From positions 3,224,001 to 3,288,000 of the forward strand of contig NZ_CP133262.1 of the NCBI RefSeq assembly GCF_030915405.1: 64,000 nucleotides of DNA, given 5' to 3'. The translations under genes and the position numbers were made by a program. The first letter of the stretch is position 1; the number at the start of each line of letters is the position of its first letter. The notes beneath the pieces are model-generated. The model made no database searches, was not told the origin of the DNA, and saw nothing but the letters and a program-made list of their open reading frames with translations. Of this stretch, positions 1-64,000 are shown one piece after another. This DNA is from Neobacillus nitrireducens (GTDB lineage Bacteria > Bacillota > Bacilli > Bacillales > Cytobacillaceae).

Positions 1-482
1 ATGGGGCGTGTTTCTGAGGTGGACACTGCGAAATGGGTTTGTCTAATCATCGCCTTTAAAAGATCTGTGGCAATCTGAAATTTATTATTTTCTTCTATTT
101 GCGGAAGGTGCGGATATTCTTCTGAATCCAGACCAATCAAGTTAAATTCAGATTTACCAGAACGTATGACTGTTTGAAGCGAACCTAAAACTTCAATTTC
201 AACCGTATCTGTCGGCAGCTTTTTGACAATTTCACTAAAGACCTTTGCCTGGAGAACAATGGCTCCTGCTTGTCTCACTTCAATAATTTCATCCCCGGTT
301 TCCTCTTTTGGAATAAAGGACTGTATTGAAATATCAGAATCACTTCCGGTTAAGGTAACACCTTCAGTTGTAGCTGTAATTTTGATTCCGGTTAAAATTG
401 GGATGGTTGTTCTTGACGTAACAGCTTTCATAACATCTTGAACACTCTGGACTAACCGATCTCTTTGGATGATAAATTTCAT
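1..482 (-). CDS. dnaN: DNA polymerase III beta subunit (sliding clamp), 5' part
   Basis: This is the N-terminal 160 residues of the sliding clamp, which tethers the replicative polymerase to DNA. The gene runs leftward off the window at position 1, so the C-terminal part is missing. The protein begins MKFIIQRDRLVQSVQDV and contains the typical clamp segments TIPILTGIKI and GSDSDISIQ. An ATG at 482 follows a GGAGG ribosome site about 12 bases upstream. dnaA lies directly upstream on the same strand, the standard dnaA-dnaN order, with the origin unwinding module in the gap between them. Confidence 0.96.
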   Translation of the reverse strand, partial: MKFIIQRDRLVQSVQDVMKAVTSRTTIPILTGIKITATTEGVTLTGSDSDISIQSFIPKEETGDEIIEVRQAGAIVLQAKVFSEIVKKLPTDTVEIEVLGSLQTVIRSGKSEFNLIGLDSEEYPHLPQIEENNKFQIATDLLKAMIRQTHFAVSTSETRP

Positions 483-519
483 CGCCTGTAAGCCTCCGAT
501 TTAATCATATTTTTAATAG

Positions 520-661
520 CAAATAATAATATATTTTTTTTTAAAAAATAGTAGAAGTACTAGTAGGGCCTGTAGATATGTGGATAAGTGATTATTTCAA
601 CGGAAACACAGCCTATCCACCTGTGGACAGACTGTGTGTAAATACAGAGAAGTTATTCACA
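520..661. other. oriC unwinding module (DnaA boxes, GC clamp, DnaA-trios, AT-rich DUE)
   Basis: The dnaA-dnaN gap holds a textbook Bacillus basal unwinding arrangement. Reading left to right there is an AT-rich tract (about 520-548), six trinucleotides TAG TAG AAG TAC TAG TAG (549-566), a short GC clamp GGCC (567-570), a degenerate DnaA box TGTAGATAT (571-579) and a perfect box TGTGGATAA (579-587). Further near-boxes lie at 613-621, 622-630 and 653-661. By the known B. subtilis mechanism, DnaA would load from the boxes onto the trio strand and melt the AT-rich tract towards dnaN. The assignment is by pattern only. Confidence 0.85.
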
Positions 662-692
662 TATTTGTTAAAGAAATTGGGCTGATATTTTA

Positions 693-2039
693 TTAAACCT
701 TCAAAAGTTCATGTAATTCTTTCATTTGCCGTTGCAGCTGGGCATCTGTTTGAAGAAGTTTAGATATTTTTTCATGTGCATGGATGACAGTCGTATGATC
801 ACGTCCGCCAAATTCTTCGCCGATTTTCGGCAAGGAATAATCGGTTAATTCCCGAGATAAATACATGGCAATTTGTCTAGGGAAGGCAAGCGATTTAGTC
901 CGCTTTTTTGCCTTAAAATCTTCAAGTTTTATACTAAATAGTTCCCCAACCGTCTTTTGAATATCCAGAATCGTGATCACTTTAGGCTTGGAACTCGGAA
1001 TAATATCTTTTAATGCCTCTGCTGCTAAATTGGCATTAATATCTTTATTGATTAAGGATGAATAGGCAACAACCCTGATGAGTGCGCCTTCTAGCTCCCT
1101 GATGTTTGTATCGATTTGATTGGCAATATAAAGCATGACCTCGTTTGGTATATCTAAGCCTTCTGCTCTCGCCTTTTTACGAAGAATCGCTATTCTCGTT
1201 TCCAAATCAGGCGGGGTAATATCTGTAATCAATCCCCATTCAAAACGGGACCTGAGCCGATCCTCCAGCGTCGGAATTTCCCGAGGCGGCCTGTCGCTGG
1301 AGATAATAATTTGTTTACTTTCCTCATGAAGCGCATTAAATGTATGAAAAAATTCTTCTTGCGTTGATTCTTTTCCGGCTAAAAATTGAATATCATCTAT
1401 AAGTAAAATATCGACATTTCGATATTTATTGCGGAAACTCTCCGCTTTATTGTCACGAATTGAGTTAATAAATTCATTTGTAAATTTTTCAGATGATAAA
1501 TATACGACTTTTGCAGCAGGGTTATGGTCTAAGACATAATGGCCAATCGCATGCATTAAGTGCGTTTTTCCTAAGCCAACTCCTCCATAGATAAAGAGGG
1601 GATTGTATGCCTTGGCCGGGGCTTCGGCTACTGCGAGTGATGCAGCGTGGGCAAAACGGTTGCCTGAGCCAATTACAAATGTATCAAACGTGTATTTCTG
1701 ATTTAAGATACCTTGAGGAAATTCCCCATGGTCGTCGTCCTTTTTAACCTTTTTGGGAGGTAATTGCACATCATTTTCCGACTCACTTTGATTTTGCGGA
1801 ATGATAAACTTAACAGAAAGCTCTTCTCCTGTGATTTCATAAAGAATCCCAGAGATTAGCTGCGAATAACGCTCTTCCAGCCAATCCCGAGCAAACTCAT
1901 TGGGAGCAGTTATGATAAGTAAATCACCTTGAAGGGAATGGGCCTTTGTCGACTTAAGCCAGGTGTCAAAGCTTGGTTTGCTAATCTTTTTCTCTATATT
2001 GGCTAAGGCAGCATGCCAAAGATCCGCAATATTTTCCAA
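693..2039 (-). CDS. dnaA: chromosomal replication initiator DnaA
   Basis: DnaA binds origin boxes and, as an ATP-bound filament, opens the duplex and helps load helicase. The 448-residue length is normal. Domain I (about 1-85) is followed by a charged linker, then the AAA+ domain with Walker [10 protein letters not shown] near residues 152-160 and Walker [10 protein letters not shown]. The C-terminal box-binding helix-turn-helix has the signature [15 protein letters not shown]. Translation starts at a TTG at 2039, chosen because an AAGGAGG site lies at 2048-2054, eight bases upstream, and the encoded start MENIADLW matches Bacillus DnaA. It reads away from rpmH, as expected at oriC. Confidence 0.98.
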
Positions 2040-2091
2040 AAAACATCCCTCCTTTGTTTTGATTTTTTATAAAATAATACGCTTTTTCGCA

Positions 2092-2100
2092 ATTATACCA
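2092..2100 (-). promoter_or_regulatory. extended -10 promoter of dnaA
   Basis: On the minus strand TGGTATAAT forms a perfect -10 hexamer with the extended TGn element, about 55 bases upstream of the dnaA start codon. The -35 region 17 bases upstream (AAATTA) is poor, which an extended -10 can tolerate. Transcription would run into dnaA and then dnaN. Confidence 0.55.
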
Positions 2101-2141
2101 GCAGTACAACCTATTAATTTATAAATATACGAAATAGTGAA

Positions 2142-2459
2142 TGTGGATAATATATAATAAGGAAGTAAAATGGAGTTTCGACAATATCCACCTCTTGTGG
2201 ACAACCTTCTACAGCACCCTTGAATAAACTATCCACATGATATCCACAATTTGTGGATAACGTATTCTTGTGGATAAAGTTATTAAGAGTGAAAACACAA
2301 ATATAATATCAAATAATTGCTTGATGCGCAATGCCTTTTCGTAGTTTATCCACAACTGTAACAATATGTGCACAGTAATTGTCCACAAGTAGATGAATTG
2401 TGCAAAACCTGTCAATATCTTGTGTAAAGAGTGAAAAAAATGTCGAAAATTTATCCACA
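2142..2459. other. oriC upstream DnaA-box cluster
   Basis: The 669-base gap between dnaA and rpmH holds the upstream half of the bipartite origin. Perfect DnaA boxes (TTATCCACA or its complement) lie at 2142-2150, 2252-2260, 2269-2277, 2346-2354 and 2451-2459. One-mismatch boxes lie at 2229-2237, 2240-2248 and 2379-2387. Orientation is mixed: 2142, 2252 and 2269 point one way, 2346 and 2451 the other. In Bacillus this cluster also autoregulates dnaA. The bipartite layout agrees with the unwinding module beyond the end of dnaA. Confidence 0.9.
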
Positions 2460-2624
2460 AGTCATTTGAATCTGCACTGGGGTAGTGCGGATTGTTTTTT
2501 TAGCATCAAAATTTACAATTCTTCAACTATGGTTAGGATCATTTCATCTTAGTTTTATAATTTCTGGAAATAAGCAATTTCATGTTCAATAAAATTTGGA
2601 AATGGAAACAATAGCGAAGAGTAG

Positions 2625-2654
2625 TTGACAATTTTATGGTGACGTCTTTATAAT
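2625..2654 (+). promoter_or_regulatory. sigma-A promoter of rpmH
   Basis: A perfect TTGACA (2625-2630) and a perfect TATAAT (2649-2654) are separated by 18 bases. They lie 55 bases upstream of rpmH and drive the rightward rpmH-rnpA transcription unit, divergent from dnaA. Confidence 0.85.
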
Positions 2655-2708
2655 AAGTAAGACTGTCATTTAAACTTTGATAGCTATTCCTCAGGGAGGT
2701 GTCATATA

Positions 2709-2843
2709 ATGAAAAGAACATATCAACCAAATAGCCGTAAACACAGTAAAGTTCATGGCTTCCGTAGTCGTATGAGCTCAGCTAATGGCCGCAAGGTTCT
2801 AGCTCGTCGTCGTCTTAAGGGAAGAAAAGTATTATCAGCATAG
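2709..2843 (+). CDS. rpmH: 50S ribosomal protein L34
   Basis: L34 is a small basic protein of the large ribosomal subunit. The reading frame gives 44 residues, the family length, from [18 protein letters not shown] to the basic tail GRKVLSA, with the conserved segment [21 protein letters not shown] in between. A GGGAGGTG ribosome site lies about nine bases upstream of the ATG. It is divergent from dnaA across oriC and precedes rnpA, the nearly universal bacterial order. Confidence 0.98.
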
Positions 2844-2871
2844 ACCACTGCACAGTCAGTGGTCTTTTTTC
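2842..2871 (+). terminator. hairpin terminator/attenuator between rpmH and rnpA
   Basis: AGACCACTG and CAGTGGTCT pair around a six-base loop and are followed by a run of six T. The stem starts at the rpmH stop codon, so it probably lowers readthrough into rnpA and protects the rpmH 3' end. Confidence 0.85.
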
Positions 2872-2894
2872 TAATCCGACTGAAGGTGTTTTTT

Positions 2895-3236
2895 ATGAAA
2901 AAAGAGCTGCGTATTAAAAAAAATAAAGAATTCCAAGCGGCATTTCAAAAGGGCCACTCATTTGCGAATAGGCAATTTGTTGTCTACTCTTTACCAAAAG
3001 AGGGACAAGATTACTTTCGTATCGGCCTATCTGTCAGTAAGAAGATAGGAAATGCGGTGACAAGGAACAGGATCAAAAGGTATGTAAGACAATCCATTTT
3101 TGAACTGAACGAACAGTTAGCTCCAGGGAATGATTACGTGATTATTGCGAGGAAACCTGCTGCTGAAATGGATTTCTTCGAAGTGAAAAAAAGTTTAACC
3201 CATGTGCTAAAAGTGGGGAAGGTTTTGAAAAAGTAA
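2895..3236 (+). CDS. rnpA: ribonuclease P protein component
   Basis: This is the protein subunit of RNase P, which helps the catalytic RNA remove tRNA 5' leaders. The 113-residue product starts [14 protein letters not shown] and carries the family signature [20 protein letters not shown], including the RNR motif that contacts the RNA. The open frame extends 36 bases further upstream, but the ATG at 2895 has a GAAGGTG ribosome site six bases before it and matches the Bacillus start. It follows rpmH and precedes spoIIIJ. Confidence 0.95.
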
Positions 3237-3397
3237 CTTTAAGACATAAATTGCAAAGGAATTTGCCTGAAATTTGCATCTATTAAAGACAATTCCTTTG
3301 CTTAAATGATAAAATACCTTTGAAATCTTCCAAAATAAATAGTACATAAGTTAGGTGAAAATTTGCTTGTTATCTTTATGTAAGGAGGAAAACTTGG

Positions 3398-4174
3398 TTG
3401 AAAAAAAGAATATTACTAGGAATTGGTTTACTTTCTGTATTTATGTTCCTGACAGGATGCAGTGAAATTAAGAAGCCAATAACATCGGAGAGTTCAGGGT
3501 TTTGGAATGAATACATTGTCTATCCTTTATCGTGGGTGATTAAAGAAGGGGCGCACATTCTTGGGGGCAGCTTTGGGTTATCGATTATTGTTGTAACGAT
3601 CCTCATTCGCCTTATTATTTTGCCACTAATGATCAAGCAGACAAGAAGTTCTAAGGCAATGCAGGCATTGCAGCCGGAAATGGCCGAGTTGAAGAAGAAG
3701 TATAGTTCTAAAGATCAAAAAACACAGCAGAAACTACAACAGGAAACGATGGCTCTGTTTTCAAAGCATGGAGTAAATCCAATGGCTGGCTGTTTTCCAT
3801 TAATTGTACAAATGCCCATCTTAATTGGTTTTTACCATGCCATCTCTCGAACAAGGGAAATTGCTTCAGATAATTTCCTCTGGTTTGACCTAGGGGATAA
3901 AGATCCTTACTATATTTTGCCGATTGTGGCGGGAATAACTACGTTTATTCAACAAAAAATTATGATGGCTGGACAAGACCAGAATCCGCAAATGGCGATG
4001 ATGCTTTGGATGATGCCGATCATGATTGTGGTATTTGCCTTTAGTTTCCCAGCTGCACTTTCGTTGTACTGGGTAGTCGGAAATATTTTTATGATTGTGC
4101 AAACTTATTTTATTAAAGGACCGGATTTAAAAACGGCAAAAGCATCCGGTAATGCGGGAGGAGCAAAAAAGTGA
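3398..4174 (+). CDS. spoIIIJ: membrane protein insertase YidC/OxaA (SpoIIIJ)
   Basis: YidC-family insertase for membrane protein integration; the Bacillus SpoIIIJ paralogue is also needed for forespore sigma-G activity. It is a lipoprotein: the start is followed by a hydrophobic stretch and the lipobox LTGC near residue 21. The 60KD_IMP core follows with segments such as [16 protein letters not shown] and [15 protein letters not shown]. The length of 258 residues is normal. The TTG start at 3398 is set by AAGGAGG at 3382-3388. The stop overlaps the start of jag, so the two are translationally coupled. Confidence 0.95.
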
Positions 4175-4797
4175 AACAGGTAACTGCTACAGGACAAACT
4201 GTCGAAGAAGCAGTAAAATCAGCTTTAGCTCAATTACAAATCAGCAAAGACCGCACAGATATAGATATTATTGATGAAGGTAAAAAAGGGCTTTTCGGAA
4301 TTTTTGGAACGCGGCCAGCTGTTGTTAAAGTGACCGTTATTATTGACCCGATTGAAGAGGCCAAAAAATTTCTGACTCAGGTAAGTGAACAAATGGGCGC
4401 TCCTGCAGAAATAGAAATCAAACGAGACGGTAAACATGTTCATTTAATTATGACTGGCGAAAAGATTGCATTATTGATTGGGAAAAGAGGCCAAACCTTA
4501 AATTCGCTTCAATATTTGACGCAATTAGTGCTTAACCGTTTTTCCAATCAGTATTTAACCGTAATTCTGGACGCTGAGGATTACCGAAAAAGAAGAAATG
4601 AAACGCTGATTCAATTAGCGCATCGTCTTGCCCAAAAGGCAGTTAAGTCGGGAAAAGATGTAACCTTAGAACCCATGCCTTCCTATGAGCGAAAAGTGAT
4701 TCATGCTGCTTTATCGGATAACAGACGGGTCAAAACATTTTCTGATGGGTCGGAACCGCATCGCTTTATTGTGATCTCTCCTGCACCCAGAAGATAA
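4171..4797 (+). CDS. jag: RNA-binding protein Jag/KhpB
   Basis: Jag (KhpB) is an RNA-binding partner of SpoIIIJ and of the KH protein KhpA, linked in Firmicutes to cell-shape and sporulation control. The 208 residues comprise an N-terminal Jag-N domain (about 1-50, with the KKGLFGIFG motif), a KH domain with [13 protein letters not shown], and a C-terminal R3H domain with [17 protein letters not shown]. The GTG start overlaps the spoIIIJ stop by four bases, and a terminator follows. Confidence 0.94.
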
Positions 4798-4823
4798 ACC
4801 TTTAAAATGTATTACTAAATCAC

Positions 4824-4857
4824 AAAGGCATCCTATTTAAGATAGGGTGTCTTTTTT
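4824..4857 (+). terminator. rho-independent terminator after jag
   Basis: GGCATCCTAT pairs with ATAGGGTGTC (one G-U pair) around a short loop and is followed by TTTTTT. It ends the rpmH-rnpA-spoIIIJ-jag region. Confidence 0.85.
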
Positions 4858-4919
4858 GTGGTCTCCAAAAAAATAAACCTGTTGATAACAGCAATTATTT
4901 ATCAATTTGCGTTTTATTG

Positions 4920-4937
4920 TTATTCACATGTGGATAA
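4920..4937. promoter_or_regulatory. DnaA box pair upstream of mnmE
   Basis: A near-consensus box TTATTCACA (4920-4928) abuts a perfect box TGTGGATAA (4929-4937) in the jag-mnmE gap, about 2.5 kb from oriC. A partial match, TTGTGGATTAA, lies about 30 bases further on. They may be outlying origin boxes or a DnaA-regulated promoter site for mnmE. Confidence 0.6.
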
Positions 4938-5092
4938 GTTAGAATAATAATGGGATAGAAGTGAATTGTGGATTAATTATTGTGAAGAAGGTTTACTTTT
5001 TCCACAGGTATGAATGTGGTATTCTATTGTTTTGGAGAAAAAAATTACTGTTTATATAGATGGACTGATTTTTTTAATGAGAGGTGTAGGAA

Positions 5093-6478
5093 ATGGAAGT
5101 TGATACGATTGCGGCAATATCGACTCCGATGGGGGAGGGTGCGATTGCGATTGTTCGGTTGAGCGGAGATGAAGCAATCCTGATAGCAGACAAGCTATTT
5201 AGAAGTATTGGTGGAAAGAAGCTGTCTGAAGCAGCAACGCACACGATTCACTATGGACACTTGCTAGATCCAAAGTCCGGGCAAGTCGTCGAAGAGGTAA
5301 TGGTATCGGTCATGAGAGGGCCGAAGACTTTTACCAAAGAGGATGTTGTTGAAATCAACTGCCATGGCGGGATTGTGTCTGTAAATCGAGTTCTCATGCA
5401 GGTGCTTACAAACGGAGCGAGACTTGCAGAACCAGGTGAGTTTACAAAAAGAGCATTTTTGAATGGACGGATCGATTTATCGCAAGCAGAAGCAGTAATG
5501 GATTTAATCCGCGCAAAAACGGATCGTGCCATGAATGTTGCCTTGGGACAAATGGAAGGGCGCCTGTCGAAATTAATTCAAAGACTACGGCAGGAGATTT
5601 TAGAGATACTTGCTCATGTCGAAGTGAATATTGATTATCCAGAATATGACGATGTCGAGGAAATGACTCATAAGATGTTAGCTGAGAAGGCTTATTTTGT
5701 TAGGGAAGAAATCAAAAAGCTCCTCCAGACGTCGGAACAGGGGAAAATTTTACGGGAAGGACTGTCCACTGCAATTGTAGGACGCCCAAATGTGGGGAAA
5801 TCCTCGCTTTTAAATAGCTTAGTACATGAAAATAAAGCAATTGTGACAGATATTCCCGGAACTACACGGGATGTGATTGAGGAATATGTAAATGTCCGCG
5901 GTGTGCCGCTAAGACTTTTGGACACAGCCGGAATTCGAGAAACAGAGGATATTGTCGAACGAATTGGTGTGGAGCGCTCCCGCCAAGTTTTACAGGATGC
6001 AGATTTAATTTTGCTTGTTTTAAATTATGCTGACAAGTTAAGCCTGGTAGATGAACAGTTGTTTGAAGTGGTTAAAGGAATGGATGTTATCGTTATTATC
6101 AATAAGACGGATTTGGAGCAGCAAATTGACCTCGATAAAGTAAGAGAGTTAGCCAAAGAGCACAAGATTGTCACCACCTCCTTACTTGAGGATCGTGGCG
6201 TGGATGAATTAGAGGAAGCAATTGCCTCGTTATTCTTTGCTGGGACAATTGATGCCGGCGATATAACCTATGTCTCAAACAGTCGTCATATTGCACTATT
6301 GCACCAAAGCTTAACTACCATTGAAGAAGCAATCGATGGAGTAGAAATGGGGACTCCGATTGATATCGTTCAAATCGATTTAACGAGGACGTGGGAATTA
6401 CTTGGCGAAATCATTGGCGAAAGTGTCCACGAAAGCCTAATTGATCAATTATTTTCACAGTTCTGTTTAGGGAAATAG
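5093..6478 (+). CDS. mnmE: tRNA modification GTPase MnmE
   Basis: With MnmG, MnmE installs the carboxymethylaminomethyl group on wobble U34 of tRNAs reading A/G-ending codons. The 461-residue product has an N-terminal folate-binding domain, a helical domain, and an inserted G domain with P-loop GRPNVGKSS near residue 230, switch region [10 protein letters not shown] and NKTD. It ends in CLGK, the conserved C-terminal Cys motif, so it is complete. The ATG at 5093 follows a GAGGTG site. mnmG starts 16 bases downstream. Confidence 0.97.
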
Positions 6479-6494
6479 AAAGAGGAGTGACAAT

Positions 6495-8384
6495 ATGCAA
6501 TACGAAGCAGGAAATTTTGACGTCATTGTCGTTGGTGCAGGTCATGCCGGCTGTGAAGCAGGCCTTGCTGCTGCTCGACTTGGCGCAAAAACATTAATGA
6601 TTACCATCAATCTTGATATGGTGGCCTTTATGCCATGTAACCCATCCGTTGGCGGACCAGCTAAAGGGATCGTCGTTCGTGAAATTGATGCCTTGGGCGG
6701 GGAAATGGGTAAAAATATTGATAAAACTTATATCCAAATGAGAATGCTGAACACAGGAAAAGGACCGGCTGTTCGTGCGTTAAGAGCACAAGCTGACAAA
6801 TTTGCTTACCAGCATGAAATGAAAAAAACACTCGAAGAGGAATCGAATCTCACCTTACTCCAAGGGATGGTCGAGGAACTGATTGTCGAGGATGGAGTTG
6901 CTAAAGGGGTTATTACCAAGACAGGTGCGGTCTACCGCTCAAAAACAGTCGTGATTACTACCGGCACCTACTTACGCGGTGAAATTATCCTTGGGGAATT
7001 GAAATATTCAAGTGGCCCCAATAATCAACAGCCATCGATTAAGCTATCGGAGCATTTAGAGGAGCTTGGATTTGAACTCGTCCGCTTTAAGACAGGAACA
7101 CCGCCACGCGTAAATAGTAATACGATTGATTATAGTAAAACAGAAATCCAACCCGGTGACGAAGTTCCAAGGTCCTTTTCCTATGAAACAACGAAATATA
7201 TTACCGATCAGTTGCCATGCTGGTTGACTTATACAAATGATCGTACCCATCAGTTAATTGACGCCAATCTTCATCGTTCGCCGATGTTTTCTGGAATGAT
7301 TAAAGGAACTGGCCCACGGTATTGTCCATCGATTGAGGATAAGGTGGTCCGCTTTAATGATAAACCTCGTCATCAAATTTTCCTTGAGCCTGAAGGAAGG
7401 CACACAAAGGAAGTCTATGTCCAGGGGCTATCAACGAGCCTACCAGAGGATGTACAGCAGGAAATTCTTAAAACAGTTCCGGGGCTCGAAAATGCACAAA
7501 TGATGAGAGCAGGATATGCGATTGAATATGATGCAATTGTACCAACCCAATTATGGCCAACACTAGAAACCAAAGTGGTCAAGGGTCTCTATACAGCGGG
7601 TCAAATTAATGGGACGTCCGGCTATGAGGAAGCAGCCGGCCAGGGAATCATGGCTGGTATCAATGCAGGATTAAATGCACTTAGCCGTGAGCAGTTAGTG
7701 TTAAGCCGTTCGGATGCCTATATTGGTGTGTTAATTGATGATTTAATCACCAAAGGAACAAATGAACCCTATCGATTGCTAACGTCAAGAGCGGAATATC
7801 GCCTGCTATTACGCCATGATAATGCTGATTTACGATTAACAGACATCGGCCATCAAATTGGATTGATTCGTGACGATCGGTATGAAAAGTTTTTGGAGAA
7901 AAAAGAAGCAATTGAAGCGGAAAAACTGCGTTTAACGTCAACGTTCCTAAAGCCGACAGCTGAGGTTCAAGAAATGATTCGGGGCATTGGCGGAAGTGAA
8001 TTAAAGGATGGAATCCGTGCCGCTGATTTATTAAAAAGACCAGAAATGTCTTATCATCAGCTCGATACAATTTTCCCAAGTGAAATGTCACTTGATGAAG
8101 ATGTGAAGGAACAGGTGGAAATCCAATTAAAGTATGAGGGCTATATTAGCAAGTCCCTGCAACAAGTTGAACGATTAAAGAAAATGGAAGATAAGAAGAT
8201 CCCTGAGAATATTGATTATGATTCTGTTTCAGGACTTGCGACCGAAGCCAGACAAAAACTTAAATTAGTCAAACCGCTATCGATTGCCCAGGCATCGCGG
8301 ATATCTGGGGTAAATCCTGCCGATGTGTCAATTTTGCTTGTTTATTTAGAACAAGGCAAAATTGCAAGAGTTTCAAATGAATAA
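6495..8384 (+). CDS. mnmG: tRNA uridine-5-carboxymethylaminomethyl modification enzyme MnmG
   Basis: MnmG is the FAD- and NADH-dependent partner of MnmE in tRNA wobble uridine modification. The 629 residues are typical. The FAD-binding fold is at the N-terminus ([19 protein letters not shown], about 11-29), followed by the GidA signature GNxPSVGG-like [12 protein letters not shown] and [16 protein letters not shown], with the tRNA-binding C-terminal domain after residue 550. It follows mnmE by 16 bases and precedes rsmG by 21 bases, so the three probably form one operon. Confidence 0.97.
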
Positions 8385-8405
8385 TTATGTGAGGAAGATT
8401 ACTGA

Positions 8406-9122
8406 ATGATCATCGAACAATTGGAAGCAAACCTAAAGGAAAAAGGGATTTCCCTAACGCAGGATCAAATAGACCAGTTTGAGCTGTATTTTGAAACGTT
8501 GGTTGAATGGAATGAAAAAATGAATTTAACTGCGATTACGGATAAAGCTGAAGTCTATCTTAAGCATTTTTATGATTCAATTACCGCCTCGTTCTATTTT
8601 GACTTTACAAAGCCCTTTCATCTCTGTGATGTCGGGGCCGGGGCTGGGTTCCCTAGTATTCCCTTAAAAATTGTCTTCCCTCATATTGAAGTGACAATTG
8701 TTGATTCTTTAAACAAGCGGATCTCATTTTTAAATCATCTTGCGAAGGTATTGAAGTTAGAAAATGTTCACTTTATTCATGACCGTGCCGAAACCTTTGG
8801 GGTAAATCCGCTCTATCGGGAAAGCTTTGATGTGGTAACTGCAAGGGCCGTAGCAAGAATGTCTGTACTCTCTGAGCTTTGTTTACCATTGGTTAAAGCA
8901 GGCGGGTACTTTATTGCCATGAAAGCTGCCCATGCGAATGATGAATTAGAAGTGGGGCAAAAGGCGATTACGACCCTTGGCGGAAGGTTGGAAGCTATGC
9001 ATACCTTTACGCTGCCAATGGAAGAAAGCGAGCGGAATATCTTAATTATAAAAAAGGAAAAGCAAACGCCAAAGAAATATCCACGCAAGCCTGGAACACC
9101 GGGAAAGACACCGATTGAATAA
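8406..9122 (+). CDS. rsmG: 16S rRNA (guanine-527-N7)-methyltransferase RsmG
   Basis: RsmG methylates G527 of 16S rRNA using S-adenosylmethionine; its loss gives low-level streptomycin resistance in bacteria. The 238 residues include the SAM-binding motif [15 protein letters not shown] (about 77-91) and the substrate-side segment VTARAVARM. The basic C-terminal tail is normal for Bacillus. It closes the mnmE-mnmG-rsmG unit. No strong terminator is visible before noc. Confidence 0.96.
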
Positions 9123-9269
9123 GAAAAGCGGAAGCGGCCGTTTCTTATCTTGTAATAAAAGCTAATTAGAAGACCTAACAATTTTTCAACAAACATGATA
9201 TTCTTAGCAGGAAGAATGTCTGTGTGTAAAGAATAAGTAATAGGGAGTTTCGTAAAGGTGGTGTTGGGG

Positions 9270-10133
9270 ATGAAGCAATCGTTTACACGCTTTTTTGGCC
9301 TCGGCGATAAGGGAGAACAAGAGGTTGCGCTTGAAAAAGAGCTAATTGTAGAAAAAAATGAGGAAATAAAAAAGATACCTATTGATCATATTGTTGCAAA
9401 CCGATTTCAACCTCGAACGGTTTTTGATGAGGAGAAAATTGAAGAATTAGCACGGACGATTCACATACATGGTATTATTCAGCCGATTGTTGTTAGAGAG
9501 TATGCCATTGACCAATTTGAAATTATTGCCGGGGAACGCCGTTTTCGTGCAATGAAAAAGCTCGGCTGGTCCGAAGCACCAGCCATTATCAAAAATTTAT
9601 CGGATACTGAAACGGCTTCTGTTGCTTTAATTGAGAATTTACAACGGGAAGAGCTGTCGCCGATTGAAGAAGCGATGGCGTATGGGAAGTTGCTTGAATT
9701 GCATAACCTAACACAAGAAGCGTTAGCACAACGCCTTGGAAAAGGGCAGTCAACCGTTGCCAACAAGCTCCGTCTTCTTAAATTACCGCAGCCCATTCAA
9801 GAGGCCTTGTTAAATAAAATTATTACAGAGCGCCATGCACGCGCACTCATTCCTCTGAAGGACCCGGAAAAACAAGTGGTGCTGTTAGCTGAAATTATAG
9901 AAAAGAATTTTAATGTCAAGCAGACAGAGGAACGTGTTGTCAAACTGCTGCAACAAAAAGATGAAAAGCCAAAGCCGAAACGAAAGGCTTTTAGTAAAGA
10001 TATGAGAATCGCCGTCAATACGATTCGCCAATCCTTAACCATGGTAACGGACAGCGGGATTAACCTTGATGCTGAAGAAGAAGAATTTGACGAATTCTAC
10101 CAATTTACCATTCGGATACCAAAGAAAAAATAG
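9270..10133 (+). CDS. noc: nucleoid occlusion protein Noc
   Basis: Noc is a ParB-like CTP-dependent DNA-binding protein that keeps the division septum off the nucleoid. The product starts [12 protein letters not shown], the amphipathic membrane-targeting helix of Noc, which decides the start at 9270 over the in-frame GTG at 9258; AAAGGTGG lies nine bases upstream. The ParB/Noc N-terminal CTPase region has [13 protein letters not shown] and [14 protein letters not shown], followed by a helix-turn-helix ([19 protein letters not shown]) and a dimerising C-terminus. It is 287 residues long and paralogous to the nearby spo0J. Confidence 0.95.
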
Positions 10134-10157
10134 CAGATAAATAGACAAATAGAAGCT

Positions 10158-10194
10158 AGAACCAGACGAAATCACATGTTTGGTTCTTTTTTTT
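10158..10194 (+). terminator. terminator after noc; rest of the noc-soj gap
   Basis: AGAACCA pairs with TGGTTCT around a 16-base loop and is followed by eight T. The noc-soj gap is 306 bases (10134-10439). Beyond this terminator it is AT-rich and presumably holds the soj promoter, but no hexamer pair is convincing. Confidence 0.75.
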
Positions 10195-10439
10195 GAACAT
10201 AAATGGTAATGTATGGATAAATAGTGTCCATTCCCCCGCTAAATCACAACTACAAGTTTCTTGAACATTTGAATATTTTTAGAAAAAATCCTACAAGCTA
10301 TCTGTTTCATGCTAAAATAAAGGAATGGAATTTTTCCTTTTAATCATACAGGTTAGATTCGCCCAATCGACAGTATCTTAATAAAATTTAATAGAATACA
10401 AGAATAAAACTTTGAGAGAATAAAAGGGTAGGTGACATC

Positions 10440-11201
10440 GTGGGCAAAATTCTTGCAATCGCGAATCAAAAAGGCGGAGTCGGTAAAACGACTACCTCTG
10501 TCAACCTAGGTGCCTGCTTAGCATATATTGGAAAACGTGTCCTGCTTGTCGACACGGACCCACAGGGAAATGCAACAAGTGGGATTGGTATTGAAAAGGC
10601 AGAAGTTGACCAATGCATATATGATGTACTAGTAGATGATGTAGAAGCAAAGGATGTAATTAAACAGACATCGGTGGAAAATTTATATGCAATCCCAGCG
10701 ACTATTCAACTGGCAGGGGCAGAAATTGAATTGGTACCGACGATCTCAAGAGAAGTGCGTTTGAAACGGGCACTTGAAGAAGTGCGAGATCAATTTGATT
10801 ATATTATTATTGATTGTCCGCCATCGTTAGGCTTATTAACCCTTAATGCCTTAACGGCTTCTGACTCAGTCTTAATTCCCGTTCAATGTGAATATTATGC
10901 ATTGGAAGGCTTAAGTCAATTGTTAAGTACAGTAAGACTTGTGCAAAAGCACTTGAACCAGGATTTGAAAATTGAAGGCGTTTTATTAACGATGCTTGAT
11001 GCACGAACGAATTTAGGTATCCAAGTAATTGAAGAAGTGAAGAAATATTTTCAGGATAAAGTTTATAAAACCATTATTCCAAGAAATGTGCGTCTAAGTG
11101 AAGCACCAAGTCATGGGGAACCAATCATTACGTATGATTCAAAATCCCGTGGTGCAGAGGTGTATTTAGATTTAGCAAAGGAAGTGGTCTCAAATGGCTA
11201 A
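10440..11201 (+). CDS. soj: chromosome partitioning ATPase Soj (ParA)
   Basis: Soj is a ParA-type ATPase that, with Spo0J, controls chromosome segregation and regulates DnaA at the origin. The 253 residues show the deviant Walker A motif KGGVGKTT at about 11-18, Walker A' DTDPQGNATSG and Walker B YIIIDCPPSLG. The GTG start at 10440 gives MGKILAIANQKGG, matching Bacillus Soj; GGTAGGTGA lies just upstream. Its end overlaps spo0J by eight bases, so the pair is co-translated. Confidence 0.97.
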   Translation: MGKILAIANQKGGVGKTTTSVNLGACLAYIGKRVLLVDTDPQGNATSGIGIEKAEVDQCIYDVLVDDVEAKDVIKQTSVENLYAIPATIQLAGAEIELVPTISREVRLKRALEEVRDQFDYIIIDCPPSLGLLTLNALTASDSVLIPVQCEYYALEGLSQLLSTVRLVQKHLNQDLKIEGVLLTMLDARTNLGIQVIEEVKKYFQDKVYKTIIPRNVRLSEAPSHGEPIITYDSKSRGAEVYLDLAKEVVSNG

Positions 11202-12045
11202 AGGTTTAGGGAAGGGCCTAAATGCATTCTTTTCGGATGAGGGTAATGAGGAGTCTGTTCAGGAAATTAAACTGACTGAACTGCGTCCCAATCCTTACCA
11301 GCCTCGGAAAACCTTCCAACAAGAGACAATCGATGAATTAAAAGAGTCTATTATCGAACATGGAATCCTGCAGCCAATTGTGGTTAGAAAAAGCATTCGC
11401 GGCTTTGAAATTGTAGTTGGTGAGCGCCGTTTCCGTGCTGCGAAAGAGGCAAAACTTGAAACCATCCCAGCTGTCGTCCGCGAGCTTTCTGAACAGCAAA
11501 TGATGGAATTAGCTGTCCTTGAAAACCTGCAAAGGGAAGATTTAAATCCAATTGAAGAGGGATTAGCTTATCAAATGTTAATGGAAAAACTTAAGCTGAC
11601 ACAAGAAGAGGTGGCGAAGCGACTGGGTAAAAGCAGGCCGCATATAGCCAATCATGTTCGTTTGCTTTCGCTCCCTCCAAACATCCAAGAGTTCATTTCC
11701 ACCGGGAAAATCTCAATGGGGCATGGCCGTGCCTTGTTAGGACTCCGGGAAAAAGCAAAAATCCCAGCCGTTGTTGAAAAGATAATCAAGGAAGCATTAA
11801 GTGTTCGTCAGTTGGAAAAATTGATTCAGCACTTAAATGAAAATGTTCCACGTGAAACAAAAAAACTAGAGAAGAAAAAAGATGTGTTTATCCAAGAGCG
11901 CGAACATGTCCTTCGGGAACGGTTTGGTACGAGTGTAAATATTAAGCAGAACAAGAATAAAGGGAAAATTGAAATCGAGTTCTTTTCTCAAGAGGATTTG
12001 GAACGGATATTAGAAATGCTTCATCATGAAGATTCATCCTTATAA
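11194..12045 (+). CDS. spo0J: chromosome partitioning protein Spo0J (ParB)
   Basis: Spo0J is the CTP-dependent ParB clamp that loads at parS and recruits SMC. It begins MAKGLGKGLNAFF, the Soj-contacting N-terminus. The CTPase core has GERRFRAAKEAKL and ENLQREDLNPIEEG, followed by a helix-turn-helix (VAKRLGKSRPHIANHVRLL) and a C-terminal dimerisation domain. The length of 283 residues is usual. A consensus parS lies inside the gene, as in B. subtilis. The terminator stem overlaps the stop codon. Confidence 0.97.
   Translation: MAKGLGKGLNAFFSDEGNEESVQEIKLTELRPNPYQPRKTFQQETIDELKESIIEHGILQPIVVRKSIRGFEIVVGERRFRAAKEAKLETIPAVVRELSEQQMMELAVLENLQREDLNPIEEGLAYQMLMEKLKLTQEEVAKRLGKSRPHIANHVRLLSLPPNIQEFISTGKISMGHGRALLGLREKAKIPAVVEKIIKEALSVRQLEKLIQHLNENVPRETKKLEKKKDVFIQEREHVLRERFGTSVNIKQNKNKGKIEIEFFSQEDLERILEMLHHEDSSL
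11844..11859. promoter_or_regulatory. parS: parS centromere site within spo0J
   Basis: TGTTCCACGTGAAACA is an exact match to the Bacillus parS consensus TGTTNCACGTGAAACA. It is located inside spo0J, the same place as the classical B. subtilis parS. Spo0J would nucleate here and spread. Confidence 0.95.
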
Positions 12046-12072
12046 GCCATCACAAGATGGTTTATTTTTTTT
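12042..12072 (+). terminator. terminator after spo0J
   Basis: ATAAGCCATC pairs with GATGGTTTAT around a four-base loop and is followed by an A/T tail with a run of T. The stem begins within the spo0J stop codon. Confidence 0.75.
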
Positions 12073-12130
12073 ACATATATGATAGTTTAAAAGAAATATA
12101 TTTCGAAGGTCGAAAAAAGGTGGATGTAAA

Positions 12131-12847
12131 ATGTTTTTATTAGGGACGCTTGTCAATGGACTTTTAATTGTTATAGGAACACTTTTGGGAAAATTATTAA
12201 ACCGCATCCCTGAAGGAATGAAGATTACAGTCATGTATGCGATCGGCCTGTCCGTCATGGTGCTGGGTTTACAAATGGGCTTAAAAAGTGAAAATTTCCT
12301 GATAGTGATCATTAGTTTAGTTGTCGGTGCGGTTGCCGGCGAGGCGCTAAAATTAGAGGATAAATTAAATGATTTAGGTTTATGGCTCGAGCAGAAAGTG
12401 GGCGCCAGCAATGGGAAAGGGAGCATTTCAGAAGGGTTTGTTACAGCTACGCTCATCTTTGTGATTGGGGCAATGGCGATTATTGGAGCACTGGATAGCG
12501 GCATTCGCGGTGACCATGCAGTCTTGTACACTAAATCGTTAATTGATGGTTTTACAGCGTTAATCTTAACCACAACTTTGGGAATTGGTGTTATTTTTTC
12601 AGCAATTCCAGTTGTCCTTTATGAAGGATTAATTGCATTGTTCGCTACTCAGATTGATCGGTTTGTCCCCCAAGCATTAATGGACCAGTTTATTGTTGAA
12701 ATGACCGCAACGGGTGGAATTATGATTTTTGCAATTGGTTTAAATTTAACCGGGATGGTGAAAATCAGAGTAGCCAACCTGCTGCCTGGTATCGTCGTTA
12801 CCGGATTGATTGTCACAGTTCTTTATAGCTATCATCAGTATTTATAA
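12131..12847 (+). CDS. DUF554 family membrane protein
   Basis: This 238-residue protein belongs to the DUF554 family (B. subtilis YdfK is a member); its function is not established. It is strongly hydrophobic with about seven membrane segments. Visible features are the start MFLLGTLVNGLLIVIGTLLGKLLNRIP, the loop GVTATLIFVIGAMAIIGALDSG-like region (about residues 103-124), and the repeated small-residue pattern GGIMIFAIGLNL near the end. An AAAAGGTGG site precedes the ATG. It converges with yyaC, sharing a bidirectional terminator. Confidence 0.85.
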   Translation: MFLLGTLVNGLLIVIGTLLGKLLNRIPEGMKITVMYAIGLSVMVLGLQMGLKSENFLIVIISLVVGAVAGEALKLEDKLNDLGLWLEQKVGASNGKGSISEGFVTATLIFVIGAMAIIGALDSGIRGDHAVLYTKSLIDGFTALILTTTLGIGVIFSAIPVVLYEGLIALFATQIDRFVPQALMDQFIVEMTATGGIMIFAIGLNLTGMVKIRVANLLPGIVVTGLIVTVLYSYHQYL

Positions 12848-12856
12848 TAAATATAA

Positions 12857-12892
12857 GAAAAAGAGCAATCGGGGAACCGTTTGCTCTTTTAA
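12857..12892. terminator. bidirectional terminator between DUF554 gene and yyaC
   Basis: AAAAGAGCAA and TTGCTCTTTT form a stem flanked by A-runs on the left and T-runs on the right, so it can serve both converging genes. Confidence 0.8.
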
Positions 12893-13515
12893 TTCGTTTT
12901 CTCTTCTTCGAGCCAATTTAAGTTTAACTCCGTCCAGTTTTGTGCCTTCTTAGGATAAAGCAGGCTTGCTTGATAGATGCCATTGGCAATTGTTTTTGCC
13001 ATTTTCATCACAAGATTTAAACGGGTGTTTTGTAACACAAAAAATTCCATAAATCCACTAACATTAACGATGCCGGTGATATGAATCTCTCCGACCGCAG
13101 GAAGTTCCTTGTTCACCCCTGCACCGGGCTTAACAGGTCCATTTCCTAATTGAATGACGCCAACATTTTTAATTCGGCCCAAACAGGCATCAATGCCAAT
13201 CATATAAGGGTTGTCATGTATGGATTGTATTTCCTTCAGTTTTTCAGAAAGATTAACCGCATGAATCGGATCATCTAAGGTCCCGTACACATAAAAGGTC
13301 CTCAAGACCTTTTCTTCTAGCAATGTCCCAACCAGTGGTCCTAATGAATCTCCTGTGGAGCGGTCCGTACCAATACAAACAAAGACGATTGGGCGGCTTG
13401 TCATGCTTGGAATATTCACAAGCAATTCCTCAGCAAGGTTTTCAGCCGCATGTAAATCATCGTGGCTGATGCGTGTTTTAGCCCTCCTGTCAAAAAAACT
13501 GGTCTTTAGATTCAT
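12889..13515 (-). CDS. yyaC: spore protease-like protein YyaC (DUF1256)
   Basis: YyaC is a sporulation-associated protein of the DUF1256 family, structurally related to hydrogenase-maturation and germination protease folds. The 208 residues contain the conserved core FVCIGTDRSTGDSLGPLVG (about 45-63) and IGIDACLGR. It is located as in B. subtilis, near spo0J, which supports the assignment. It is on the minus strand with its 3' end overlapping the shared terminator. A substrate cannot be read from the sequence. Confidence 0.92.
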   Translation of the reverse strand: MNLKTSFFDRRAKTRISHDDLHAAENLAEELLVNIPSMTSRPIVFVCIGTDRSTGDSLGPLVGTLLEEKVLRTFYVYGTLDDPIHAVNLSEKLKEIQSIHDNPYMIGIDACLGRIKNVGVIQLGNGPVKPGAGVNKELPAVGEIHITGIVNVSGFMEFFVLQNTRLNLVMKMAKTIANGIYQASLLYPKKAQNWTELNLNWLEEEKTN

Positions 13516-13676
13516 TAAGTCACTCCCTAACCGTAATAAGTCTTACTATTATACGGAATTTTCTGTATTTCTATACATACGGCGGGGAGAAAAAGGAAAA
13601 TTCATTATGCTATTAACTGTGCAAAATAATTGCTAAAATAGAGATTGATTATGAAGGTATTGAGGATGGTGTCCGA

Positions 13677-14543
13677 ATGAGTCTCACTCAAAAGGGAATG
13701 CAAAAGTTACTTGCTAAATTTCAAGATGAAGATACGTGGCTTAATCTTGGTGAAAACCTTTTAAAAATTATTGCAATTTTGGTGATTACAAATATCTTAA
13801 TTCGCATTGGAAAATTAATGATCCATAATATTTTTAAAATTAGAAACCTGTCTCCGCTCAATACATCAGACAGGCGGGAAGAAACACTTTCAAAGTTACT
13901 TGATAGCGTCCTTTCCTACGTGGTTTATTTTATTGCCTTTATGATGATTCTTTCTGTGTTAGGAATTGATGTAAAAGCACTGATTGCCGGGGCTGGGGTT
14001 GTTGGTTTAGCCGTTGGTTTTGGGGCACAAAGCCTAGTGAAGGATGTTATTTCCGGTTTTTTTATTATTTTTGAGGATCAATTTTCTGTAGGTGATCATG
14101 TTCGCATAGGACAATATGAAGGAAATGTCGAAACTATAGGGTTAAGAACCACAAAAATTAAAAGCTGGACCGGTGAACTGCATATTTTACCCAATGGCAG
14201 TATCATCGAAGTAACCAACTTCTCCATTAATAATAGTATCGCCGTTGTTGATATTGCCATCGCCTATGGTGAAGACATTGCTAAGGCGGAAAATGTAATT
14301 GAGGAAACCATCAAGTTTATGCCGGCTCAATATGAGGAATTGGTTTCGGCCCCTGAGCTATTAGGGATTCAAACAATGGGCGCAACTGAGGTTGTGTTAC
14401 GGGTGGTAGCAGAAACACAGCCAATGAAGCAAGCCGCCGTTTCACGGAATATTCGTAGGGATATAAAACTTCAGTTAGACGAGAATGGAATCAAGGCTCC
14501 AAATCCAAGAGTGATCATGTATGGGTCTGAACAACCTAAATAA
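13677..14543 (+). CDS. small-conductance mechanosensitive channel (MscS family)
   Basis: MscS-type channel that opens under membrane tension to release solutes during osmotic downshock. It has 288 residues. An N-terminal helix region is followed by a pore-lining helix AGAGVVGLAVGFGAQSLVKDVISG (about 102-125), typical for the family, and the beta-domain start DQFSVGDHVRIGQYEG. A cytoplasmic alpha/beta domain follows and ends near PRVIMYG. B. subtilis carries yyaD near this position, so this gene is a local difference. yyzM-like follows by 14 bases and is probably co-transcribed. Confidence 0.93.
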   Translation: MSLTQKGMQKLLAKFQDEDTWLNLGENLLKIIAILVITNILIRIGKLMIHNIFKIRNLSPLNTSDRREETLSKLLDSVLSYVVYFIAFMMILSVLGIDVKALIAGAGVVGLAVGFGAQSLVKDVISGFFIIFEDQFSVGDHVRIGQYEGNVETIGLRTTKIKSWTGELHILPNGSIIEVTNFSINNSIAVVDIAIAYGEDIAKAENVIEETIKFMPAQYEELVSAPELLGIQTMGATEVVLRVVAETQPMKQAAVSRNIRRDIKLQLDENGIKAPNPRVIMYGSEQPK

Positions 14544-14557
14544 GGGGAGATTTTGCG

Positions 14558-14755
14558 ATGGAGGAAAAGGAATTTGCCTTAAATGATGTTGTCGAGATGA
14601 AGAAACAGCATCCATGTGGAACAAATCGTTGGAAAGTGATTCGCATGGGGATGGATGTTCGGATCAAATGTGAGGGGTGCGGTCATAGTGTCCTCATTCC
14701 AAGAAGAGAATTTTCAAGGAAAATGAAGAAAATTTTGGTGAAGCATGAAGAGTAG
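14558..14755 (+). CDS. yyzM: DUF951 family small zinc-ribbon-like protein (YyzM)
   Basis: A 65-residue protein of the DUF951 family, orthologous by position and sequence to YyzM. The conserved features are the N-terminal LNDVVEMKKQHPCGTNRWKV, the central CEGCGHSVLIPR and a basic C-terminus. The Cys residues (PCG and CEGC) suggest metal binding. Function is unknown; a nucleic-acid role is a reasonable inference. It follows the mechanosensitive channel gene closely. Confidence 0.9.
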   Translation: MEEKEFALNDVVEMKKQHPCGTNRWKVIRMGMDVRIKCEGCGHSVLIPRREFSRKMKKILVKHEE

Positions 14756-14828
14756 TCTTATGCTTCTTTTTTTTGAAAATCTATATTATTCTTATTAGAA
14801 AAGTAGAAATAAGTTTTGTGTATAGGGG

Positions 14829-16829
14829 GTGGAGAATTTGGTACAAATTCGTCAAGCCGCATGTCCGTTAAATTGCTGGGATAGCTGCGGTTTCAATGTA
14901 ACTGTCGAAAATAATAGGGTAACTCAGGTTGAAGGAGATCCCTCCCATCCGATTACCCGGGGGAAAATTTGTGGGCGGGGTCGGATGCTTGAAGCTAGGA
15001 CAAACTCCTCCGAACGTTTATTGCATCCACTAAAAAAGATAAACGGTACATTTGAACAAATCTCCTGGGAGCAGGCACTGGATGAGATTGCTGCTAAGTT
15101 ACTTGAAATTAAAGAAACATGTGGATCTACTGCTGTTTTGCACAGTCATGACTATGCAAATAATGGTTTATTGAAAAGCCTAGATCAGCGATTTTTTAAT
15201 TGCTATGGCGGTGTCACCGAGCTCTACGGTTCTCTTTGCTGGGGAGCAGGTATTGAAGCACAAAGGTGGGACTTTGGTGGTGCATACAGCCATGAACCTA
15301 ATGATTTAATCAATAGTAAAAATATTATTGTTTGGGGACGAAATGTCGCCCGAACAAATATGCACCTTTATGAAAAGCTGGTAGAGGCGAAAAAGCGTGG
15401 GGTTAAACTCATTGTCATTGACCCGATCTTTAATGCAACCGCAAAAATTGCGGATAACTATATCTCCATTAAACCTGGTATGGACGGACTATTAGCAGCG
15501 GGGATTATCAAGGAAATGCTCCGCTTAGGGTTAGAAGACCATGCTTTTATTGAGCAATATACGCTTGGATTTGAAGACGTAGTCCAGCTTCTGGACAGCA
15601 TTACAATTGAAAAACTTAGTGAAATGACTGAAGTACCTTGTGAAGTAATGACTAAATTAGCTCGTATTTATGCAGATAAACCAACTTCTACCTTTATGGG
15701 GCTTGGTCTGCAGCGCTATAAAAACGGCGGCAATACGATACGCTTCATTGATGCCCTTGTTGCCGTGAGCGGAAATATTGGTATGGCGGGCGGCGGCGCC
15801 AATTATGCCAACCTTCAAGTGGGGCAAAGTTTTGTATTTGAGGAGTTAACCCTTCCTAATCGCAGGCAGAGTTCCCGGCAATTCCCAATCATGAAGCAAG
15901 CAGAAGAAGTATTAAATGCAATCAATCCGGAAATTCAAATGATTGTTGTGACCTGCGGTAATCCATTGACCCAGGTGCCTGACACCAAGGTCGTTGAAGA
16001 GGCCTTTTCAAAAGTAGCATCACTGGTGGTAATCGAACAATTTATGACCGATACCGCCAAGCTTGCTGATTATGTGTTACCGACAACCACCGCTTTTGAG
16101 GAAGAGGATATCTATTATTCCTCGATGTACCACCATTATGTAAATTATGGTCCTCAACTTGTCCCGGCACCGGGTGAAGCGAAACCTGATTTATGGATCT
16201 GGACCGAACTGGCAAACAGACTTGGCTTCGGTGCAGATTTTGATTTTACAAGAAATCAATTTCTTAAAATGGCCTTTCAAGCATTGGAAACCAAGGGTCT
16301 ATCCCTTGAAACCTTAATGGAAAAGCATACATTAGAATTGCCGGTAAAAATGATCCCTTGGCAAGACCGCAAGTTTAAAACTCCAACAGGTAAGGTTGAA
16401 TTTACTGCCCGGATTGGTCAAAAACCGTTAACCTTAGCTGTACCCGAAGAGTCAAAGTGGGCAAATCCACAGCTTGCTGAAAAATATCCATATAGTCTGC
16501 TGACCATTCATCCCATGCGCTCCAATCACTCACAGAACTATCATCTATTCGCAACGGCACCAAAGGTGAAGGTGGAGGTTGCCCGAAATATTGCGGATCG
16601 TCTCGGTTTGCAAAAGGATGATTTGGTTAGGGTATGGAATGACCGCGGCGAAGTGAAGGGCTTTATTGTGATAGCAGCCTCAGCTCATCCGGACACGATT
16701 AATATCGATGAAGGCATCTGGAGGCAATATGGCGGGTCGGTTAATAACCTAACCTCAAGCCGTTCATCAGATAACGGTTTAGGCAGTACATTGTATGATT
16801 GTCTCGTTAATCTTGAAAGGATAAACTAA
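14829..16829 (+). CDS. molybdopterin-dependent oxidoreductase (YyaE-like)
   Basis: A member of the molybdopterin oxidoreductase (DMSO reductase) superfamily, 666 residues. The N-terminus has a [4Fe-4S] motif CPLNCWDSC with a fourth Cys in KICGRGR. The catalytic domain has a Cys in YGSLCWGAG as candidate molybdenum ligand, and the C-terminal dinucleotide-binding domain starts near LLTIHPMRSNHSQNYH. There is no Tat signal, so it is cytoplasmic; substrate unknown. The GTG at 14829 has almost no spacing to the GGGGG stretch, so the in-frame TTG at 14838 is an equally good or better start. Position matches B. subtilis yyaE. Confidence 0.9.
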   Translation: MENLVQIRQAACPLNCWDSCGFNVTVENNRVTQVEGDPSHPITRGKICGRGRMLEARTNSSERLLHPLKKINGTFEQISWEQALDEIAAKLLEIKETCGSTAVLHSHDYANNGLLKSLDQRFFNCYGGVTELYGSLCWGAGIEAQRWDFGGAYSHEPNDLINSKNIIVWGRNVARTNMHLYEKLVEAKKRGVKLIVIDPIFNATAKIADNYISIKPGMDGLLAAGIIKEMLRLGLEDHAFIEQYTLGFEDVVQLLDSITIEKLSEMTEVPCEVMTKLARIYADKPTSTFMGLGLQRYKNGGNTIRFIDALVAVSGNIGMAGGGANYANLQVGQSFVFEELTLPNRRQSSRQFPIMKQAEEVLNAINPEIQMIVVTCGNPLTQVPDTKVVEEAFSKVASLVVIEQFMTDTAKLADYVLPTTTAFEEEDIYYSSMYHHYVNYGPQLVPAPGEAKPDLWIWTELANRLGFGADFDFTRNQFLKMAFQALETKGLSLETLMEKHTLELPVKMIPWQDRKFKTPTGKVEFTARIGQKPLTLAVPEESKWANPQLAEKYPYSLLTIHPMRSNHSQNYHLFATAPKVKVEVARNIADRLGLQKDDLVRVWNDRGEVKGFIVIAASAHPDTINIDEGIWRQYGGSVNNLTSSRSSDNGLGSTLYDCLVNLERIN

Positions 16830-16860
16830 CTGCCGCCCAATAAGCGGCAGTTGTCTTTTT
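16830..16860 (+). terminator. terminator after the molybdopterin oxidoreductase gene
   Basis: CTGCCGC pairs with GCGGCAG around a seven-base loop and is followed by TTGTCTTTTT. Confidence 0.85.
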
Positions 16861-16956
16861 CTATAAGAATGCCTATAATTGTGAAAGACTTGTCTTTTAA
16901 TATTCAGAACTAATATTAATTTAAAATAGATTTTATTTTTTTGAGGAGTGAACTAA

Positions 16957-18057
16957 ATGGCATTAACAGCTGGTATCGTAGGTTTACCGAATGTTGGTAA
17001 GTCTACTTTATTTAACGCAATTACCCAGGCAGGAGCAGAATCGGCCAATTACCCTTTCTGTACGATTGACCCGAACGTAGGAATCGTCGAAGTTCCTGAC
17101 GCTCGCCTGCAAAAATTAACTGAACTTGTTCAACCGAAAAAGACGGTTCCGACCGCTTTTGAATTTACCGACATCGCCGGGATTGTTAAAGGCGCAAGTA
17201 AAGGTGAAGGACTTGGAAATAAGTTTCTTTCCCACATCCGTCAAGTAGATGCAATTTGCCAAGTCGTCCGCTGTTTTGCCGATGATAACATTACCCATGT
17301 ATCCGGTAAAGTAGATCCAATCGATGATATCGAAGTCATCAATCTGGAGTTGATTTTGGCTGACATGGAATCTGTTGAAAAGCGGATCAACCGTGTTGAA
17401 AAATTGGCAAAGCAAAAAGATAAGGATGCAGCCGCTGAATTCGAGGTCCTCTCGATGCTCCGTGATGCGTTTGAGGCAGAGAAACCAGCCCGGACGGTTG
17501 ATTTTACAGAAGAACAGATGAAATTGGTAAAAGGGCTTCATTTGTTAACGATCAAGCCTGTCCTTTATGTAGCTAACGTTAGTGAGGATGATATTGCCGA
17601 TCCTACTGATAATGAATATGTGCAAAAGGTACGCGAATTTGCGGCTGCTGATAATGCAGAAGTCATCGTAATCTGTGCAAAGATTGAAGAGGAAATTGCT
17701 GAACTTGAAGGTGAAGAAAAGCAAATGTTCTTGTCAGAGTTAGGAATTGAAGAATCCGGCCTTGACCAATTAATCCGTGCGGCTTACCACTTACTAGGCT
17801 TAGCGACTTATTTTACAGCAGGTGTGCAAGAAGTTCGGGCCTGGACCTTTAGAAAGGGAATGAAAGCACCGCAATGTGCTGGAGTCATTCACTCTGACTT
17901 TGAACGTGGCTTCATTCGTGCAGAAACCGTTTCATATGCAGATTTATTAGCAGCCGGCAGTCATACTACAGCAAAAGAAGCTGGAAAAGTCCGTTTAGAG
18001 GGTAAAGAATACGAAGTAAAAGACGGCGACGTCATCCATTTCCGTTTTAACGTATAA
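16957..18057 (+). CDS. ychF: redox-regulated ATPase YchF (OLA1 family)
   Basis: YchF is an Obg-related P-loop protein that hydrolyses ATP and associates with ribosomes. The 366 residues start MALTAGIVGLPNVGKSTLFNAIT, with the P-loop at about 9-16. G2/G3 follow as FTDIAGIVKGASKGEGLGNKFL, and a C-terminal TGS domain ends in GDVIHFRFNV. It is upstream of rpsF, as in B. subtilis (yyaF). A terminator follows. Confidence 0.96.
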   Translation: MALTAGIVGLPNVGKSTLFNAITQAGAESANYPFCTIDPNVGIVEVPDARLQKLTELVQPKKTVPTAFEFTDIAGIVKGASKGEGLGNKFLSHIRQVDAICQVVRCFADDNITHVSGKVDPIDDIEVINLELILADMESVEKRINRVEKLAKQKDKDAAAEFEVLSMLRDAFEAEKPARTVDFTEEQMKLVKGLHLLTIKPVLYVANVSEDDIADPTDNEYVQKVREFAAADNAEVIVICAKIEEEIAELEGEEKQMFLSELGIEESGLDQLIRAAYHLLGLATYFTAGVQEVRAWTFRKGMKAPQCAGVIHSDFERGFIRAETVSYADLLAAGSHTTAKEAGKVRLEGKEYEVKDGDVIHFRFNV

Positions 18058-18107
18058 ATTACCCGCGGAATGGAAATCAACATCCTAATTAAAAGTGCTA
18101 TTCAAAA

Positions 18108-18136
18108 ATCTCATTCCTGTGAATGAGATTGCTTTT
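18108..18136 (+). terminator. terminator after ychF
   Basis: AATCTCATTC pairs with GAATGAGATT around a three-base loop; the tail TGCTTTTG is short of T. Confidence 0.7.
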
Positions 18137-18228
18137 GTTAAATAACTATGCTATAATTTCAACTTGTGAGTAATGAATAATTGCTCCTTGCCCAATTGGG
18201 CCGTTTAGACCAAAAGGAGGTGACTGTG

Positions 18229-18516
18229 ATGAATAAGTACGAAATCATGTACATCATCCGCCCAAATATTGAAGATGAAGCTAAAAAAGCTTTAGTAGAG
18301 CGTTTTAACACAATTCTTCTTGATAACGGTGCGGAAACTGCTGAAACAAAGGATTGGGGTAAGCGTCGTTTAGCGTATGAAATCAACGATTTCCGCGACG
18401 GATACTACGAAATCACTAAAACAACATCTTCAGCTGATGCAGTACAAGAATTTTCTCGTCTTGCAAAAATCAGCGAAGATATCATTCGCCATTTAGTAAT
18501 TAGAGAAGAAGCTTAA
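18229..18516 (+). CDS. rpsF: 30S ribosomal protein S6
   Basis: S6 binds 16S rRNA with S18 in the small subunit. The 95-residue product starts [20 protein letters not shown] and contains [19 protein letters not shown]. The open frame runs 48 bases further upstream, but AAAGGAGG at 18213-18220 and the family start fix the ATG at 18229. It heads the rpsF-ssb-rpsR unit; the gap to ssb contains a large palindrome. Confidence 0.97.
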
Positions 18517-18534
18517 TAATAAATGATAAATTTC

Positions 18535-18568
18535 TTGGTAAAAAGTTCCACGTGGAACTTTTTACCAA
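18535..18568. promoter_or_regulatory. perfect 34-bp palindrome with a parS-like core
   Basis: Between rpsF and ssb a 17-base arm (18535-18551) is followed immediately by its exact reverse complement (18552-18568) with no loop. The centre, GTTCCACGTGGAAC (18545-18558), differs at one base from the spo0J parS core GTTCCACGTGAAAC. The outer arms extend the symmetry through A/T tracts to TTGG/CCAA. No T-run follows, so it is not a standard terminator. It may be a parS variant, another dimeric protein site, or an mRNA hairpin that tunes ssb. Confidence 0.7.
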
Positions 18569-18588
18569 ATTAAAAGGAGTTGATTCTG

Positions 18589-19113
18589 ATGATGAATCGT
18601 GTCGTGCTTGTTGGCCGCTTAACAAAAGATCCTGACTTACGGTATACACCAAATGGGGTTCCTGTTGCTACCTTTACATTAGCAGTTAACCGTCCATTTT
18701 CTAGTCAATCAGGTGAGCGTGAAGCAGACTTTATTAATTGTGTTGTTTGGCGTAAACCCGCTGAAAATGTGGCTAACTTCCTAAAGAAAGGAAGCCTCGC
18801 AGGTGTTGATGGCCGGATTCAAACCCGCCACTATGAAGGACAAGATGGCAAACGTGTCTATGTTACTGAGGTACAGGCAGAAAGTGTTCAGTTCTTAGAA
18901 CCTAGAAATGCATCCGGTGGCGGCGGAAGAAGCGATAACGACCAATTCGGTACTCCCCCACGGGAACCACAGGGTTCCTCGTATGGCGGCGGTAATCAGA
19001 ATCAACGACCGAACCAAAACAACAATAGGCAAGGTGGTTACACGCGAGTGGATGAAGATCCATTTGCAGGAAATGGTCAAATCGACATCTCAGATGACGA
19101 TCTGCCATTTTAA
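18589..19113 (+). CDS. ssb: single-stranded DNA-binding protein
   Basis: SSB coats single-stranded DNA in replication and repair. The 174 residues have an N-terminal OB fold ([22 protein letters not shown], then [23 protein letters not shown]). A Gly/Asn/Gln-rich linker follows about residue 105, and the acidic partner-binding tip DISDDDLPF ends the protein. The start at 18589 is set by AAGGAG at 18574-18579; the frame is open slightly further upstream. It sits between rpsF and rpsR, as in other Bacilli. Confidence 0.97.
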
Positions 19114-19167
19114 ACCTATCCTTACTGAACGGTAAATAAAAAAAAACATAAAAAGGAGGGAATTTTC

Positions 19168-19407
19168 ATGGCAGGAGGACGTAAAGGCGGTCGCGCAAAA
19201 CGCCGTAAAGTTTGTTATTTCACAGCTAACGGTATCACTCGCATCGACTATAAAGATGTAGATTTACTTAAGAAATTTATCTCTGAACGTGGAAAGATTT
19301 TACCACGTCGTGTAACTGGTACTAGCGCTAAATACCAACGTAAATTAACAGTTGCAATCAAACGTTCACGTCAAATGGCATTACTTCCATTTGTTGCAGG
19401 TGAATAA
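19168..19407 (+). CDS. rpsR: 30S ribosomal protein S18
   Basis: S18 pairs with S6 on the platform of the small subunit. The 79 residues start [18 protein letters not shown] and include the conserved [30 protein letters not shown] precedes the ATG. It ends the rpsF-ssb-rpsR unit before a terminator. Confidence 0.98.
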
Positions 19408-19419
19408 AAAAATAGGTGT

Positions 19420-19456
19420 AAAAAGGCAGTTAGGGTCTTCCCTGCTGCCTTTTTGT
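19420..19456 (+). terminator. terminator after rpsR
   Basis: AAAAAGGCAG pairs with CTGCCTTTTT, with further pairing of AGGG and CCCT inside, and the 3' arm ends in T-runs. Confidence 0.85.
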
Positions 19457-19528
19457 TATACTCAAGGTTGTATCGAACCGCATATCTCGCTAAAATAAGG
19501 AATAGCTTTAATATTTAGGGGTGAAGTA

Positions 19529-20473
19529 GTGAAAGATGTACGCAAGCTTACAGAGGGTGCAATTCTTTTGGCAGCCCTTGCAGCACTATTACTAGTAACC
19601 ATTTTTGTTCCTCCCCTCGGGGTGATTACAAACTTGGTTTTGCCGCTGCCGTTTCTGATGTTTTCTACAAAAAATGATCTGAAAATGATTTCAGCCTTCT
19701 TTGTAGCTGCCATTATGATTTCGTTTATAGCAGGCTCTTTAATGGGAGTTGGCTTAACGTTTATTTACGGGTCAGCAGGTGTAGTTATTGGCTATCTGCT
19801 TCAAAAGGGCAAAAGCCGGACGTTTATATTAATAGCCAGCTCGCTTACCTTTATGGCTGGGATGGTGATTTCATATGTTATCATGGTTGCTTTTATGAAA
19901 ATGGACATTATCCACGAACTGACCGTCGCGTTAAATGAATCGGTTAAAAGCTCGGAGGAAATGCTTAAAGCATTGGGCAAAGAAGACCAATTGAAAGTTG
20001 TAAAAGAGAGAAATGCCTTAATGCTTAAGCAAATGGTAACCCTTGCACCTAGTGCGTTAATCTTTGCTTCGATTATGTCTTCTTTTATCACCCAGTGGAT
20101 TTGTTTCCCGATTGCCAAAAGGTTTGGTGTAAATGTTCAGCCATGGGGCAGTTTTCGTAATCTTGCCCTGCCAAAAAGCCTTTTATGGTATTATTTAATT
20201 GCCCTAGGGATGATGCTGTTATTCCACCCGCAAGAGGGAACTTACTTATATTCTGCTTTAATTAACGCTAGGTACATATTAGAAACATTTATTCTGCTTC
20301 AGGGTCTGGCGCTTTTATTTTTTATTTTCTACAAAAGGTCAGTTGCAAAGGGACTTGGTGTGTTAGTTGTAATTCTTGCTTTCATGATTCCGATAGTCCG
20401 TTATATAATAATGTTATTAGGCATTACAGATTTAGGCTTTGATTTTCGAAAGCAATTTGAAAAGAAAGAGTAA
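19529..20473 (+). CDS. yybS: DUF2232 membrane protein YybS
   Basis: A 314-residue polytopic membrane protein of the DUF2232 family, found beside gdpP in Bacilli; it probably has eight membrane segments. The GTG start gives MKDVRKLTEGAILLAALAALLLV. Characteristic stretches are PPLGVITNLVLPLPFLMFSTK and the C-terminal DLGFDFRKQFEKKE. It resembles the S-component-like fold of small-molecule uptake proteins, but no substrate is known. gdpP starts 25 bases downstream, suggesting co-transcription. Confidence 0.9.
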   Translation: MKDVRKLTEGAILLAALAALLLVTIFVPPLGVITNLVLPLPFLMFSTKNDLKMISAFFVAAIMISFIAGSLMGVGLTFIYGSAGVVIGYLLQKGKSRTFILIASSLTFMAGMVISYVIMVAFMKMDIIHELTVALNESVKSSEEMLKALGKEDQLKVVKERNALMLKQMVTLAPSALIFASIMSSFITQWICFPIAKRFGVNVQPWGSFRNLALPKSLLWYYLIALGMMLLFHPQEGTYLYSALINARYILETFILLQGLALLFFIFYKRSVAKGLGVLVVILAFMIPIVRYIIMLLGITDLGFDFRKQFEKKE

Positions 20474-20498
20474 GAATCACAATTAGGAGCTGAAAACT

Positions 20499-22472
20499 TT
20501 GCCTGCATTTTTAGAAAAACGGTCGATTCGTTACCCTTTTTATGGGTTGATAGGCGTAACAGTGGTAGTGCTCATTGCCCTGTCCTTCTATAATTGGATC
20601 ATAAGTGCAGCCGGGCTGTTTATCATGCTCTTCCCGACATACTACATGTTTGTGGTAGACCGTCGCCAAAGAAAAGAAATAGAAGAGTACATCGCGACCC
20701 TTTCTTACCGGGTTAAAAGAGTCGGCGAAGAAGCTCTGATGGAGATGCCAATCGGGATTATGCTCATTAATGATGAATATTACATCGAATGGACCAATCC
20801 GTTTCTTGCCTCTTGTTTTGATGAGGATACCTTGGTTGGAAGGTCACTTTATGATGTTGCGGATACACTGATTCCATTAATTAAACAAGAGGTGGAAACA
20901 GAGATTATCACGCTTCATGAACGAAAATTTCGTGTCATTCATAAGCGGGAGGAACGGCTTTTATACTTCTTCGACGTGACCGAACAAAAGGAAATCGAGA
21001 AAATGTACCAAAATGACCGGACTGTCATTTCGATTATCTTTTTAGATAATTATGATGATCTTACCCAGGGAATGGATGACCAGATGCGTGGCAGCATCAA
21101 TAATCTGGTGACGTCTATCTTGAATAAATGGGCCCAGGTTAATGGCATTTTTCTAAAAAGAATCTCATCGGAACGATTTATGGCTGTATTCAGTGAGGAA
21201 ATTCTACAGAAGCTGGAGAAAGGTAAATTTACTATTCTTGATGAGGTCAGAGAAATGACCTCCCAGCAAAATGTGTCGTTTACTTTAAGCATTGGCGTCG
21301 GAACCGGTGTTTCTTCCCTGCCGGAATTAGGAGTTTTAGCCCAATCGAGCCTGGATTTAGCCTTAGGCAGAGGCGGCGATCAAGTGGCGATTAAACTTTC
21401 AAATGGCAAGGTGAAGTTCTATGGCGGTAAAACCAATCCAATTGAAAAGCGTACAAGAGTGAGAGCACGGGTAATTTCACATGCCCTACGAGACTTAATT
21501 ATGGCAAGCGATAAAGTGATCATCATGGGCCATAAAAATCCGGACATGGATTCGATTGGTGCTGGGATTGGCATTTATAAAGTGGCACAAATGAATCAGA
21601 AAGATGCCTACATCGTTGTCAATATTCAGGAAATCGACAATGGGGTCAAGCGATTAATGACGGAAATCCGCCAGCAAGAGCAATTATTCTCCCACTTTAT
21701 TGGAGCAGAAGAGGCACTTGAAATCGCGACGGATAAAACCTTACTTGTTGTTGTTGATACTCATAAACCATCCATGGTCATTGAAGAACGACTCCTTAAT
21801 AGAATTGACCATAAAGTTGTCATTGACCATCATCGCCGCGGTGAGGATTTTATTGCGAATCCATTACTTGTTTACATGGAACCTTATGCTTCTTCGACCT
21901 CGGAGCTAGTCACTGAGTTCCTCGAATACCAGCCGAAACGCGGGAAGATTGAAATGATTGAAGCAACTGCCCTGTTAGCGGGAATCATTGTCGATACCAA
22001 AAGTTTTACGCTACGAACAGGATCAAGGACGTTTGATGCGGCCTCCTATTTAAGAGCACATGGAGCAGATACCATCCTAGTCCAAAAGTTTTTAAAAGAA
22101 GATGTCGATACATATATCAGAAGGTCAAAGTTAATTGAGTCTGTAAACTTCTACCGCGATGGGATTGCCATTGCCAAAGGACCGGAAAATGAGTTTAATG
22201 ATCAAGTAATTATTGCCCAAGCAGCTGATACCTTGTTAACGATGGACGGGGTCCTTGCTTCCTTTGTCATCTCTGCGCGCAGCGAAGGGGTCATAGGCAT
22301 CAGTGCAAGGTCGCTTGGAAACATCAATGTTCAAGTCATTATGGAAGCCTTAAAAGGCGGAGGGCACCTGACGAACGCTGCAACACAGCTATCTGGTTTA
22401 TCGGTTGCAGAGACGGAAAGTAAATTAAAGCTAGCCATTGATGAATATTTTGAAGGAGTGAAAAAAGAATGA
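20499..22472 (+). CDS. gdpP: cyclic-di-AMP phosphodiesterase GdpP
   Basis: GdpP hydrolyses c-di-AMP to pApA at the membrane. The 657 residues show two N-terminal membrane helices (about 10-55), a PAS-like sensory domain, and a degenerate GGDEF domain ([13 protein letters not shown]). The catalytic DHH/DHHA1 domain has [21 protein letters not shown] and the DHH motif VIDHHRRG, and ends with [12 protein letters not shown]. The TTG start follows AGGAGC. Its stop overlaps the rplI start by four bases. Confidence 0.96.
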
Positions 22473-22918
22473 AAGTAATTTTCTTAAAAGATGTTAAAGG
22501 TAAAGGCAAAAAGGGTGAAGTAAAGAATGTGGCTGATGGATATGCCCATAACTTTTTACTTAAACAAGGCTTAGCGAAGGAAGCGAATAACGCAAATATC
22601 AGTACGCTGGATGCACTTAAGAAGAAGGAAGAAAAGGTTGCTGCTGAAGAATTAGCCGAAGCAAAAAAACTAAAAGAAGTCTTGGACCAAATTACGGTTG
22701 AGTTAACTGCTAAAGCCGGTGAAGGCGGCCGCATTTTCGGATCGATTACAACCAAGCAGATTGCTGAAGAATTACAAAAGAAACATGGCATTAAAATTGA
22801 TAAGCGTAAAATGGAATTAGCGGATGCCATTCGTACGCTTGGCCACACAAAGGTTCCAGTTAAGCTTCATCATGAAGTTGTCGCAACATTAACTGTTTCC
22901 GTTTCCGAAGTAAAATAA
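22469..22918 (+). CDS. rplI: 50S ribosomal protein L9
   Basis: L9 spans the large subunit and limits frameshifting. The 149 residues start [21 protein letters not shown]. They contain the L9 signature [13 protein letters not shown], the connecting helix, and the C-terminal [15 protein letters not shown]. The ATGA overlap with gdpP indicates translational coupling. The gene end CCGAAGTAAAATAA is partly repeated about 23 bases downstream, a minor local duplication. Confidence 0.98.
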
Positions 22919-23002
22919 TAAATTTTACCGAAGTAAAATAAAATTTTCCCAGTGCGAAGTCACTGTGGAACATGATAGAATATAAAATGTAATCAACGAC
23001 AT

Positions 23003-23034
23003 GTGATCGGTATTAGCTGGTCACTTTTTTCTTT
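23003..23034 (+). terminator. terminator after rplI
   Basis: GTGATC pairs with GGTCAC (one G-U pair) around GGTATTAGCT and is followed by TTTTTTCTTTT. Confidence 0.7.
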
Positions 23035-23107
23035 TCCGGATATGATAGTTTATGACTTTGACTTTTTTATATAAATCATCCTCTTCATGATAGGAGGTTT
23101 TTGATAG

Positions 23108-24463
23108 ATGAATGACTTATACGCGGATCGAATGCCGCCACAAAACATAGAGGCTGAACAGGCTGTTTTAGGGGCAATTTTTCTAGAGCCCTCCTCTTTA
23201 ATTTTAGCTTCAGAAATATTAATTCCTGAGGATTTTTATCGTGCTTCCCACCAAAAGATATTTAATGTGATGCTTTCACTAAATGATCAAGGGAAAGCAG
23301 TTGACCTTGTAACGGTAACGGAGGAGCTGTCCGCTGCCAAACTGATCGAAGACACAGGCGGAGTTAGTTATTTAGGGGAACTAGCCGCTTCAGTTCCGAC
23401 AGCTGCAAATATTGAGTATTATGCGAGAATAGTAGAAGAAAAATCATTACTTAGAAGATTAATTCGTACCGCAACGAGCATTGCATCCGACGGGTATTCC
23501 CGTGAAGATGAAGTTGAGGCGTTGTTAAGTGAAGCCGAGAAAAATATTATGGCCGTGGCACAGCGAAAGAATGCCGGTGCTTTCCATAATATCAAAGACG
23601 TGCTTGTGCGTACGTATGACAACATTGAAGAAATGCATAACCGCGTCGGTGATATTACTGGTATTTCAACAGGATTTGCGGAGTTGGACCGAATGACGGC
23701 TGGATTCCAGCGAAATGATTTAATCATTGTTGGTGCCCGTCCTTCCGTGGGTAAAACTGCTTTTGCTTTGAATATCGCAGCAAATGTTGCGACGAAAACA
23801 GGTGAAAATGTCGCGATTTTCAGTCTCGAGATGGGTGCTGAACAGCTGGTCATGCGTATGCTTTGTTCGGAAGGAAATATTGATGCGCAACGGCTTCGTA
23901 CGGGTTCCCTTACGGATGACGACTGGGGCAAGTTAACGATGGCAATGGGGAGCCTGTCGAATTCGGGGATTTTTATCGATGATACTCCAGGAGTTCGAAT
24001 CAGTGATATTCGTTCTAAATGCCGCCGTCTGCAGCAGGAGCATGGTTTAGGGATGATTTTGATTGATTATTTGCAGTTAATCTTAGGAAGTGGCCGCTCC
24101 GGCGAGAACCGTGAACAGGAAGTTTCTGAGATTTCACGTTCTTTAAAGCAATTAGCGCGTGAATTAAAGATCCCTGTTATTGCTCTTTCACAGCTTTCGC
24201 GTGGTGTGGAACAACGTCAGGATAAACGCCCGATGATGTCCGATATCCGTGAATCCGGTTCGATTGAGCAGGATGCCGATATCGTAGCCTTCTTATATCG
24301 TGATGATTACTATGACAAAGAATCTGAGAATAAGAATATTATTGAGATCATTATTGCCAAGCAGCGTAACGGCCCAACCGGAACGGTCTCATTAGCGTTT
24401 GTGAAGGAATATAACAAGTTCGTCAACCTCGAGACACGGTATAACGATTCTCCAGGTGCATAA
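23108..24463 (+). CDS. dnaB: replicative DNA helicase (DnaB family; DnaC in B. subtilis)
   Basis: Hexameric helicase that unwinds the fork and recruits primase. The 451 residues comprise an N-terminal DnaB domain starting MPPQNIEAEQAVLGAIF and a RecA-like C-terminal domain. The latter has Walker A GARPSVGKTAFALN (about 210-223), Walker B GMILIDYLQLI, and the signature MSDIRESGSIEQDADIVAFLYR. TAGGAGG precedes the ATG. It follows rplI, as in B. subtilis, and ends at a strong terminator. Confidence 0.97.
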   Translation: MNDLYADRMPPQNIEAEQAVLGAIFLEPSSLILASEILIPEDFYRASHQKIFNVMLSLNDQGKAVDLVTVTEELSAAKLIEDTGGVSYLGELAASVPTAANIEYYARIVEEKSLLRRLIRTATSIASDGYSREDEVEALLSEAEKNIMAVAQRKNAGAFHNIKDVLVRTYDNIEEMHNRVGDITGISTGFAELDRMTAGFQRNDLIIVGARPSVGKTAFALNIAANVATKTGENVAIFSLEMGAEQLVMRMLCSEGNIDAQRLRTGSLTDDDWGKLTMAMGSLSNSGIFIDDTPGVRISDIRSKCRRLQQEHGLGMILIDYLQLILGSGRSGENREQEVSEISRSLKQLARELKIPVIALSQLSRGVEQRQDKRPMMSDIRESGSIEQDADIVAFLYRDDYYDKESENKNIIEIIIAKQRNGPTGTVSLAFVKEYNKFVNLETRYNDSPGA

Positions 24464-24468
24464 ATTAA

Positions 24469-24502
24469 GGCTAGCCGGTTTTTTTGCGGGCTAGCCCTTT
24501 TT
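24469..24502 (+). terminator. terminator after dnaB
   Basis: GGCTAGCC is repeated as its own complement around a 12-base loop and followed by CTTTTTGTT. Confidence 0.85.
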
Positions 24503-24525
24503 GTTGTTTGGGTGGAGAAGTTCAG

Positions 24526-24743
24526 GGATAACTAGTAGAAGCGACTAGTGCCCGTGGCCGCAGAAAAAAGAGATCAACGGTAACTAGTGAAAGCGACTAA
24601 TGCCCGTGGCCGCAGAAAAAAGAGATCAACGGTAACTAGTGAAAGCGACTAATGCCCGTGGCTGCAGAAAAAAGGGATCAACGGTAACTAGTGAAAGCGA
24701 CTAGTGCCCGTGGTTTCAGAAAAAAGGGTACAACGGTAACTAG
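24526..24743. repeat. 52-bp tandem repeat array (four copies plus a partial fifth)
   Basis: The gap from dnaB to the convergent NERD gene (24464-24827) is largely a tandem array. Units begin GGTAACTAGTGAAAGCGACT and start at about 24526, 24579, 24631, 24683 and 24735, a period of 52 bases (53 for the first). Each unit carries two ACTAGT-like hexamers, AATGCCCGTGGC and an A-rich tract. Copies differ by a few bases. All three plus-strand frames are short or closed, so it is not coding. There are no variable spacers, so it is not CRISPR. Beyond the array (24744-24827) nothing is recognisable. Confidence 0.9.
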
Positions 24744-24827
24744 AGTCAAGGTACTAATAACTTTCAAGTAGAAAAACTGTTTCAACATGTATAACGGGTG
24801 ACTTAAAAGGGTAATTTTGTTTCTAAC

Positions 24828-25769
24828 CTAATCATTCCGAGGTACATAATTTGAAGATATACTAGATCCGATTCGTTTATAATTCTTACCAAGTATCCTC
24901 CTAATAGTCTTCTCGGACTTAATAATCCTACACCATTCATGAACTACCTTTGTAGTGATCTTTTGATCAGGAAAAAGCAGCTGCAATTCAGCTACACTTC
25001 GTAAAACTGCTGATTCTACCTCTTCCTTACAGCCACAACTATTACATACCAACAGCCCGCCTAAAAAGATAGTAAAAAAGGAGTAGCACTGTGGACAAAG
25101 AATTCCTTTTACCAAGTGACCATAGCCGTAAGCAGGTAAGCGCGGGTAAGGAGGCTCTACAAGATGCAGCGAAACAAGTTGTTCGGCTAACTTCAGATGA
25201 CCTTTATTCAGTTTCCCATGTTTAGCATTAGCATTTAACTTTTTCAAAAATCGGTTCAGTTGGGTTGGGAATATCATGGAGGTATTTACAGTGGTTAGAT
25301 ATAAATGAAATTCGGGGTTATTGAAAATAAGGTATGATTCAAGCGGATAACGATAACCAAGGTCATCGAGTAGGGACCGAAGCATCATTTCAAAACGACT
25401 CAATTGGTGAAGAGGGTTCTTTATTTCTTTTTTAATACACGTATACCACTTATCACCTTCAACATAATAGTCGCCTTCAAAATACTTTATGTCCAAAGGG
25501 TAAATCTTATTTTGGGATATAAGTAACGTATCAATTTGAAATTTGTTATAGTTATATTCAAGTAATAAATCATGAATAACCAGCCATCCCTCTGAAAGTC
25601 CCTCTAGCCATACATCACTCTTTTGCTCCCCTTCAAACCCTTTTTTCAGAATTAAGTAGTTAGTAACTTCCTTATCAGATAAACCCATTCGTGCATTTAA
25701 GGACCTTAAAATTGTTATTTCCAATCGTTCTTGCCGAGTCTTAATAATCATATTCCACATCCTATTCAT
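24828..25769 (-). CDS. nuclease-related-domain (NERD) protein with C-terminal zinc ribbon
   Basis: A 313-residue protein. The N-terminal half resembles the NERD domain: KGFEGEQKSDVWLEGL, then HDLLLEYNYNKFQIDTLLIS and PLDIKYFEGDYYVEGDKWY. These carry the Glu/Asp/Lys pattern of the restriction-endonuclease-like fold. Residues near 225-248 hold a zinc ribbon, CPQC and CNSCGC. A basic region follows that could bind DNA. The start MNRMWNM is not well supported by a ribosome site; the M at residue 7 is an alternative. It is an accessory gene between dnaB and purA, opposite in strand. Function is unknown; DNA processing is an inference. Confidence 0.75.
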   Translation of the reverse strand: MNRMWNMIIKTRQERLEITILRSLNARMGLSDKEVTNYLILKKGFEGEQKSDVWLEGLSEGWLVIHDLLLEYNYNKFQIDTLLISQNKIYPLDIKYFEGDYYVEGDKWYTCIKKEIKNPLHQLSRFEMMLRSLLDDLGYRYPLESYLIFNNPEFHLYLTTVNTSMIFPTQLNRFLKKLNANAKHGKLNKGHLKLAEQLVSLHLVEPPYPRLPAYGYGHLVKGILCPQCYSFFTIFLGGLLVCNSCGCKEEVESAVLRSVAELQLLFPDQKITTKVVHEWCRIIKSEKTIRRILGKNYKRIGSSISSNYVPRND

Positions 25770-25845
25770 TATTTTAGGAAACTATAATTCTATTTTATGG
25801 AAACACGACCAAACATACAAGTTGGAATAGTGATAGATTTATATA

Positions 25846-25896
25846 TTGATATTTTACGAACATATTAATATATTTTTATACAAAACGTTCGTGTTT
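25846..25896 (+). promoter_or_regulatory. purA promoter with PurBox-like operator pair
   Basis: TTGATA (25846-25851) and TATATT (25869-25874) are 17 bases apart. Overlapping them are two inverted CGAAC cores, at 25857-25861 and, as GTTCG, at 25887-25891. They are 25 bases apart, which fits two PurBoxes facing each other with about 17 bases between them. PurR repression of purA is known in Bacillus; the match outside the cores is loose. Confidence 0.6.
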
Positions 25897-25975
25897 TGTT
25901 TGCTATTTGCTATAAAAATTGATAAACTGGTCTATGGAAAACAGTAAAAGTGTATTTAATTTGGAGGTGCCTTAT

Positions 25976-27268
25976 ATGTCATCAGTAGTAGTTGTTGGGA
26001 CGCAATGGGGAGATGAAGGAAAGGGTAAAATTACAGATTTCCTTTCAGAGAATGCTGAAGCAATTGCCCGTTATCAGGGAGGTAATAATGCAGGCCACAC
26101 CATAAAATTCAACGGAGAAACGTACAAATTGCACCTTATTCCATCAGGAATTTTTTATAAAGAAAAGGTTTGTGTTATTGGCAACGGGATGGTTGTTGAT
26201 CCAAAAGCGCTTGTAGCCGAGCTTGCTTATTTACATGAAAGGGGCGTTACAACTGATAATTTACGCATTAGTAACCGGGCCCATGTCATCCTTCCCTACC
26301 ATTTAAAACTGGATGCAGTGGAAGAAGAAAGTAAGGGCGCAAATAAAATTGGCACGACTAAAAAAGGAATTGGACCTGCCTATATGGATAAGGCTGCTCG
26401 TATCGGGATTCGAATTGCTGACTTGCTAGAACGCGATGTCTTTGAAGAAAAGCTTGTTCGTAATTTAGAAGAGAAAAACCGTTTGTTTGAACGTATTTAT
26501 GAAACAACCGGCTTTACGAAAGAAGAAATCCTTGACGAGTATTATGAATATGGCCAACAGTTTAAGAAGTATGTTTGTGATACATCAGTTGTCCTCAATG
26601 ATGCATTGGATGAAGGAAAGCGGGTTTTATTCGAAGGCGCTCAAGGGGTTATGTTAGATATTGACCAAGGTACGTATCCATTTGTTACATCTTCCAATCC
26701 TGTGGCTGGTGGAGTAACGATTGGTTCAGGAGTCGGCCCATCTAAAATTACTCATGTGGTTGGGGTTTGCAAGGCTTACACCTCTCGTGTGGGTGATGGT
26801 CCTTTTCCTACCGAGCTGCACGATGAAATCGGCCATCAGATTCGTGAAGTTGGACGGGAATATGGTACGACAACAGGCCGCCCTCGCCGGATTGGTTGGT
26901 TTGACAGTGTTGTTGTGCGCCATGCACGTCGTGTGAGTGGCTTAACAGACCTTTCCCTCAATTCAATTGATGTATTATCGGGGATTGAAACCTTAAAGAT
27001 CTGTACCGCTTATAGTTATAAAGGTGAACTTATTACTGAATATCCTGCTAGTTTGAAGGTTCTGGCACAGTGTGAGCCTGTTTATGAGGAACTGCCAGGC
27101 TGGACCGAGGATATTACAGGAGTAAAAACATTAGATGAATTACCTGAAAATGCACGCCATTATGTGGAACGTGTCACGCAACTGACAGGAATACCGTTAA
27201 CTACGTTCTCTGTGGGACCAGATCGTAATCAAACAAATGTTGTCCGCAGCCCATGGAGACAAATTTAA
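25976..27268 (+). CDS. purA: adenylosuccinate synthetase
   Basis: PurA condenses IMP with aspartate using GTP, the first committed step to AMP. The 430 residues start [21 protein letters not shown] (P-loop-like GDEGKGK). They contain GNNAGHTI, the IMP loop [11 protein letters not shown], and the C-terminal STGPDR-like region SVGPDRNQT. The open frame extends 57 bases upstream, but TTGGAGGTG and the family start fix 25976. A terminator follows, then the tRNA cluster. Confidence 0.97.
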
Positions 27269-27277
27269 TTGATGAAA

Positions 27278-27312
27278 TGAGGCCTTCAAATTTGAGGGCC
27301 TCACTCTTTTTA
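27278..27312 (+). terminator. terminator after purA
   Basis: TGAGGCC pairs with GGCCTCA around TTCAAATTTGAG and is followed by CTCTTTTT. Confidence 0.85.
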
Positions 27313-27333
27313 AAAAGTTTTTTTAAAAAAGTA

Positions 27334-27363
27334 TTGCTATTAATGGATACTCCATGCTATTAT
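27334..27363 (+). promoter_or_regulatory. candidate promoter of the tRNA cluster
   Basis: TTGCTA (27334-27339) and TATTAT (27358-27363) are 18 bases apart, upstream of the first tRNA-Lys-like sequence. The placement fits a tRNA operon promoter; the -35 has two mismatches. Confidence 0.45.
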
Positions 27364-27395
27364 AAAAAGCGTCGTCACAATACGACACGGAAGAA

Positions 27396-27425
27396 GTACG
27401 AGCCATTAGCTCAGTTGGTAGAGCA
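27396..27425 (+). pseudogene. duplicated 5' half of tRNA-Lys
   Basis: Thirty bases here are identical to 27539-27568, which begins three to four bases before the intact tRNA-Lys and covers its acceptor 5' strand and D arm. After 27425 the sequence diverges, so no anticodon arm or 3' half exists. The 113 bases between the copies contain two GAATAAGCTT repeats and an ACACGCC/GGCGTGG inverted pair. It looks like a small insertion or duplication scar and is not a functional tRNA. Confidence 0.8.
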
Positions 27426-27542
27426 CGATCGAATAAGCTTCCTTGAATCAGCATCAGGGCACACGCCGAACTGCTGCTTGAATAAGCTTACTGAGGCGTG
27501 GGCATCCGACGAAGTATTGGTTTAGGAAATCACTTTTTGTAC

Positions 27543-27618
27543 GAGCCATTAGCTCAGTTGGTAGAGCATCTGACTTTTAATCAGAGGGTCGAAGGTTCGA
27601 GTCCTTCATGGCTCACCA
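27543..27618 (+). tRNA. tRNA-Lys (anticodon TTT)
   Basis: The cloverleaf is complete. Acceptor GAGCCAT pairs with ATGGCTC, and the D arm contains AGCTCAGTTGGTAGAGC. The anticodon loop is CTTTTAA with TTT, and the T arm contains GGTTCGAGTCC. A discriminator A and an encoded CCA end the gene. Confidence 0.96.
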
Positions 27619-27654
27619 TAGTTTTTTGCCTTAGCAAAATAACTTTCAATATAT

Positions 27655-27726
27655 GGCCCCTTGGTCAAGCGGTTAAGACACCTCCCTTTCACGGAGGTAA
27701 CACGGGTTCGAGTCCCGTAGGGGTCA
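27655..27726 (+). tRNA. tRNA-Glu (anticodon TTC)
   Basis: Acceptor GGCCCCT pairs with AGGGGTC. The anticodon stem CCTCC/GGAGG holds the loop CTTTCAC with TTC. The T arm is CGGGTTCGAGTCCCG. CCA is not encoded. Confidence 0.95.
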
Positions 27727-27791
27727 TGGCTTTTGATTGTCAGGAAGAGGCTGGCAAGGACGGTTTCCTTGCTGACAATCAATTTAATATT

Positions 27792-27868
27792 GGTCTGGTA
27801 GTTCAGTTGGTTAGAATGCCTGCCTGTCACGCAGGAGGTCGCGGGTTCGAGTCCCGTCCAGACCGCCA
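27792..27868 (+). tRNA. tRNA-Asp (anticodon GTC)
   Basis: Acceptor GGTCTGG pairs with CCAGACC. The anticodon stem CTGCC...GCAG holds the loop CTGTCAC with GTC. The T arm is CGGGTTCGAGTCCCG. Discriminator G and CCA are encoded. Confidence 0.95.
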
Positions 27869-27875
27869 CTAAAAT

Positions 27876-27948
27876 GGCTCAGTAGCTCAGTCGGTAGAGC
27901 AAAGGACTGAAAATCCTTGTGTCGGCGGTTCGATTCCGTCCTGAGCCA
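27876..27948 (+). tRNA. tRNA-Phe (anticodon GAA)
   Basis: Acceptor GGCTCAG pairs with CTGAGCC. The anticodon stem AAGGA/TCCTT holds the loop CTGAAAA with GAA. The T arm contains GGTTCGATTCC. CCA is not encoded. It is the last gene of the cluster. Confidence 0.95.
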
Positions 27949-27956
27949 TAAAAAAA

Positions 27957-27987
27957 GAAGCTTGCATATATGCAGGCTTCTTTTTTT
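27957..27987 (+). terminator. terminator of the tRNA cluster
   Basis: GAAGCTTGCATA pairs with TATGCAGGCTTC (with G-U pairs), followed by TTTTTTT. Confidence 0.85.
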
Positions 27988-28180
27988 ATGGGAATTTTAC
28001 TTAGAATATTTCATGAAATGTAGGTAAATGTCAGCAAGTATACAATTCTGTTACATTATGAAGACTACTAATCTATTTACAAAATATTATGGTAAAGTAA
28101 AGATGGTCTAAAATACTGGGAAATCTTTAGTAGTTTATACACTAGATTAAGAGGGTTTTACCGTGGTTTAGGGAGGAAAA

Positions 28181-29602
28181 ATGTTATTTTTAAATAAGAT
28201 ATCACAAACGAAAAAATTATTAATCAAAACAACAATCGCAACGACAATGGCTTCATCGCTTATTGCCTTTAGTAACGGTCCGGTTGCATTTGCCGACACA
28301 TTCAAATCAACCAAGGATTATGAAGTATATCTTGACGGTACATATATAGGAAATGTTGTTGATAAGGCTGTAGTCAATAAAATAATTGCTGAAAAGGTCG
28401 ATAACACGAATACTATCAGTCAACAAGTGCAGTACATTCCATATCAAGTATTTCCATCTGCTGCAAACGACCAAGAAACAGGCCAAACAATGAAGAGTAT
28501 ATTTCAACTGCAAACAGAGGCAGCGGCGATCATCATCGATGGTAAGCCCATTGTTTACGTTGATAATCAAAAAACAGCAGAAGAAGTAATGAAGAAGTTG
28601 ATCCATCAATATGTACCTGAGGAACAATTAGCAGAACTTAAGGCTAGAAAAGATTCATCTAATTCATCTCTGCCAGCATTAAAGGAAAATGAGTCTCGTT
28701 TATTGGATGTTCGATTATCAAAAGATGTTTCATTTTCTGTAGAAACGATTGTTCCAGAAAAGATTTTGACAGCTGAAGAAGCCGTATCCTTTTTACAAAA
28801 AGGTACAATAGAAGAAAAGGACTATGTGATTCAAAACGGTGATGTCCTAGAAACAATTGCCCAAAATCACAACTTAAAGATTGCGGAAATCTTAGCGATC
28901 AATCCGAGCCTAACCGAGGATACACTCTTAAAGATTGGTCAAAAAATTAATGTTACCGTTCCAAAACCGTTTATCGAAGTAATTGTTGATAAAGAAGTGC
29001 ATAAAAAGGAAGAGATTCCTTATCAAAATAAAATTGTTGAGGACTCCTCAATCCTAAAAGGCAAGACAGAGGTAAAGCAAGAGGGGAAAACTGGTTCACG
29101 TGCTGTAACGTATAAAATTTCTGAGCAAAATGGTGTCACAGTGCAGAAAGCGGAGTCAAATGTAACGACCCTTGAACAGCCTGTTGATCAAATTGTCATT
29201 AAAGGAACAAAAGTAATACCATCCCGCGGTGAAGGAAGCTTTGCTTGGCCGACTGTTGGCGGATATATTTCTAGCAAGCAGGGTCCTAGATGGGGTAGAA
29301 TGCACAAAGGAATTGATATTGCCAGACCAAGCAATAGAACGATCAAAGCAGCGGATAATGGTGTGGTTGTTTCTGCTGGCTGGGGCGGCGGATATGGTAA
29401 TAAAATTGTCATTGACCATCGCAATGGGTACCGTACGCTATATGGGCATATGTCCTCACTGAAGGTAAAGGTTGGCCAGACGGTTTCCAAAGGTTCTGCC
29501 ATTGGAATCATGGGTGCTACAGGAGATGCTACAGGAGTACACTTGCATTTTGAAGTATACAAAAACGGCAGCCTGGTAAACCCACTTTCATATTTAAGAT
29601 AA
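28181..29602 (+). CDS. secreted M23 metallopeptidase with LysM and G5 domains
   Basis: A 473-residue exported cell-wall hydrolase. A signal peptide (basic start, then TTIATTMASSLIAFSNGPVAFA) is cleaved near residue 39. A LysM domain follows at about 217-262 (YVIQNGDVLETIAQNHNLKIAEIL). A G5 domain (KEEIPYQNKIVEDSSILKGK) comes next, then a C-terminal M23 domain with zinc ligands in HKGIDIA and HLHFEVYKNG. It should cleave peptide cross-links of peptidoglycan. It lies just before walRK, whose regulon covers such hydrolases, but no clear WalR box was found. GGGAGGAAA precedes the ATG. Confidence 0.93.
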   Translation: MLFLNKISQTKKLLIKTTIATTMASSLIAFSNGPVAFADTFKSTKDYEVYLDGTYIGNVVDKAVVNKIIAEKVDNTNTISQQVQYIPYQVFPSAANDQETGQTMKSIFQLQTEAAAIIIDGKPIVYVDNQKTAEEVMKKLIHQYVPEEQLAELKARKDSSNSSLPALKENESRLLDVRLSKDVSFSVETIVPEKILTAEEAVSFLQKGTIEEKDYVIQNGDVLETIAQNHNLKIAEILAINPSLTEDTLLKIGQKINVTVPKPFIEVIVDKEVHKKEEIPYQNKIVEDSSILKGKTEVKQEGKTGSRAVTYKISEQNGVTVQKAESNVTTLEQPVDQIVIKGTKVIPSRGEGSFAWPTVGGYISSKQGPRWGRMHKGIDIARPSNRTIKAADNGVVVSAGWGGGYGNKIVIDHRNGYRTLYGHMSSLKVKVGQTVSKGSAIGIMGATGDATGVHLHFEVYKNGSLVNPLSYLR

Positions 29603-29607
29603 AAGGC

Positions 29608-29638
29608 AAGTCTCTAGATGATCCTAGAGACTTTTCTT
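29608..29638 (+). terminator. terminator after the M23 peptidase gene
   Basis: AAGTCTCTAG pairs exactly with CTAGAGACTT around six bases, followed by TTCTTATTTTT. Confidence 0.85.
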
Positions 29639-29663
29639 ATTTTTAGGATTTGGAACCTTGGCC

Positions 29664-29791
29664 GTTGATTTCCACTCCAGGCGCTTCGCTTTCCGCGGGC
29701 GGTCCGGGAAGCCTCCTCGGCGCTAGCGCCTGCGGGGTCTCCCCAGCCCCGTCCTCCCGCAGGAGTCTTCGCGCCTTCCGCTCCAATCAAC
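29664..29791. repeat. GC-rich 128-bp intergenic element with terminal inverted repeats
   Basis: This block is far richer in G+C than its surroundings. It is bounded by GTTGATT and AATCAAC, and inner near-inverted parts continue from the ends (AGGCGC near the left, GCGCCT near the right). An internal perfect palindrome, GGCGCTAGCGCC, lies at 29719-29730. No ribosome site or convincing gene lies in it. It resembles the short GC-rich dispersed repeats I recall from Bacillaceae genomes, but no second copy is in this window. The remaining gap to walR (29792-29986) is AT-rich and should hold the walR promoter. Confidence 0.7.
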
Positions 29792-29986
29792 TTGGTTGTA
29801 ATATCAACAATTACCTTCACACATTCTATTTTTTATAAATAGAAAATATTGTAATTACAATACTGCCAATTGCTGCTTTTAGGTGAATTTATACGAATAA
29901 CATGATACAGTAAACTAGTACAGTTATGACTTCTAGTAGTATTTAATTAAATAGATGAGATTGACTTACTGATAAGGAGAGATGGT

Positions 29987-30697
29987 ATGGAAAAGAAAAT
30001 TCTTGTTGTGGATGATGAAAAGCCAATTGCGGATATTCTCCAGTTCAACTTAAAAAAAGAAGGATACATTGTCTATTGTGCTTATGATGGAAATGAAGCC
30101 ATTCAGTTGGTAGATGAAATACAACCCGACTTAATCCTCCTAGATATTATGCTTCCCTTACGTGACGGAATGGAAGTATGCCGTGAAGTCCGTAAAAAGT
30201 ATGAAATGCCGATTATTATGCTGACAGCAAAAGACTCTGAAATTGACAAGGTCCTTGGACTTGAACTCGGTGCCGATGATTATGTAACGAAGCCGTTTAG
30301 CACAAGAGAATTAATTGCACGCGTAAAAGCGAATTTACGGCGCCACCAGCAGATTCTATCGCAACCGGATGCAGAGAATGAAACCAATGAAATAGAAATT
30401 GGTTCACTGACCATCCATCCGGATGCATATGTCGTTTCAAAACGCGGTGAGACAATTGAGCTTACACATCGCGAATTTGAATTGCTTTTCTATTTAGCAA
30501 AGCATATTGGACAGGTTATGACGAGGGAACACCTCCTGCAAACCGTATGGGGTTATGATTACTACGGCGATGTAAGGACGGTTGATGTAACCGTGAGAAG
30601 ATTGCGGGAAAAAATTGAGGATAGCCCAAGTCATCCAACGTGGATTGTCACACGCCGCGGGGTTGGATACTATTTGCGGAATCCTGAACAGGAGTAA
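29987..30697 (+). CDS. walR: response regulator WalR (YycF)
   Basis: OmpR-type response regulator of the essential WalRK system, controlling cell-wall hydrolases. The 236 residues have a receiver domain with phospho-acceptor Asp in LILLDIMLP (near residue 53), the conserved Lys in [10 protein letters not shown], and a C-terminal winged helix ([16 protein letters not shown] and [20 protein letters not shown]). The start [16 protein letters not shown] follows AAGGAGAG. walK follows after five bases. Confidence 0.98.
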
Positions 30698-30702
30698 GAG
30701 GA

Positions 30703-32529
30703 ATGAGAAAGGTTGGTTTCTTTCGCTCTTTACACGTAAAATTCGTTATCATCTATGTCCTCCTTATTCTAGTGGCCATGCAAATTATCGGCGTTTATTT
30801 TGTCAAACAGCTCGAAGAAACACTGCGGACAAACTTCCAAACGTCGTTAAAACAACGGGTTGATTTGCTTGCCTATAATATTGTTGAGGAAATGGAGAAG
30901 GAGAGAACGCCTGAAGATCCAACACTCGAAGAAGATATTAAAGGAATCCTTAGAGACTTTGATGCAGGTGATATTTCTGAGGTTCAGGTGATTGAAAATA
31001 GATCTCTTAAAATACTTGGTACTTCTCATCCCAGCAATCAAGGGGTGGTCGGGCAACGGACAACCAAACTCCAGGTGAAGCAATCCATGGTTTTGGAAGA
31101 GGACCAAAGTTCTATTAATATTGATGAACAAACAGGACATCGGATTTGGGTCCTCTCTACCCCAATTAAATCGGGTAAGAAGGTCATTGGTGCCATTTAT
31201 TTGGTGGCGAAAATTGAGAATGTTTTTGAACAAATGAAAACCATCAATGGAATTTTTGCAACAGGGACAGCGATTGCCTTATCGATTACAGCCATATTAG
31301 GGATATTATTGGCACAGACCATCACAAGGCCGATTGCCGATATGAAGAAGCAGGCCATTGCAATGACCAAAGGTAATTTTTCGAGAAAAGTAAAAGTATA
31401 CGGCAATGATGAACTTGGGACACTGGCCGTTACATTTAATAATTTAACGAAAAAGCTCCAGGAAGCACAAGCGATGACTGAAGGGGAACGCAGAAAGCTA
31501 TCCTCTGTTTTGTCTTATATGACGGATGGAGTCATTGCCACCGACCGAAAAGGCCGGGTTATTTTAATCAATGAACCGGCGGCAGAAATGCTGAATGTTT
31601 CACGTGAAACAGTGCTGACTCAGCCCATCGTATCCTTATTAGATTTGGATGATACCAATTCCTTTGAAGATTTACTAGAGGAAAAGGATTCGATCATTTT
31701 AGATTACAGTACCAAAACAGAGCGCTTTTTCCTGCGAGCTAACTTCTCTGTGATCCAAAAAGAGACGGGCTTTGTTAATGGGCTCATTGCCGTGTTGCAT
31801 GATATCACGGATCAGGAAAAAATCGAGGCGGAACGCAGAGAGTTCGTCGCCAATGTATCCCATGAACTGAGGACGCCGCTAACGACGATGAGGAGTTACC
31901 TAGAAGCTTTAGCTGATGGAGCATGGCGCGATGAGGAGATTGCCCCGAATTTCTTAGAAGTGACGCGGACCGAAACGGAAAGAATGATCCGTCTTGTCAA
32001 TGACCTGCTCCAGCTTTCAAAAATGGATAGTACGGATTACAGGTTAACGATCGAGTGGGTAAACTTTGTCGATTTCTATAATCGCATCATTGATCGGTTG
32101 GAAATGTCGAAGGAACAAAACGTTACCTTCAAACGAAAGCTTCCAAACCATGCAATATTTGTTGAAGTAGATGAAGATAAGATGACGCAGGTCCTATACA
32201 ATATTATTTCCAATGCCTTAAAATATTCACCGGAAGGCGGACAGGTTACTTTTTCGATTAAAGAAAAGGACGATAAAATTATTGTCAGCGTAAGTGACCA
32301 AGGCGTGGGAATTCCGAAAGAAAATATTGGAAAAATCTTTGACCGTTTTTATCGGGTTGATAAAGCGAGAGCAAGGAAATTAGGCGGTACGGGACTAGGT
32401 CTAGCCATTGCAAAAGAAATGGTTAATGCTCATGGCGGAGCAATCTGGGCAACCAGTGAGGAAGGAAAAGGTACAAAGATTTCCTTTTCACTTCCCTATG
32501 AACGTTCTGAAGAGGATGAATGGTCATGA
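30703..32529 (+). CDS. walK: sensor histidine kinase WalK (YycG)
   Basis: Membrane kinase that phosphorylates WalR. The 608 residues show two membrane helices (about 12-34 and 183-205) enclosing an extracellular Cache-like domain, then HAMP, PAS, HisKA with catalytic His in FVANVSHELRTPLTT, and an HATPase domain with NALKYSPEGG and GGTGLGLAIAKE. A consensus parS is embedded in the coding sequence. The end overlaps walH. Confidence 0.98.
   Translation: MRKVGFFRSLHVKFVIIYVLLILVAMQIIGVYFVKQLEETLRTNFQTSLKQRVDLLAYNIVEEMEKERTPEDPTLEEDIKGILRDFDAGDISEVQVIENRSLKILGTSHPSNQGVVGQRTTKLQVKQSMVLEEDQSSINIDEQTGHRIWVLSTPIKSGKKVIGAIYLVAKIENVFEQMKTINGIFATGTAIALSITAILGILLAQTITRPIADMKKQAIAMTKGNFSRKVKVYGNDELGTLAVTFNNLTKKLQEAQAMTEGERRKLSSVLSYMTDGVIATDRKGRVILINEPAAEMLNVSRETVLTQPIVSLLDLDDTNSFEDLLEEKDSIILDYSTKTERFFLRANFSVIQKETGFVNGLIAVLHDITDQEKIEAERREFVANVSHELRTPLTTMRSYLEALADGAWRDEEIAPNFLEVTRTETERMIRLVNDLLQLSKMDSTDYRLTIEWVNFVDFYNRIIDRLEMSKEQNVTFKRKLPNHAIFVEVDEDKMTQVLYNIISNALKYSPEGGQVTFSIKEKDDKIIVSVSDQGVGIPKENIGKIFDRFYRVDKARARKLGGTGLGLAIAKEMVNAHGGAIWATSEEGKGTKISFSLPYERSEEDEWS
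31596..31611. promoter_or_regulatory. parS: parS site within walK
   Basis: TGTTTCACGTGAAACA is a perfect 16-base palindrome and exact parS consensus. It lies about 20 kb from the spo0J parS, inside the walK PAS-coding region. It is a second Spo0J loading site near the origin. Confidence 0.93.
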
Positions 32530-33848
32530 GATACGAAAATATTAAATCAGGGATTTTAACATTTTTAGTCTTAGTTAGTATTCTTTTAACATGGAGTCTT
32601 TGGACCTACCAGCCCAATTATAAAACGATGGAAAATGGCAGCTATGTAAAAGAAGTCACAGTCAGTGAAAAACAAGAGGTTCAAAAAATTATTCGACCTG
32701 ATCAGGTATTTTATCATGTAAAAGGTCAGCATTACGGTACGAACAACACGGAAGAAATCGAAAAGATAAGTAAGGAATTAAGCAGTTGGGCCTTTTTTGA
32801 TGTAAAAAGGTATACAAGTGAAGTGAAAAATATCAAGGATTTAACCCATAGGAGTGGCAATACTGAAATTATTTTCCCGGGAGAAGTACCGATCGAATTA
32901 TACCGCAGTGTCTTAAATATTGAAGCGAAAAAAATACCTTCCTTCAACTTTAATCGAATCATTATTAATGTGGAGAATTCAGAAAAGGAAAACGGGAATG
33001 TTTATTTTGTGTCCACGGAAGACCAGCAAGTGTATATTAGCCACGTTTCCTCAGCGAATTTAACTGAATTTATACGTGATTATTATAAGAAGGCAGCGCA
33101 TTACCCACGCTATTTTGCTTATGAAGCTTCAGAATGGCGGACGATTTTCCTGCCGGAAACTGAAACTGAAATGACGACCTATAAGTATTTGCCCGTTACT
33201 CTTGATTCAGAGGAATTCAAAGATGCCCTGTTCAGTGACCCTAGTTTTGTACAAAAAAGCTCGGTACCTCCAGTTGAGGAATATACGAGCGATTCTAGTA
33301 AAATGACGGTCAACTTTGATAGCAATGTCCTTCGCTATGTCAATCCAACGGTTGAGGAGAATTATGTCAACAGTTCTTATGATTTAGTCAAACGCAGCAT
33401 TGACTTTGTGAATGAGCATGGCGGCTGGACCGACCCATATCGTTATGTTTATAAAAATGAATTCACGCACTCCGTTACCTTTCGTTTATATAACACGGAG
33501 GGCTATCCCGTCTTTAACGGGAATGGAATTTCTGAAATTAGTGAGGTGTGGGGTCGAGATGAAATCAATAAATATATTCGGCCAAACATTGCATTAGAGC
33601 TTCCGCTAACCACTGAAATGAAAAAGGTAACTCGCCCATCAGGACATGATGCACTGAAATTTATCCAGAACAAAAAGAACTTTAAGCCGAGCCTTCTTGA
33701 GGAAATGGTCCTGGGCTATTCTCTGGAAAGGGATACCGACGAGAATAAGCTAATCGTTTTAGAACCTGCCTGGTTCTATCGCTATGGCAAAACCTGGGGA
33801 CAGATTACGATGGAAGACTTAGGAGGTTTGCAGCATGGATTGGAGTAA
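32526..33848 (+). CDS. walH: WalK regulator WalH (YycH)
   Basis: YycH/WalH is a membrane-anchored extracytoplasmic protein that, with WalI, modulates WalK. The product has an N-terminal membrane helix (ILTFLVLVSILLTWSLWTY) and a large external part typical of YycH. In-frame ATGs lie at 32520 and 32526; the ribosome site AGAGG at 32511-32515 is too close to the first, so 32526 (440 residues) is preferred. It overlaps the 3' end of walK, and its own end overlaps walI by 14 bases. Confidence 0.94.
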   Translation: MRYENIKSGILTFLVLVSILLTWSLWTYQPNYKTMENGSYVKEVTVSEKQEVQKIIRPDQVFYHVKGQHYGTNNTEEIEKISKELSSWAFFDVKRYTSEVKNIKDLTHRSGNTEIIFPGEVPIELYRSVLNIEAKKIPSFNFNRIIINVENSEKENGNVYFVSTEDQQVYISHVSSANLTEFIRDYYKKAAHYPRYFAYEASEWRTIFLPETETEMTTYKYLPVTLDSEEFKDALFSDPSFVQKSSVPPVEEYTSDSSKMTVNFDSNVLRYVNPTVEENYVNSSYDLVKRSIDFVNEHGGWTDPYRYVYKNEFTHSVTFRLYNTEGYPVFNGNGISEISEVWGRDEINKYIRPNIALELPLTTEMKKVTRPSGHDALKFIQNKKNFKPSLLEEMVLGYSLERDTDENKLIVLEPAWFYRYGKTWGQITMEDLGGLQHGLE

Positions 33849-34635
33849 GATAAAAACGATTTTTATCATCACGTTTTTAATTTTAGATGTTTATCTCTTA
33901 TTTCAATTTATGAAAATCCGTGATGCCAATAAATATGAGGTCATTACGGAAGCCTCGTTTGAAGAAAAACTGAAGGCGGATGAGATCACGTATAAGGATC
34001 TTCCTAAGGATCCCATTCAAGCTCAGTATCTTAGTGCCAAGCCCAAGGTGTTTACTAAGGTGGATATTGAGAAGCTGAAGGACGAGCCTGTGGTGATTAG
34101 AGGAGCAGGGACAACCACTCTTCATGCCATTTTAGAAAAGCCTTTGCAGTTAACGGCTAAGTTTGAACCAGCCGAGCTGTCCGCCTTTTTAAATAAAAAT
34201 GTTCTTAATGGTGAGGATTACCAATTTGGTGAGAAAAGTGATAAGGATGAAACGATCACTTACTATCAACAATCAGAGAATTACCCTTTATATAAAAATA
34301 TTAATGGGATGATTACCTTTAAATTAGATGAAAAGAATGAAATTGTGTCATATGAACAGACCCTTCTAGAGGAAATGGAAAAGTTAACAGCTAAGGAAGA
34401 AATCCTTCAGCCGTTAAAGGCGATTGAAACTTTGCACCAGAAAGGGATGTTGAAGTCCAAGAGCCACATTACGAGGATAGAACTGGGCTACTCCACGCTT
34501 ATTCAGTTGGCTGCTTCCCAAGTTTTGGCGCCAACGTGGCGTTTTGAGGTCGATGGCAAGGAGAGCCTGTTTGTGAACGCATTTGAAGGGCAGATTATCC
34601 AATTTAACAGCGACGAAAATAGTAAAGTGGAGTGA
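33835..34635 (+). CDS. walI: WalK regulator WalI (YycI)
   Basis: YycI/WalI partners WalH at the membrane to control WalK. The 266 residues start MDWSKIKTIFIITFLILDVYLLFQF, a single membrane anchor. An external YycI domain follows, including ASQVLAPTWRFEVDGKESLFVNAFEGQI near the C-terminus (about residues 223-250). GGAGG lies in the end of walH. walJ follows after six bases. Confidence 0.95.
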   Translation: MDWSKIKTIFIITFLILDVYLLFQFMKIRDANKYEVITEASFEEKLKADEITYKDLPKDPIQAQYLSAKPKVFTKVDIEKLKDEPVVIRGAGTTTLHAILEKPLQLTAKFEPAELSAFLNKNVLNGEDYQFGEKSDKDETITYYQQSENYPLYKNINGMITFKLDEKNEIVSYEQTLLEEMEKLTAKEEILQPLKAIETLHQKGMLKSKSHITRIELGYSTLIQLAASQVLAPTWRFEVDGKESLFVNAFEGQIIQFNSDENSKVE

Positions 34636-34641
34636 AATAGT

Positions 34642-35436
34642 ATGTCTTTAAGTTATAGCATTCTTGCAAGCGGGAGTACAGGGAACGCCCTTTATGTGGA
34701 GTCAGATGAACATTCGTTTCTAGTGGATGCCGGGTTTAGCGGGAAGCAAATGGAGGCGCTGTTCGGTCAAATTGATCGTGATATTAGCAAGCTTTCCGGG
34801 ATATTTGTTACCCATGAACACAGTGACCATATTAAAGGAATAGGGATTCTCGCTCGTAAGTATCACTTGCCAGTCTATGCGAATGAAAAAACTTGGCGGG
34901 CGATGGAACACAACGTCGGCGCCATTCCAACAGAGCAAAAGTTTGTTTTCAATATGGAAACCGTGAAGAGCTTTGGTGCCGTTGATATTGAATCCTTCGG
35001 GGTATCACATGATGCAGCGGAACCGATGTTTTACGTTTTCCATCATGGAGGGAAGAAACTTGTCCTAATTACTGATACAGGTTATGTAAGTGACAGGATG
35101 AAAGGAACCATCTCCAATGCCGACGTGTATATTTTTGAATCCAACCATGATGTTCAAATGCTGCGGATGGGCAGATATCCATGGAACATTAAACGAAGGA
35201 TTTTAAGTGATGTTGGCCATGTTTCTAATGAGGACGCAGCCTTCGCCATGAGCGATGTAGTAGGCGACCAGACAAAGCGGATTTACCTTGCCCATTTAAG
35301 CATGGACAATAACATGAAGGACTTAGCCAAAATGGCCGTAACCCAGACGCTTCAGGAGCGAGGGCTAATTGTAGGCGAACAATTCGGGCTTTATGATACC
35401 GACCCGAAAATCCCAACTGCGTTAACTGCTGTGTAG
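34642..35436 (+). CDS. walJ: metallo-beta-lactamase fold hydrolase WalJ (YycJ)
   Basis: WalJ is a metallo-beta-lactamase-fold protein of the wal operon, thought to act on DNA as an exonuclease that couples division and wall metabolism. The 264 residues contain the metal motif [12 protein letters not shown] (about 56-67), [14 protein letters not shown] and a later conserved His in [10 protein letters not shown]. It is the fifth gene of the walRKHIJ operon and is followed by a terminator. Confidence 0.95.
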
Positions 35437-35448
35437 CGTATTTTAAAA

Positions 35449-35488
35449 GAATGAAGAGCCTATTTTACAGGCACTTCATTCTTTTTTT
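35449..35488 (+). terminator. terminator of the wal operon
   Basis: AGAATGAAG and CTTCATTCT form the outer stem, with AGCCT/AGGC inside, followed by seven T. It separates htrA from walJ at the transcript level. Confidence 0.85.
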
Positions 35489-35636
35489 ATAAGATATGAA
35501 AAAACTATGAACAAAGTCGTAAGTTTTGATTAACGCAAGGTAATTATTTAGTAATTTCAAGTTGAATGAGTATAATTGTAAGTATAAGCCAAAATAAACG
35601 GTAGCAATCTTTTCGGAAAGTGAGGAATGGTGCAAA

Positions 35637-36878
35637 GTGGGTTATTATGATGATCATTCACAAAACCGCTTCAGGGAACAGAAAGGAAACAAAGCTGGAA
35701 TTTTTTTCGCAAGTGTCGTTGGTGTGATACTTGGTGCAATTTTAGTTATCATAGCTATTCCGGCCCTATCCAATCGAGGTATTCTTCCCTACCAAATTGA
35801 AACAAACGAAAATACTGCAGTTGAATCAACTACCAATGATAATCAGAATGTTATCCAAAAGCAGATTACCTATGATGTGAATACCAATACAACAAAAGCA
35901 GTTGAAAAAGCTGCAGATGCAGTTGTCGGAATCAACAACATTCAGTCCGCGAGTTTTTGGTCAGACGAAGAAGCAGGTTCATCAGGGGAAGAGGCTGCTG
36001 GTACGGGGTCAGGTGTTGTCTATAAGAAGGCTGGAGGAAAGGCCTTTGTTGTCACCAACCATCATGTCGTGGAAGGGGCAACAAAGCTGGAAGTAAGCTT
36101 TAGTGACGGCACAAAGATCCCAGCAAAACTGCTCGGCAGTGATGTTTGGACCGATTTGGCCGTGCTTGAAGTCGATGCGGATAAGATTAAAAAGGTTGCT
36201 GAATTCGGTGATTCTGATAGGTTAAAAATGGGTGAACCTGTAATCGCGATCGGTAACCCGCTTGGTGCCACCTTTTCGGGGTCGGTCACACAAGGAATTA
36301 TTTCTGGACTGAAGCGGACCATTCCTGTTGATATTAATCAGGATGGATTAATCGACTGGAATGCAGAAGTACTACAAACCGATGCAGCGATCAATCCTGG
36401 AAACAGCGGCGGTGCCTTAATTAATATTGCCGGCCAGCTAATTGGAATTAACTCGATGAAAATAGCTCAAAATGCGGTTGAAGGAATCGGTTTATCCATT
36501 CCAATTAACTCCGCACGCCCAATCATTGACGACCTTGAAAAGTTTGGTACAGTTAAACGCCCATACATGGGAGTCGATTTGAAATCAGTCTCTGAGATTC
36601 CAGCCTACTATCAAGAAGAGGCATTGAAACTGCCTCGAAATATTAATTATGGAGTTGCTTTACGACAAGTCATTCCGAATTCACCCGCAGCTCAAGCTGG
36701 AATGAAAGAGTTAGATGTTATTGTAGAGATGGACGGAGAAAAAATTAATGACGTCATCGACCTCCGAAAACACTTGTATCAGAAAAAGAAAATTGGCGAG
36801 CAAATGAAGATTAAATATTACCGTAGTGGTAAATTGAAACAAACCAGATTAACATTAACAGGAGATACAACTCAATGA
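35637..36878 (+). CDS. HtrA-type membrane serine protease (YyxA-like)
   Basis: A DegP/HtrA envelope protease, 413 residues. The short cytoplasmic start is followed by a membrane helix (GIFFASVVGVILGAILVIIAIPAL, about 21-44). The trypsin-like domain has catalytic His in VTNHHVVEGA, Asp in WTDLAVLEVD and Ser in INPGNSGGALIN, and a C-terminal PDZ domain follows. Position after walJ matches B. subtilis yyxA. The GTG at 35637 has a weak ribosome site (GTGAGG about 12 bases upstream). Confidence 0.93.
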   Translation: MGYYDDHSQNRFREQKGNKAGIFFASVVGVILGAILVIIAIPALSNRGILPYQIETNENTAVESTTNDNQNVIQKQITYDVNTNTTKAVEKAADAVVGINNIQSASFWSDEEAGSSGEEAAGTGSGVVYKKAGGKAFVVTNHHVVEGATKLEVSFSDGTKIPAKLLGSDVWTDLAVLEVDADKIKKVAEFGDSDRLKMGEPVIAIGNPLGATFSGSVTQGIISGLKRTIPVDINQDGLIDWNAEVLQTDAAINPGNSGGALINIAGQLIGINSMKIAQNAVEGIGLSIPINSARPIIDDLEKFGTVKRPYMGVDLKSVSEIPAYYQEEALKLPRNINYGVALRQVIPNSPAAQAGMKELDVIVEMDGEKINDVIDLRKHLYQKKKIGEQMKIKYYRSGKLKQTRLTLTGDTTQ

Positions 36879-36892
36879 TGCTCTATCATTAG

Positions 36893-36926
36893 CAGGAAGG
36901 TGAAGATTTCACTTTCCTGTTTTTTT
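36893..36926 (+). terminator. terminator after the htrA-type gene
   Basis: CAGGAAGGTGAA pairs with TTCACTTTCCTG (one mismatch-like G-T) and is followed by TTTTTTT. Confidence 0.85.
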
Positions 36927-37027
36927 CTATGGTATTATGTATAAGTTACAGTATCCGCTCGTATGACAGGATACTTTAAAGCAAACAATAAAATTAACGA
37001 ATATGTATAGAAAGGTTGAACTAAAAA

Positions 37028-37186
37028 ATGATTTATAGCTGTGAAGAGCATGTGGATATTGCCTTAGATGACATTGTGGATGAATTTATGACATTTCCGG
37101 TATTATCAAAAATAGATGGGGATAACTTATCAACAAGCTGTGAATATTGTCAAAATCCAGCAACATATATGGTGGCGAACAAGTGA
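37028..37186 (+). CDS. yyzF: CxxH/CxxC small protein YyzF
   Basis: A 52-residue protein of the CxxH/CxxC family located upstream of rlmH in Bacilli. It begins MIYSCEEHVDIALDD, and CEEH provides the CxxH pair. The CxxC pair CEYC lies near the C-terminus. It probably binds a metal; function unknown. AAGGTTG lies upstream of the ATG. It is short enough to be missed by gene callers. Confidence 0.88.
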   Translation: MIYSCEEHVDIALDDIVDEFMTFPVLSKIDGDNLSTSCEYCQNPATYMVANK

Positions 37187-37198
37187 TTCCATACAAGA

Positions 37199-37241
37199 TG
37201 TGGATAAAAATTGTGAATATGTGGATAACTTCTGTGGATAA
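37199..37241. promoter_or_regulatory. DnaA-box triplet between yyzF and rlmH
   Basis: Three perfect TGTGGATAA boxes lie at 37199-37207, 37220-37228 and 37233-37241, all in the same orientation. B. subtilis is known to have a stable DnaA-binding cluster at the equivalent place (yydA is rlmH). It may titrate DnaA or control rlmH. Confidence 0.85.
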
Positions 37242-37287
37242 CTTGTTTGTAAGCTGTTTGTAATCAAGTTGAAAAGGGTTGTGGATT

Positions 37288-37767
37288 GTGAATATCTCAA
37301 TTATTACGGTTGGTAAATTGAAAGAGAAATATTTAAAACAGGGTATTGAGGAATATTTAAAGCGACTAACTGCGTATGCAAAGGTAGATGTCATCGAAGT
37401 ATCTGATGAAAAAGCACCCGAAGAATTAAGTGGGTTAGAAATGATCCAGGTAAAGCAAAAAGAAGGGGAACGGATATTAGCAAAGATCAGCCAGGATACA
37501 TATGTCATTGCCTTAGCGATTCAAGGAAAATTAGGATCGTCCGAAGAACTGGCTGATTCATTAGATAAACTGGCTACCTATGGAAAAAGTAAAATTGCCT
37601 TTGTAATTGGCGGGTCATTGGGCTTAAGTGAGGAAGTCATCAAACGATCGAATGAGCAGCTATCTTTTTCACGGATGACCTTCCCCCACCAGTTGATGAG
37701 ACTAATACTCGTGGAACAGATTTACCGAGCGTTTCGGATTAATCGGGGGGAACCGTACCATAAGTAA
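37288..37767 (+). CDS. rlmH: 23S rRNA (pseudouridine-1915-N3)-methyltransferase RlmH
   Basis: RlmH is a SPOUT methyltransferase acting on pseudouridine 1915 of 23S rRNA. The 159 residues are the family length, from [20 protein letters not shown] through [13 protein letters not shown] to the C-terminal [10 protein letters not shown]. The GTG at 37288 is preferred over the in-frame TTG at 37279, as it matches the Bacillus N-terminus and has AAGGG upstream. The 3' end is the SCC attachment site in staphylococci (orfX), and the same end sequence recurs twice downstream here. Confidence 0.96.
37750..37767 (+). repeat. att-like core 1 at the rlmH 3' end
   Basis: GAACCGTACCATAAGTAA encodes the last RlmH codons (EPYHK stop). 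It matches the placement and form of the staphylococcal SCC attachment core GAAGCWTATCATAAGTAA. Copies recur at 40443-40460 and 44488-44505. To its right a short inverted repeat ATAAGCA/TGCTTAT lies at 37798-37827. The rest of the gap is the promoter and leader of the next gene. Confidence 0.75.
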
Positions 37768-37862
37768 CGGCGAAATTTTTACTTGAATTTATATTAGATA
37801 AGCATAATTATAATATTTTTTGCTTATAAGGTTTTAAAATTCTTAAAAAACTCAGAAATATA

Positions 37863-37889
37863 TTGACAATTATTTAATAGATTGATAAA
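37863..37889 (+). promoter_or_regulatory. candidate promoter of the SAM-riboswitch transcript
   Basis: A perfect TTGACA (37863-37868) lies about 40 bases before the riboswitch. The best -10 is GATAAA (37884-37889), at a short 15-base spacing, so the -10 is uncertain. Confidence 0.45.
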
Positions 37890-37904
37890 GTTTAAAAAAA
37901 TATT

Positions 37905-38008
37905 TCTTATCCAGAGAGGTGGAGGGACTGGCCCAATGAAACCTCAGCAGCAGGTCTAATAAGACACTGTGCTAATTCCATCGGGTGTGAAGCCTAGATA
38001 GATAAGAG
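37905..38008 (+). ncRNA. SAM-I (S-box) riboswitch
   Basis: The S-box core is unmistakable. It has the P1 strand TCTTATC, the block AGAGAGGTGGAGGGACTGGC with CCAATGAAACC, the internal CAGCAGCAGG and GACACTGTGCTAATTCC, and the closing P1 strand GATAAGAG. A rho-independent terminator follows at 38029-38058. By the known mechanism, high SAM stabilises the aptamer and favours termination, turning off the permease and methyltransferase genes when methionine is ample. Confidence 0.95.
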
Positions 38009-38028
38009 CTACGTTATTATTTGTCAGT

Positions 38029-38058
38029 AACGCACTCATTTATCTGAGTGCGTTTTTT
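38029..38058 (+). terminator. SAM-riboswitch terminator
   Basis: AACGCACTCA pairs exactly with TGAGTGCGTT around six bases, followed by TTTTTT. It is the expression platform of the S-box. Confidence 0.92.
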
Positions 38059-38088
38059 GTTTTTTCTGGATGTAGGAAAAAGGGGACT

Positions 38089-39501
38089 ATGATGGAGAAG
38101 AAAAGCAAGCAAAAATTTCAAAGAAAAATGCAGACACGGCATTTAGTTATGCTATCGCTCGGCGGAGTGATTGGAACAGGATTATTCTTAAGTTCGGGTT
38201 ACACGATTCAACAAGCTGGCCCGTTTGGGACTATTATGTCCTATCTGATTGGTGCACTTGTGGTTTATCTCGTCATGCTATGTTTAGGAGAGCTTTCCGT
38301 ACATATGCCTGAAACTGGTGCCTTTCACAGTTATGCGACTAAATATATTGGACCAGGGACTGGGTATACAGTTGCTTGGTTGTACTGGCTAACTTGGACT
38401 GTTGCTTTAGGTTCTGAATTTACGGCTGCAGGATTATTAATGCAGCGATGGTTTCCATCCATTAATGTCTGGGTTTGGAGTTTGCTGTTTGCTATTTTGG
38501 TTTTTGTCTTAAATATACTGACGGTTAAGTTTTTCGCTGAATCTGAATTCTGGTTTGCGTCTATAAAGGTAATAGCGATTGTTCTGTTTATTGTTGTAGG
38601 AGTAGCGGCAATGGTAGGTTTCCTTCCGATGACTCATTCCCAATCGGCACCGTTCTTCTCTAATTTTACAAGTGCAGGTTTATTTCCTAATGGTGCTTTT
38701 GCGATTGTCATGACAATGCTTGCGGTTAACTTTGCCTTTTCAGGAACGGAATTAATAGGAATTGCAGCGGGGGAAACAGCAAATCCGGAAAAAACGATAC
38801 CAAAGGCCATTCGTACTACATTGTGGAGATTGATTATCTTTTTTGTAGGAACGATTGTTGTATTATCTGCATTATTGCCTACTTCAGATGCAGGAGTATT
38901 AGAGAGCCCCTTTGTTACCGTTCTTGAACAAATTGGCGTACCATATGCAGCGGATATTATGAACTTTGTCATATTAACAGCCATTCTATCTGCGGCAAAC
39001 TCAGGTCTTTATGCCTCTTCAAGAATGCTTTGGTCACTAGCAGATAAGAATACGATATCACCCATTTTTGCAAAATTAACAAAACAAGGTGTTCCAATAT
39101 ATGCAGTCATTTTTAGCATGTGTGGCGGTGGTTTAGCTTTGTTCTCAAGTATTATTGCACCAGATACAGTGTATATCGTACTTGTATCCATTTCGGGCCT
39201 AGCTGTGGTGGTAGTTTGGATGAGTATTAGTGCTTCACAGTTTTTCTTTCGCAGACAATATATTAAAGAAGGAAATTCCGTAAAGGACTTAGTTTATCGT
39301 ACACCATTCTATCCTTTGGTACCAATCGCTTCCTTTATCCTTTGTCTTGCTTCTTGTATTGGAATCGCATTTGACCCTACCCAACGAATTGCCTTATATT
39401 GTGGCATTCCATTTATCTTGTTTTGCTATGCAAGTTATTATGTAACCCAGAGTTTAAAGAAAAGAGGAGCAGACTATGTCCAACAAAATCAACCCTATTA
39501 A
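38089..39501 (+). CDS. APC-family S-methylmethionine permease (MmuP-like)
   Basis: A 470-residue amino-acid permease of the APC superfamily with about 12 membrane helices. The N-terminal signature [20 protein letters not shown] is at about 19-38, and [24 protein letters not shown] is near the middle. Its place under a SAM riboswitch and overlap of 26 bases with an MmuM-type methyltransferase point to S-methylmethionine as substrate. The family alone would allow other amino acids. Two adjacent ATGs (38089, 38092) are possible starts. Confidence 0.88.
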
Positions 39502-40423
39502 GGCTATTTTATCAGAACATTCCATTATGCTACTGGACGGAGCGTTAGCCACAGAGCTTGAGTCGTATGGGTGTAATTTGGACGATCCCCTCTGGTCTGC
39601 ACGTGTATTACTAGAAAATCCAGAATTGATTTATCAGGTTCATTCTGACTATTTTCGTGCTGGAGCGGACTGTGCCATAACGTCAAGCTATCAAGCAACC
39701 ATTGACGGTTTTTCCAAGCGTGGTATCCAAGAGAAAGAAGCTTTAGAACTAATTAAGGAAACGGTATTACTTGCGAGAAAAGCAAGAGATGATTTTTGGC
39801 AGGAAAATTCACAGACCAATAGACCTAAGCCATTGGTTGCCGCATCCGTTGGTCCTTATGGGGCTTACCTAGCGGATGGTTCAGAGTATGTGGGAAACTA
39901 CGGTGTTACAGATGAAACATTAATAGACTTTCATCGCACAAGAATGTCAGCGTTGATTGAAGCAGGTGCTGATCTATTAGCATTTGAAACGATTCCTTCC
40001 CTGCAGGAAGCGAAGGTATTAGCTTCATTGTTGAAGGAATTTCCAGATACATATGCCTGGCTATCCTTTTCTTTGAAAAATGAGAAAGCGATAAGTGACA
40101 ATACGCCGCTGGCAGAGTGTGCGAGAGTGTTTGGCGACAACGAACAAATTGTTGCCATTGGTCTCAATTGTGCACCAGTGACAATCGTGACGGAAGCTAT
40201 CAACGAGTTGCGAACAAACACCAAAAAACCGATTATTGTTTATCCGAACTCTGGTGAAACCTATAATCCAGAAACTAAAACATGGCATGGTCAAGAATTA
40301 TGTAATGGGCTCGACTTTAAATCTGAAGAATGGTACCTTGCAGGGGCACGACTAATAGGGGGATGCTGCAGAACAGCACCGCATCATATTGAAGAGATTT
40401 CAAAAAAGTGGCGAACTTCTTAA
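39476..40423 (+). CDS. mmuM: homocysteine S-methyltransferase
   Basis: Transfers a methyl group from S-methylmethionine to homocysteine, giving two methionines. The 315 residues have the N-terminal [16 protein letters not shown], the zinc Cys in GLNCAP (near residue 225) and the second zinc motif [11 protein letters not shown] near the C-terminus, all present. AAAGAGGAGC lies upstream of the ATG. It overlaps the permease gene, and att-like core 2 lies 20 bases beyond its stop. It would recycle homocysteine under low-SAM conditions. Confidence 0.94.
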
Positions 40424-40442
40424 TTATTTAGATTGTTACGGA

Positions 40443-40460
40443 GAACCGTACCATGAATAG
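40443..40460 (+). repeat. att-like core 2
   Basis: GAACCGTACCATGAATAG matches core 1 at 15 of 18 positions and core 3 at 13 of 18. Read in frame, it and its left flank give CYGEPYHE and a stop, an echo of the RlmH tail. Its left flank TTGTTACGG is shared with core 3 but not with rlmH, as expected for an element-borne end. No gene lies between here and the bioY remnant. Confidence 0.7.
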
Positions 40461-40508
40461 TGATGGTTTTTTATATATTAACTTTATTTATGGTGAAATT
40501 TGTGATAA

Positions 40509-41066
40509 GAGTATGAGATTAATCATCTAATCGACATATGGCTAGGCGTAGTTCCGCCTATTATGCTTTCTTTTACTCCTGTTCCTATTACATTACAAAC
40601 TTTAGGTGTGCTTCTTACAGGAGGAGTATTGGGAGCAAGATTAGGGGCGATGAGCCAAATCATCTTTTTATTACTTGTCGCTGCTGGAATGCCTCTTCTA
40701 TCTGGGGGACGTGGTGGACCAAGTGTTTTTGTCGGACCAAGTGTTGGTTATTTAATTTCATGGCCTATTACGGCTTTTTGTATTGGGTATTTACTATCAC
40801 GTTTTCAAAATTTAAAATTAAAATATGTATTAATGATTAATTTGACAGTTGGAATTCTATTAATCTATTTAATTGGAATTCCTGCTCAAGCATTTATGAT
40901 GGACATTCCTGTTTTAGAAGCTGCAAAATTAAGTTTAATTTATATACCAGGGGATGTGTTAAAAGCTATTTTAGCCTCTATTTTAGTTTACAGACTAAGA
41001 AAGCACCCGTTTTTTTCACGCTCATTAGCAACAAGTTATTCCAATAACTTAACTAAGAATATCTAA
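40509..41066 (+). pseudogene. bioY: biotin transporter BioY, 5'-truncated
   Basis: The substrate-binding membrane subunit for biotin uptake. The frame is open from 40509 and reads IWLGVVPPIMLSFTPVPITLQTL, then GARLGAMSQ, LLSGGRGGPSVFVGP and PGDVLKA, all BioY hallmarks. The usual start helix is missing. No ATG, GTG or TTG lies in frame before 40563, and the ATG there would start inside the conserved core with no ribosome site. The break is about 50 bases from att-like core 2. From 40563 the product would be 167 residues. It is probably inactive unless a rare start is used. Confidence 0.75.
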
Positions 41067-41072
41067 ATCTTA

Positions 41073-41099
41073 AGAGACACCTTGATGTGTCTTTTTTTT
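41073..41099 (+). terminator. hairpin between bioY and the acyl-CoA ligase gene
   Basis: GAGACAC pairs with GTGTCTT (with one G-T) and is followed by seven T. It suggests the ligase gene has its own promoter or is fed by readthrough. Confidence 0.7.
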
Positions 41100-41113
41100 A
41101 AAGGTGATATATC

Positions 41114-42580
41114 ATGAGAAATATTACAGATTCATATAAGACTTTCGCAAAATTATCCCCAAACAAAATCGCTATCCATACGAATCATCAACAAATCAGT
41201 TATCAAGAATGGTATGAATTAATCAATCAAACAGCGAACTGGCTTCATTCTCTTCATTCAGAAAATAAAACAATAGGAATCCTTTTGCCAAACGGTATCC
41301 CTTTCCTACAATTCTTTGCAGGAGCATCTAAGGCTGGTTGGATTGCTGTTTCATATGATTTGAAATGGAATATATCCGAATTGGAAAAGAGGGTCATCCT
41401 TTCCCGCCCTTCTATCATTGTCACAACTAGAGAAATTTACTCTCAAATCAAGCAAAGCATTCCTAATATAACGATTTTGGATGATTGTTTACAGGAAATC
41501 TCTCAATTTGATCCTGCAACTGTAAGAAAAACGGAAGAAAATCTGCCTTTTTACATTGGATTTACTTCTGGTACGACAGGTAACCCAAAAGCTTTTGTTC
41601 GCTCTCAAGATTCATGGGTGGCTAGCTTTGATTGCAATCGTTTTGATTTCGGATTAGATGAATCCGATCAAGTTCTTATTCCTGGTGCCCTAATTCATTC
41701 TCATTTTCTGTATGGAGCTATTAGCACCTTGTATTTAGGTGGAACTGTATTTCTTTTAGAAAAGTTTTCTCCTATTGAAGCACTTACATGGATACAGTCC
41801 TTACCCATTACAACCATTTATGTAGTTCCGACTATGGTAGAAGCATTCCTGAAAAAAGGAATCCAAATCGATAAGACTATAAAAATTCTTTCATCTGGTG
41901 CAAAATGGTCTGAAAGATCAAAACTAGAAATCCGTCATATGTTTCCTAATAGGACCATGTACGAGTTTTATGGAGCTAGTGAATTGAGCTTCATTACGGT
42001 ACTTTCTGATAGAGAAGGTATTCAGAAAGCAACATCTGTCGGAAAGCCTTGTTATGGAGTTGAGGTACAAATACGGCGTCCAGATAAGAAATTAGCAAAG
42101 CTAAATGAGACCGGAAAAATATATGTAAGAAGCAAATTTGTGATAAATGGGTACTTTGATTATGAGGGAAGTACCATTCATTCCATTCATGATGAAGAGG
42201 GGTGGGCCACGGTCCATGATATGGGCTATTTTGACGAGGATGGCTTTTTATATATTATCGGCCGTGAACAAAATATGATTTTATATGGGGGAATTAATAT
42301 TTTTCCTGAAGAAATTGAAAAAGTAATTGCCTTGCATCAAGATGTCGAGGAAGTTGCTGTAATTGGCCTATCAGATTCATACTGGGGTCAAATTGTGGCT
42401 GCAGTAGTAAAAGGAAAGGCAAGCCCGTCAGATTTAAAAAGAGTTTGTAAGCTGCATTTATCTTCCTTTAAAATTCCTCGTAAGTGGCTTTTTCTATCTG
42501 AAATGCCATATACAACGAGTGGCAAGATAGCTCGTGCTGAGCTTATAAAACGAATGGAAAGCAAGGTGAGCAGTGATTAA
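41114..42580 (+). CDS. acyl-CoA ligase, AMP-binding family (YhfT-like)
   Basis: ATP-dependent acyl-CoA synthetase of 488 residues. The phosphate loop is FTSGTTGNPKAFVRS (about 151-165), followed by YGASELSF, the TAD-type region WATVHDMGYFDEDGFLYIIGRE, and the C-terminal catalytic Lys in YTTSGKIARAEL. It lies in the order bioY-ligase-thiolase, the same as B. subtilis yhfU-yhfT-yhfS. Natural acid substrate unknown; a carboxylic acid linked to biotin precursors is only an inference. It overlaps the thiolase gene by eight bases. Confidence 0.9.
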   Translation: MRNITDSYKTFAKLSPNKIAIHTNHQQISYQEWYELINQTANWLHSLHSENKTIGILLPNGIPFLQFFAGASKAGWIAVSYDLKWNISELEKRVILSRPSIIVTTREIYSQIKQSIPNITILDDCLQEISQFDPATVRKTEENLPFYIGFTSGTTGNPKAFVRSQDSWVASFDCNRFDFGLDESDQVLIPGALIHSHFLYGAISTLYLGGTVFLLEKFSPIEALTWIQSLPITTIYVVPTMVEAFLKKGIQIDKTIKILSSGAKWSERSKLEIRHMFPNRTMYEFYGASELSFITVLSDREGIQKATSVGKPCYGVEVQIRRPDKKLAKLNETGKIYVRSKFVINGYFDYEGSTIHSIHDEEGWATVHDMGYFDEDGFLYIIGREQNMILYGGINIFPEEIEKVIALHQDVEEVAVIGLSDSYWGQIVAAVVKGKASPSDLKRVCKLHLSSFKIPRKWLFLSEMPYTTSGKIARAELIKRMESKVSSD

Positions 42581-43670
42581 AAGGGCAGTAATTGTCAAAG
42601 CGAAACGAACACCTATTGGAAAAATGGGTGGAATTTTACGAGATATTCAGCCGTATAAGCTTGCAGCTCCTCTCCTCCAACATTTAGCGAAAGGATTGGA
42701 AGATAGGATAGATGACATCATTTTGGGAAATGTAGTTGGACCAGGTGGAAACGTAGCTCGAGTTGCTACGTTAGAAGCAGGACTTCCTCTTTCGGTAACG
42801 GGAATCACCATTGATCGTCAATGTAGTGCAGGGTTAGAAGCAATACGGATGGCATGTTACTTTGTCCAAGGCGGAGCTGGCCGTTGTTACATTGCTGGTG
42901 GTGTAGAAAGCACGAGTACCTCTCCGTTTCCATCTAGAGCGAGATTTTCTCCTGAAAAAATTGGCGACCCAGATATGGGCGTTGCAGCAGAATATGTGGC
43001 AGAAAAATACGCCATTTCAAAGGAAATGCAGGATGAATATGCTCTATTAAGTTATAAACGTAGCTGGGAAGCTTATGATAAAGGATATTTTAATCAAGAG
43101 ATCATTCAACTTGTGGATTTCCACCAAGATGAAGAACTTTTTAGGAAAAGAAAGATGGAAGTACTTTTAAATAGGGCGAAGCCTATATTTAAAAAGATCG
43201 GTACCGTTACCGCAGCCAACAGTTGTGGGATACATGACGGGGCATCGGCTGTACTTGTCATGGAAGAAAACATGGCATTAAATAATGGATTCCAGCCCAT
43301 ATTACGATTTTTGGATAGTGAAGTCACAGGTGTACATCCTAATTATCCAGGGGCTGCCCCTATTCCAGCGATTCAAGATTTATTAAAAAGAAACGAATTA
43401 ACCATTGCGGACATAAACCTAATTGAAATAAACGAGGCTTTCTCTTCCAAAATTGTCGCCTGTACAAAAGAACTTTCCATTGCTTATGACAAGTTGAACG
43501 TTTGCGGTGGAGCTTTAACGCTAGGACATCCTTATGGAGCTTCAGGAAGTATCATAATCACGAGGCTTTTCTATGAAGTACAAAGACGAAAGGGTATCAA
43601 ATATGTATTGGCTGCCATTGGAAGTGGTGGAGGAATTGGAGTAGCGGTCCTATTCGAGGTGGTAACATGA
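42573..43670 (+). CDS. thiolase-family protein (YhfS-like) lacking the second catalytic Cys
   Basis: A 365-residue thiolase-like acyltransferase. The nucleophile Cys84 lies in DRQCSAGLEAI and the His motif is GHPYGASG. At the canonical CxGGG loop the sequence is GSGGGIG, with Gly350 where the catalytic base Cys belongs, so normal Claisen or thiolytic chemistry is doubtful. It may be shorter than typical thiolases (about 390). The GTG start overlaps the ligase gene, and the next gene overlaps by four bases, so the four genes are translationally coupled. Confidence 0.88.
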   Translation: MIKRAVIVKAKRTPIGKMGGILRDIQPYKLAAPLLQHLAKGLEDRIDDIILGNVVGPGGNVARVATLEAGLPLSVTGITIDRQCSAGLEAIRMACYFVQGGAGRCYIAGGVESTSTSPFPSRARFSPEKIGDPDMGVAAEYVAEKYAISKEMQDEYALLSYKRSWEAYDKGYFNQEIIQLVDFHQDEELFRKRKMEVLLNRAKPIFKKIGTVTAANSCGIHDGASAVLVMEENMALNNGFQPILRFLDSEVTGVHPNYPGAAPIPAIQDLLKRNELTIADINLIEINEAFSSKIVACTKELSIAYDKLNVCGGALTLGHPYGASGSIIITRLFYEVQRRKGIKYVLAAIGSGGGIGVAVLFEVVT

Positions 43671-44062
43671 AAACGAAAGAACATGAGATTATTTTTAATA
43701 AAGATGATGTGCAACAATTTGTTCAATTGATAGGTGATCGAAATCCTATCTATCAGAGTTCGGAGAGGGCAAAAGACTACAGTTTCGAAACGATTCCTCT
43801 TCCTCCAACAATGCCTATGATCGCTTATAAATGGCTTGAAACCCCTTGGGAACTCAAACATCCTATTATTCATCGAAAACAGAAATGTATACAGCATCAA
43901 AGAATGTATATTGAAGAGATCTACAAAGCGGTAGTAGAAGTTACAGATCAATACCAACGTCACAACCTTACTTTTATGAAACAAACTTTATTTTTATTTA
44001 ATAGGGATGGAAAACTCTGCTTTGAAGGAATATCTGATTTGACCTTGGGTGGTTTGTCATGA
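43667..44062 (+). CDS. hot-dog dehydratase-like protein (MaoC N-terminal / FAS1-like)
   Basis: A 131-residue hot-dog-fold protein resembling the FAS1-like dehydratase domain (MaoC_dehydrat_N). Visible are the start of the fold, FNKDDVQQFVQLIGDRNPIYQ, then LPPTMPMIAYKWL, and the C-terminal strands. It lacks the His of a hydratase active site, so it probably pairs with the next gene, whose product has the catalytic residues. ATGA overlaps join both neighbours. Confidence 0.75.
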   Translation: MKTKEHEIIFNKDDVQQFVQLIGDRNPIYQSSERAKDYSFETIPLPPTMPMIAYKWLETPWELKHPIIHRKQKCIQHQRMYIEEIYKAVVEVTDQYQRHNLTFMKQTLFLFNRDGKLCFEGISDLTLGGLS

Positions 44063-44418
44063 ATGCGATTACCTATCAAATTACGGAAAAGGACGTTGAA
44101 CAATATGCGGTTATCTCAGGTGATAGCAATCCCATTCATTTAGATAAAGAAGCGGCGAAACAACAAGGATTCATGAATAAAATTGCCCATGGGATGTTAA
44201 CTGTGGCCAGAGTGTTAAGTGTGCTTTCAAATGAAATTCTCACACCTCATGAGTTTTTGAGTCAGTATGAATTTACCTTTATCGCCCCTGTTTATGTGGG
44301 GGATCTAGTAACTCTGACTATCAAACAAGCGGAGCATAACATAAGAGTAGAAGGAAAATGTAGAGAAAAAATAGTCGTAAAAGGATGTTTGATAGTTGAT
44401 AGAGGAAATCCTAGATGA
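44059..44418 (+). CDS. MaoC-family (R)-specific enoyl-CoA hydratase-like protein
   Basis: A 119-residue single hot-dog hydratase 2 domain. The catalytic motif YAVISGDSNPIHLDKEAAKQ and the downstream FMNKIAHGMLT provide the Asp and His. A dimer with the preceding gene product would form a two-subunit dehydratase. It is the last gene of the ligase-thiolase-dehydratase unit, 69 bases before att-like core 3. Confidence 0.85.
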   Translation: MNAITYQITEKDVEQYAVISGDSNPIHLDKEAAKQQGFMNKIAHGMLTVARVLSVLSNEILTPHEFLSQYEFTFIAPVYVGDLVTLTIKQAEHNIRVEGKCREKIVVKGCLIVDRGNPR

Positions 44419-44487
44419 TCAATTCCGGACATTTATGTCATTACAAGAGGAAATAGTATTAAAAACCGCCACTTAAGTTGTTACGGT

Positions 44488-44505
44488 GAACCTTATCATA
44501 AGTAA
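44488..44505 (+). repeat. att-like core 3
   Basis: GAACCTTATCATAAGTAA matches core 1 at 16 of 18 positions and differs from the staphylococcal SCC core GAAGCTTATCATAAGTAA at one base. With the left flank it reads CYGEPYHK and a stop, the exact RlmH C-terminal residues from GEPYHK on. Its left flank TTGTTACGG is shared with core 2. Beyond it, to 44598, lies only an AGACCAGAGAG / CTCTTGGTCT inverted repeat. Confidence 0.75.
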
Positions 44506-44631
44506 ATGAGGTTTTGATAATAACATTTTGGATACAGTGTAAAAAGACCAGAGAGGTACCTTTTTTAAGATAAGTTTATTACTCTTGGTCTCCTTTGGGT
44601 GGGTATTATTGTAGGTAAAGCGGTAAAAGCT

Positions 44632-44890
44632 ATGCGCATATTCTGCAGAATGCTTCCAAAAGAAGTGGAGGAGTTTATTGCCAAGTTTGATCTCATCAAA
44701 TTAAATGCTGCTTATGAATTGGTAAAAAAACAAAATATGATTCGCGAATGGCTAAAATCCAGTGGTTATTGCACGTTTATTGGGAATGGCAGCATTTTGC
44801 CAAGAAATAAAGACAACAGCGGGCCACTAGAAGGTGCCTTGCCTTTAACATCCCCGGAAGATGTTGAAGTTGAAATTACCGATAATTTGG
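44632..44890 (+). pseudogene. fragment of ABC-class predicted ATPase (PF09818-like)
   Basis: About 85 residues resemble the central part of the ABC_ATPase family: RMLPKEVEEFIAKFD, then MIREWLKSSGYCTFIGNGSILPR and GALPLTSPEDVEVEI. The nucleotide-binding P-loop that should follow is missing; the frame runs into unrelated sequence. It is a gene remnant beside att-like core 3 and marks a rearranged boundary. Confidence 0.6.
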
Positions 44891-44932
44891 TTACTATGTT
44901 CTTTGAACTTATTGGTCAGCCGTTTTTCGGGA

Positions 44933-45025
44933 ATTTCAGGTGTTCAAACAGGACTGCGTGCGAATGGACTCCATCTATCAATCTTTGCTCTTATTGGAAT
45001 TGTCATTATTTCATATATTAGTTGA
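44933..45025 (+). pseudogene. C-terminal fragment of a membrane protein
   Basis: In a different frame from the ATPase fragment, 30 residues (ISGVQTGLRANG, then a hydrophobic helix ending VIISYIS and a stop) look like a transporter C-terminus. The parent family is not recognised. It abuts the ATPase fragment with no start, so it is decayed debris. Confidence 0.45.
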
Positions 45026-45041
45026 AATATAGATTCAAAAG

Positions 45042-45071
45042 AAATCAGCCTTCACATAGGCTGATTTTTTA
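45042..45071. terminator. terminator between the remnant region and the diacid regulator
   Basis: AAATCAGCCT pairs with AGGCTGATTT around six bases, followed on the plus strand by TTTTTT. It may also serve the leftward regulator gene. Confidence 0.75.
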
Positions 45072-45085
45072 TGCAAAAACAACTT

Positions 45086-46129
45086 TTACTCTGAATCCCG
45101 CATTTTATAAATAACATAACCAGTATAGAGTTGAAATAAATCTGTGAATTTTTTTGGATTTTTGTTTGTCAAAATTTCAATCCTCTGTAAACGATAAGCT
45201 AAACTGTTCCGATGGATATGAAGTTCCTTAGAAATGGCATTCATATCCCCACTGTTTTTTATATAGCAAAGAAGTGTGTCAATAAGCTCTTGGCCTTTAG
45301 GGGTAATCTCAAGCTCCTGAAAAAAATGACTAATTTCGCTAAATGACTGATCTTTATTGGTCAAATAATCAATAAACTTTAGCTCCTGATAATAGCAGTA
45401 AGTGGATGGCATTCCTAGTCTTTCTGCTATATCGATTGCTCGCTTTGCTTCGTGTACTGATTTTGCTACATGCGTACTGCTATCACCGATTCCAATTTTG
45501 GTACTCTGCTGAGTAATCATCGGTTCTAATCGCTTTAAGAGATCACTATCAGTTGGCACAATGAATAAAACATTAGATTTATTCAGTTTGAATGTAAATT
45601 CCTGCTCTTTTAAATAGGGTTCTTTTATCGTTTCTCCCTTCACGATAATGGCCTTTCTCTCCAATTTAAGATTGATGCCAATAGCCTCCCCATTATTAAT
45701 AAAAGCTGCATCATATTCATCTAGTCGAAATACCCACTGATATAAAAACTCTTCCTTCATTTGCTCTTGTATTCTGCGTTCTCTAAATAAAAATTCCTGG
45801 TTAATTAATAATTCCGCCGTAACGCGGACTAACTCTGCAAAAGGTTCAACAATTGTGGGTTCCCCGCTAATTCCAATTACCCCGATTATTTCCTGCTTGA
45901 AATGGAATGGGATATTTACACCTGGCTTTGAAGAGCCTTCTGAATCATAAATGGAGACAATCGTTCCACGTTCAACCGCTGAAATGGCCCCTTGATGAAA
46001 AGTGTCGATTCGATTGGCGTTCCCACTTCCAATAATCATCCCCACTTCATCCATGATGTTTACATTATAAGGAATAACCATCATTACTTTATCCGCAATC
46101 TCCTGAGCGAGTACTCTATTTATTTTCAT
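45086..46129 (-). CDS. CdaR-family sugar diacid regulator
   Basis: A 347-residue regulator with an N-terminal sugar diacid recognition domain (starting MKINRVLAQEIADKVMMVIPYNVNIMDE, first 135 residues) and a C-terminal PucR/CdaR helix-turn-helix (NSGDMNAISKELHIHRNSLAYRLQRIE). CdaR in E. coli activates glucarate and galactarate genes. It is divergent from the glucarate cluster and presumably senses glucarate or a related diacid. GGGGGAA precedes the ATG. Confidence 0.92.
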   Translation of the reverse strand: MKINRVLAQEIADKVMMVIPYNVNIMDEVGMIIGSGNANRIDTFHQGAISAVERGTIVSIYDSEGSSKPGVNIPFHFKQEIIGVIGISGEPTIVEPFAELVRVTAELLINQEFLFRERRIQEQMKEEFLYQWVFRLDEYDAAFINNGEAIGINLKLERKAIIVKGETIKEPYLKEQEFTFKLNKSNVLFIVPTDSDLLKRLEPMITQQSTKIGIGDSSTHVAKSVHEAKRAIDIAERLGMPSTYCYYQELKFIDYLTNKDQSFSEISHFFQELEITPKGQELIDTLLCYIKNSGDMNAISKELHIHRNSLAYRLQRIEILTNKNPKKFTDLFQLYTGYVIYKMRDSE

Positions 46130-46176
46130 TGGCAGTTCCCCCTTTAGGAATATAGGTTTTCTAAATGATTTGTAAG

Positions 46177-46414
46177 TTTGCCTAAAAAATAATAAGGTTT
46201 CTTAGTAATTTGAATGATTGATTTATTTGTAAGACAATTATACAATAAAAATGTAAACGGTTACTAGAAATGATATAAAGTTTAAAATATAGTTGATTTA
46301 TTGTAATAAAGCGGTCACATAAGCTATCTTGACAATTTTAAACTCTTATAAAACCATAATCCTCTTGTTCATTTGCCTAAAAAATTATAGATATACTTTA
46401 GCAAACTGAATGAA
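46177..46414. promoter_or_regulatory. two-copy candidate operator between cdaR-like gene and glucarate genes
   Basis: TTTGCCTAAAAAAT occurs at 46177-46190 and again at 46372-46385. Each copy continues into a similar pattern: CTTAG then TTGAATGA after the first, CTTTAG then CTGAATGA after the second. One copy is near the regulator start and the other is in the upstream region of the catabolic genes. They are good candidates for the diacid regulator's binding sites. The whole gap is 575 bases (46130-46704). A TTGACA lies at 46329-46334 without a good -10 partner. Confidence 0.5.
46252..46265 (+). promoter_or_regulatory. catabolite-responsive element (cre) 1
   Basis: TGTAAACGGTTACT matches the CcpA cre consensus TGWAANCGNTNWCA at 13 of 14 positions. 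It would impose glucose repression on the glucarate cluster. Confidence 0.65.
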
Positions 46415-46425
46415 GATATTTACAC

Positions 46426-46439
46426 CGAAGCCGTTTACA
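46426..46439 (-). promoter_or_regulatory. catabolite-responsive element (cre) 2
   Basis: On the minus strand TGTAAACGGCTTCG matches the cre consensus at 12 of 14 positions. It lies about 270 bases before the first catabolic gene. Confidence 0.5.
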
Positions 46440-46704
46440 ATAGACATGTGAAGAAATTCACAAATAAACACAACGTCTATTAATCTTTAAATGTACTCCA
46501 TTATCACATGTCTATTATTTGTAACAACTTTCGCATTAGTGTTCACTCCAAGTGGTTATTATTAGATTACTAAGTTAAAAAAAGTGCTAATCAAAATAAT
46601 AACCTTTTCCAAAAGTAAACTATGTGAATCAGTTCACAAATTTGATGAACTTGTTGGAGTTTCAGGAATTTTTTAAAATTGAAGAGCAAGGAGGAGTTAA
46701 ATCA

Positions 46705-47601
46705 ATGTTTAAGCCAAAAGGGGTCATACCCGCATTAGTCACACCTTTAGATCAAAATGGTAACTTGATGGAAGATGCTTTAAGAAAAGTAATTGATTAC
46801 ACAATTGCAGGCGGTGTTCATGGTTTATTCATTCTAGGGAGCAGTGGTGAAATTTACGGGTTAACACCAGAGCAAAAGCGCCGGGTTGTAGAAGTCACAG
46901 TTGATCATACAGCTGGCAGAGTTCCCATTTATTGTGGAGCCAGTGAGATTACGACGAGAGACTGTATCCAAACTGCTCAAATGGTTGAAGAAATTGGCGG
47001 TGTATCAGCACTATCTGTCCTTACACCATACTTTATGTCACCAACTCAAACGGAGTTAGCTGAGCACTTTAAAGCCATTGCCAAGTCAACAAACCTTCCC
47101 GTTATTCTGTATGGGAATGAAGCACGTACCCAAGTGAAAATTGATGTGAAGACGTGTGAAGAACTTAGTAAGGTTGACAACATAATTGGAATTAAAGACT
47201 CGAGCGGTGATATGACGAAAACAGCTGAGTACTTACGAGTAACTCCTCGTGAATCTTTTTCCGTATTACTCGGACGCGACACGCTCATTTATGCAGGTTT
47301 ATGTCATGGTGCCACTGGTGCGATTGCAAGTACAGGAAATATTGCTCCTAAACTAGTAGCAGATATTTACAATACATTTGTGGCTGGCGACTATCAAAAA
47401 TCACTAGAATTGCAGTTTAAACTTGCTCCATTACGCTTAGCTGTGGACAAAGCAACATTCCCTGTCGTATTAAAAGAAGGTTTAAGAATGGTAGGAATTG
47501 ATGTGGGTTATTCATTTGCGCCTGCAGCAGAGATGAATCCAGAAAGCAAAACAATCTTAGAAAATGTTTTAAAAGATTTAGAACTCTACCAAATTTATTA
47601 A
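46705..47601 (+). CDS. DapA-family lyase of the glucarate pathway (5-keto-4-deoxyglucarate aldolase or dehydratase)
   Basis: A 298-residue class I TIM-barrel lyase of the DapA/NAL superfamily. Motifs are LGSSGEIYGLT (GxxGE), the Tyr in VILYGNEA and the Schiff-base Lys in IIGIKDSSGDM. The frame is open 81 bases further upstream, but AAGGAGGAG at 46688-46696 sets the ATG at 46705. In B. subtilis the equivalent enzyme dehydrates the GudD product to alpha-ketoglutarate semialdehyde. Here no semialdehyde dehydrogenase is present but GarR and GarK are, so a retro-aldol reaction giving pyruvate and tartronate semialdehyde is inferred. Confidence 0.85.
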   Translation: MFKPKGVIPALVTPLDQNGNLMEDALRKVIDYTIAGGVHGLFILGSSGEIYGLTPEQKRRVVEVTVDHTAGRVPIYCGASEITTRDCIQTAQMVEEIGGVSALSVLTPYFMSPTQTELAEHFKAIAKSTNLPVILYGNEARTQVKIDVKTCEELSKVDNIIGIKDSSGDMTKTAEYLRVTPRESFSVLLGRDTLIYAGLCHGATGAIASTGNIAPKLVADIYNTFVAGDYQKSLELQFKLAPLRLAVDKATFPVVLKEGLRMVGIDVGYSFAPAAEMNPESKTILENVLKDLELYQIY

Positions 47602-47626
47602 TTTCCTAAGGGAAGGAAGAAATAAC

Positions 47627-48952
47627 ATGCCATTATTGTATGTTGCCTTAGCAGTTGTCCTTTTACTAGTTTTAATGATTCCGCTAAAAATGAACGGGTT
47701 CATAGCCCTTCTCTTGACTTCTATATTTGTCGGTCTCCTCGTGGGAATGCCATTGGATCAAATTTGGGAAACCATTGGTGATGGCCTTGGAGGCCAACTG
47801 GGCGGCACGGCCCTTATTGTTGGTATCGGTGCTATGCTTGGAACCGTTATGGCTGATGCGGGAGCCGCACAACGTATTGCTACTAGTTTAGTAGATAAGA
47901 TGGGAATTAAACGTATTCAAATTTCTATATTAATTGCTGCATTTGTTCTTGGTATAACAATGTTCTTTGAAGTAGCGTTTGTCTTATTAATTCCACTAGT
48001 ATTTGTTATTGCACGTCAAACAAAATTAAATCTATTATGGGTTGCTATTCCAATGTCAGTTGGATTGTCAACCTGTCATAGTTTTCTTCCGCCACACCCT
48101 GGACCAGCAGCAGTTGCTGATGTCTTCCATGCTGACATGGGATTAACTCTTTTATACGGTTTAATTATTGCAATACCTGCGGCTACTTTTATCGCACTTA
48201 CATGGACTAGATTGCCATTTATTAAAAAAATTAATCCAGCCATCCCTGAAGGGATTATTACAAACAAAACGTTTAAAGAGGAAGAAATGCCATCCTTTGG
48301 ATCAAGTATTTTCGTTGCTCTTATTCCAGTAATCCTTATGGCAATTGATGCTTTCTCAACTATATTTTTACCAGAAGGTAACGGATTTAGGCACGCAATG
48401 GATTTCTTCGGTTCATCAGAAATGGCACTATTAATCGCTCTCTTAATCTCTATGTGGCTGCTTGGACCAAAAATTGGTCGTCCATTAAAAGATGTTATGC
48501 AGTCTTGTTCCAATGCAGTTAAGCCAATGGCCATGATCATTTTGGTTATTGGCGCAGGCGGCGCATTTAAGCAAGTACTTGTTGATGGTGGGATTGCCGA
48601 TTATATCAAAGATATCACAGGTGGTTGGAACATGTCTCCAATCGTGCTTGCTTGGATCATTGCTGCTCTCTTACGTATTGCTCTTGGTTCAGCAACTGTT
48701 GCCGTTATGACTGCTTCTGGAGTAGTACTTCCTATTGCACAAGCTTCAGGAATTAGCATGGAATTAATGACACTTGCCGTTACATGCGGAAGTATTGCTT
48801 TCTCTCACGTAACTGACCCAGGCTTCTGGATGTTTAAGGAATACCTTAATTTATCCGTCCCTGAAGCAATAAAAATAAGAACAACTTATACAACTGCACT
48901 TGCCATCATTGGTTTGATTGGTGTCTTACTTCTTAATATGGTGATTGGATAA
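47627..48952 (+). CDS. GntP-family permease
   Basis: A 441-residue proton-coupled carboxylate permease of the GntP family with about 12 to 14 membrane helices. Family stretches are DGLGGQLGGTALIVGIGAMLG-like (residues 49-68 area), HSFLPPHPGPAAVADVFHADMG and SVAVMTASG-like TVAVMTASGVVLP, with TDPGFWMFKEY near the end. In this cluster the likely substrate is glucarate or a related hexarate or gluconate-like acid. It follows the lyase by 25 bases. Confidence 0.9.
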   Translation: MPLLYVALAVVLLLVLMIPLKMNGFIALLLTSIFVGLLVGMPLDQIWETIGDGLGGQLGGTALIVGIGAMLGTVMADAGAAQRIATSLVDKMGIKRIQISILIAAFVLGITMFFEVAFVLLIPLVFVIARQTKLNLLWVAIPMSVGLSTCHSFLPPHPGPAAVADVFHADMGLTLLYGLIIAIPAATFIALTWTRLPFIKKINPAIPEGIITNKTFKEEEMPSFGSSIFVALIPVILMAIDAFSTIFLPEGNGFRHAMDFFGSSEMALLIALLISMWLLGPKIGRPLKDVMQSCSNAVKPMAMIILVIGAGGAFKQVLVDGGIADYIKDITGGWNMSPIVLAWIIAALLRIALGSATVAVMTASGVVLPIAQASGISMELMTLAVTCGSIAFSHVTDPGFWMFKEYLNLSVPEAIKIRTTYTTALAIIGLIGVLLLNMVIG

Positions 48953-49098
48953 TTACTTTCTTTTGAGTCAATCGGGCGGTAAACGATCAATCCCCCCACC
49001 CATTTAGATGGGGTTTGCTGCCTGGTTTTAAAATTTCTAAATAAGAAGTACAAACTTGTACCTCTTTTAATAAAAAAATTTGTAGGAGTGAAGTAGAA

Positions 49099-49986
49099 AT
49101 GAAGAAAATTGGATTTATTGGACTAGGAATTATGGGGAAGCCTATGAGCAAAAACTTGATCAAAGCTGGTTACCAGTTAATCGTTAGTGACTTTAATAAA
49201 GAGGCTGTAAACGAACTTGAACAATTAGGTGCAGAAGTAGCAACAACTCCAAAAGCAATTGCTGAAAAAGCAGATATCGTGATTACTATGCTTCCAAACT
49301 CTCCAAACGTAAAAGCTGTTGCTTTAGGAGAAAACGGACTAATCGAAGGTGCACGTGAAGGATTAATCTATATTGACATGAGTTCCATCGCACCGGCTGC
49401 TTCTCAAGAAGTCTATCGAGCATTAATCGAAAAGGGCGTGGACATGTTAGACGCTCCTGTCAGCGGAGGCGAGCCAAAGGCAATTGATGGGACGATTTCT
49501 GTTATGGTTGGCGGTAAGAAAGAAGTTTTTGAAGAAGTGCAAGAGGTTTTAGCGGCCATGGCTGGATCGGTTGTCCATGTGGGTGAAATTGGTGCTGGTA
49601 ACGTAACAAAGCTTGCAAACCAAGTCATCGTTGCTTTAAACATTGCAGCTGTCTCTGAAGCATTTGTACTAGCTCAAAAAGCTGGAGTAAATCCAGAAGC
49701 TGTCTATCAAGCCATCCGCGGCGGTCTAGCTGGAAGTACGGTACTAGATGCAAAAGCACCAATGATGTTAGACCGTAACTTCAACCCAGGTTTCCGTATC
49801 AATTTACACATTAAAGACTTATCAAATGCGATGGAAACTAGCCACGAGTTTGGCGCTCCAGCTCCATTAACTGCAGCTGTTTTAGAAATGATGTATGCCT
49901 TAAAGGTGGATGGTCATGAGTTCGATGACCACAGCAGTCTATTAAAATACTATGAAAAATTAGCGAATGTAGAAATTTCAAGATAA
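49099..49986 (+). CDS. garR: tartronate semialdehyde reductase (2-hydroxy-3-oxopropionate reductase)
   Basis: A 295-residue beta-hydroxyacid dehydrogenase that reduces tartronate semialdehyde to glycerate with NAD(P)H. The N-terminal Rossmann motif is GFIGLGIMGKPMSKNLIKAG (about 4-23), the substrate loop is DAPVSGGEPKA, and the catalytic Lys is in GAGNVTKLANQ. Neighbours in the glucarate pathway support GarR over other family members. AGGAGTGAAG precedes the ATG. Confidence 0.92.
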   Translation: MKKIGFIGLGIMGKPMSKNLIKAGYQLIVSDFNKEAVNELEQLGAEVATTPKAIAEKADIVITMLPNSPNVKAVALGENGLIEGAREGLIYIDMSSIAPAASQEVYRALIEKGVDMLDAPVSGGEPKAIDGTISVMVGGKKEVFEEVQEVLAAMAGSVVHVGEIGAGNVTKLANQVIVALNIAAVSEAFVLAQKAGVNPEAVYQAIRGGLAGSTVLDAKAPMMLDRNFNPGFRINLHIKDLSNAMETSHEFGAPAPLTAAVLEMMYALKVDGHEFDDHSSLLKYYEKLANVEISR

Positions 49987-50007
49987 TTCATATTAAAAAA
50001 ATACTAT

Positions 50008-50048
50008 AGAGAACGTGGCATGGACGAATTCTGCGTTCTCTCTTTTTA
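50008..50048 (+). terminator. terminator after garR
   Basis: AGAGAACG pairs with CGTTCTCT around a 17-base loop, followed by CTTTTT. Confidence 0.8.
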
Positions 50049-50055
50049 AAAACGA

Positions 50056-50115
50056 GGCTGTGTTAAATTTATTTGTTGATTTTAGCTGCAATCAACAGAT
50101 AAGTTTAACACAGCC
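50056..50115. repeat. 60-base imperfect palindrome between garR and gudD
   Basis: GGCTGTGTTAAA at 50056-50067 is the complement of TTTAACACAGCC at 50104-50115. The inner arms TGTTGATT and AATCAACA also pair, leaving a loop TTAGCTGC. It follows the garR terminator directly, so a second terminator is not needed. The outer sequence resembles insertion-sequence end repeats. It may be a non-autonomous element remnant or an mRNA processing hairpin. Confidence 0.75.
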
Positions 50116-50148
50116 AAAAACTAAATCATTTGGATTGGAGATATCCCC

Positions 50149-51501
50149 ATGAAAACAGTTGAGAAAGTGATAAATGCTACTCCGGTTGTTACAGAAATGG
50201 AAGTATATCCTGTTGCCGGCCGTGACAGTATGTTATTAAATCTTAGCGGCGCACACGGTGCCTATTTTACTAGAAACATTGTGATTTTAAAGGATAGCAA
50301 TGGTAATGTCGGTGTTGGTGAAGTACCAGGCGGCGAAAGCATCCGTAAAACGCTTGAAGATGCAAGAGCCATTGTAGTCGGCTCATCAATCGGTAACTAT
50401 AACAATATCTTAAATGAAGTAAGAAAAGAATTTGTTGGTCGTGATTCAGCTGGCCGCGGTCTACAAACATTTGACTTACGAATCACGATTCACGCCGTTA
50501 CTGCGATTGAGGCTGCCCTGCTTGATCTATTAGGAAAGCATTTAAATGTTCCTGTTGCTGCTCTTCTGGGTGAAGGCCAGCAGCGTGATAAAGTAAAAAC
50601 ACTTGGATACTTGTTCTATATTGGCGACCGTAATCGGACGGATTTACCTTATTACGGCCATCCGGATTCTGAAGTGGAATGGTACCGAATCCGCCATGAA
50701 GAAGCGTTAACTCCTGAAGCAGTTGTACGTCTAGCAGAGGCATCCCAAGCACTTTATGGCTTTAAAGATTTTAAGCTAAAAGGCGGCGTTTTGGAAGGGA
50801 AAGAAGAAATCAAAGCGATTAAAGCACTAAAAGAAAGATTCCCTGATGCTAGAATCACCCTTGATCCAAATGGTGCTTGGTCATTAAAAGAAGCGGTTGA
50901 GCTTTGTAAGGATATGCATGGCATTCTAACCTATGCTGAGGATCCATGCGGTGCAGAAAATGGCTACTCAGGCCGTGAAGTCATGGCGGAGTTCAGGAGA
51001 CAAACAGGTCTTCCAACAGCAACGAATATGATCGCGACAGACTGGCGTCAAATGGGCCACACGATTTCACTGCAATCAGTTGATATTCCGCTTGCTGACC
51101 CGCACTTCTGGACGATGCAAGGTTCTGTGCGTGTAGCACAAATGTGTAATGATTGGGGACTAACTTGGGGGTCTCACTCTAATAACCACTTTGATATCTC
51201 ACTTGCGATGTTTACTCATGTGGCTGCGGCAGCTCCTGGTGAAATTACAGCAATCGATACACACTGGATTTGGCAGGAAGGAATTGAGCGTTTAACGAAG
51301 GATCCATTCCAAATCGTGGATGGGCACTTAGCGATTCCTGATAAGCCAGGTTTAGGTGTTGAAGTAGATATGGACCAAATCTTGAAGGCGCATGAAGTAT
51401 ACAATAATATGGGACTTAACTCTCGTGATGACTCAGTCGGTATGCAGTTCTACATCCCTGGCTGGAAATTTGATAACAAGCGTCCTTGCCTTGTTCGTTA
51501 A
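50149..51501 (+). CDS. gudD: glucarate dehydratase
   Basis: Enolase-superfamily enzyme converting D-glucarate (and idarate) to 5-keto-4-deoxyglucarate. The 450 residues carry the Lys motif FKLKGGV, metal ligands in [18 protein letters not shown] and TNMIATDW, and the catalytic His in [10 protein letters not shown]. The length is that of GudD. GGAGATAT precedes the ATG. It sits between garR and garK, completing the pathway. Confidence 0.96.
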
Positions 51502-51507
51502 AAATTT

Positions 51508-51540
51508 AAGGGTGGCTTGAATAGTCACCCTTCTCTTTTC
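51508..51540 (+). terminator. terminator after gudD
   Basis: AAGGGTG pairs with CACCCTT around 11 bases, followed by CTCTTTTC. garK may be fed by readthrough, as its start is only 40 bases on. Confidence 0.75.
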
Positions 51541-51579
51541 AAAAATATAAAACTTATAAAACGTAAAGGACAGATTGTT

Positions 51580-52707
51580 ATGAAGTTTGTACTAGCTCCC
51601 GATTCATTTAAGGAAAGTATGACGGCAAAGAAAGCTGCCCTTGCAATGGAAAAAGGGATAAAAGCAGTATTTCCTCATTCGGAATGTGTGATCGTTCCCA
51701 TGGCTGACGGCGGAGAAGGAACAGTAGATTCTCTCGTGAGTATGACGAACGGAGAAATCATAAAGACAGAAGTCATTGGTCCATTAGGAGAAAAAGTAAT
51801 TGCGGAATATGGCCTTTTGGGCGAAGGGCAAACGGCTGTGATTGAGATGGCCAGTGCAAGTGGTCTTGAATTAATCAAACCAAAAGAAAGAAACCCGTTA
51901 CTGACAACAACCTATGGAACGGGTCAATTAATCAAACATGCTTTAGACAAAGGTGTAAGGCGGTTCCTGATTGGAATTGGCGGAAGTGCCACCAATGATG
52001 GTGGAGCAGGAATGCTGCAGGCACTGGGAGTTTCATTTAAGGATCAAGATGGAAATGAACTGCCGTTTGGCGGTGGAACGTTACATCGATTACATTCCAT
52101 TGACATGAGCGGATTAGATGAACGGATTAAAACCGTGCAAATGGATGTTGCCTGTGATGTCACCAATCCATTAATTGGCGACAATGGAGCATCAGCTATT
52201 TTTGGCCCCCAAAAAGGAGCAACCCCGGAAATGGTAAGAATTCTTGACCAAAATTTAGCACATTTTGCTGATGTGATTAAAAAACTATTAGGTGAAGATA
52301 TTGCCCATTTGGATGGTGCTGGAGCCGCAGGCGGGCTTGGTGCGGGGCTATTGGCTTTTTTAAATGCCCAGCTTAAAAAAGGAATTGATCTAGTCATTGA
52401 GTATACCGGCCTCGAGGAGCAAGTCAAGGGAGCAGACTACGTTTTTACAGGAGAAGGCAGCATTGATGGCCAGACTTTGTTTGGTAAAACACCTTATGGC
52501 GTTGCTGCGATCGCTGAAAAATATTCTGTTCCAGTGATCGCGTTTGCTGGTCGAATTGGCAATGGAGTCGAGTCCCTGTATGACAACGGATTTACTGCCA
52601 TTATTGGGATCTTAAAAGGAGTGACCACATTAGAGGAAGCACTCGAATGCGGGGAAGAAAATTTAGCTTTTGCGGCAGAAAATGTATGCCGTGTATTGAA
52701 AATATAG
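51580..52707 (+). CDS. garK: glycerate kinase
   Basis: Phosphorylates glycerate to 2-phosphoglycerate (or 3-phosphoglycerate), feeding glycolysis. The 375 residues start MKFVLAPDSFKESMTAKKAA and contain MADGGEGTVDSLV (about 47-59), GIGGSATNDGGAGMLQALG and TGEGSIDGQTLFGKTPYGVA, all GarK/GlxK hallmarks. The frame is open 63 bases upstream, but AAAGGA nine bases before the ATG fixes 51580. Confidence 0.95.
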   Translation: MKFVLAPDSFKESMTAKKAALAMEKGIKAVFPHSECVIVPMADGGEGTVDSLVSMTNGEIIKTEVIGPLGEKVIAEYGLLGEGQTAVIEMASASGLELIKPKERNPLLTTTYGTGQLIKHALDKGVRRFLIGIGGSATNDGGAGMLQALGVSFKDQDGNELPFGGGTLHRLHSIDMSGLDERIKTVQMDVACDVTNPLIGDNGASAIFGPQKGATPEMVRILDQNLAHFADVIKKLLGEDIAHLDGAGAAGGLGAGLLAFLNAQLKKGIDLVIEYTGLEEQVKGADYVFTGEGSIDGQTLFGKTPYGVAAIAEKYSVPVIAFAGRIGNGVESLYDNGFTAIIGILKGVTTLEEALECGEENLAFAAENVCRVLKI

Positions 52708-52712
52708 TAAAC

Positions 52713-52744
52713 CGAACGCTGCTAATATATGGCAGCGTTTTTTG
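52713..52744 (+). terminator. terminator after garK
   Basis: AACGCTGC pairs exactly with GCAGCGTT around nine bases, followed by TTTTTG. Confidence 0.85.
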
Positions 52745-52816
52745 TAATCGCTGGTGAAAAGAGATATAAATAGATTATAATAGGCTTACAAAATTGGTTA
52801 TACAAGGGGCCTAACG

Positions 52817-53518
52817 ATGGACGAAACTCCTAAAAAAATAAAAGTTGATTCAGTACACCGCAATACTTTATCTAAGCAGGTAGTCGAAAATATTATCCAA
52901 CTATTGGTTAGTGGTCAAATGAAGCCGGGCGAGAAACTTCCTACAGAAATGGAACTAATGGAAATACTTAATGTCAGCCGCCCTGTGTTACGGGAGGCAC
53001 TTAGTTCTCTTGAATCATTGGGTGTTATTAACCGAAAAACACGGGAAGGTACATTTTTTAATAATAAAATTAGCAGTCATCCCTTCTCTATTATGCTATC
53101 CTTAGCGCATGATAATCTGCAGGCAATGTTAGAAGCCCGAATGGCCTTGGAATTGGGATTAATAACGATAGCTGCTGAAAAAATCAGCGACGATGAGCTT
53201 AAACGATTAAAAGGGACGATTGAAGCCATTGCCAACAACAAAGAGGGTAACTATGGGGAAGCAGACATTGAATTTCACCGGACTATTGCCTTAAGTGCGA
53301 ATAATCCAATTGTGGAGGGAATGATTGATACATTAATTGTTACCCACGTCAAAACCAATAGTGAAATAAAAATTCGCGAACCAGAACGAACCATTCAACA
53401 TCACCTGGCTATTTATCAAGCATTGGAAAAAAGAGATCCTTTTGAGGCTTTTCACCAAATGTTTTTACATCTTGACTATGTTCGTCATAAGTTGTTAAAA
53501 GACTCTGGAAGCAAATGA
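52817..53518 (+). CDS. FadR/GntR-family transcriptional regulator
   Basis: A 233-residue regulator. The N-terminal winged helix has PGEKLPTEMELMEILNVSRPVLREALSSLESLGVI (about 37-71). The C-terminal FCD effector domain has the metal-type residues in EADIEFHRTIALSANN and TIQHHLAIYQALEKRD. It follows garK after a terminator. It may control the glucarate genes as a second regulator, or the following permease; the sequence does not decide. Confidence 0.88.
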   Translation: MDETPKKIKVDSVHRNTLSKQVVENIIQLLVSGQMKPGEKLPTEMELMEILNVSRPVLREALSSLESLGVINRKTREGTFFNNKISSHPFSIMLSLAHDNLQAMLEARMALELGLITIAAEKISDDELKRLKGTIEAIANNKEGNYGEADIEFHRTIALSANNPIVEGMIDTLIVTHVKTNSEIKIREPERTIQHHLAIYQALEKRDPFEAFHQMFLHLDYVRHKLLKDSGSK

Positions 53519-53608
53519 CTCCCCATGAGTTAAAAGGGATGACTCCATACGGATACAAGAAAAAAATAGGTAACTGCACTAAGAAAAGCAGCATAAGAAT
53601 GAAGTACA

Positions 53609-53633
53609 GAGGGGCGCATCAGCGTCCCTTTTT
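53609..53633 (+). terminator. terminator after the FadR-type regulator; surrounding gap
   Basis: AGGGGCGC pairs with GCGTCCCT around ATCA, followed by TTTTT. The whole gap is 348 bases (53519-53866). It also contains a short minus-strand reading frame and, near 53830, the AT-rich upstream region of the permease gene. Confidence 0.8.
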
Positions 53634-53652
53634 AAGTTACTACTTTTATAAA

Positions 53653-53781
53653 TCAGTAATTAATATATAGGATGCTTTGTCCCCACTCTTCAAAGCGCTT
53701 ATCCTCCCAAGTCAGGATTGGACCGCTGCCATAATTTGTATCAACCTTACCGGGATACAATAGGCTATTTATTTCCTCCAT
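53653..53781 (-). pseudogene. short minus-strand ORF, possible C-terminal gene remnant
   Basis: A 42-residue frame with protein-like composition: it starts MEEINSLLYPGKVDTNYGSG and continues TWEDKRFEEWGQSIL. The parent family is not recognised. There is a stop six codons before the ATG and only a weak ribosome site, so this is either a tiny gene or the tail of a deleted one. It points against its neighbours. Confidence 0.3.
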
Positions 53782-53866
53782 CTCTTCCAGCCCAAATATT
53801 TATATAGAATAAATATAAGGTCATACTAAGGAAGGACGATGATGACAAATTAAGGGGAGAAAATAG

Positions 53867-55393
53867 ATGGCGTCAAACACAAAGATAACCAAAAATTTGA
53901 CTTTAATATCCCTTGTATTAATGATTTTTACTTCTGTTTATGGATTTAACAACATTCCACGATCATTTTATAAGATGGGTTATGCTGCTATTCCTTGGTA
54001 CATTTTTTCAGCGATCACCTTCTTTGTCCCTTTTGCATTAATGGTAGCTGAATTTGGTTCCGCCTTTAAAGACGAAAAAGGTGGCATCTATTCATGGATG
54101 GAGAAATCCATCGGCTCGAAATTTGCATTTATAGGAACGTTCATGTGGTATTTTTCTTATATAACTTGGATGGTTAATGTGGCATCTGGTATGTGGGTTC
54201 CGGTGTCAAATGCGATTTTTGGAGAAGATACAACGCAAAACTGGACTTTAGTTAATCTCCGAGGTCCTCAGGTACTAGGCGTTTTAGGAATTGTTTGGAT
54301 TCTTGCTGTAACCTATACATCAACCAAGGGTCTGGATAAAATTAAGAAAGTCACTAATTTGGGTGGTTCTGCCGTCTTGTTATTGAATGTATTTCTTTGG
54401 GTTGGTGCAATCGCAGTTCTTATCGGTAATCAAGGACAATTAGCACAGCCGATTTCAGGGATACATTCATTTACTCAAACACCTAATCCAATATATGCAG
54501 GAGATATTATCGCTTCATTAGCATTTGTAGTCTATGCTTTATTCGCTTATGGTGGACTTGAAGCAGTAGGCGGGTTAGTGGACCAAACGGAAAATCCGGA
54601 AAAAACGTTTCCGAAAGGAATTCTTTTATCTGCCACTATCATCTCTGTAGGCTATTCATTAGGAATACTGTTAATTGGTGTATTCACAAACTGGGCAGAT
54701 GTAATGGGGATTGAAAATGTTAACCTGGGGAATGCAAGTTATATCGTAATGGCCAATTTAGGCTATTCACTTGGAACAGCTTTTGGTGCTAGCCATGCTG
54801 CAGCTACGGCTCTGGGCTTTGGGGTTGCAAGATTTGTCGGACTTTCCATGTTCCTAGCATTGTCCGGTGCGTTCTTTACCTTAATGTTTGCACCGCTTAA
54901 GCAGCTAATTGAAGGAACACCTAAGGGATTATGGCCTGGAAAAGTCGGTGAAACAAAGAATGGAATACCTATTAATGCTATGTGGATTCAAGCTGCGATT
55001 GTTTGTTTAATGATTGCACTCATCGCTTTCGGAGGAAGCACAATGGCTGCATTTTTTAACATATTAGTGTCGATGACTAACGTGGCTATGACGATCCCCT
55101 ATGTATTTATTGCACTTGCCTTCCCTTATTTTAAGAAAAAGGTGGAAATCAATAAGCCGTTTATCATATTTAAAACGCAAGGAAGTGCAAATTTCTGGTC
55201 AATAATCGTCGTTCTAACCGTTGGACTTGCAAATTTCTTTAGTATCATGCAGCCAGCTTTAGAAGGAGATATGCAAACAACCATTTGGAGCGTAGCAGGA
55301 CCCGTTATTTTCTCAGTTGTTGCATGGCTAATGTATAGCAAATATGAAAAAGTGCATCAACTAGGAAAGCAGAAACAAAAACAAATAAGTTAG
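53867..55393 (+). CDS. APC-family amino-acid permease (YjeM-like)
   Basis: A 508-residue permease resembling the glutamate/GABA transporter subgroup, YjeM. The first helix is LTLISLVLMIFTSVYGFNNIPRSFYKMG (about 11-38), followed by EFGSAFKDEKGGIYSWMEK. About 12 helices are present. The conserved mid-protein motif is LFAYGGLEAVGGLVDQTENPEKTFPKG. Substrate not determined. The next gene, an M20 amidohydrolase, would fit an uptake-then-hydrolysis pairing with acylated amino acids, an inference only. Confidence 0.88.
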   Translation: MASNTKITKNLTLISLVLMIFTSVYGFNNIPRSFYKMGYAAIPWYIFSAITFFVPFALMVAEFGSAFKDEKGGIYSWMEKSIGSKFAFIGTFMWYFSYITWMVNVASGMWVPVSNAIFGEDTTQNWTLVNLRGPQVLGVLGIVWILAVTYTSTKGLDKIKKVTNLGGSAVLLLNVFLWVGAIAVLIGNQGQLAQPISGIHSFTQTPNPIYAGDIIASLAFVVYALFAYGGLEAVGGLVDQTENPEKTFPKGILLSATIISVGYSLGILLIGVFTNWADVMGIENVNLGNASYIVMANLGYSLGTAFGASHAAATALGFGVARFVGLSMFLALSGAFFTLMFAPLKQLIEGTPKGLWPGKVGETKNGIPINAMWIQAAIVCLMIALIAFGGSTMAAFFNILVSMTNVAMTIPYVFIALAFPYFKKKVEINKPFIIFKTQGSANFWSIIVVLTVGLANFFSIMQPALEGDMQTTIWSVAGPVIFSVVAWLMYSKYEKVHQLGKQKQKQIS

Positions 55394-55413
55394 AAACAAT
55401 TACTAGTGGATTT

Positions 55414-55457
55414 GGCTCTAATTCCTCATTTTGAGGAGGAATTAGGGCTCTTTTTTT
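55414..55457 (+). terminator. terminator after the YjeM-like permease gene
   Basis: CTAATTCCTC pairs exactly with GAGGAATTAG around eight bases. The flanks GGCTCTA... and ...GGGCTC extend it, and seven T follow. Confidence 0.85.
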
Positions 55458-55501
55458 AAAACTATCCCTTTTGTACTTATATTTCTAATTAGGAGGCTAT
55501 T

Positions 55502-56704
55502 ATGGAGCCGAAAATGATGAAAGGCAATTTAATAAGCATGTTAGAATCACGTAAAGAAGAAATCATCGAAATCCGCCGCCATTTACATGAAAATCCTGAG
55601 GTCTCTTTTAAAGAGGAGAAAACAGCTCAGTATATTATCGATTTCTATAAAGGTAAAGATGTTGACATCCAAACGAATGTTGGGAATGGGAATGGCATTA
55701 TCGTAACGATTAAAGGAGGAAAACCGGGGAAAACCATTGGACTTCGCGCTGATTTTGATGCACTTCCTATTGTAGAAGAAGCGGATGTGCCGTTTAAGTC
55801 AAAGAATGAAGGTGTCATGCATGCGTGCGGACATGACGGACATACAGCTTACATGTTAGTTTTAGCTGATTGCTTAATTCAATTAAAGGACTCCATCCCG
55901 GGTACCATCAAAGTCATTCACCAACATGCAGAAGAAGTTCCACCGGGTGGAGCAAAAAGTATTGTCGAATCTGGCTTGATTGACGACTTGGATGCCATTT
56001 ATGGGATTCATTTGTTACCGATGGGACCTGCGGGAACAGTCGGTTATCATGCTGGGTATTCCTTCAATGGACGGGCATACATGAAATTAAAAGTACAAGG
56101 AAAAGGTGGACATGGTTCCTCTCCACATTTAGCTAACGATGCCATTGTTGCTGCGGCATATTTTGTAACAGCAGCGCAAACCATAGTCAGCCGCAGATTA
56201 AGTCCATTCGATGTGGGTGTTATCACCATTGGATCCTTTGATGGAAAAGGGACATTCAATGTAATCAAGGACAGCGTAGAACTAGAAGGCGATATTCGCT
56301 ATATGACTGTAGAAACAAAAGATACGATTGAGAAGGAAGTTAAACGGATTGTTAGAGGAATTGAAGAAGAATTTGGCGTAACCTGCAAGCTTACTTATGC
56401 TCCGGATTATCCGCCTTTATACAACAACCCCGAGATTACTGCACAGGTTGCAGAAAGTTTACGAAGCATGAATGATAAAGATATAAAGGAAGTGAAAGAA
56501 TTTCCGGCGATGCCTCCTTCCGAAGACTTTGCTTATTACGCTGAAAAATTCCCTGCTTGCTTCTTTTACATCGCTTGTACACCAAAAGGGGTAGAAAGTC
56601 CTTACTTCAATCATCATCCAAAATTTGATATCGATGAAGACGCACTCCTAGTAGCTGCTAAAGCAGTTGGACAAGTTGTATGCAGCTATTATCAATTAGA
56701 CTAA
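55502..56704 (+). CDS. M20 family amidohydrolase / N-acyl-amino-acid deacylase
   Basis: A 400-residue M20D metallopeptidase. The start of the family is RRHLHENPEVSFKEEKTAQYI (about 25-45), metal ligands lie in MHACGHDGHTA and HQHAEEVPPGGA, a dimerisation domain spans about 185-300, and PSEDFAYY is near the end. Related enzymes deacylate hippurate, N-acetyl-diaminopimelate or indole-acetyl amino acids. Substrate unknown. AGGAGG precedes the ATG. Confidence 0.9.
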   Translation: MEPKMMKGNLISMLESRKEEIIEIRRHLHENPEVSFKEEKTAQYIIDFYKGKDVDIQTNVGNGNGIIVTIKGGKPGKTIGLRADFDALPIVEEADVPFKSKNEGVMHACGHDGHTAYMLVLADCLIQLKDSIPGTIKVIHQHAEEVPPGGAKSIVESGLIDDLDAIYGIHLLPMGPAGTVGYHAGYSFNGRAYMKLKVQGKGGHGSSPHLANDAIVAAAYFVTAAQTIVSRRLSPFDVGVITIGSFDGKGTFNVIKDSVELEGDIRYMTVETKDTIEKEVKRIVRGIEEEFGVTCKLTYAPDYPPLYNNPEITAQVAESLRSMNDKDIKEVKEFPAMPPSEDFAYYAEKFPACFFYIACTPKGVESPYFNHHPKFDIDEDALLVAAKAVGQVVCSYYQLD

Positions 56705-56721
56705 TAGGTCTGTGTCTATCA

Positions 56722-56771
56722 GCACAAAATAAGAGCCTATCCTTTGGTCTAAAGGAAGGCTCCTTTTGTGC
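56722..56771 (+). terminator. terminator after the M20 amidohydrolase gene
   Basis: A long stem: GCACAAAA/TTTTGTGC outside, GAGCC/GGCTC in the middle and CCTTT/AAAGG inside. The 3' arm includes TTTT. It is near-symmetric and could act in both directions. Confidence 0.8.
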
Positions 56772-56898
56772 CTTCATTTTCCACGGTGAAAGAAATTTTT
56801 AAAATATCGTGATTAGAAAATGGAAAGCATAAGATAGTGTTCTTGCATATAGAAATTGTTTTATCTAATGGAAATTCGCTAACAAGGAGAACAGGTGA

Positions 56899-58500
56899 AT
56901 GACAACGACAACTATTTCAAACGATGTCCCTAAAGAAGAAAAGGAAACGGTCATGAATAAGATCCTAGGAGTGGTTAGCGGCGGTTTTGCACCTATTTTG
57001 GGGGTCCTTGCTGGAGCTGGATTAATTTCAGCTTTATTGGCTATTTTAGTAACCTTAGGATGGTTATCTGATAAAAGCGGGACCTATGCTATTCTTTCTG
57101 CAGCCGGACATGCAATTTTTTACTTCTTCCCTGTTTTTCTTGGAATCACATTGGCCGCAAAGCTTGGAGCCAACGGCTTTGTTGGAGGTGCGATTGGTGC
57201 TGCGCTTTTGGAACCACATTATACGGGATTAGTTGCATCAAAAGCTCAAAATGTAGATTTTTTAGGAATTCCAGTTATATTAGCGAATTATTCATCAACT
57301 GTTTTTCCCATCTTAATTGCTGTTTCCATGTATTCCGTCTTAGACAAGCTTTTGAAAAGAGTAATCTATAAGGACTTACAAATGTTTGTGAATCCACTAA
57401 TTTCATTAATTATTATTGTCCCATTGACCGTGCTTGTTTTTGGTCCCTTCGGTACTTATGTCGGAGGGGCTTTAGCAGTGGTGATCAAATTTTTAAGTTC
57501 AAAAAGCGGGATGCTTACAGGTGCTGTGATGGGAGCAGCATGGTCATTCCTCACCATATTAGGACTCCACTGGGCCATTATTCCAATATTTATCGCAAAC
57601 CTTGCGACGGGCGGTGATCCGCTCAGCCCAATGATTGCCGCAGCACCTTTTGCTCAAATCGGAATGGGCTTTGGAGTACTGTTAAAAACAAGAGACAAGG
57701 ATCTGAAAACACTTGCTGGATCCGGGCTTGTTCCCGGTGCCTTAGCAGGGACAACAGAAATCATCACTTATGGTATCCTCGTCCGGTACAAACGAACGAT
57801 GGTGATTGTTGCACTAGCCGGAGCAATTGGCGGAGCGATTAATGGGGCACTGGGGGTGAAAGGGACGGCATTTGCTCTCCCAAGTTTCTTGTCTATTCCT
57901 GTATTTGTACCAATCGGATTCTATTTAATTGGTACATTAACATCTTTAGTTATCGCATTGGTGCTGACACTTTTAGTTGGATATGAAGGGAAAAGTGACA
58001 TAGAGCTTGCCAAAACCGTGAAAGAATTTAGACTAGCGAATGTAAAGAGAGAAACGATTCTAAGTCCGTTAAGCGGAGAAATTATTCCATTAAGTGAAAT
58101 TAGCGATCCGCTTTTTTCAACAGAGATGGTCGGTAAAGGAATTGCAATTGAACCCACGAAGGGCGAGGTGATTTCACCCGTTAACGGAACAATCACCACT
58201 CTTTTCCCAACTGAACATGCCATTGGTATTACGTCCGAGGATGGAGCTGAAATCTTAATTTGTATTGGGGTAGATACGATTAATTTAAAAGGTCAATTTT
58301 TCACTTCTCAAGTAAAACAATGGGATACTGTGGCGAAGGGCGATTTATTGATTCAATTTGAAATGGATAAAATTAAAGCTAAAGGCTTTGATGTAAAAAC
58401 ACCTGTAGTGATTACGAATACCAATCAATATTTAGATGTGGTCCCCGCTAAAGCTGGGAAAGTTCAAGCAAATGATGAGTTAATTAAGCTACTTGTCTAA
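56899..58500 (+). CDS. PTS-derived IIC-IIA membrane protein without IIB and with His-to-Cys at the IIA phospho-site
   Basis: A 533-residue protein of the glucose/beta-glucoside PTS superfamily. After about 20 residues the IIC membrane domain begins (ILGVVSGGFAPILGVLAGAG) and runs to about residue 360 with LHWAIIPIFIANLATGGDPLSP and GTTEIITYGI in place of the GITEP motif. A IIA domain follows (about 390-533) with GKGIAIEP and the helper His440 in PTEHAIGI. The phospho-accepting His, 15 residues on, is Cys455 (EILICIGVDT). No IIB domain or IIB gene is present nearby. Whether it transports by phosphorylation is therefore doubtful. Confidence 0.88.
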   Translation: MTTTTISNDVPKEEKETVMNKILGVVSGGFAPILGVLAGAGLISALLAILVTLGWLSDKSGTYAILSAAGHAIFYFFPVFLGITLAAKLGANGFVGGAIGAALLEPHYTGLVASKAQNVDFLGIPVILANYSSTVFPILIAVSMYSVLDKLLKRVIYKDLQMFVNPLISLIIIVPLTVLVFGPFGTYVGGALAVVIKFLSSKSGMLTGAVMGAAWSFLTILGLHWAIIPIFIANLATGGDPLSPMIAAAPFAQIGMGFGVLLKTRDKDLKTLAGSGLVPGALAGTTEIITYGILVRYKRTMVIVALAGAIGGAINGALGVKGTAFALPSFLSIPVFVPIGFYLIGTLTSLVIALVLTLLVGYEGKSDIELAKTVKEFRLANVKRETILSPLSGEIIPLSEISDPLFSTEMVGKGIAIEPTKGEVISPVNGTITTLFPTEHAIGITSEDGAEILICIGVDTINLKGQFFTSQVKQWDTVAKGDLLIQFEMDKIKAKGFDVKTPVVITNTNQYLDVVPAKAGKVQANDELIKLLV

Positions 58501-58508
58501 TAAAGGTA

Positions 58509-58545
58509 AAAAGAGCATTCTCCTTCTCAGAAATGCTCTTTTTCC
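58509..58545 (+). terminator. terminator after the PTS-like gene
   Basis: AAAAGAGCATT pairs with AATGCTCTTTT around about 12 bases, followed by more T. Confidence 0.85.
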
Positions 58546-58597
58546 TATACTGCTGAAACCTCTAACTGACATATTTCAATCATCAGATTTGAATAAA

Positions 58598-58632
58598 ATA
58601 AAAAAACCAGGAAATCATTAACGATTTCCTGA
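58598..58632 (-). terminator. terminator of the L,D-transpeptidase gene
   Basis: On the minus strand CAGGAAATC pairs with GATTTCCTG around a short loop, followed by GTTTTTTTAT. It lies just beyond the stop codon of the leftward gene. Confidence 0.85.
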
Positions 58633-58646
58633 TTCGAATCGATTGT

Positions 58647-60095
58647 TTAATAGATGACAACTGGGTCGTAAGTGCTGAGTGTATTATAAACAGTTCCCAT
58701 TACACTAGGTGGTGTATTGACGCAGCCATGTGATCCAGCATTTAAGTAGGCATTACTTGCCCAGTTAGACCGAAAGCCTGCATCGTGAAATCCTTGTCCA
58801 TCATTTGTAAATGGTGCCCAATAATCAACTTTTACTTGATAACTAGGTTTTCCTCCAAGTTCTCTGCCCGTTAGCATGGAAGGTGATCGTTTATAAAGGA
58901 TATACCATACTCCTTTGGAGGTATCATTACCGGTGCTGTGTTTACCGGTCACAACATTCGTAGTAACAACCAATTTCCCATTTTTATAAACCCAAATACG
59001 CTGCTGTGCAATCGAAACTTCAGCATAGGTACTACCGATTCCATGGTTTGATGTCGTTTCAAAACCATAACCTTCACCACTCCAGCCATGTCCGGTTGTA
59101 TGAGAAGCAGTAATAGAGTTTTCTCCTTTTTCAAAAGCGGACTTCACTTGTTTTGCTTCTTTGTCGACATCTAATGCCCAACCATAGCCTTTTCCTTTAA
59201 CTGTGACGACTGAACCTGAATGGGTCTTAAACTTAAAATTTTTATCCAATGTCGATTGAGAACTATTAATATCAGCGATTTTCTCCTTTATATCGCTAGG
59301 GTCAATCTTAACCTTTAAGTCTTTTGTCACCGAGGCATTTTGGATTAATTCGCTGCCTTTTAAAGAATATACTTTATCCTGGACCTTATAATTAACGGTT
59401 TGCAGAAGAAGCTCTTCTAGCCTTTTCTGTTCATCTTTTACAATCGAACTATCTTCTTTGATTGGCTGGATGTATACAGGCTTCAAACGGATTTCGCTCG
59501 TATATCCTTGCTTTTCATAGTCTTTTAATAGACTGGCAATATCAAGCTGCTGTCCATCGTTACTTTTTGAGATGACAACTTTACCTTCTTCCAAACTGGC
59601 CTTCGCATCTAAAGGAGCCGTTAAACTCTCATTCATTGATAGGAGCTTTTCTTTGACTTGTTTCTTCATCTCTTCGCTGCGATACGGATCGGGTTGGCTA
59701 GGTATGAATGAAAATTCTTTCGCCTTTGAAGAAGGAAAGTACGTTCGCTGGCTTTTTAATAATTCTTTGACACCTGGCAGATCTTTATCCGTAAAGCCCA
59801 TCTTCGTATCATTTCCATCAATTATTTGTTGGTTTTCGACATAAACTTCGTTTTTTAATACGGTTGTTTTTAATTTGTTCAGTGCCTGTTCGGCCGTCAG
59901 TCCACCAACATTTGTGTCATTAATTTTGATATGAGCATTAAAGTAGTTTGCCTGATAATAGCTGATTGCCGCAATAATAACTGCAATGATGACGATAATA
60001 CCTATCAAAATAGGCTTCCATTTTGCCGGTCGTTTGGGTGATTTAGACCGTTGTTTGTCCATTCCTTCGACCGATTCGTTAACAGCATTTTCCAT
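58647..60095 (-). CDS. membrane-anchored L,D-transpeptidase (YkuD family)
   Basis: Forms 3-3 cross-links in peptidoglycan or attaches proteins to it. The 482 residues have a basic cytoplasmic start and a single membrane helix (ILIGIIVIIAVIIAAISYYQAN, about 29-50). A long extracytoplasmic region with PG_binding_4-like repeats (GGLTAEQALNKL) follows, and a C-terminal YkuD domain has the catalytic motif NAGSHGCVNTPP. The Cys of SHGC is present. The ATG is preceded by a GGAGGG site. Confidence 0.93.
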   Translation of the reverse strand: MENAVNESVEGMDKQRSKSPKRPAKWKPILIGIIVIIAVIIAAISYYQANYFNAHIKINDTNVGGLTAEQALNKLKTTVLKNEVYVENQQIIDGNDTKMGFTDKDLPGVKELLKSQRTYFPSSKAKEFSFIPSQPDPYRSEEMKKQVKEKLLSMNESLTAPLDAKASLEEGKVVISKSNDGQQLDIASLLKDYEKQGYTSEIRLKPVYIQPIKEDSSIVKDEQKRLEELLLQTVNYKVQDKVYSLKGSELIQNASVTKDLKVKIDPSDIKEKIADINSSQSTLDKNFKFKTHSGSVVTVKGKGYGWALDVDKEAKQVKSAFEKGENSITASHTTGHGWSGEGYGFETTSNHGIGSTYAEVSIAQQRIWVYKNGKLVVTTNVVTGKHSTGNDTSKGVWYILYKRSPSMLTGRELGGKPSYQVKVDYWAPFTNDGQGFHDAGFRSNWASNAYLNAGSHGCVNTPPSVMGTVYNTLSTYDPVVIY

Positions 60096-60328
60096 TAAAG
60101 TTCCCTCCGATATCTAAAAAAAACCAGCGCTTGATGTCTTTCGACTTAAAGCCTATGGTTCCACATTCAAAACATATAGTACATAGTATTATATTATACT
60201 TTAATTTTAATACTATTCTACTAGATTGAAAAGTGTGAACTTTGTCATATTTTGTCTATCGGTGAAATTTCTTTTGTTCTGTTGTAATATTTGAATTTAA
60301 CTTCTTTTTGGAGTTAGTTGTTTACAAT

Positions 60329-60376
60329 AAAAAACACTGCAATCCCTTTGTCGATAGAGGTTCTGCAGTGTTTTTG
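60329..60376 (-). terminator. terminator of the LysM/3D gene
   Basis: On the minus strand AAACACTGCA pairs with TGCAGTGTTTTT around about 22 bases that themselves pair partly. The T-run ends the transcript. A very similar hairpin ends the paralogue at 61335-61381. Confidence 0.8.
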
Positions 60377-60408
60377 TTTATAGGGATAATTCTGGATAGT
60401 TTGGGAGT

Positions 60409-61164
60409 TTAATTCAAAATGGTGACTTTTAATTTTTTTACGCCAAAATCGATTGCATCTTGTTCAGATGGAATAAAGACATCAATTCGCTTGCCTTTAA
60501 TCGCTCCGCCTATATCTGCGGCGATGGCTTCACCAAAGCCCTCTACATGAACTTTACTGCCAAGCGGGATCACAGATGGATCGACGGCGATGACCTTTTT
60601 ATTGGGGTTTGCTTTAAGGTTAATTCCAGTTTTGGTAATGCCGGAACATCCCTCACAGGAAGCCGTATAGGCAGTAGCTTTCACTGTTATTTCTCTTGAA
60701 TCTGCTGTATTACTAGCGCCTGCAGCTTTTGTCACAGGATTACTATTCTTTGATATTTGTGTGGCAGGTTTCATTGATTTTTCTGATACAAATTTATTAG
60801 TACTATGTAAACCCTCATAGATTAATAGACTTAATCCTGGATGGATGAGATCGGAATCTAACTTGTTCCATTCTTTAATTTGCGAAACAGTTACGGAATG
60901 CGCTTCGGCAATGTCCCATAAAGTGTCACCTTGTTTAACGTTATAATGTTTTTCGGGGGCAATCGTTAGCACGTCCCCAGGGTGAATGAGGTCGGTTGCA
61001 AGATGATTCATCTTATGTATATTTTCTAAAGATGTATTATTTTCACGTGATAATTCCCAAAGGGTGTCTCCTTTTTGTACAGTAACAGTTGCAGCTTGTA
61101 CATTAGCACTTACAGTTCCTGAGAGTACAGCAACTGCTATAAGCATAATCATTTTTTTAAGCAT
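60409..61164 (-). CDS. secreted LysM and 3D-domain cell-wall protein (YocH-like)
   Basis: A 251-residue exported protein. A signal peptide (MLKKMIMLIAVAVLSGTVSANVQA) is followed by two LysM domains starting ATVTVQKGDTLWELSREN and YNVKQGDTLWDIAEAH. A linker and a C-terminal 3D domain follow, with Asp-rich motif IAADIGGAIKGKRIDVFIPSE. YocH of B. subtilis is a WalR-controlled muramidase-like protein. The frame is open five codons upstream, but GGAGGG before 61164 decides the start. A paralogue lies upstream on the same strand. Confidence 0.92.
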   Translation of the reverse strand: MLKKMIMLIAVAVLSGTVSANVQAATVTVQKGDTLWELSRENNTSLENIHKMNHLATDLIHPGDVLTIAPEKHYNVKQGDTLWDIAEAHSVTVSQIKEWNKLDSDLIHPGLSLLIYEGLHSTNKFVSEKSMKPATQISKNSNPVTKAAGASNTADSREITVKATAYTASCEGCSGITKTGINLKANPNKKVIAVDPSVIPLGSKVHVEGFGEAIAADIGGAIKGKRIDVFIPSEQDAIDFGVKKLKVTILN

Positions 61165-61334
61165 TCTTTTACCCTCCATGTTCTTTGGTTGCTAAGTTTT
61201 TATCATCGTAACATAGAATTTTCTGAAACAAAGAACAGGCAGATGTTAAATCGTTTACGACCATGGCATTTATATTGCAATAATATTTCTAAAATAAATT
61301 AATGATCAGAAAATGGTGTCGTTTATATTTATGT

Positions 61335-61381
61335 AAAAAACACTGCAACCCCTTTGTGCATAAAGGTGTTGCAGTGTTTTT
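61335..61381 (-). terminator. terminator of the frameshifted LysM/3D paralogue
   Basis: On the minus strand AAAACACTGCAACACC pairs with GGGGTTGCAGTGTTTT across a small loop, ending in T-runs. It closely copies the terminator at 60329-60376. Confidence 0.8.
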
Positions 61382-61419
61382 AGGTAATGAAGATCATTCG
61401 AATCAGCTGGTTTGTCATC

Positions 61420-62042
61420 TTAGTTTAAAATGGTGACTTTTAATTTTTTTACGCCAAAATCAAGTGCATCTTGTTCAGATGGGATAAAGATATCGATGCG
61501 CTTTCCCTTAATCGCGCCTCCGGTATCAGCCGCGATTGCCTCACCAAAGCCTTCTACATAGACTTTACTTCCGAGTGGAATAACAGAGGGATCAACGGCG
61601 ATGACCTTTTTTGGGGGTTATCCTTAATATTAATACCAGTTTTGGTTATTCCTGAACATCCTTCACATGAAGCGGTGTAGGCAGTAGCTTTCACTGTTAT
61701 TTCTTTTGTTTCTTTTACTTTTTCTGTTTCTTTTACTTTTTTTGTTTCTTTTGACGTAATGCTGCTCGTTAATTTGATTGGAGATGCACTCTTCTTTTTT
61801 GCATGTGCAATAAGCGGCTTGGCGGAAACCGGAAATGGTTCCGAAACAGTTGGTGCTGCTGGATTTACGGGGATGTCTGTTTCAAGCGAATCCGCATCTT
61901 TTTGGATTTTTTCTAAGGTTAGATTATATTGGTCCCAACGGGTATCGTCTTGTTTTACATTTATTGTTGCAGCTTGTACATTAGCACTCATAGTTCCTGA
62001 GAGTACAGCAACTGCTATGAATGTTTTAATTTTTTTTAGCAA
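61420..62042 (-). pseudogene. frameshifted YocH-like 3D-domain paralogue
   Basis: The first part is an open frame of 162 residues from 62042, with a signal peptide nearly identical to its neighbour. A decayed LysM (INVKQDDTRWDQ), a Lys/Thr/Glu-rich repeat (KETKKVKETEKVKETKEI) and the start of the 3D domain (KATAYTASCEGCSGITKTG) follow. At about 61608-61613 an A-run is one base short compared with the paralogue. The frame then shifts and ends in KSM. The rest of the 3D domain to TILN and a stop at 61420 is intact in the next frame. It may be a true mutation or a sequencing error. Confidence 0.8.
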
Positions 62043-62218
62043 TTTTTTATCCTCCCTGTTTTTTGTCAGCTAATTTAACCTAATCCTAACATGGATTTTT
62101 CACTAACAAATAACAGGCGTATGTTAAAACCTTTACAGCTGTGGCAATTATATTGCAATAGTATATCTATATTCATTTAATAGTCTGAAAATGGGACTTT
62201 TCCAATACAATATAATGT

Positions 62219-62249
62219 AAAAAGCCCAGTAGTGATAGCTACTGAGCTA
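62219..62249 (-). terminator. terminator of the aldo/keto reductase gene
   Basis: On the minus strand AGCTCAGTAG pairs with CTACTGGGCT around a six-base loop, followed by TTTTT. Confidence 0.75.
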
Positions 62250-62341
62250 AATCTCAATTTATTACAATTATGTTGCAAAGTTCGTCTTAACTTTTTTGAT
62301 ATTACCGGTGTTTACCATTAATACCAATAGTTTTTGCGTAT

Positions 62342-63259
62342 TTAAGGGAGGATATTTCCTGCAGCACGGTAGATTTGATACCATTCTTCACGTGTTAAAT
62401 GAATCTCGCTTGCTTTCACACAGTCCGTTAACCGGTCAATATTCATCGTACCAATCACTGGCTGCATATTCGCGGGATGACGTAACAGCCACGCAGTCGC
62501 AATTGTCGTGTTGCTAACTTCATATTTGGCTGCAATTTCATCAATCTGCTGATTCAATTCTGGAAATTTCTCGTTTCCAAGGAAGACACCTTCAAAGAAT
62601 CCATATTGGAATGGAGACCAAGGTTGGATTGTCATGTCATGCAGTCTGCAAAAATCAAGAACACTTCCGTCACGGGTGATTGCTGAATCATTCTCCATGT
62701 TTACATTGATTCCATTCGAAATCATATTGGCGTTGGTGATACTTAATTGTAATTGATTCGCGACAAGTGGCTGCTTCACAAATTTCTTGAGCAATTGAAT
62801 CTGCATCGGATTCTGATTCGATACGCCAAAGTGCCGCACCTTTCCTGAGTTTTCCAGGATATCAAAGGCCTCTGCGACTTCTTCAGGTTCGACCAGCGCA
62901 TCGGGACGGTGCAGAAGTAGGACATCGAGATATTCCGTGTTTAGGCGCTTCAAGATGCCATCAACCGATTCTAATATATGTTCTTTTGAAAAATCAAACA
63001 TGCCTTTACGAATCCCGCATTTGGATTGCAGGATAATTTTTTCACGAACTTCCGCGTTCATATGGATTGCATCCGCGAAAATTTCCTCGCATGTTCCGCT
63101 GCCATATATGTCCGCATGGTCGAAGAAGTTAGCTCCTGCTTCTAAAGCCGTTTGTACAAAACGCTCTGCCTCAGGCTTCTCAAGCGAGTTAATCCGCATG
63201 CAGCCAATTGCAACAACTGGCACCTCTAGTGGACTGGATCCTAAGTTAATGGTTCTCAC
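62342..63259 (-). CDS. aldo/keto reductase (YcsN-like)
   Basis: A 305-residue NADPH-dependent aldo/keto reductase. The TIM-barrel catalytic residues are visible: Asp and Tyr in FFDHADIYGSG (about 46-56), Lys in LQSKCGI and His in LLLHRPDAL. The C-terminal cofactor segment is RHPANMQPVIGTMNIDRL. Substrate unknown. The plus-strand complement of its start has CCTCC about nine bases beyond the ATG, giving a good ribosome site. Confidence 0.93.
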   Translation of the reverse strand: MRTINLGSSPLEVPVVAIGCMRINSLEKPEAERFVQTALEAGANFFDHADIYGSGTCEEIFADAIHMNAEVREKIILQSKCGIRKGMFDFSKEHILESVDGILKRLNTEYLDVLLLHRPDALVEPEEVAEAFDILENSGKVRHFGVSNQNPMQIQLLKKFVKQPLVANQLQLSITNANMISNGINVNMENDSAITRDGSVLDFCRLHDMTIQPWSPFQYGFFEGVFLGNEKFPELNQQIDEIAAKYEVSNTTIATAWLLRHPANMQPVIGTMNIDRLTDCVKASEIHLTREEWYQIYRAAGNILP

Positions 63260-63369
63260 AGGTTATATCCCTCCAATTTATGTATCTACCTTATTTTTGC
63301 ACACGTGGTTAGAAATTAGCAATATTTGTCTACAAGATTGGATTAGGATAATCAATGATGATACCCGCA

Positions 63370-63401
63370 AAAAAGCCTGTAGACCAGGTCTACAAGCCTT
63401 T
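63370..63401 (-). terminator. terminator after rocB
   Basis: On the minus strand GGCTTGTAGACC pairs with GGTCTACAGGC (one bulge) and is followed by TTTTTTG. Confidence 0.85.
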
Positions 63402-63404
63402 GGA

Positions 63405-64000
63405 CTAGCGATTCAAAAGCTTTTGAATCACAAGATTTGTTAAGTTTGGGACCACTTCTAGTGAGTAAGTCATTTCCATTCGTTCAAGTTTTTTGTGAGC
63501 ATCTAAACCATAAGGACCGATATTGATGACTGGTACATTTATATCACGAATGTCTTGATAGTCTACAAAAAGTTTAGTACCCCAGCTCGGGTTATTGTTG
63601 GTTTCGGCATTAATACCAGCTTCATCATCACTTAGAGCAACAAAACTCATATCAGAGATATAAGGGAAAAAGTTTCTTGTCACAATTGGATATTGATAAT
63701 GTGGTTGGATTTCTACCACAGCTTCATCCAATGCCGTAATCAGAGCAAGCTCGTCTGTTGTTTTCCCTGTCAACTCAATTCGTGGTGAATATAGGGAGGA
63801 GTAAAACAGAATAATCGCTGGATTTTTATCCTTCATCCATTTCCAAGCTTCCTCTACGACTCTAGCTGCAAACATACGCGTATCTAAAGAGGTATTTGTT
63901 GAAAGCTTTTCTTTAAACTCATTCATATGAGTGGTGAAAACATCACCATTCTCCGCTCGCAATACTTGCTCCATCTCTTCAAACGTAAAGACGCGCGGTT
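63405..64000 (-). CDS. rocB: M20 family peptidase RocB, C-terminal part
   Basis: About 198 residues of a leftward gene whose 5' part lies beyond 64000; the frame is open to the window edge (PRVFTFEEMEQVLRAENG). The segment PAIILFYSSLYSPRIELTGK and the late FFPYISDMSFVALSDDEAG and GPYGLDAHKKLERMEMTYS are typical of RocB, an arginine-utilisation M20-type protein. The stop is at 63405-63407, followed by a terminator. Confidence 0.88.
   Translation of the reverse strand, partial: PRVFTFEEMEQVLRAENGDVFTTHMNEFKEKLSTNTSLDTRMFAARVVEEAWKWMKDKNPAIILFYSSLYSPRIELTGKTTDELALITALDEAVVEIQPHYQYPIVTRNFFPYISDMSFVALSDDEAGINAETNNNPSWGTKLFVDYQDIRDINVPVINIGPYGLDAHKKLERMEMTYSLEVVPNLTNLVIQKLLNR

Follow-up and report, generated by a model that had tools for sequence, protein, structure and literature searches.

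Cassettes of the SCC type are known chiefly as the vehicles of methicillin resistance, and those of MRSA use a landing site of the same kind as the one considered here, the 3' end of rlmH. In the chromosome of the soil bacterium Neobacillus nitrireducens (contig NZ_CP133262.1) this end occurs three times within a stretch of 64,000 nucleotides (positions 3,224,001 to 3,288,000; hereafter the window), and the three 18-bp copies, all in one orientation, enclose modules of 2,675 and 4,027 bp. Are these modules mobile cassettes, the remnants of larger elements, or DNA lying between sequences that resemble each other by accident? Judging from genome comparison, we consider it probable (roughly 0.7) that they are recombinase-free, non-autonomous SCC-like cassettes that integrated in tandem at the rlmH 3' end.

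Organization of the rlmH locus

The features of the locus are as follows (G000 denotes the window's own genome in the comparison set, and G036 a genome of the same species).

37279..37767, +, rlmH, 23S rRNA methyltransferase, the anchor gene (PF02590, 201 bits)
37750..37767, +, core 1, the rlmH 3' end, GAACCGTACCATAAGTAA, junction of rlmH and the left end of module 1
37768..40442, +, module 1, S-methylmethionine salvage cassette, 2,675 bp, core-bounded
37768..37783, +, left terminus of module 1, CGGCGAAATTTTTACT
37904..38008, +, SAM (S-box) riboswitch (RF00162, 85.3 bits, E 1.6e-19)
38089..39501, +, S-methylmethionine permease, mmuP-like (NF008484, 740.6 bits, cut-off 716; PF00324)
39476..40423, +, homocysteine S-methyltransferase, mmuM-like (PF02574, 268 bits)
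40424..40442, +, right arm of module 1, TTATTTAGATTGTTACGGA, from the mmuM stop codon onward
40443..40460, +, core 2, GAACCGTACCATGAATAG
40461..44487, +, module 2, biotin-transporter and acyl-CoA cassette, 4,027 bp, core-bounded
40563..41066, +, bioY remnant (PF02632, 129.9 bits; alignment with G036)
41114..42580, +, acyl-CoA synthetase (NF005797, 615.9 bits, cut-off 518)
42573..43670, +, acetyl-CoA C-acyltransferase (thiolase) (NF005212, 598.4 bits, cut-off 498)
43667..44062, +, FAS1-dehydratase-region (hot-dog) protein (PF13452, 30.3 bits, cut-off 22)
44059..44418, +, MaoC-like hydratase (PF01575, 87 bits)
44460..44487, +, right terminus of module 2, TAAAAACCGCCACTTAAGTTGTTACGGT, pairing with the left end of the module as an inverted repeat (14/18)
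44488..44505, +, core 3, GAACCTTATCATAAGTAA
44506..53427, no strand assigned, stretch right of core 3 with pseudogene debris, a diacid-type regulator and catabolic genes

The original prediction had described three like-oriented copies of the rlmH end around modules of 2.7 and 4.0 kb, and the coordinates, the + strand and the sizes were all confirmed. So were the peptides spelled in frame (GEPYHK-stop at cores 1 and 3, GEPYHE-stop at core 2) and the left flank TTGTTACGG common to cores 2 and 3. The motif itself reads TACCATAA in core 1, TACCATGA in core 2 and TATCATAA in core 3. The predicted cargo, S-methylmethionine salvage and acyl-CoA genes, was borne out by profile matches, with the correction that bioY is truncated: compared with G036 and G047 (where bioY encodes 194 aa), a deletion of approximately 249 bp at about 40540 has removed its start and the upstream region. 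Longer versions of module 2 are found elsewhere (4,275 bp in G036 and G047, 4,256 bp in G042).

Taken alone, the window is weak evidence for the cores. Three matches at up to three mismatches were obtained in 11 of 100 shuffles of the window, and the absence of mismatches among its own three copies follows from a search pattern built from those copies. The real evidence is the comparison across the genus.

Core sites in Neobacillus and beyond

Behind rlmH in 60 Neobacillus loci (1.03 Mb), 88 cores with at most one mismatch lie on the rlmH strand (63 perfect, 25 with one mismatch) and none of either kind on the other strand; upstream of rlmH, none was detected at this threshold in 80 named loci. 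In 61 genomes, 324 perfect cores stand against 4 control matches. The C regarded as essential is retained in all 60 rlmH ends and in 87 of the 88 internal cores. With these 88 cores as training set and a threshold placed one bit higher than the best score on the reverse strand (two training sites fall below it), a 48-column profile recognized 99 internal sites; at least one is present in 41 of the 53 loci of 14 kb or longer, and an internal core is absent from the other 12. These sites delimit 95 closed cassettes of 0.4-14 kb with a median of 3.5 kb, four spacings shorter than 60 bp being left out. The core, profile and cassette counts exclude G053, which has no rlmH match, and two loci with partial rlmH (L111 and L116). 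Outside Neobacillus, 36 forward core matches were found in 23 of 52 loci, after five of 41 had been set aside as the end of rlmH itself. The cargo of the cassettes looked at consists of metabolic, germination or sugar genes.

An accidental resemblance, or a conserved repeat at this place that does not move, could appeal to the shuffled windows, 11 in 100 of which match as often at the loose threshold. It is refuted by the strand asymmetry of 88 to 0, by the excess of perfect cores over controls and by polymorphism located at the cores, and its probability is negligible. On these sequence counts the cores are not due to chance, and the cassette phenomenon is genus- and family-wide rather than peculiar to the genome of the window.

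Cassette ends

Genus-wide, the inverted-repeat match between the two ends of the same cassette exceeds all 500 shuffled pairings. In the window, this likeness is evident in module 2 (14/18), whereas the ends of module 1 match at 9 of 18 positions against a random mean of 8.8. The arm type at the right end of module 1 recurs at other internal cores. The first 14 bases of the left terminus of module 1 are also the start, just after the core, of a recombinase-bearing region downstream of rlmH in G027. Core positions 14 and 17 vary with the flank on their right (0.76 and 0.79 bits). With the left-flank class only position 17 is associated, and weakly (p 0.045), so that few junction pairs define where the exchange point ends on the left. 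The left end following core 3 is of the ATGAGGTTTT type in the window's genome and G036 and of the AGGCAGTTTT type in G042.

Comparative evidence for gain, loss and transfer of cassettes

Presence/absence polymorphism between cores, proposed as a check of the original prediction, was seen in G036 and G042. In G036 (97.2% identical across some 10 kb upstream) an extra cassette, enclosed by cores, stands between rlmH and module 1, and G042 (97.1%) has another cassette of 4.7 kb at this place and a different one after module 2. It is precisely at cores that the cassette content of close strains diverges, and the same cassette can occur in changed neighborhoods with its ends falling at cores. The copies of module 1 in G036, G042 and G047 (98.7, 98.9 and 98.1% identical, respectively) likewise end at cores. 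Among 17 mmuM matches in the genus, nine were examined (eight distant ones left out): five are flanked by cores on both sides (G000, G036, G042, G047 and G007), one on one side (G003) and three on neither (G009, G039 and G032).

Transfer between species is most apparent in a recombinase-free cassette with one large gene shared by G031 and G042, which aligns without gaps over 8,633 of 8,633 bp at 98.27% identity in hosts that are 73.6% identical; its neighbors (900 bases to the left, 10 kb to the right) are unrelated except for one 29-base match 7.6 kb away. Another cassette, shared by G038 and G041, aligns over 4,014 of 4,014 bp at 96.4%. In 29 cassette pairs chosen from 139, the identity exceeds that of the hosts in 28, and for 15 the margin is greater than 12 points.

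The two modules of the window resemble their counterparts in G036 and G042 roughly as closely as the hosts resemble one another (97.0-98.9 vs. 97.1-97.2%), so their divergence among these three genomes is consistent with vertical descent. In the less related G047 they are 98.1 and 97.5% identical to those of the window (host flank 81-84%) and lie 650 kb from rlmH, which indicates that both have moved and that rearrangement or secondary sites therefore act as well. No clean empty site for this ectopic block was detected: in G057 the sequence of its right flank is preceded by other DNA rather than by a core. Near-identical copies of module 2 are present in five genomes, and because module 1 adjoins it in four of them (G000, G036, G042 and G047), the two may have moved as a single composite. 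In the fifth, G037, module 2 is partial, module 1 is lacking and a core was not found within 20 kb around. In G026 and G059 the core-to-core unit that contains module 2 is larger than the module itself (6.5 and 5.0 kb, respectively), and in G057 the core between it and the preceding cassette is missing.

The stretch right of core 3 (44506-53427), possibly a third cassette, is found in G036 and missing at the corresponding place in G042, and a search of its part 44506-49500 against the whole of G042 gave weak matches. A right-hand core for this stretch was sought and not found; its loss in G042 does not end at a core, since a 3' piece of a GntR-type gene (by-eye reading) remains. The fourth perfect core of the window's genome (G000:C1:2642496, L110) was rejected as the site of a module copy, the region matching neither module. 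It is preceded by a TerD-like gene (by-eye reading) and followed by a short repeat.

Recombinases

No recombinase was detected among the seven module proteins, and the original observation that ccr is lacking holds for the whole genome at the thresholds used (no CcrB-model match at E ≤ 1e-20). The only PF07508 protein of this genome (L001, G000:C1:2991963) is encoded 270 kb away, and it was rejected as a recombinase for the rlmH locus: it is likewise without such a match, and no core is present in the surrounding 14.9 kb. The proposed genome search for ccr was negative; in relatives, CcrB-like large serine recombinases are encoded a short way behind rlmH. Five of these, in four genomes and no more than 14 kb from rlmH, score 436, 390, 387, 321 and 316 bits with the CcrB model; G027 has a CcrB-like pair in this region, G051 and G048 have weaker or broken ones, and the pieces in G048 carry stops and lie between cores. 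The Resolvase, Recombinase and Zn ribbon domains of Pfam are all present in the 5/5 rlmH-adjacent recombinases scanned. None reaches the NCBIfam cut-offs (900 bits for CcrB and CcrC, 700 for CcrA), the best being the 436 bits to CcrB, and by these cut-offs the enzymes are relatives of Ccr and not members. Recombinase stops were observed 29-108 nt within rlmH. Serine-recombinase sequence occurs in 5 of the 95 closed cassettes; among the ORFs of the other 90, none resembles the six such recombinases used for comparison.

Origin and proposed mobilization of the modules

The tandem SCC-like insertion proposed originally is supported by the polymorphism at cores, with the qualifications that the modules may be a composite, that module 1 has poor inverted repeats and that vertical descent also fits the divergence among G000, G036 and G042. 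The modules could instead be relics of larger autonomous SCC-like elements, from which ccr was deleted and whose core-bounded remnants are no longer mobile units. The damaged bioY, the recombinase pieces with stops between cores in G048 and the 14 bases that module 1 shares with the region of the CcrB-like pair in G027 are what such decay would leave, but recombinase-free cassettes are the rule (90/95) and several, such as the gap-free one of 8,633 bp, were exchanged across species as whole units, so that we regard this origin as unlikely.

Still less probable is that incoming DNA, recombining homologously via flanking cassettes or rlmH, reshuffles this region as a hot spot and that the cores are passive scars of old insertions. 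Cassettes common to several arrays could serve as homology arms, and synteny between the G047 block and G057 ends where the outer cores of the block lie, placing cores at rearrangement points. The unrelated neighbors of the 8,633-bp cassette on both sides in G031 and G042, the precise gain of a single cassette with unchanged neighbors between G000 and G036, inverted repeats that pair within one cassette, and core positions 14 and 17, which belong to the right-hand cassette, argue against this view.

The favored reading, SCC-like operon cassettes standing in arrays across Bacillaceae and probably mobilized in trans, would work as follows. As the comparison shows, cassettes end in halves of an attachment site, which leaves one core per boundary and lines the units up in one orientation. 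The last codons of rlmH are preserved, and the next core can act as a fresh landing site. We infer that strand exchange takes place within TAYCATAA and is catalyzed by CcrB/CcrC-like large serine recombinases; the few elements that encode such enzymes would provide them in trans. Such a scheme would fit single cassettes being gained or lost at cores and near-identical recombinase-free ones occupying differing array positions in distant species. Since no such recombinase was found in the genome, the two cassettes of the window are probably fixed at present unless an enzyme arrives. Many cassettes have the appearance of entire operons that bring their regulation along, e.g., SAM riboswitch, permease and methyltransferase in module 1, and would therefore be able to work wherever they landed.

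Relation to known systems

SCC-like elements and tandem composites at rlmH of Bacillota are already published. The modules share with SCC/SCCmec, ccr-less pseudo-SCC and composite islands the insertion at the rlmH 3' end, the TAYCATAA motif with its essential C, the single orientation and the tandem arrangement. The imperfect inverted repeats typical of SCC ends are seen genus-wide and in module 2, whereas the ends of module 1 match no better than random DNA. The modules differ in the lack of ccr genes, in the Neobacillus host, in the small size of the cassettes and in recombinase-free units being the rule. An anchored, like-oriented array in which most units lack a recombinase of their own is also, by analogy of functional layout only, reminiscent of chromosomal integrons. 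Those use the tyrosine integrase IntI and attC hairpin sites, whereas the Neobacillus arrays would use a serine recombinase and a double-stranded core with half-site arms, and carry whole operons as cassettes.

The criteria for the SCC family were taken in part from work on the Enterococcus cassette chromosome (ECC) (PMC6222049). ECCs integrate at the rlmH 3' end, have the conserved TATCATAA and CcrAB-like serine recombinases, contain multiple attR in 16 of 32 cases, measure 21-78 kb and are recognized through ccrAB carriage (PMC6222049). The site and the motif are alike in Neobacillus, but its units are of small size and for the most part lack ccr. SCC-like elements with PolA-SSB primases, described from Bacillota including Bacillus, Niallia, Listeria and Paenibacillus, encode large serine recombinases and lie mostly downstream of rlmH; some appear composite, with more than one rlmH-end repeat (PMC10061031). 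The recombinase pair of N. rhizophilus, which adjoins an 833-aa protein, resembles these. Arrays of recombinase-free units are not described in the accessible part of that survey, which could hardly detect them because its baits were helicases and recombinases (PMC10061031). Nor was a description of ccr-less rlmH arrays in Bacillaceae found in titles and the beginnings of abstracts, a search mostly not covering subscription papers. Arrays of small ccr-less operon cassettes look like a novel version of these elements.

Tentatively, and with somewhat less than even confidence, Bacillaceae may hold a pool of recombinase-free, SCC-ended operon cassettes, placed head-to-tail downstream of rlmH as well as in secondary arrays at other chromosomal sites, with CcrB-like serine recombinases of scattered occurrence shuffling them in trans. 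This would be an integron-like form of gene capture, built from SCC attachment sites, of which the SCCmec of MRSA would form a specialized branch. For annotation, the genes behind rlmH of Bacillaceae are often mobile cargo, and the unit is recognizable without a recombinase gene. Environmental bacteria thereby offer a way to test where the SCC site system came from and how cargo enters it, including the identity of the recombinase that moves a cassette without ccr, the route by which an ordinary operon gains cassette ends, and the possible role of the arrays as a reservoir.

Cores and Modules of the Window

The original prediction placed three copies of the 18-bp 3′ end of rlmH (cores 1 to 3) on one strand, bounding two modules of 2.7 and 4.0 kb that carry S-methylmethionine salvage and acyl-CoA genes. 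The window spans G000:C1:3224001-3288000 of a single 5.15-Mb contig. All three copies lie where they were predicted and read in frame as GEPYHK-stop, GEPYHE-stop and GEPYHK-stop. The intervals between them measure 2,675 and 4,027 bp, and the expected cargo is present:

37750–37767, core 1
Module 1, SAM riboswitch (RF00162, 85.3 bits)
Module 1, S-methylmethionine permease and homocysteine S-methyltransferase genes
40443–40460, core 2, same strand
Module 2, bioY, acyl-CoA synthetase, thiolase and two hot-dog/MaoC proteins
44488–44505, core 3, same strand

The bioY, synthetase and thiolase genes resemble yhfUTS of Bacillus subtilis. The window's bioY lacks its start and upstream region, approximately 249 bp being deleted relative to G036 (same species) and G047.

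Right of core 3, the N-terminal part of an ORF (44599–45021) matches just the start of the ATPase family PF09818 (positions 4–65 of 283), and the ORF is probably pseudogene debris. Further on, 16 kb behind rlmH, 53872–55393 matches a core-bounded G013 cassette (L076) at 88.2% identity (hosts 73.1%). No recognisable cores are found at this stretch in the window, and it is perhaps an old cassette with decayed sites. The region 60409–61314 matches a LysM/3D-type gene (by eye) which in G036, G042, G038 and G057 is located 20–47 kb behind rlmH; it may anchor the variable zone on the right.

Cores across the Genus and Family

The genus is Neobacillus; the named rlmH loci nearest to that of the window belong to it or to Bacillus sp. 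The rlmH gene was found in 60 of the 61 genus genomes. In the 60 downstream stretches (1.03 Mb including the window's own genome, up to approximately 19 kb each, three below 2 kb), the rlmH strand holds 63 internal sites with no mismatch and 25 with one, and the opposite strand 0 and 0. Upstream of rlmH no such site was found on either strand in 80 named loci (up to 10 kb per side). Downstream, 28 loci counted as Neobacillus contain 23 forward sites, and 52 others (Cytobacillus, Mesobacillus, Bacillus and others) contain 36, that is 41 minus five that were rlmH's own ends, and one reverse site. With these 88 internal sites as training set, a 48-column profile thresholded one bit above the best reverse-strand score detected 99 internal sites. 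Among the 53 stretches that are 14 kb or longer, 41 have at least one and at most seven, and 12 have none. Genus-wide there are 324 perfect cores against 4 for a control pattern, 118 of them in the fetched rlmH regions, rlmH ends included. In the family sample, at least one perfect core occurs in 183 of 193 genomes and 24 of 25 genera, for many of which it is probably rlmH itself.

Away from rlmH, the matches listed include same-orientation clusters of perfect cores (G003:C6:28030-71367, G013:C2, G025:C1-C3, G018:C32 and others), which are putative secondary cassette arrays and may stem from secondary sites or from rearrangement. Second, partial rlmH 3′ fragments that end in a core-like site (22–59 residues matched) occur in G019, G034, G035, G046, G056 and G043 (L111, L112, L113, L114, L116, L117), with further sites after some; a seventh, in G060 (L115), has no core. 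A short repeat beginning at about AGCCAAATGCCTCTCCTTAAGGTTGGGG, roughly a dozen bases past cores in L110 (G000:C1:2642496), L104, L109 and L066, is a candidate small cassette or mobile repeat.

Cassettes and Their Exchange

Between the sites lie 95 closed cassettes, the shortest 425 and the longest 14,179 bp (median 3,469). For 44 of them the rlmH region of another genome contains a homologue with coverage of half or more. Presence/absence variation, the proposed check, is seen in both near relatives. The window has rlmH, module 1, module 2 and then ATGAGG...; in G036 a 1,391-bp cassette with a DUF3231 gene stands between rlmH and module 1 in an otherwise identical order, and in Bacillus sp. 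MM2020_1 (G042) a 4,701-bp cassette with, by eye, an ABC transporter and two-component system precedes modules 1 and 2 and AGGCAG.... Such differences between relatives, together with the strand bias (63 + 25 vs. 0 + 0), counter chance similarity of the copies, which the original prediction had named as refuting it.

The first cassette after rlmH in G031 recurs in G042, where it stands behind module 2: 8,633 bp in both, gapless and 98.27% identical, with one large GH94-type gene and unrelated neighbours on both sides, at a host identity of 73.6% (approximately 10 kb upstream of rlmH). Likewise, G038 and G041 have in common a cassette of 4,014 bp that carries GerA and spore-permease-type genes (96.4% vs. 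host 81.1%), G048 and G028 a gluconate operon cassette (98.2% over blastn pieces, 95.0% aligned end-to-end; host 80.5%), and G047 and G018 a cassette at array positions 1 and 4 (95.5% over 70% of its length vs. host 73.9%). Among 29 pairs of our choice out of 139, cassette identity exceeds host identity in 28, by more than 12 points in 15; the sole exception is module 2 between the window and G036 (97.0 vs. 97.2%). We regard these as core-bounded SCC-like cassettes with a probability of about 0.9.

Cassette Ends and the Exchange Point

Sequence 3′ of a core is characteristic of the cassette starting there (ATGAGGTTTT, AGGCAGTTTT and CGGCGAAATT among others), and sequence 5′ of the cassette ending there (...TTTAGATACGTTACGGT or ...TTAAGTAGGTGCGGT). 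The right-flank class tracks core positions 14 and 17 (0.76 and 0.79 bits, both at the lowest p that 2,000 shuffles allow), weakly position 8 (0.10, p 0.0015) and barely position 5 (p 0.04); positions 2 and 11 show no association with it. Where junctions share the cassette on the right but not the neighbour on the left, cores differ at 2, 5 or 8 and agree from 9 on, which would place the exchange inside TAYCATAA (positions 6–13). Against this placement counts that position 17 alone is associated with the left-flank class, and weakly so (p 0.045, n 63). TAYCATAA is reported in PMC6222049 as common to ECC and SCC. Compared as inverted repeats, the left and right ends of a cassette agree on average at 10.56 of 18 positions. 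Shuffled partners average 9.98, with none of 500 shuffles reaching the real value, and random DNA 8.83; the score is 14 for module 2 but only 9 for module 1.

Recombinases

The absence of a visible ccr gene, pointed out originally for the window, extends to its genome: a single PF07508 protein is encoded there, and the CcrB model matches nothing at E ≤ 1e-20. PF07508 matches occur in 46 of the 61 genus genomes. The six best CcrB-model matches (E < 1e-90) are two in N. rhizophilus FJAT-49825 (G027), 10–13 kb behind rlmH, those of N. fumarioli NBRC 102428 (G010), G009 and G023, which adjoin rlmH, and one in G060, approximately 180 bp from a core on a contig other than that of rlmH. All fall short of the 900-bit Ccr cut-off, the top score of 436 bits being far below it. 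Weaker or broken matches lie near rlmH in G009, G051 and G048. The G027 pair adjoins a protein of 833 aa for which neither Pfam nor NCBIfam gave a match at 1e-3, and by eye the pair follows type I restriction-modification genes; the first 14 bases behind rlmH there are those of module 1, and no right-hand core was found within 19 kb.

Four recombinase genes abut rlmH:

L065:907-2649, minus strand
L071:17281-19041, plus strand
L100:17073-18860, plus strand
L074:982-2121, minus strand

Their frames cross the core and stop 29–108 nt into rlmH on the opposite strand, as a remnant in L058 crosses its own core; the predicted C-terminal tails in L065 and L074 would change in an excised circle.

With six of these recombinases as queries against ORFs of at least 60 codons, recombinase-like ORFs, partly mere pieces, were found in 5 of the 95 closed cassettes and in three open ends. 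The five do not include the exchanged cassettes of G031/G042, G038/G041, G048/G028 and G047/G018. Mobilisation in trans by CcrB-like enzymes is inferred and rather probable.

History of Modules 1 and 2

Module 1 is 98.9 and 98.7% identical to its counterparts in G042 and G036, and module 2 98.3 and 97.0%; these values are close to host identity (97.1 and 97.2%) and fit vertical descent. Small excesses over the host are seen for module 1 in G007 (81.2 vs. 75.6%) and for module 2 in G057 (89.6 vs. 86.1%), G026 (82.0 vs. 73.9%) and G059 (78.5 vs. 73.7%). The best sign of movement by the pair itself is a copy 650 kb from rlmH:

G047:C1:5388000-5407900 (L230), block with modules 1 and 2 side by side and a core at every boundary

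Here the modules are 98.1 and 97.5% identical to those of the window (host flank 81–84%), bioY encodes 194 aa, and the outer cores coincide with synteny breaks relative to G057. In G037 a partial module 2 (96.9%; rlmH end 85.1%) has no cores and no module-1 match. The modules may therefore move together as one composite; module 2 also persists without sites. Their ability to move today in the window's strain is rated low.

Relation to Known Elements

Pseudo-SCC elements without ccr are a familiar notion in staphylococci, and one study (PMC10581047) reportedly describes an SCC-related island outside rlmH. For Bacillota, PMC10061031 describes SCC-like elements that carry large serine recombinases and sit at rlmH, some of them composites in which the rlmH end is repeated several times; PMC6222049 describes ECC. 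SCC-like elements at rlmH are already known; what we did not find in the literature searched, and what looks new here, are arrays of small operon cassettes without ccr that extend through a whole genus and are exchanged between species. A test for ccr, a criterion of SCC proper, found none in the window's modules, which are therefore not SCC proper: such arrays look like a variation on the SCC theme.
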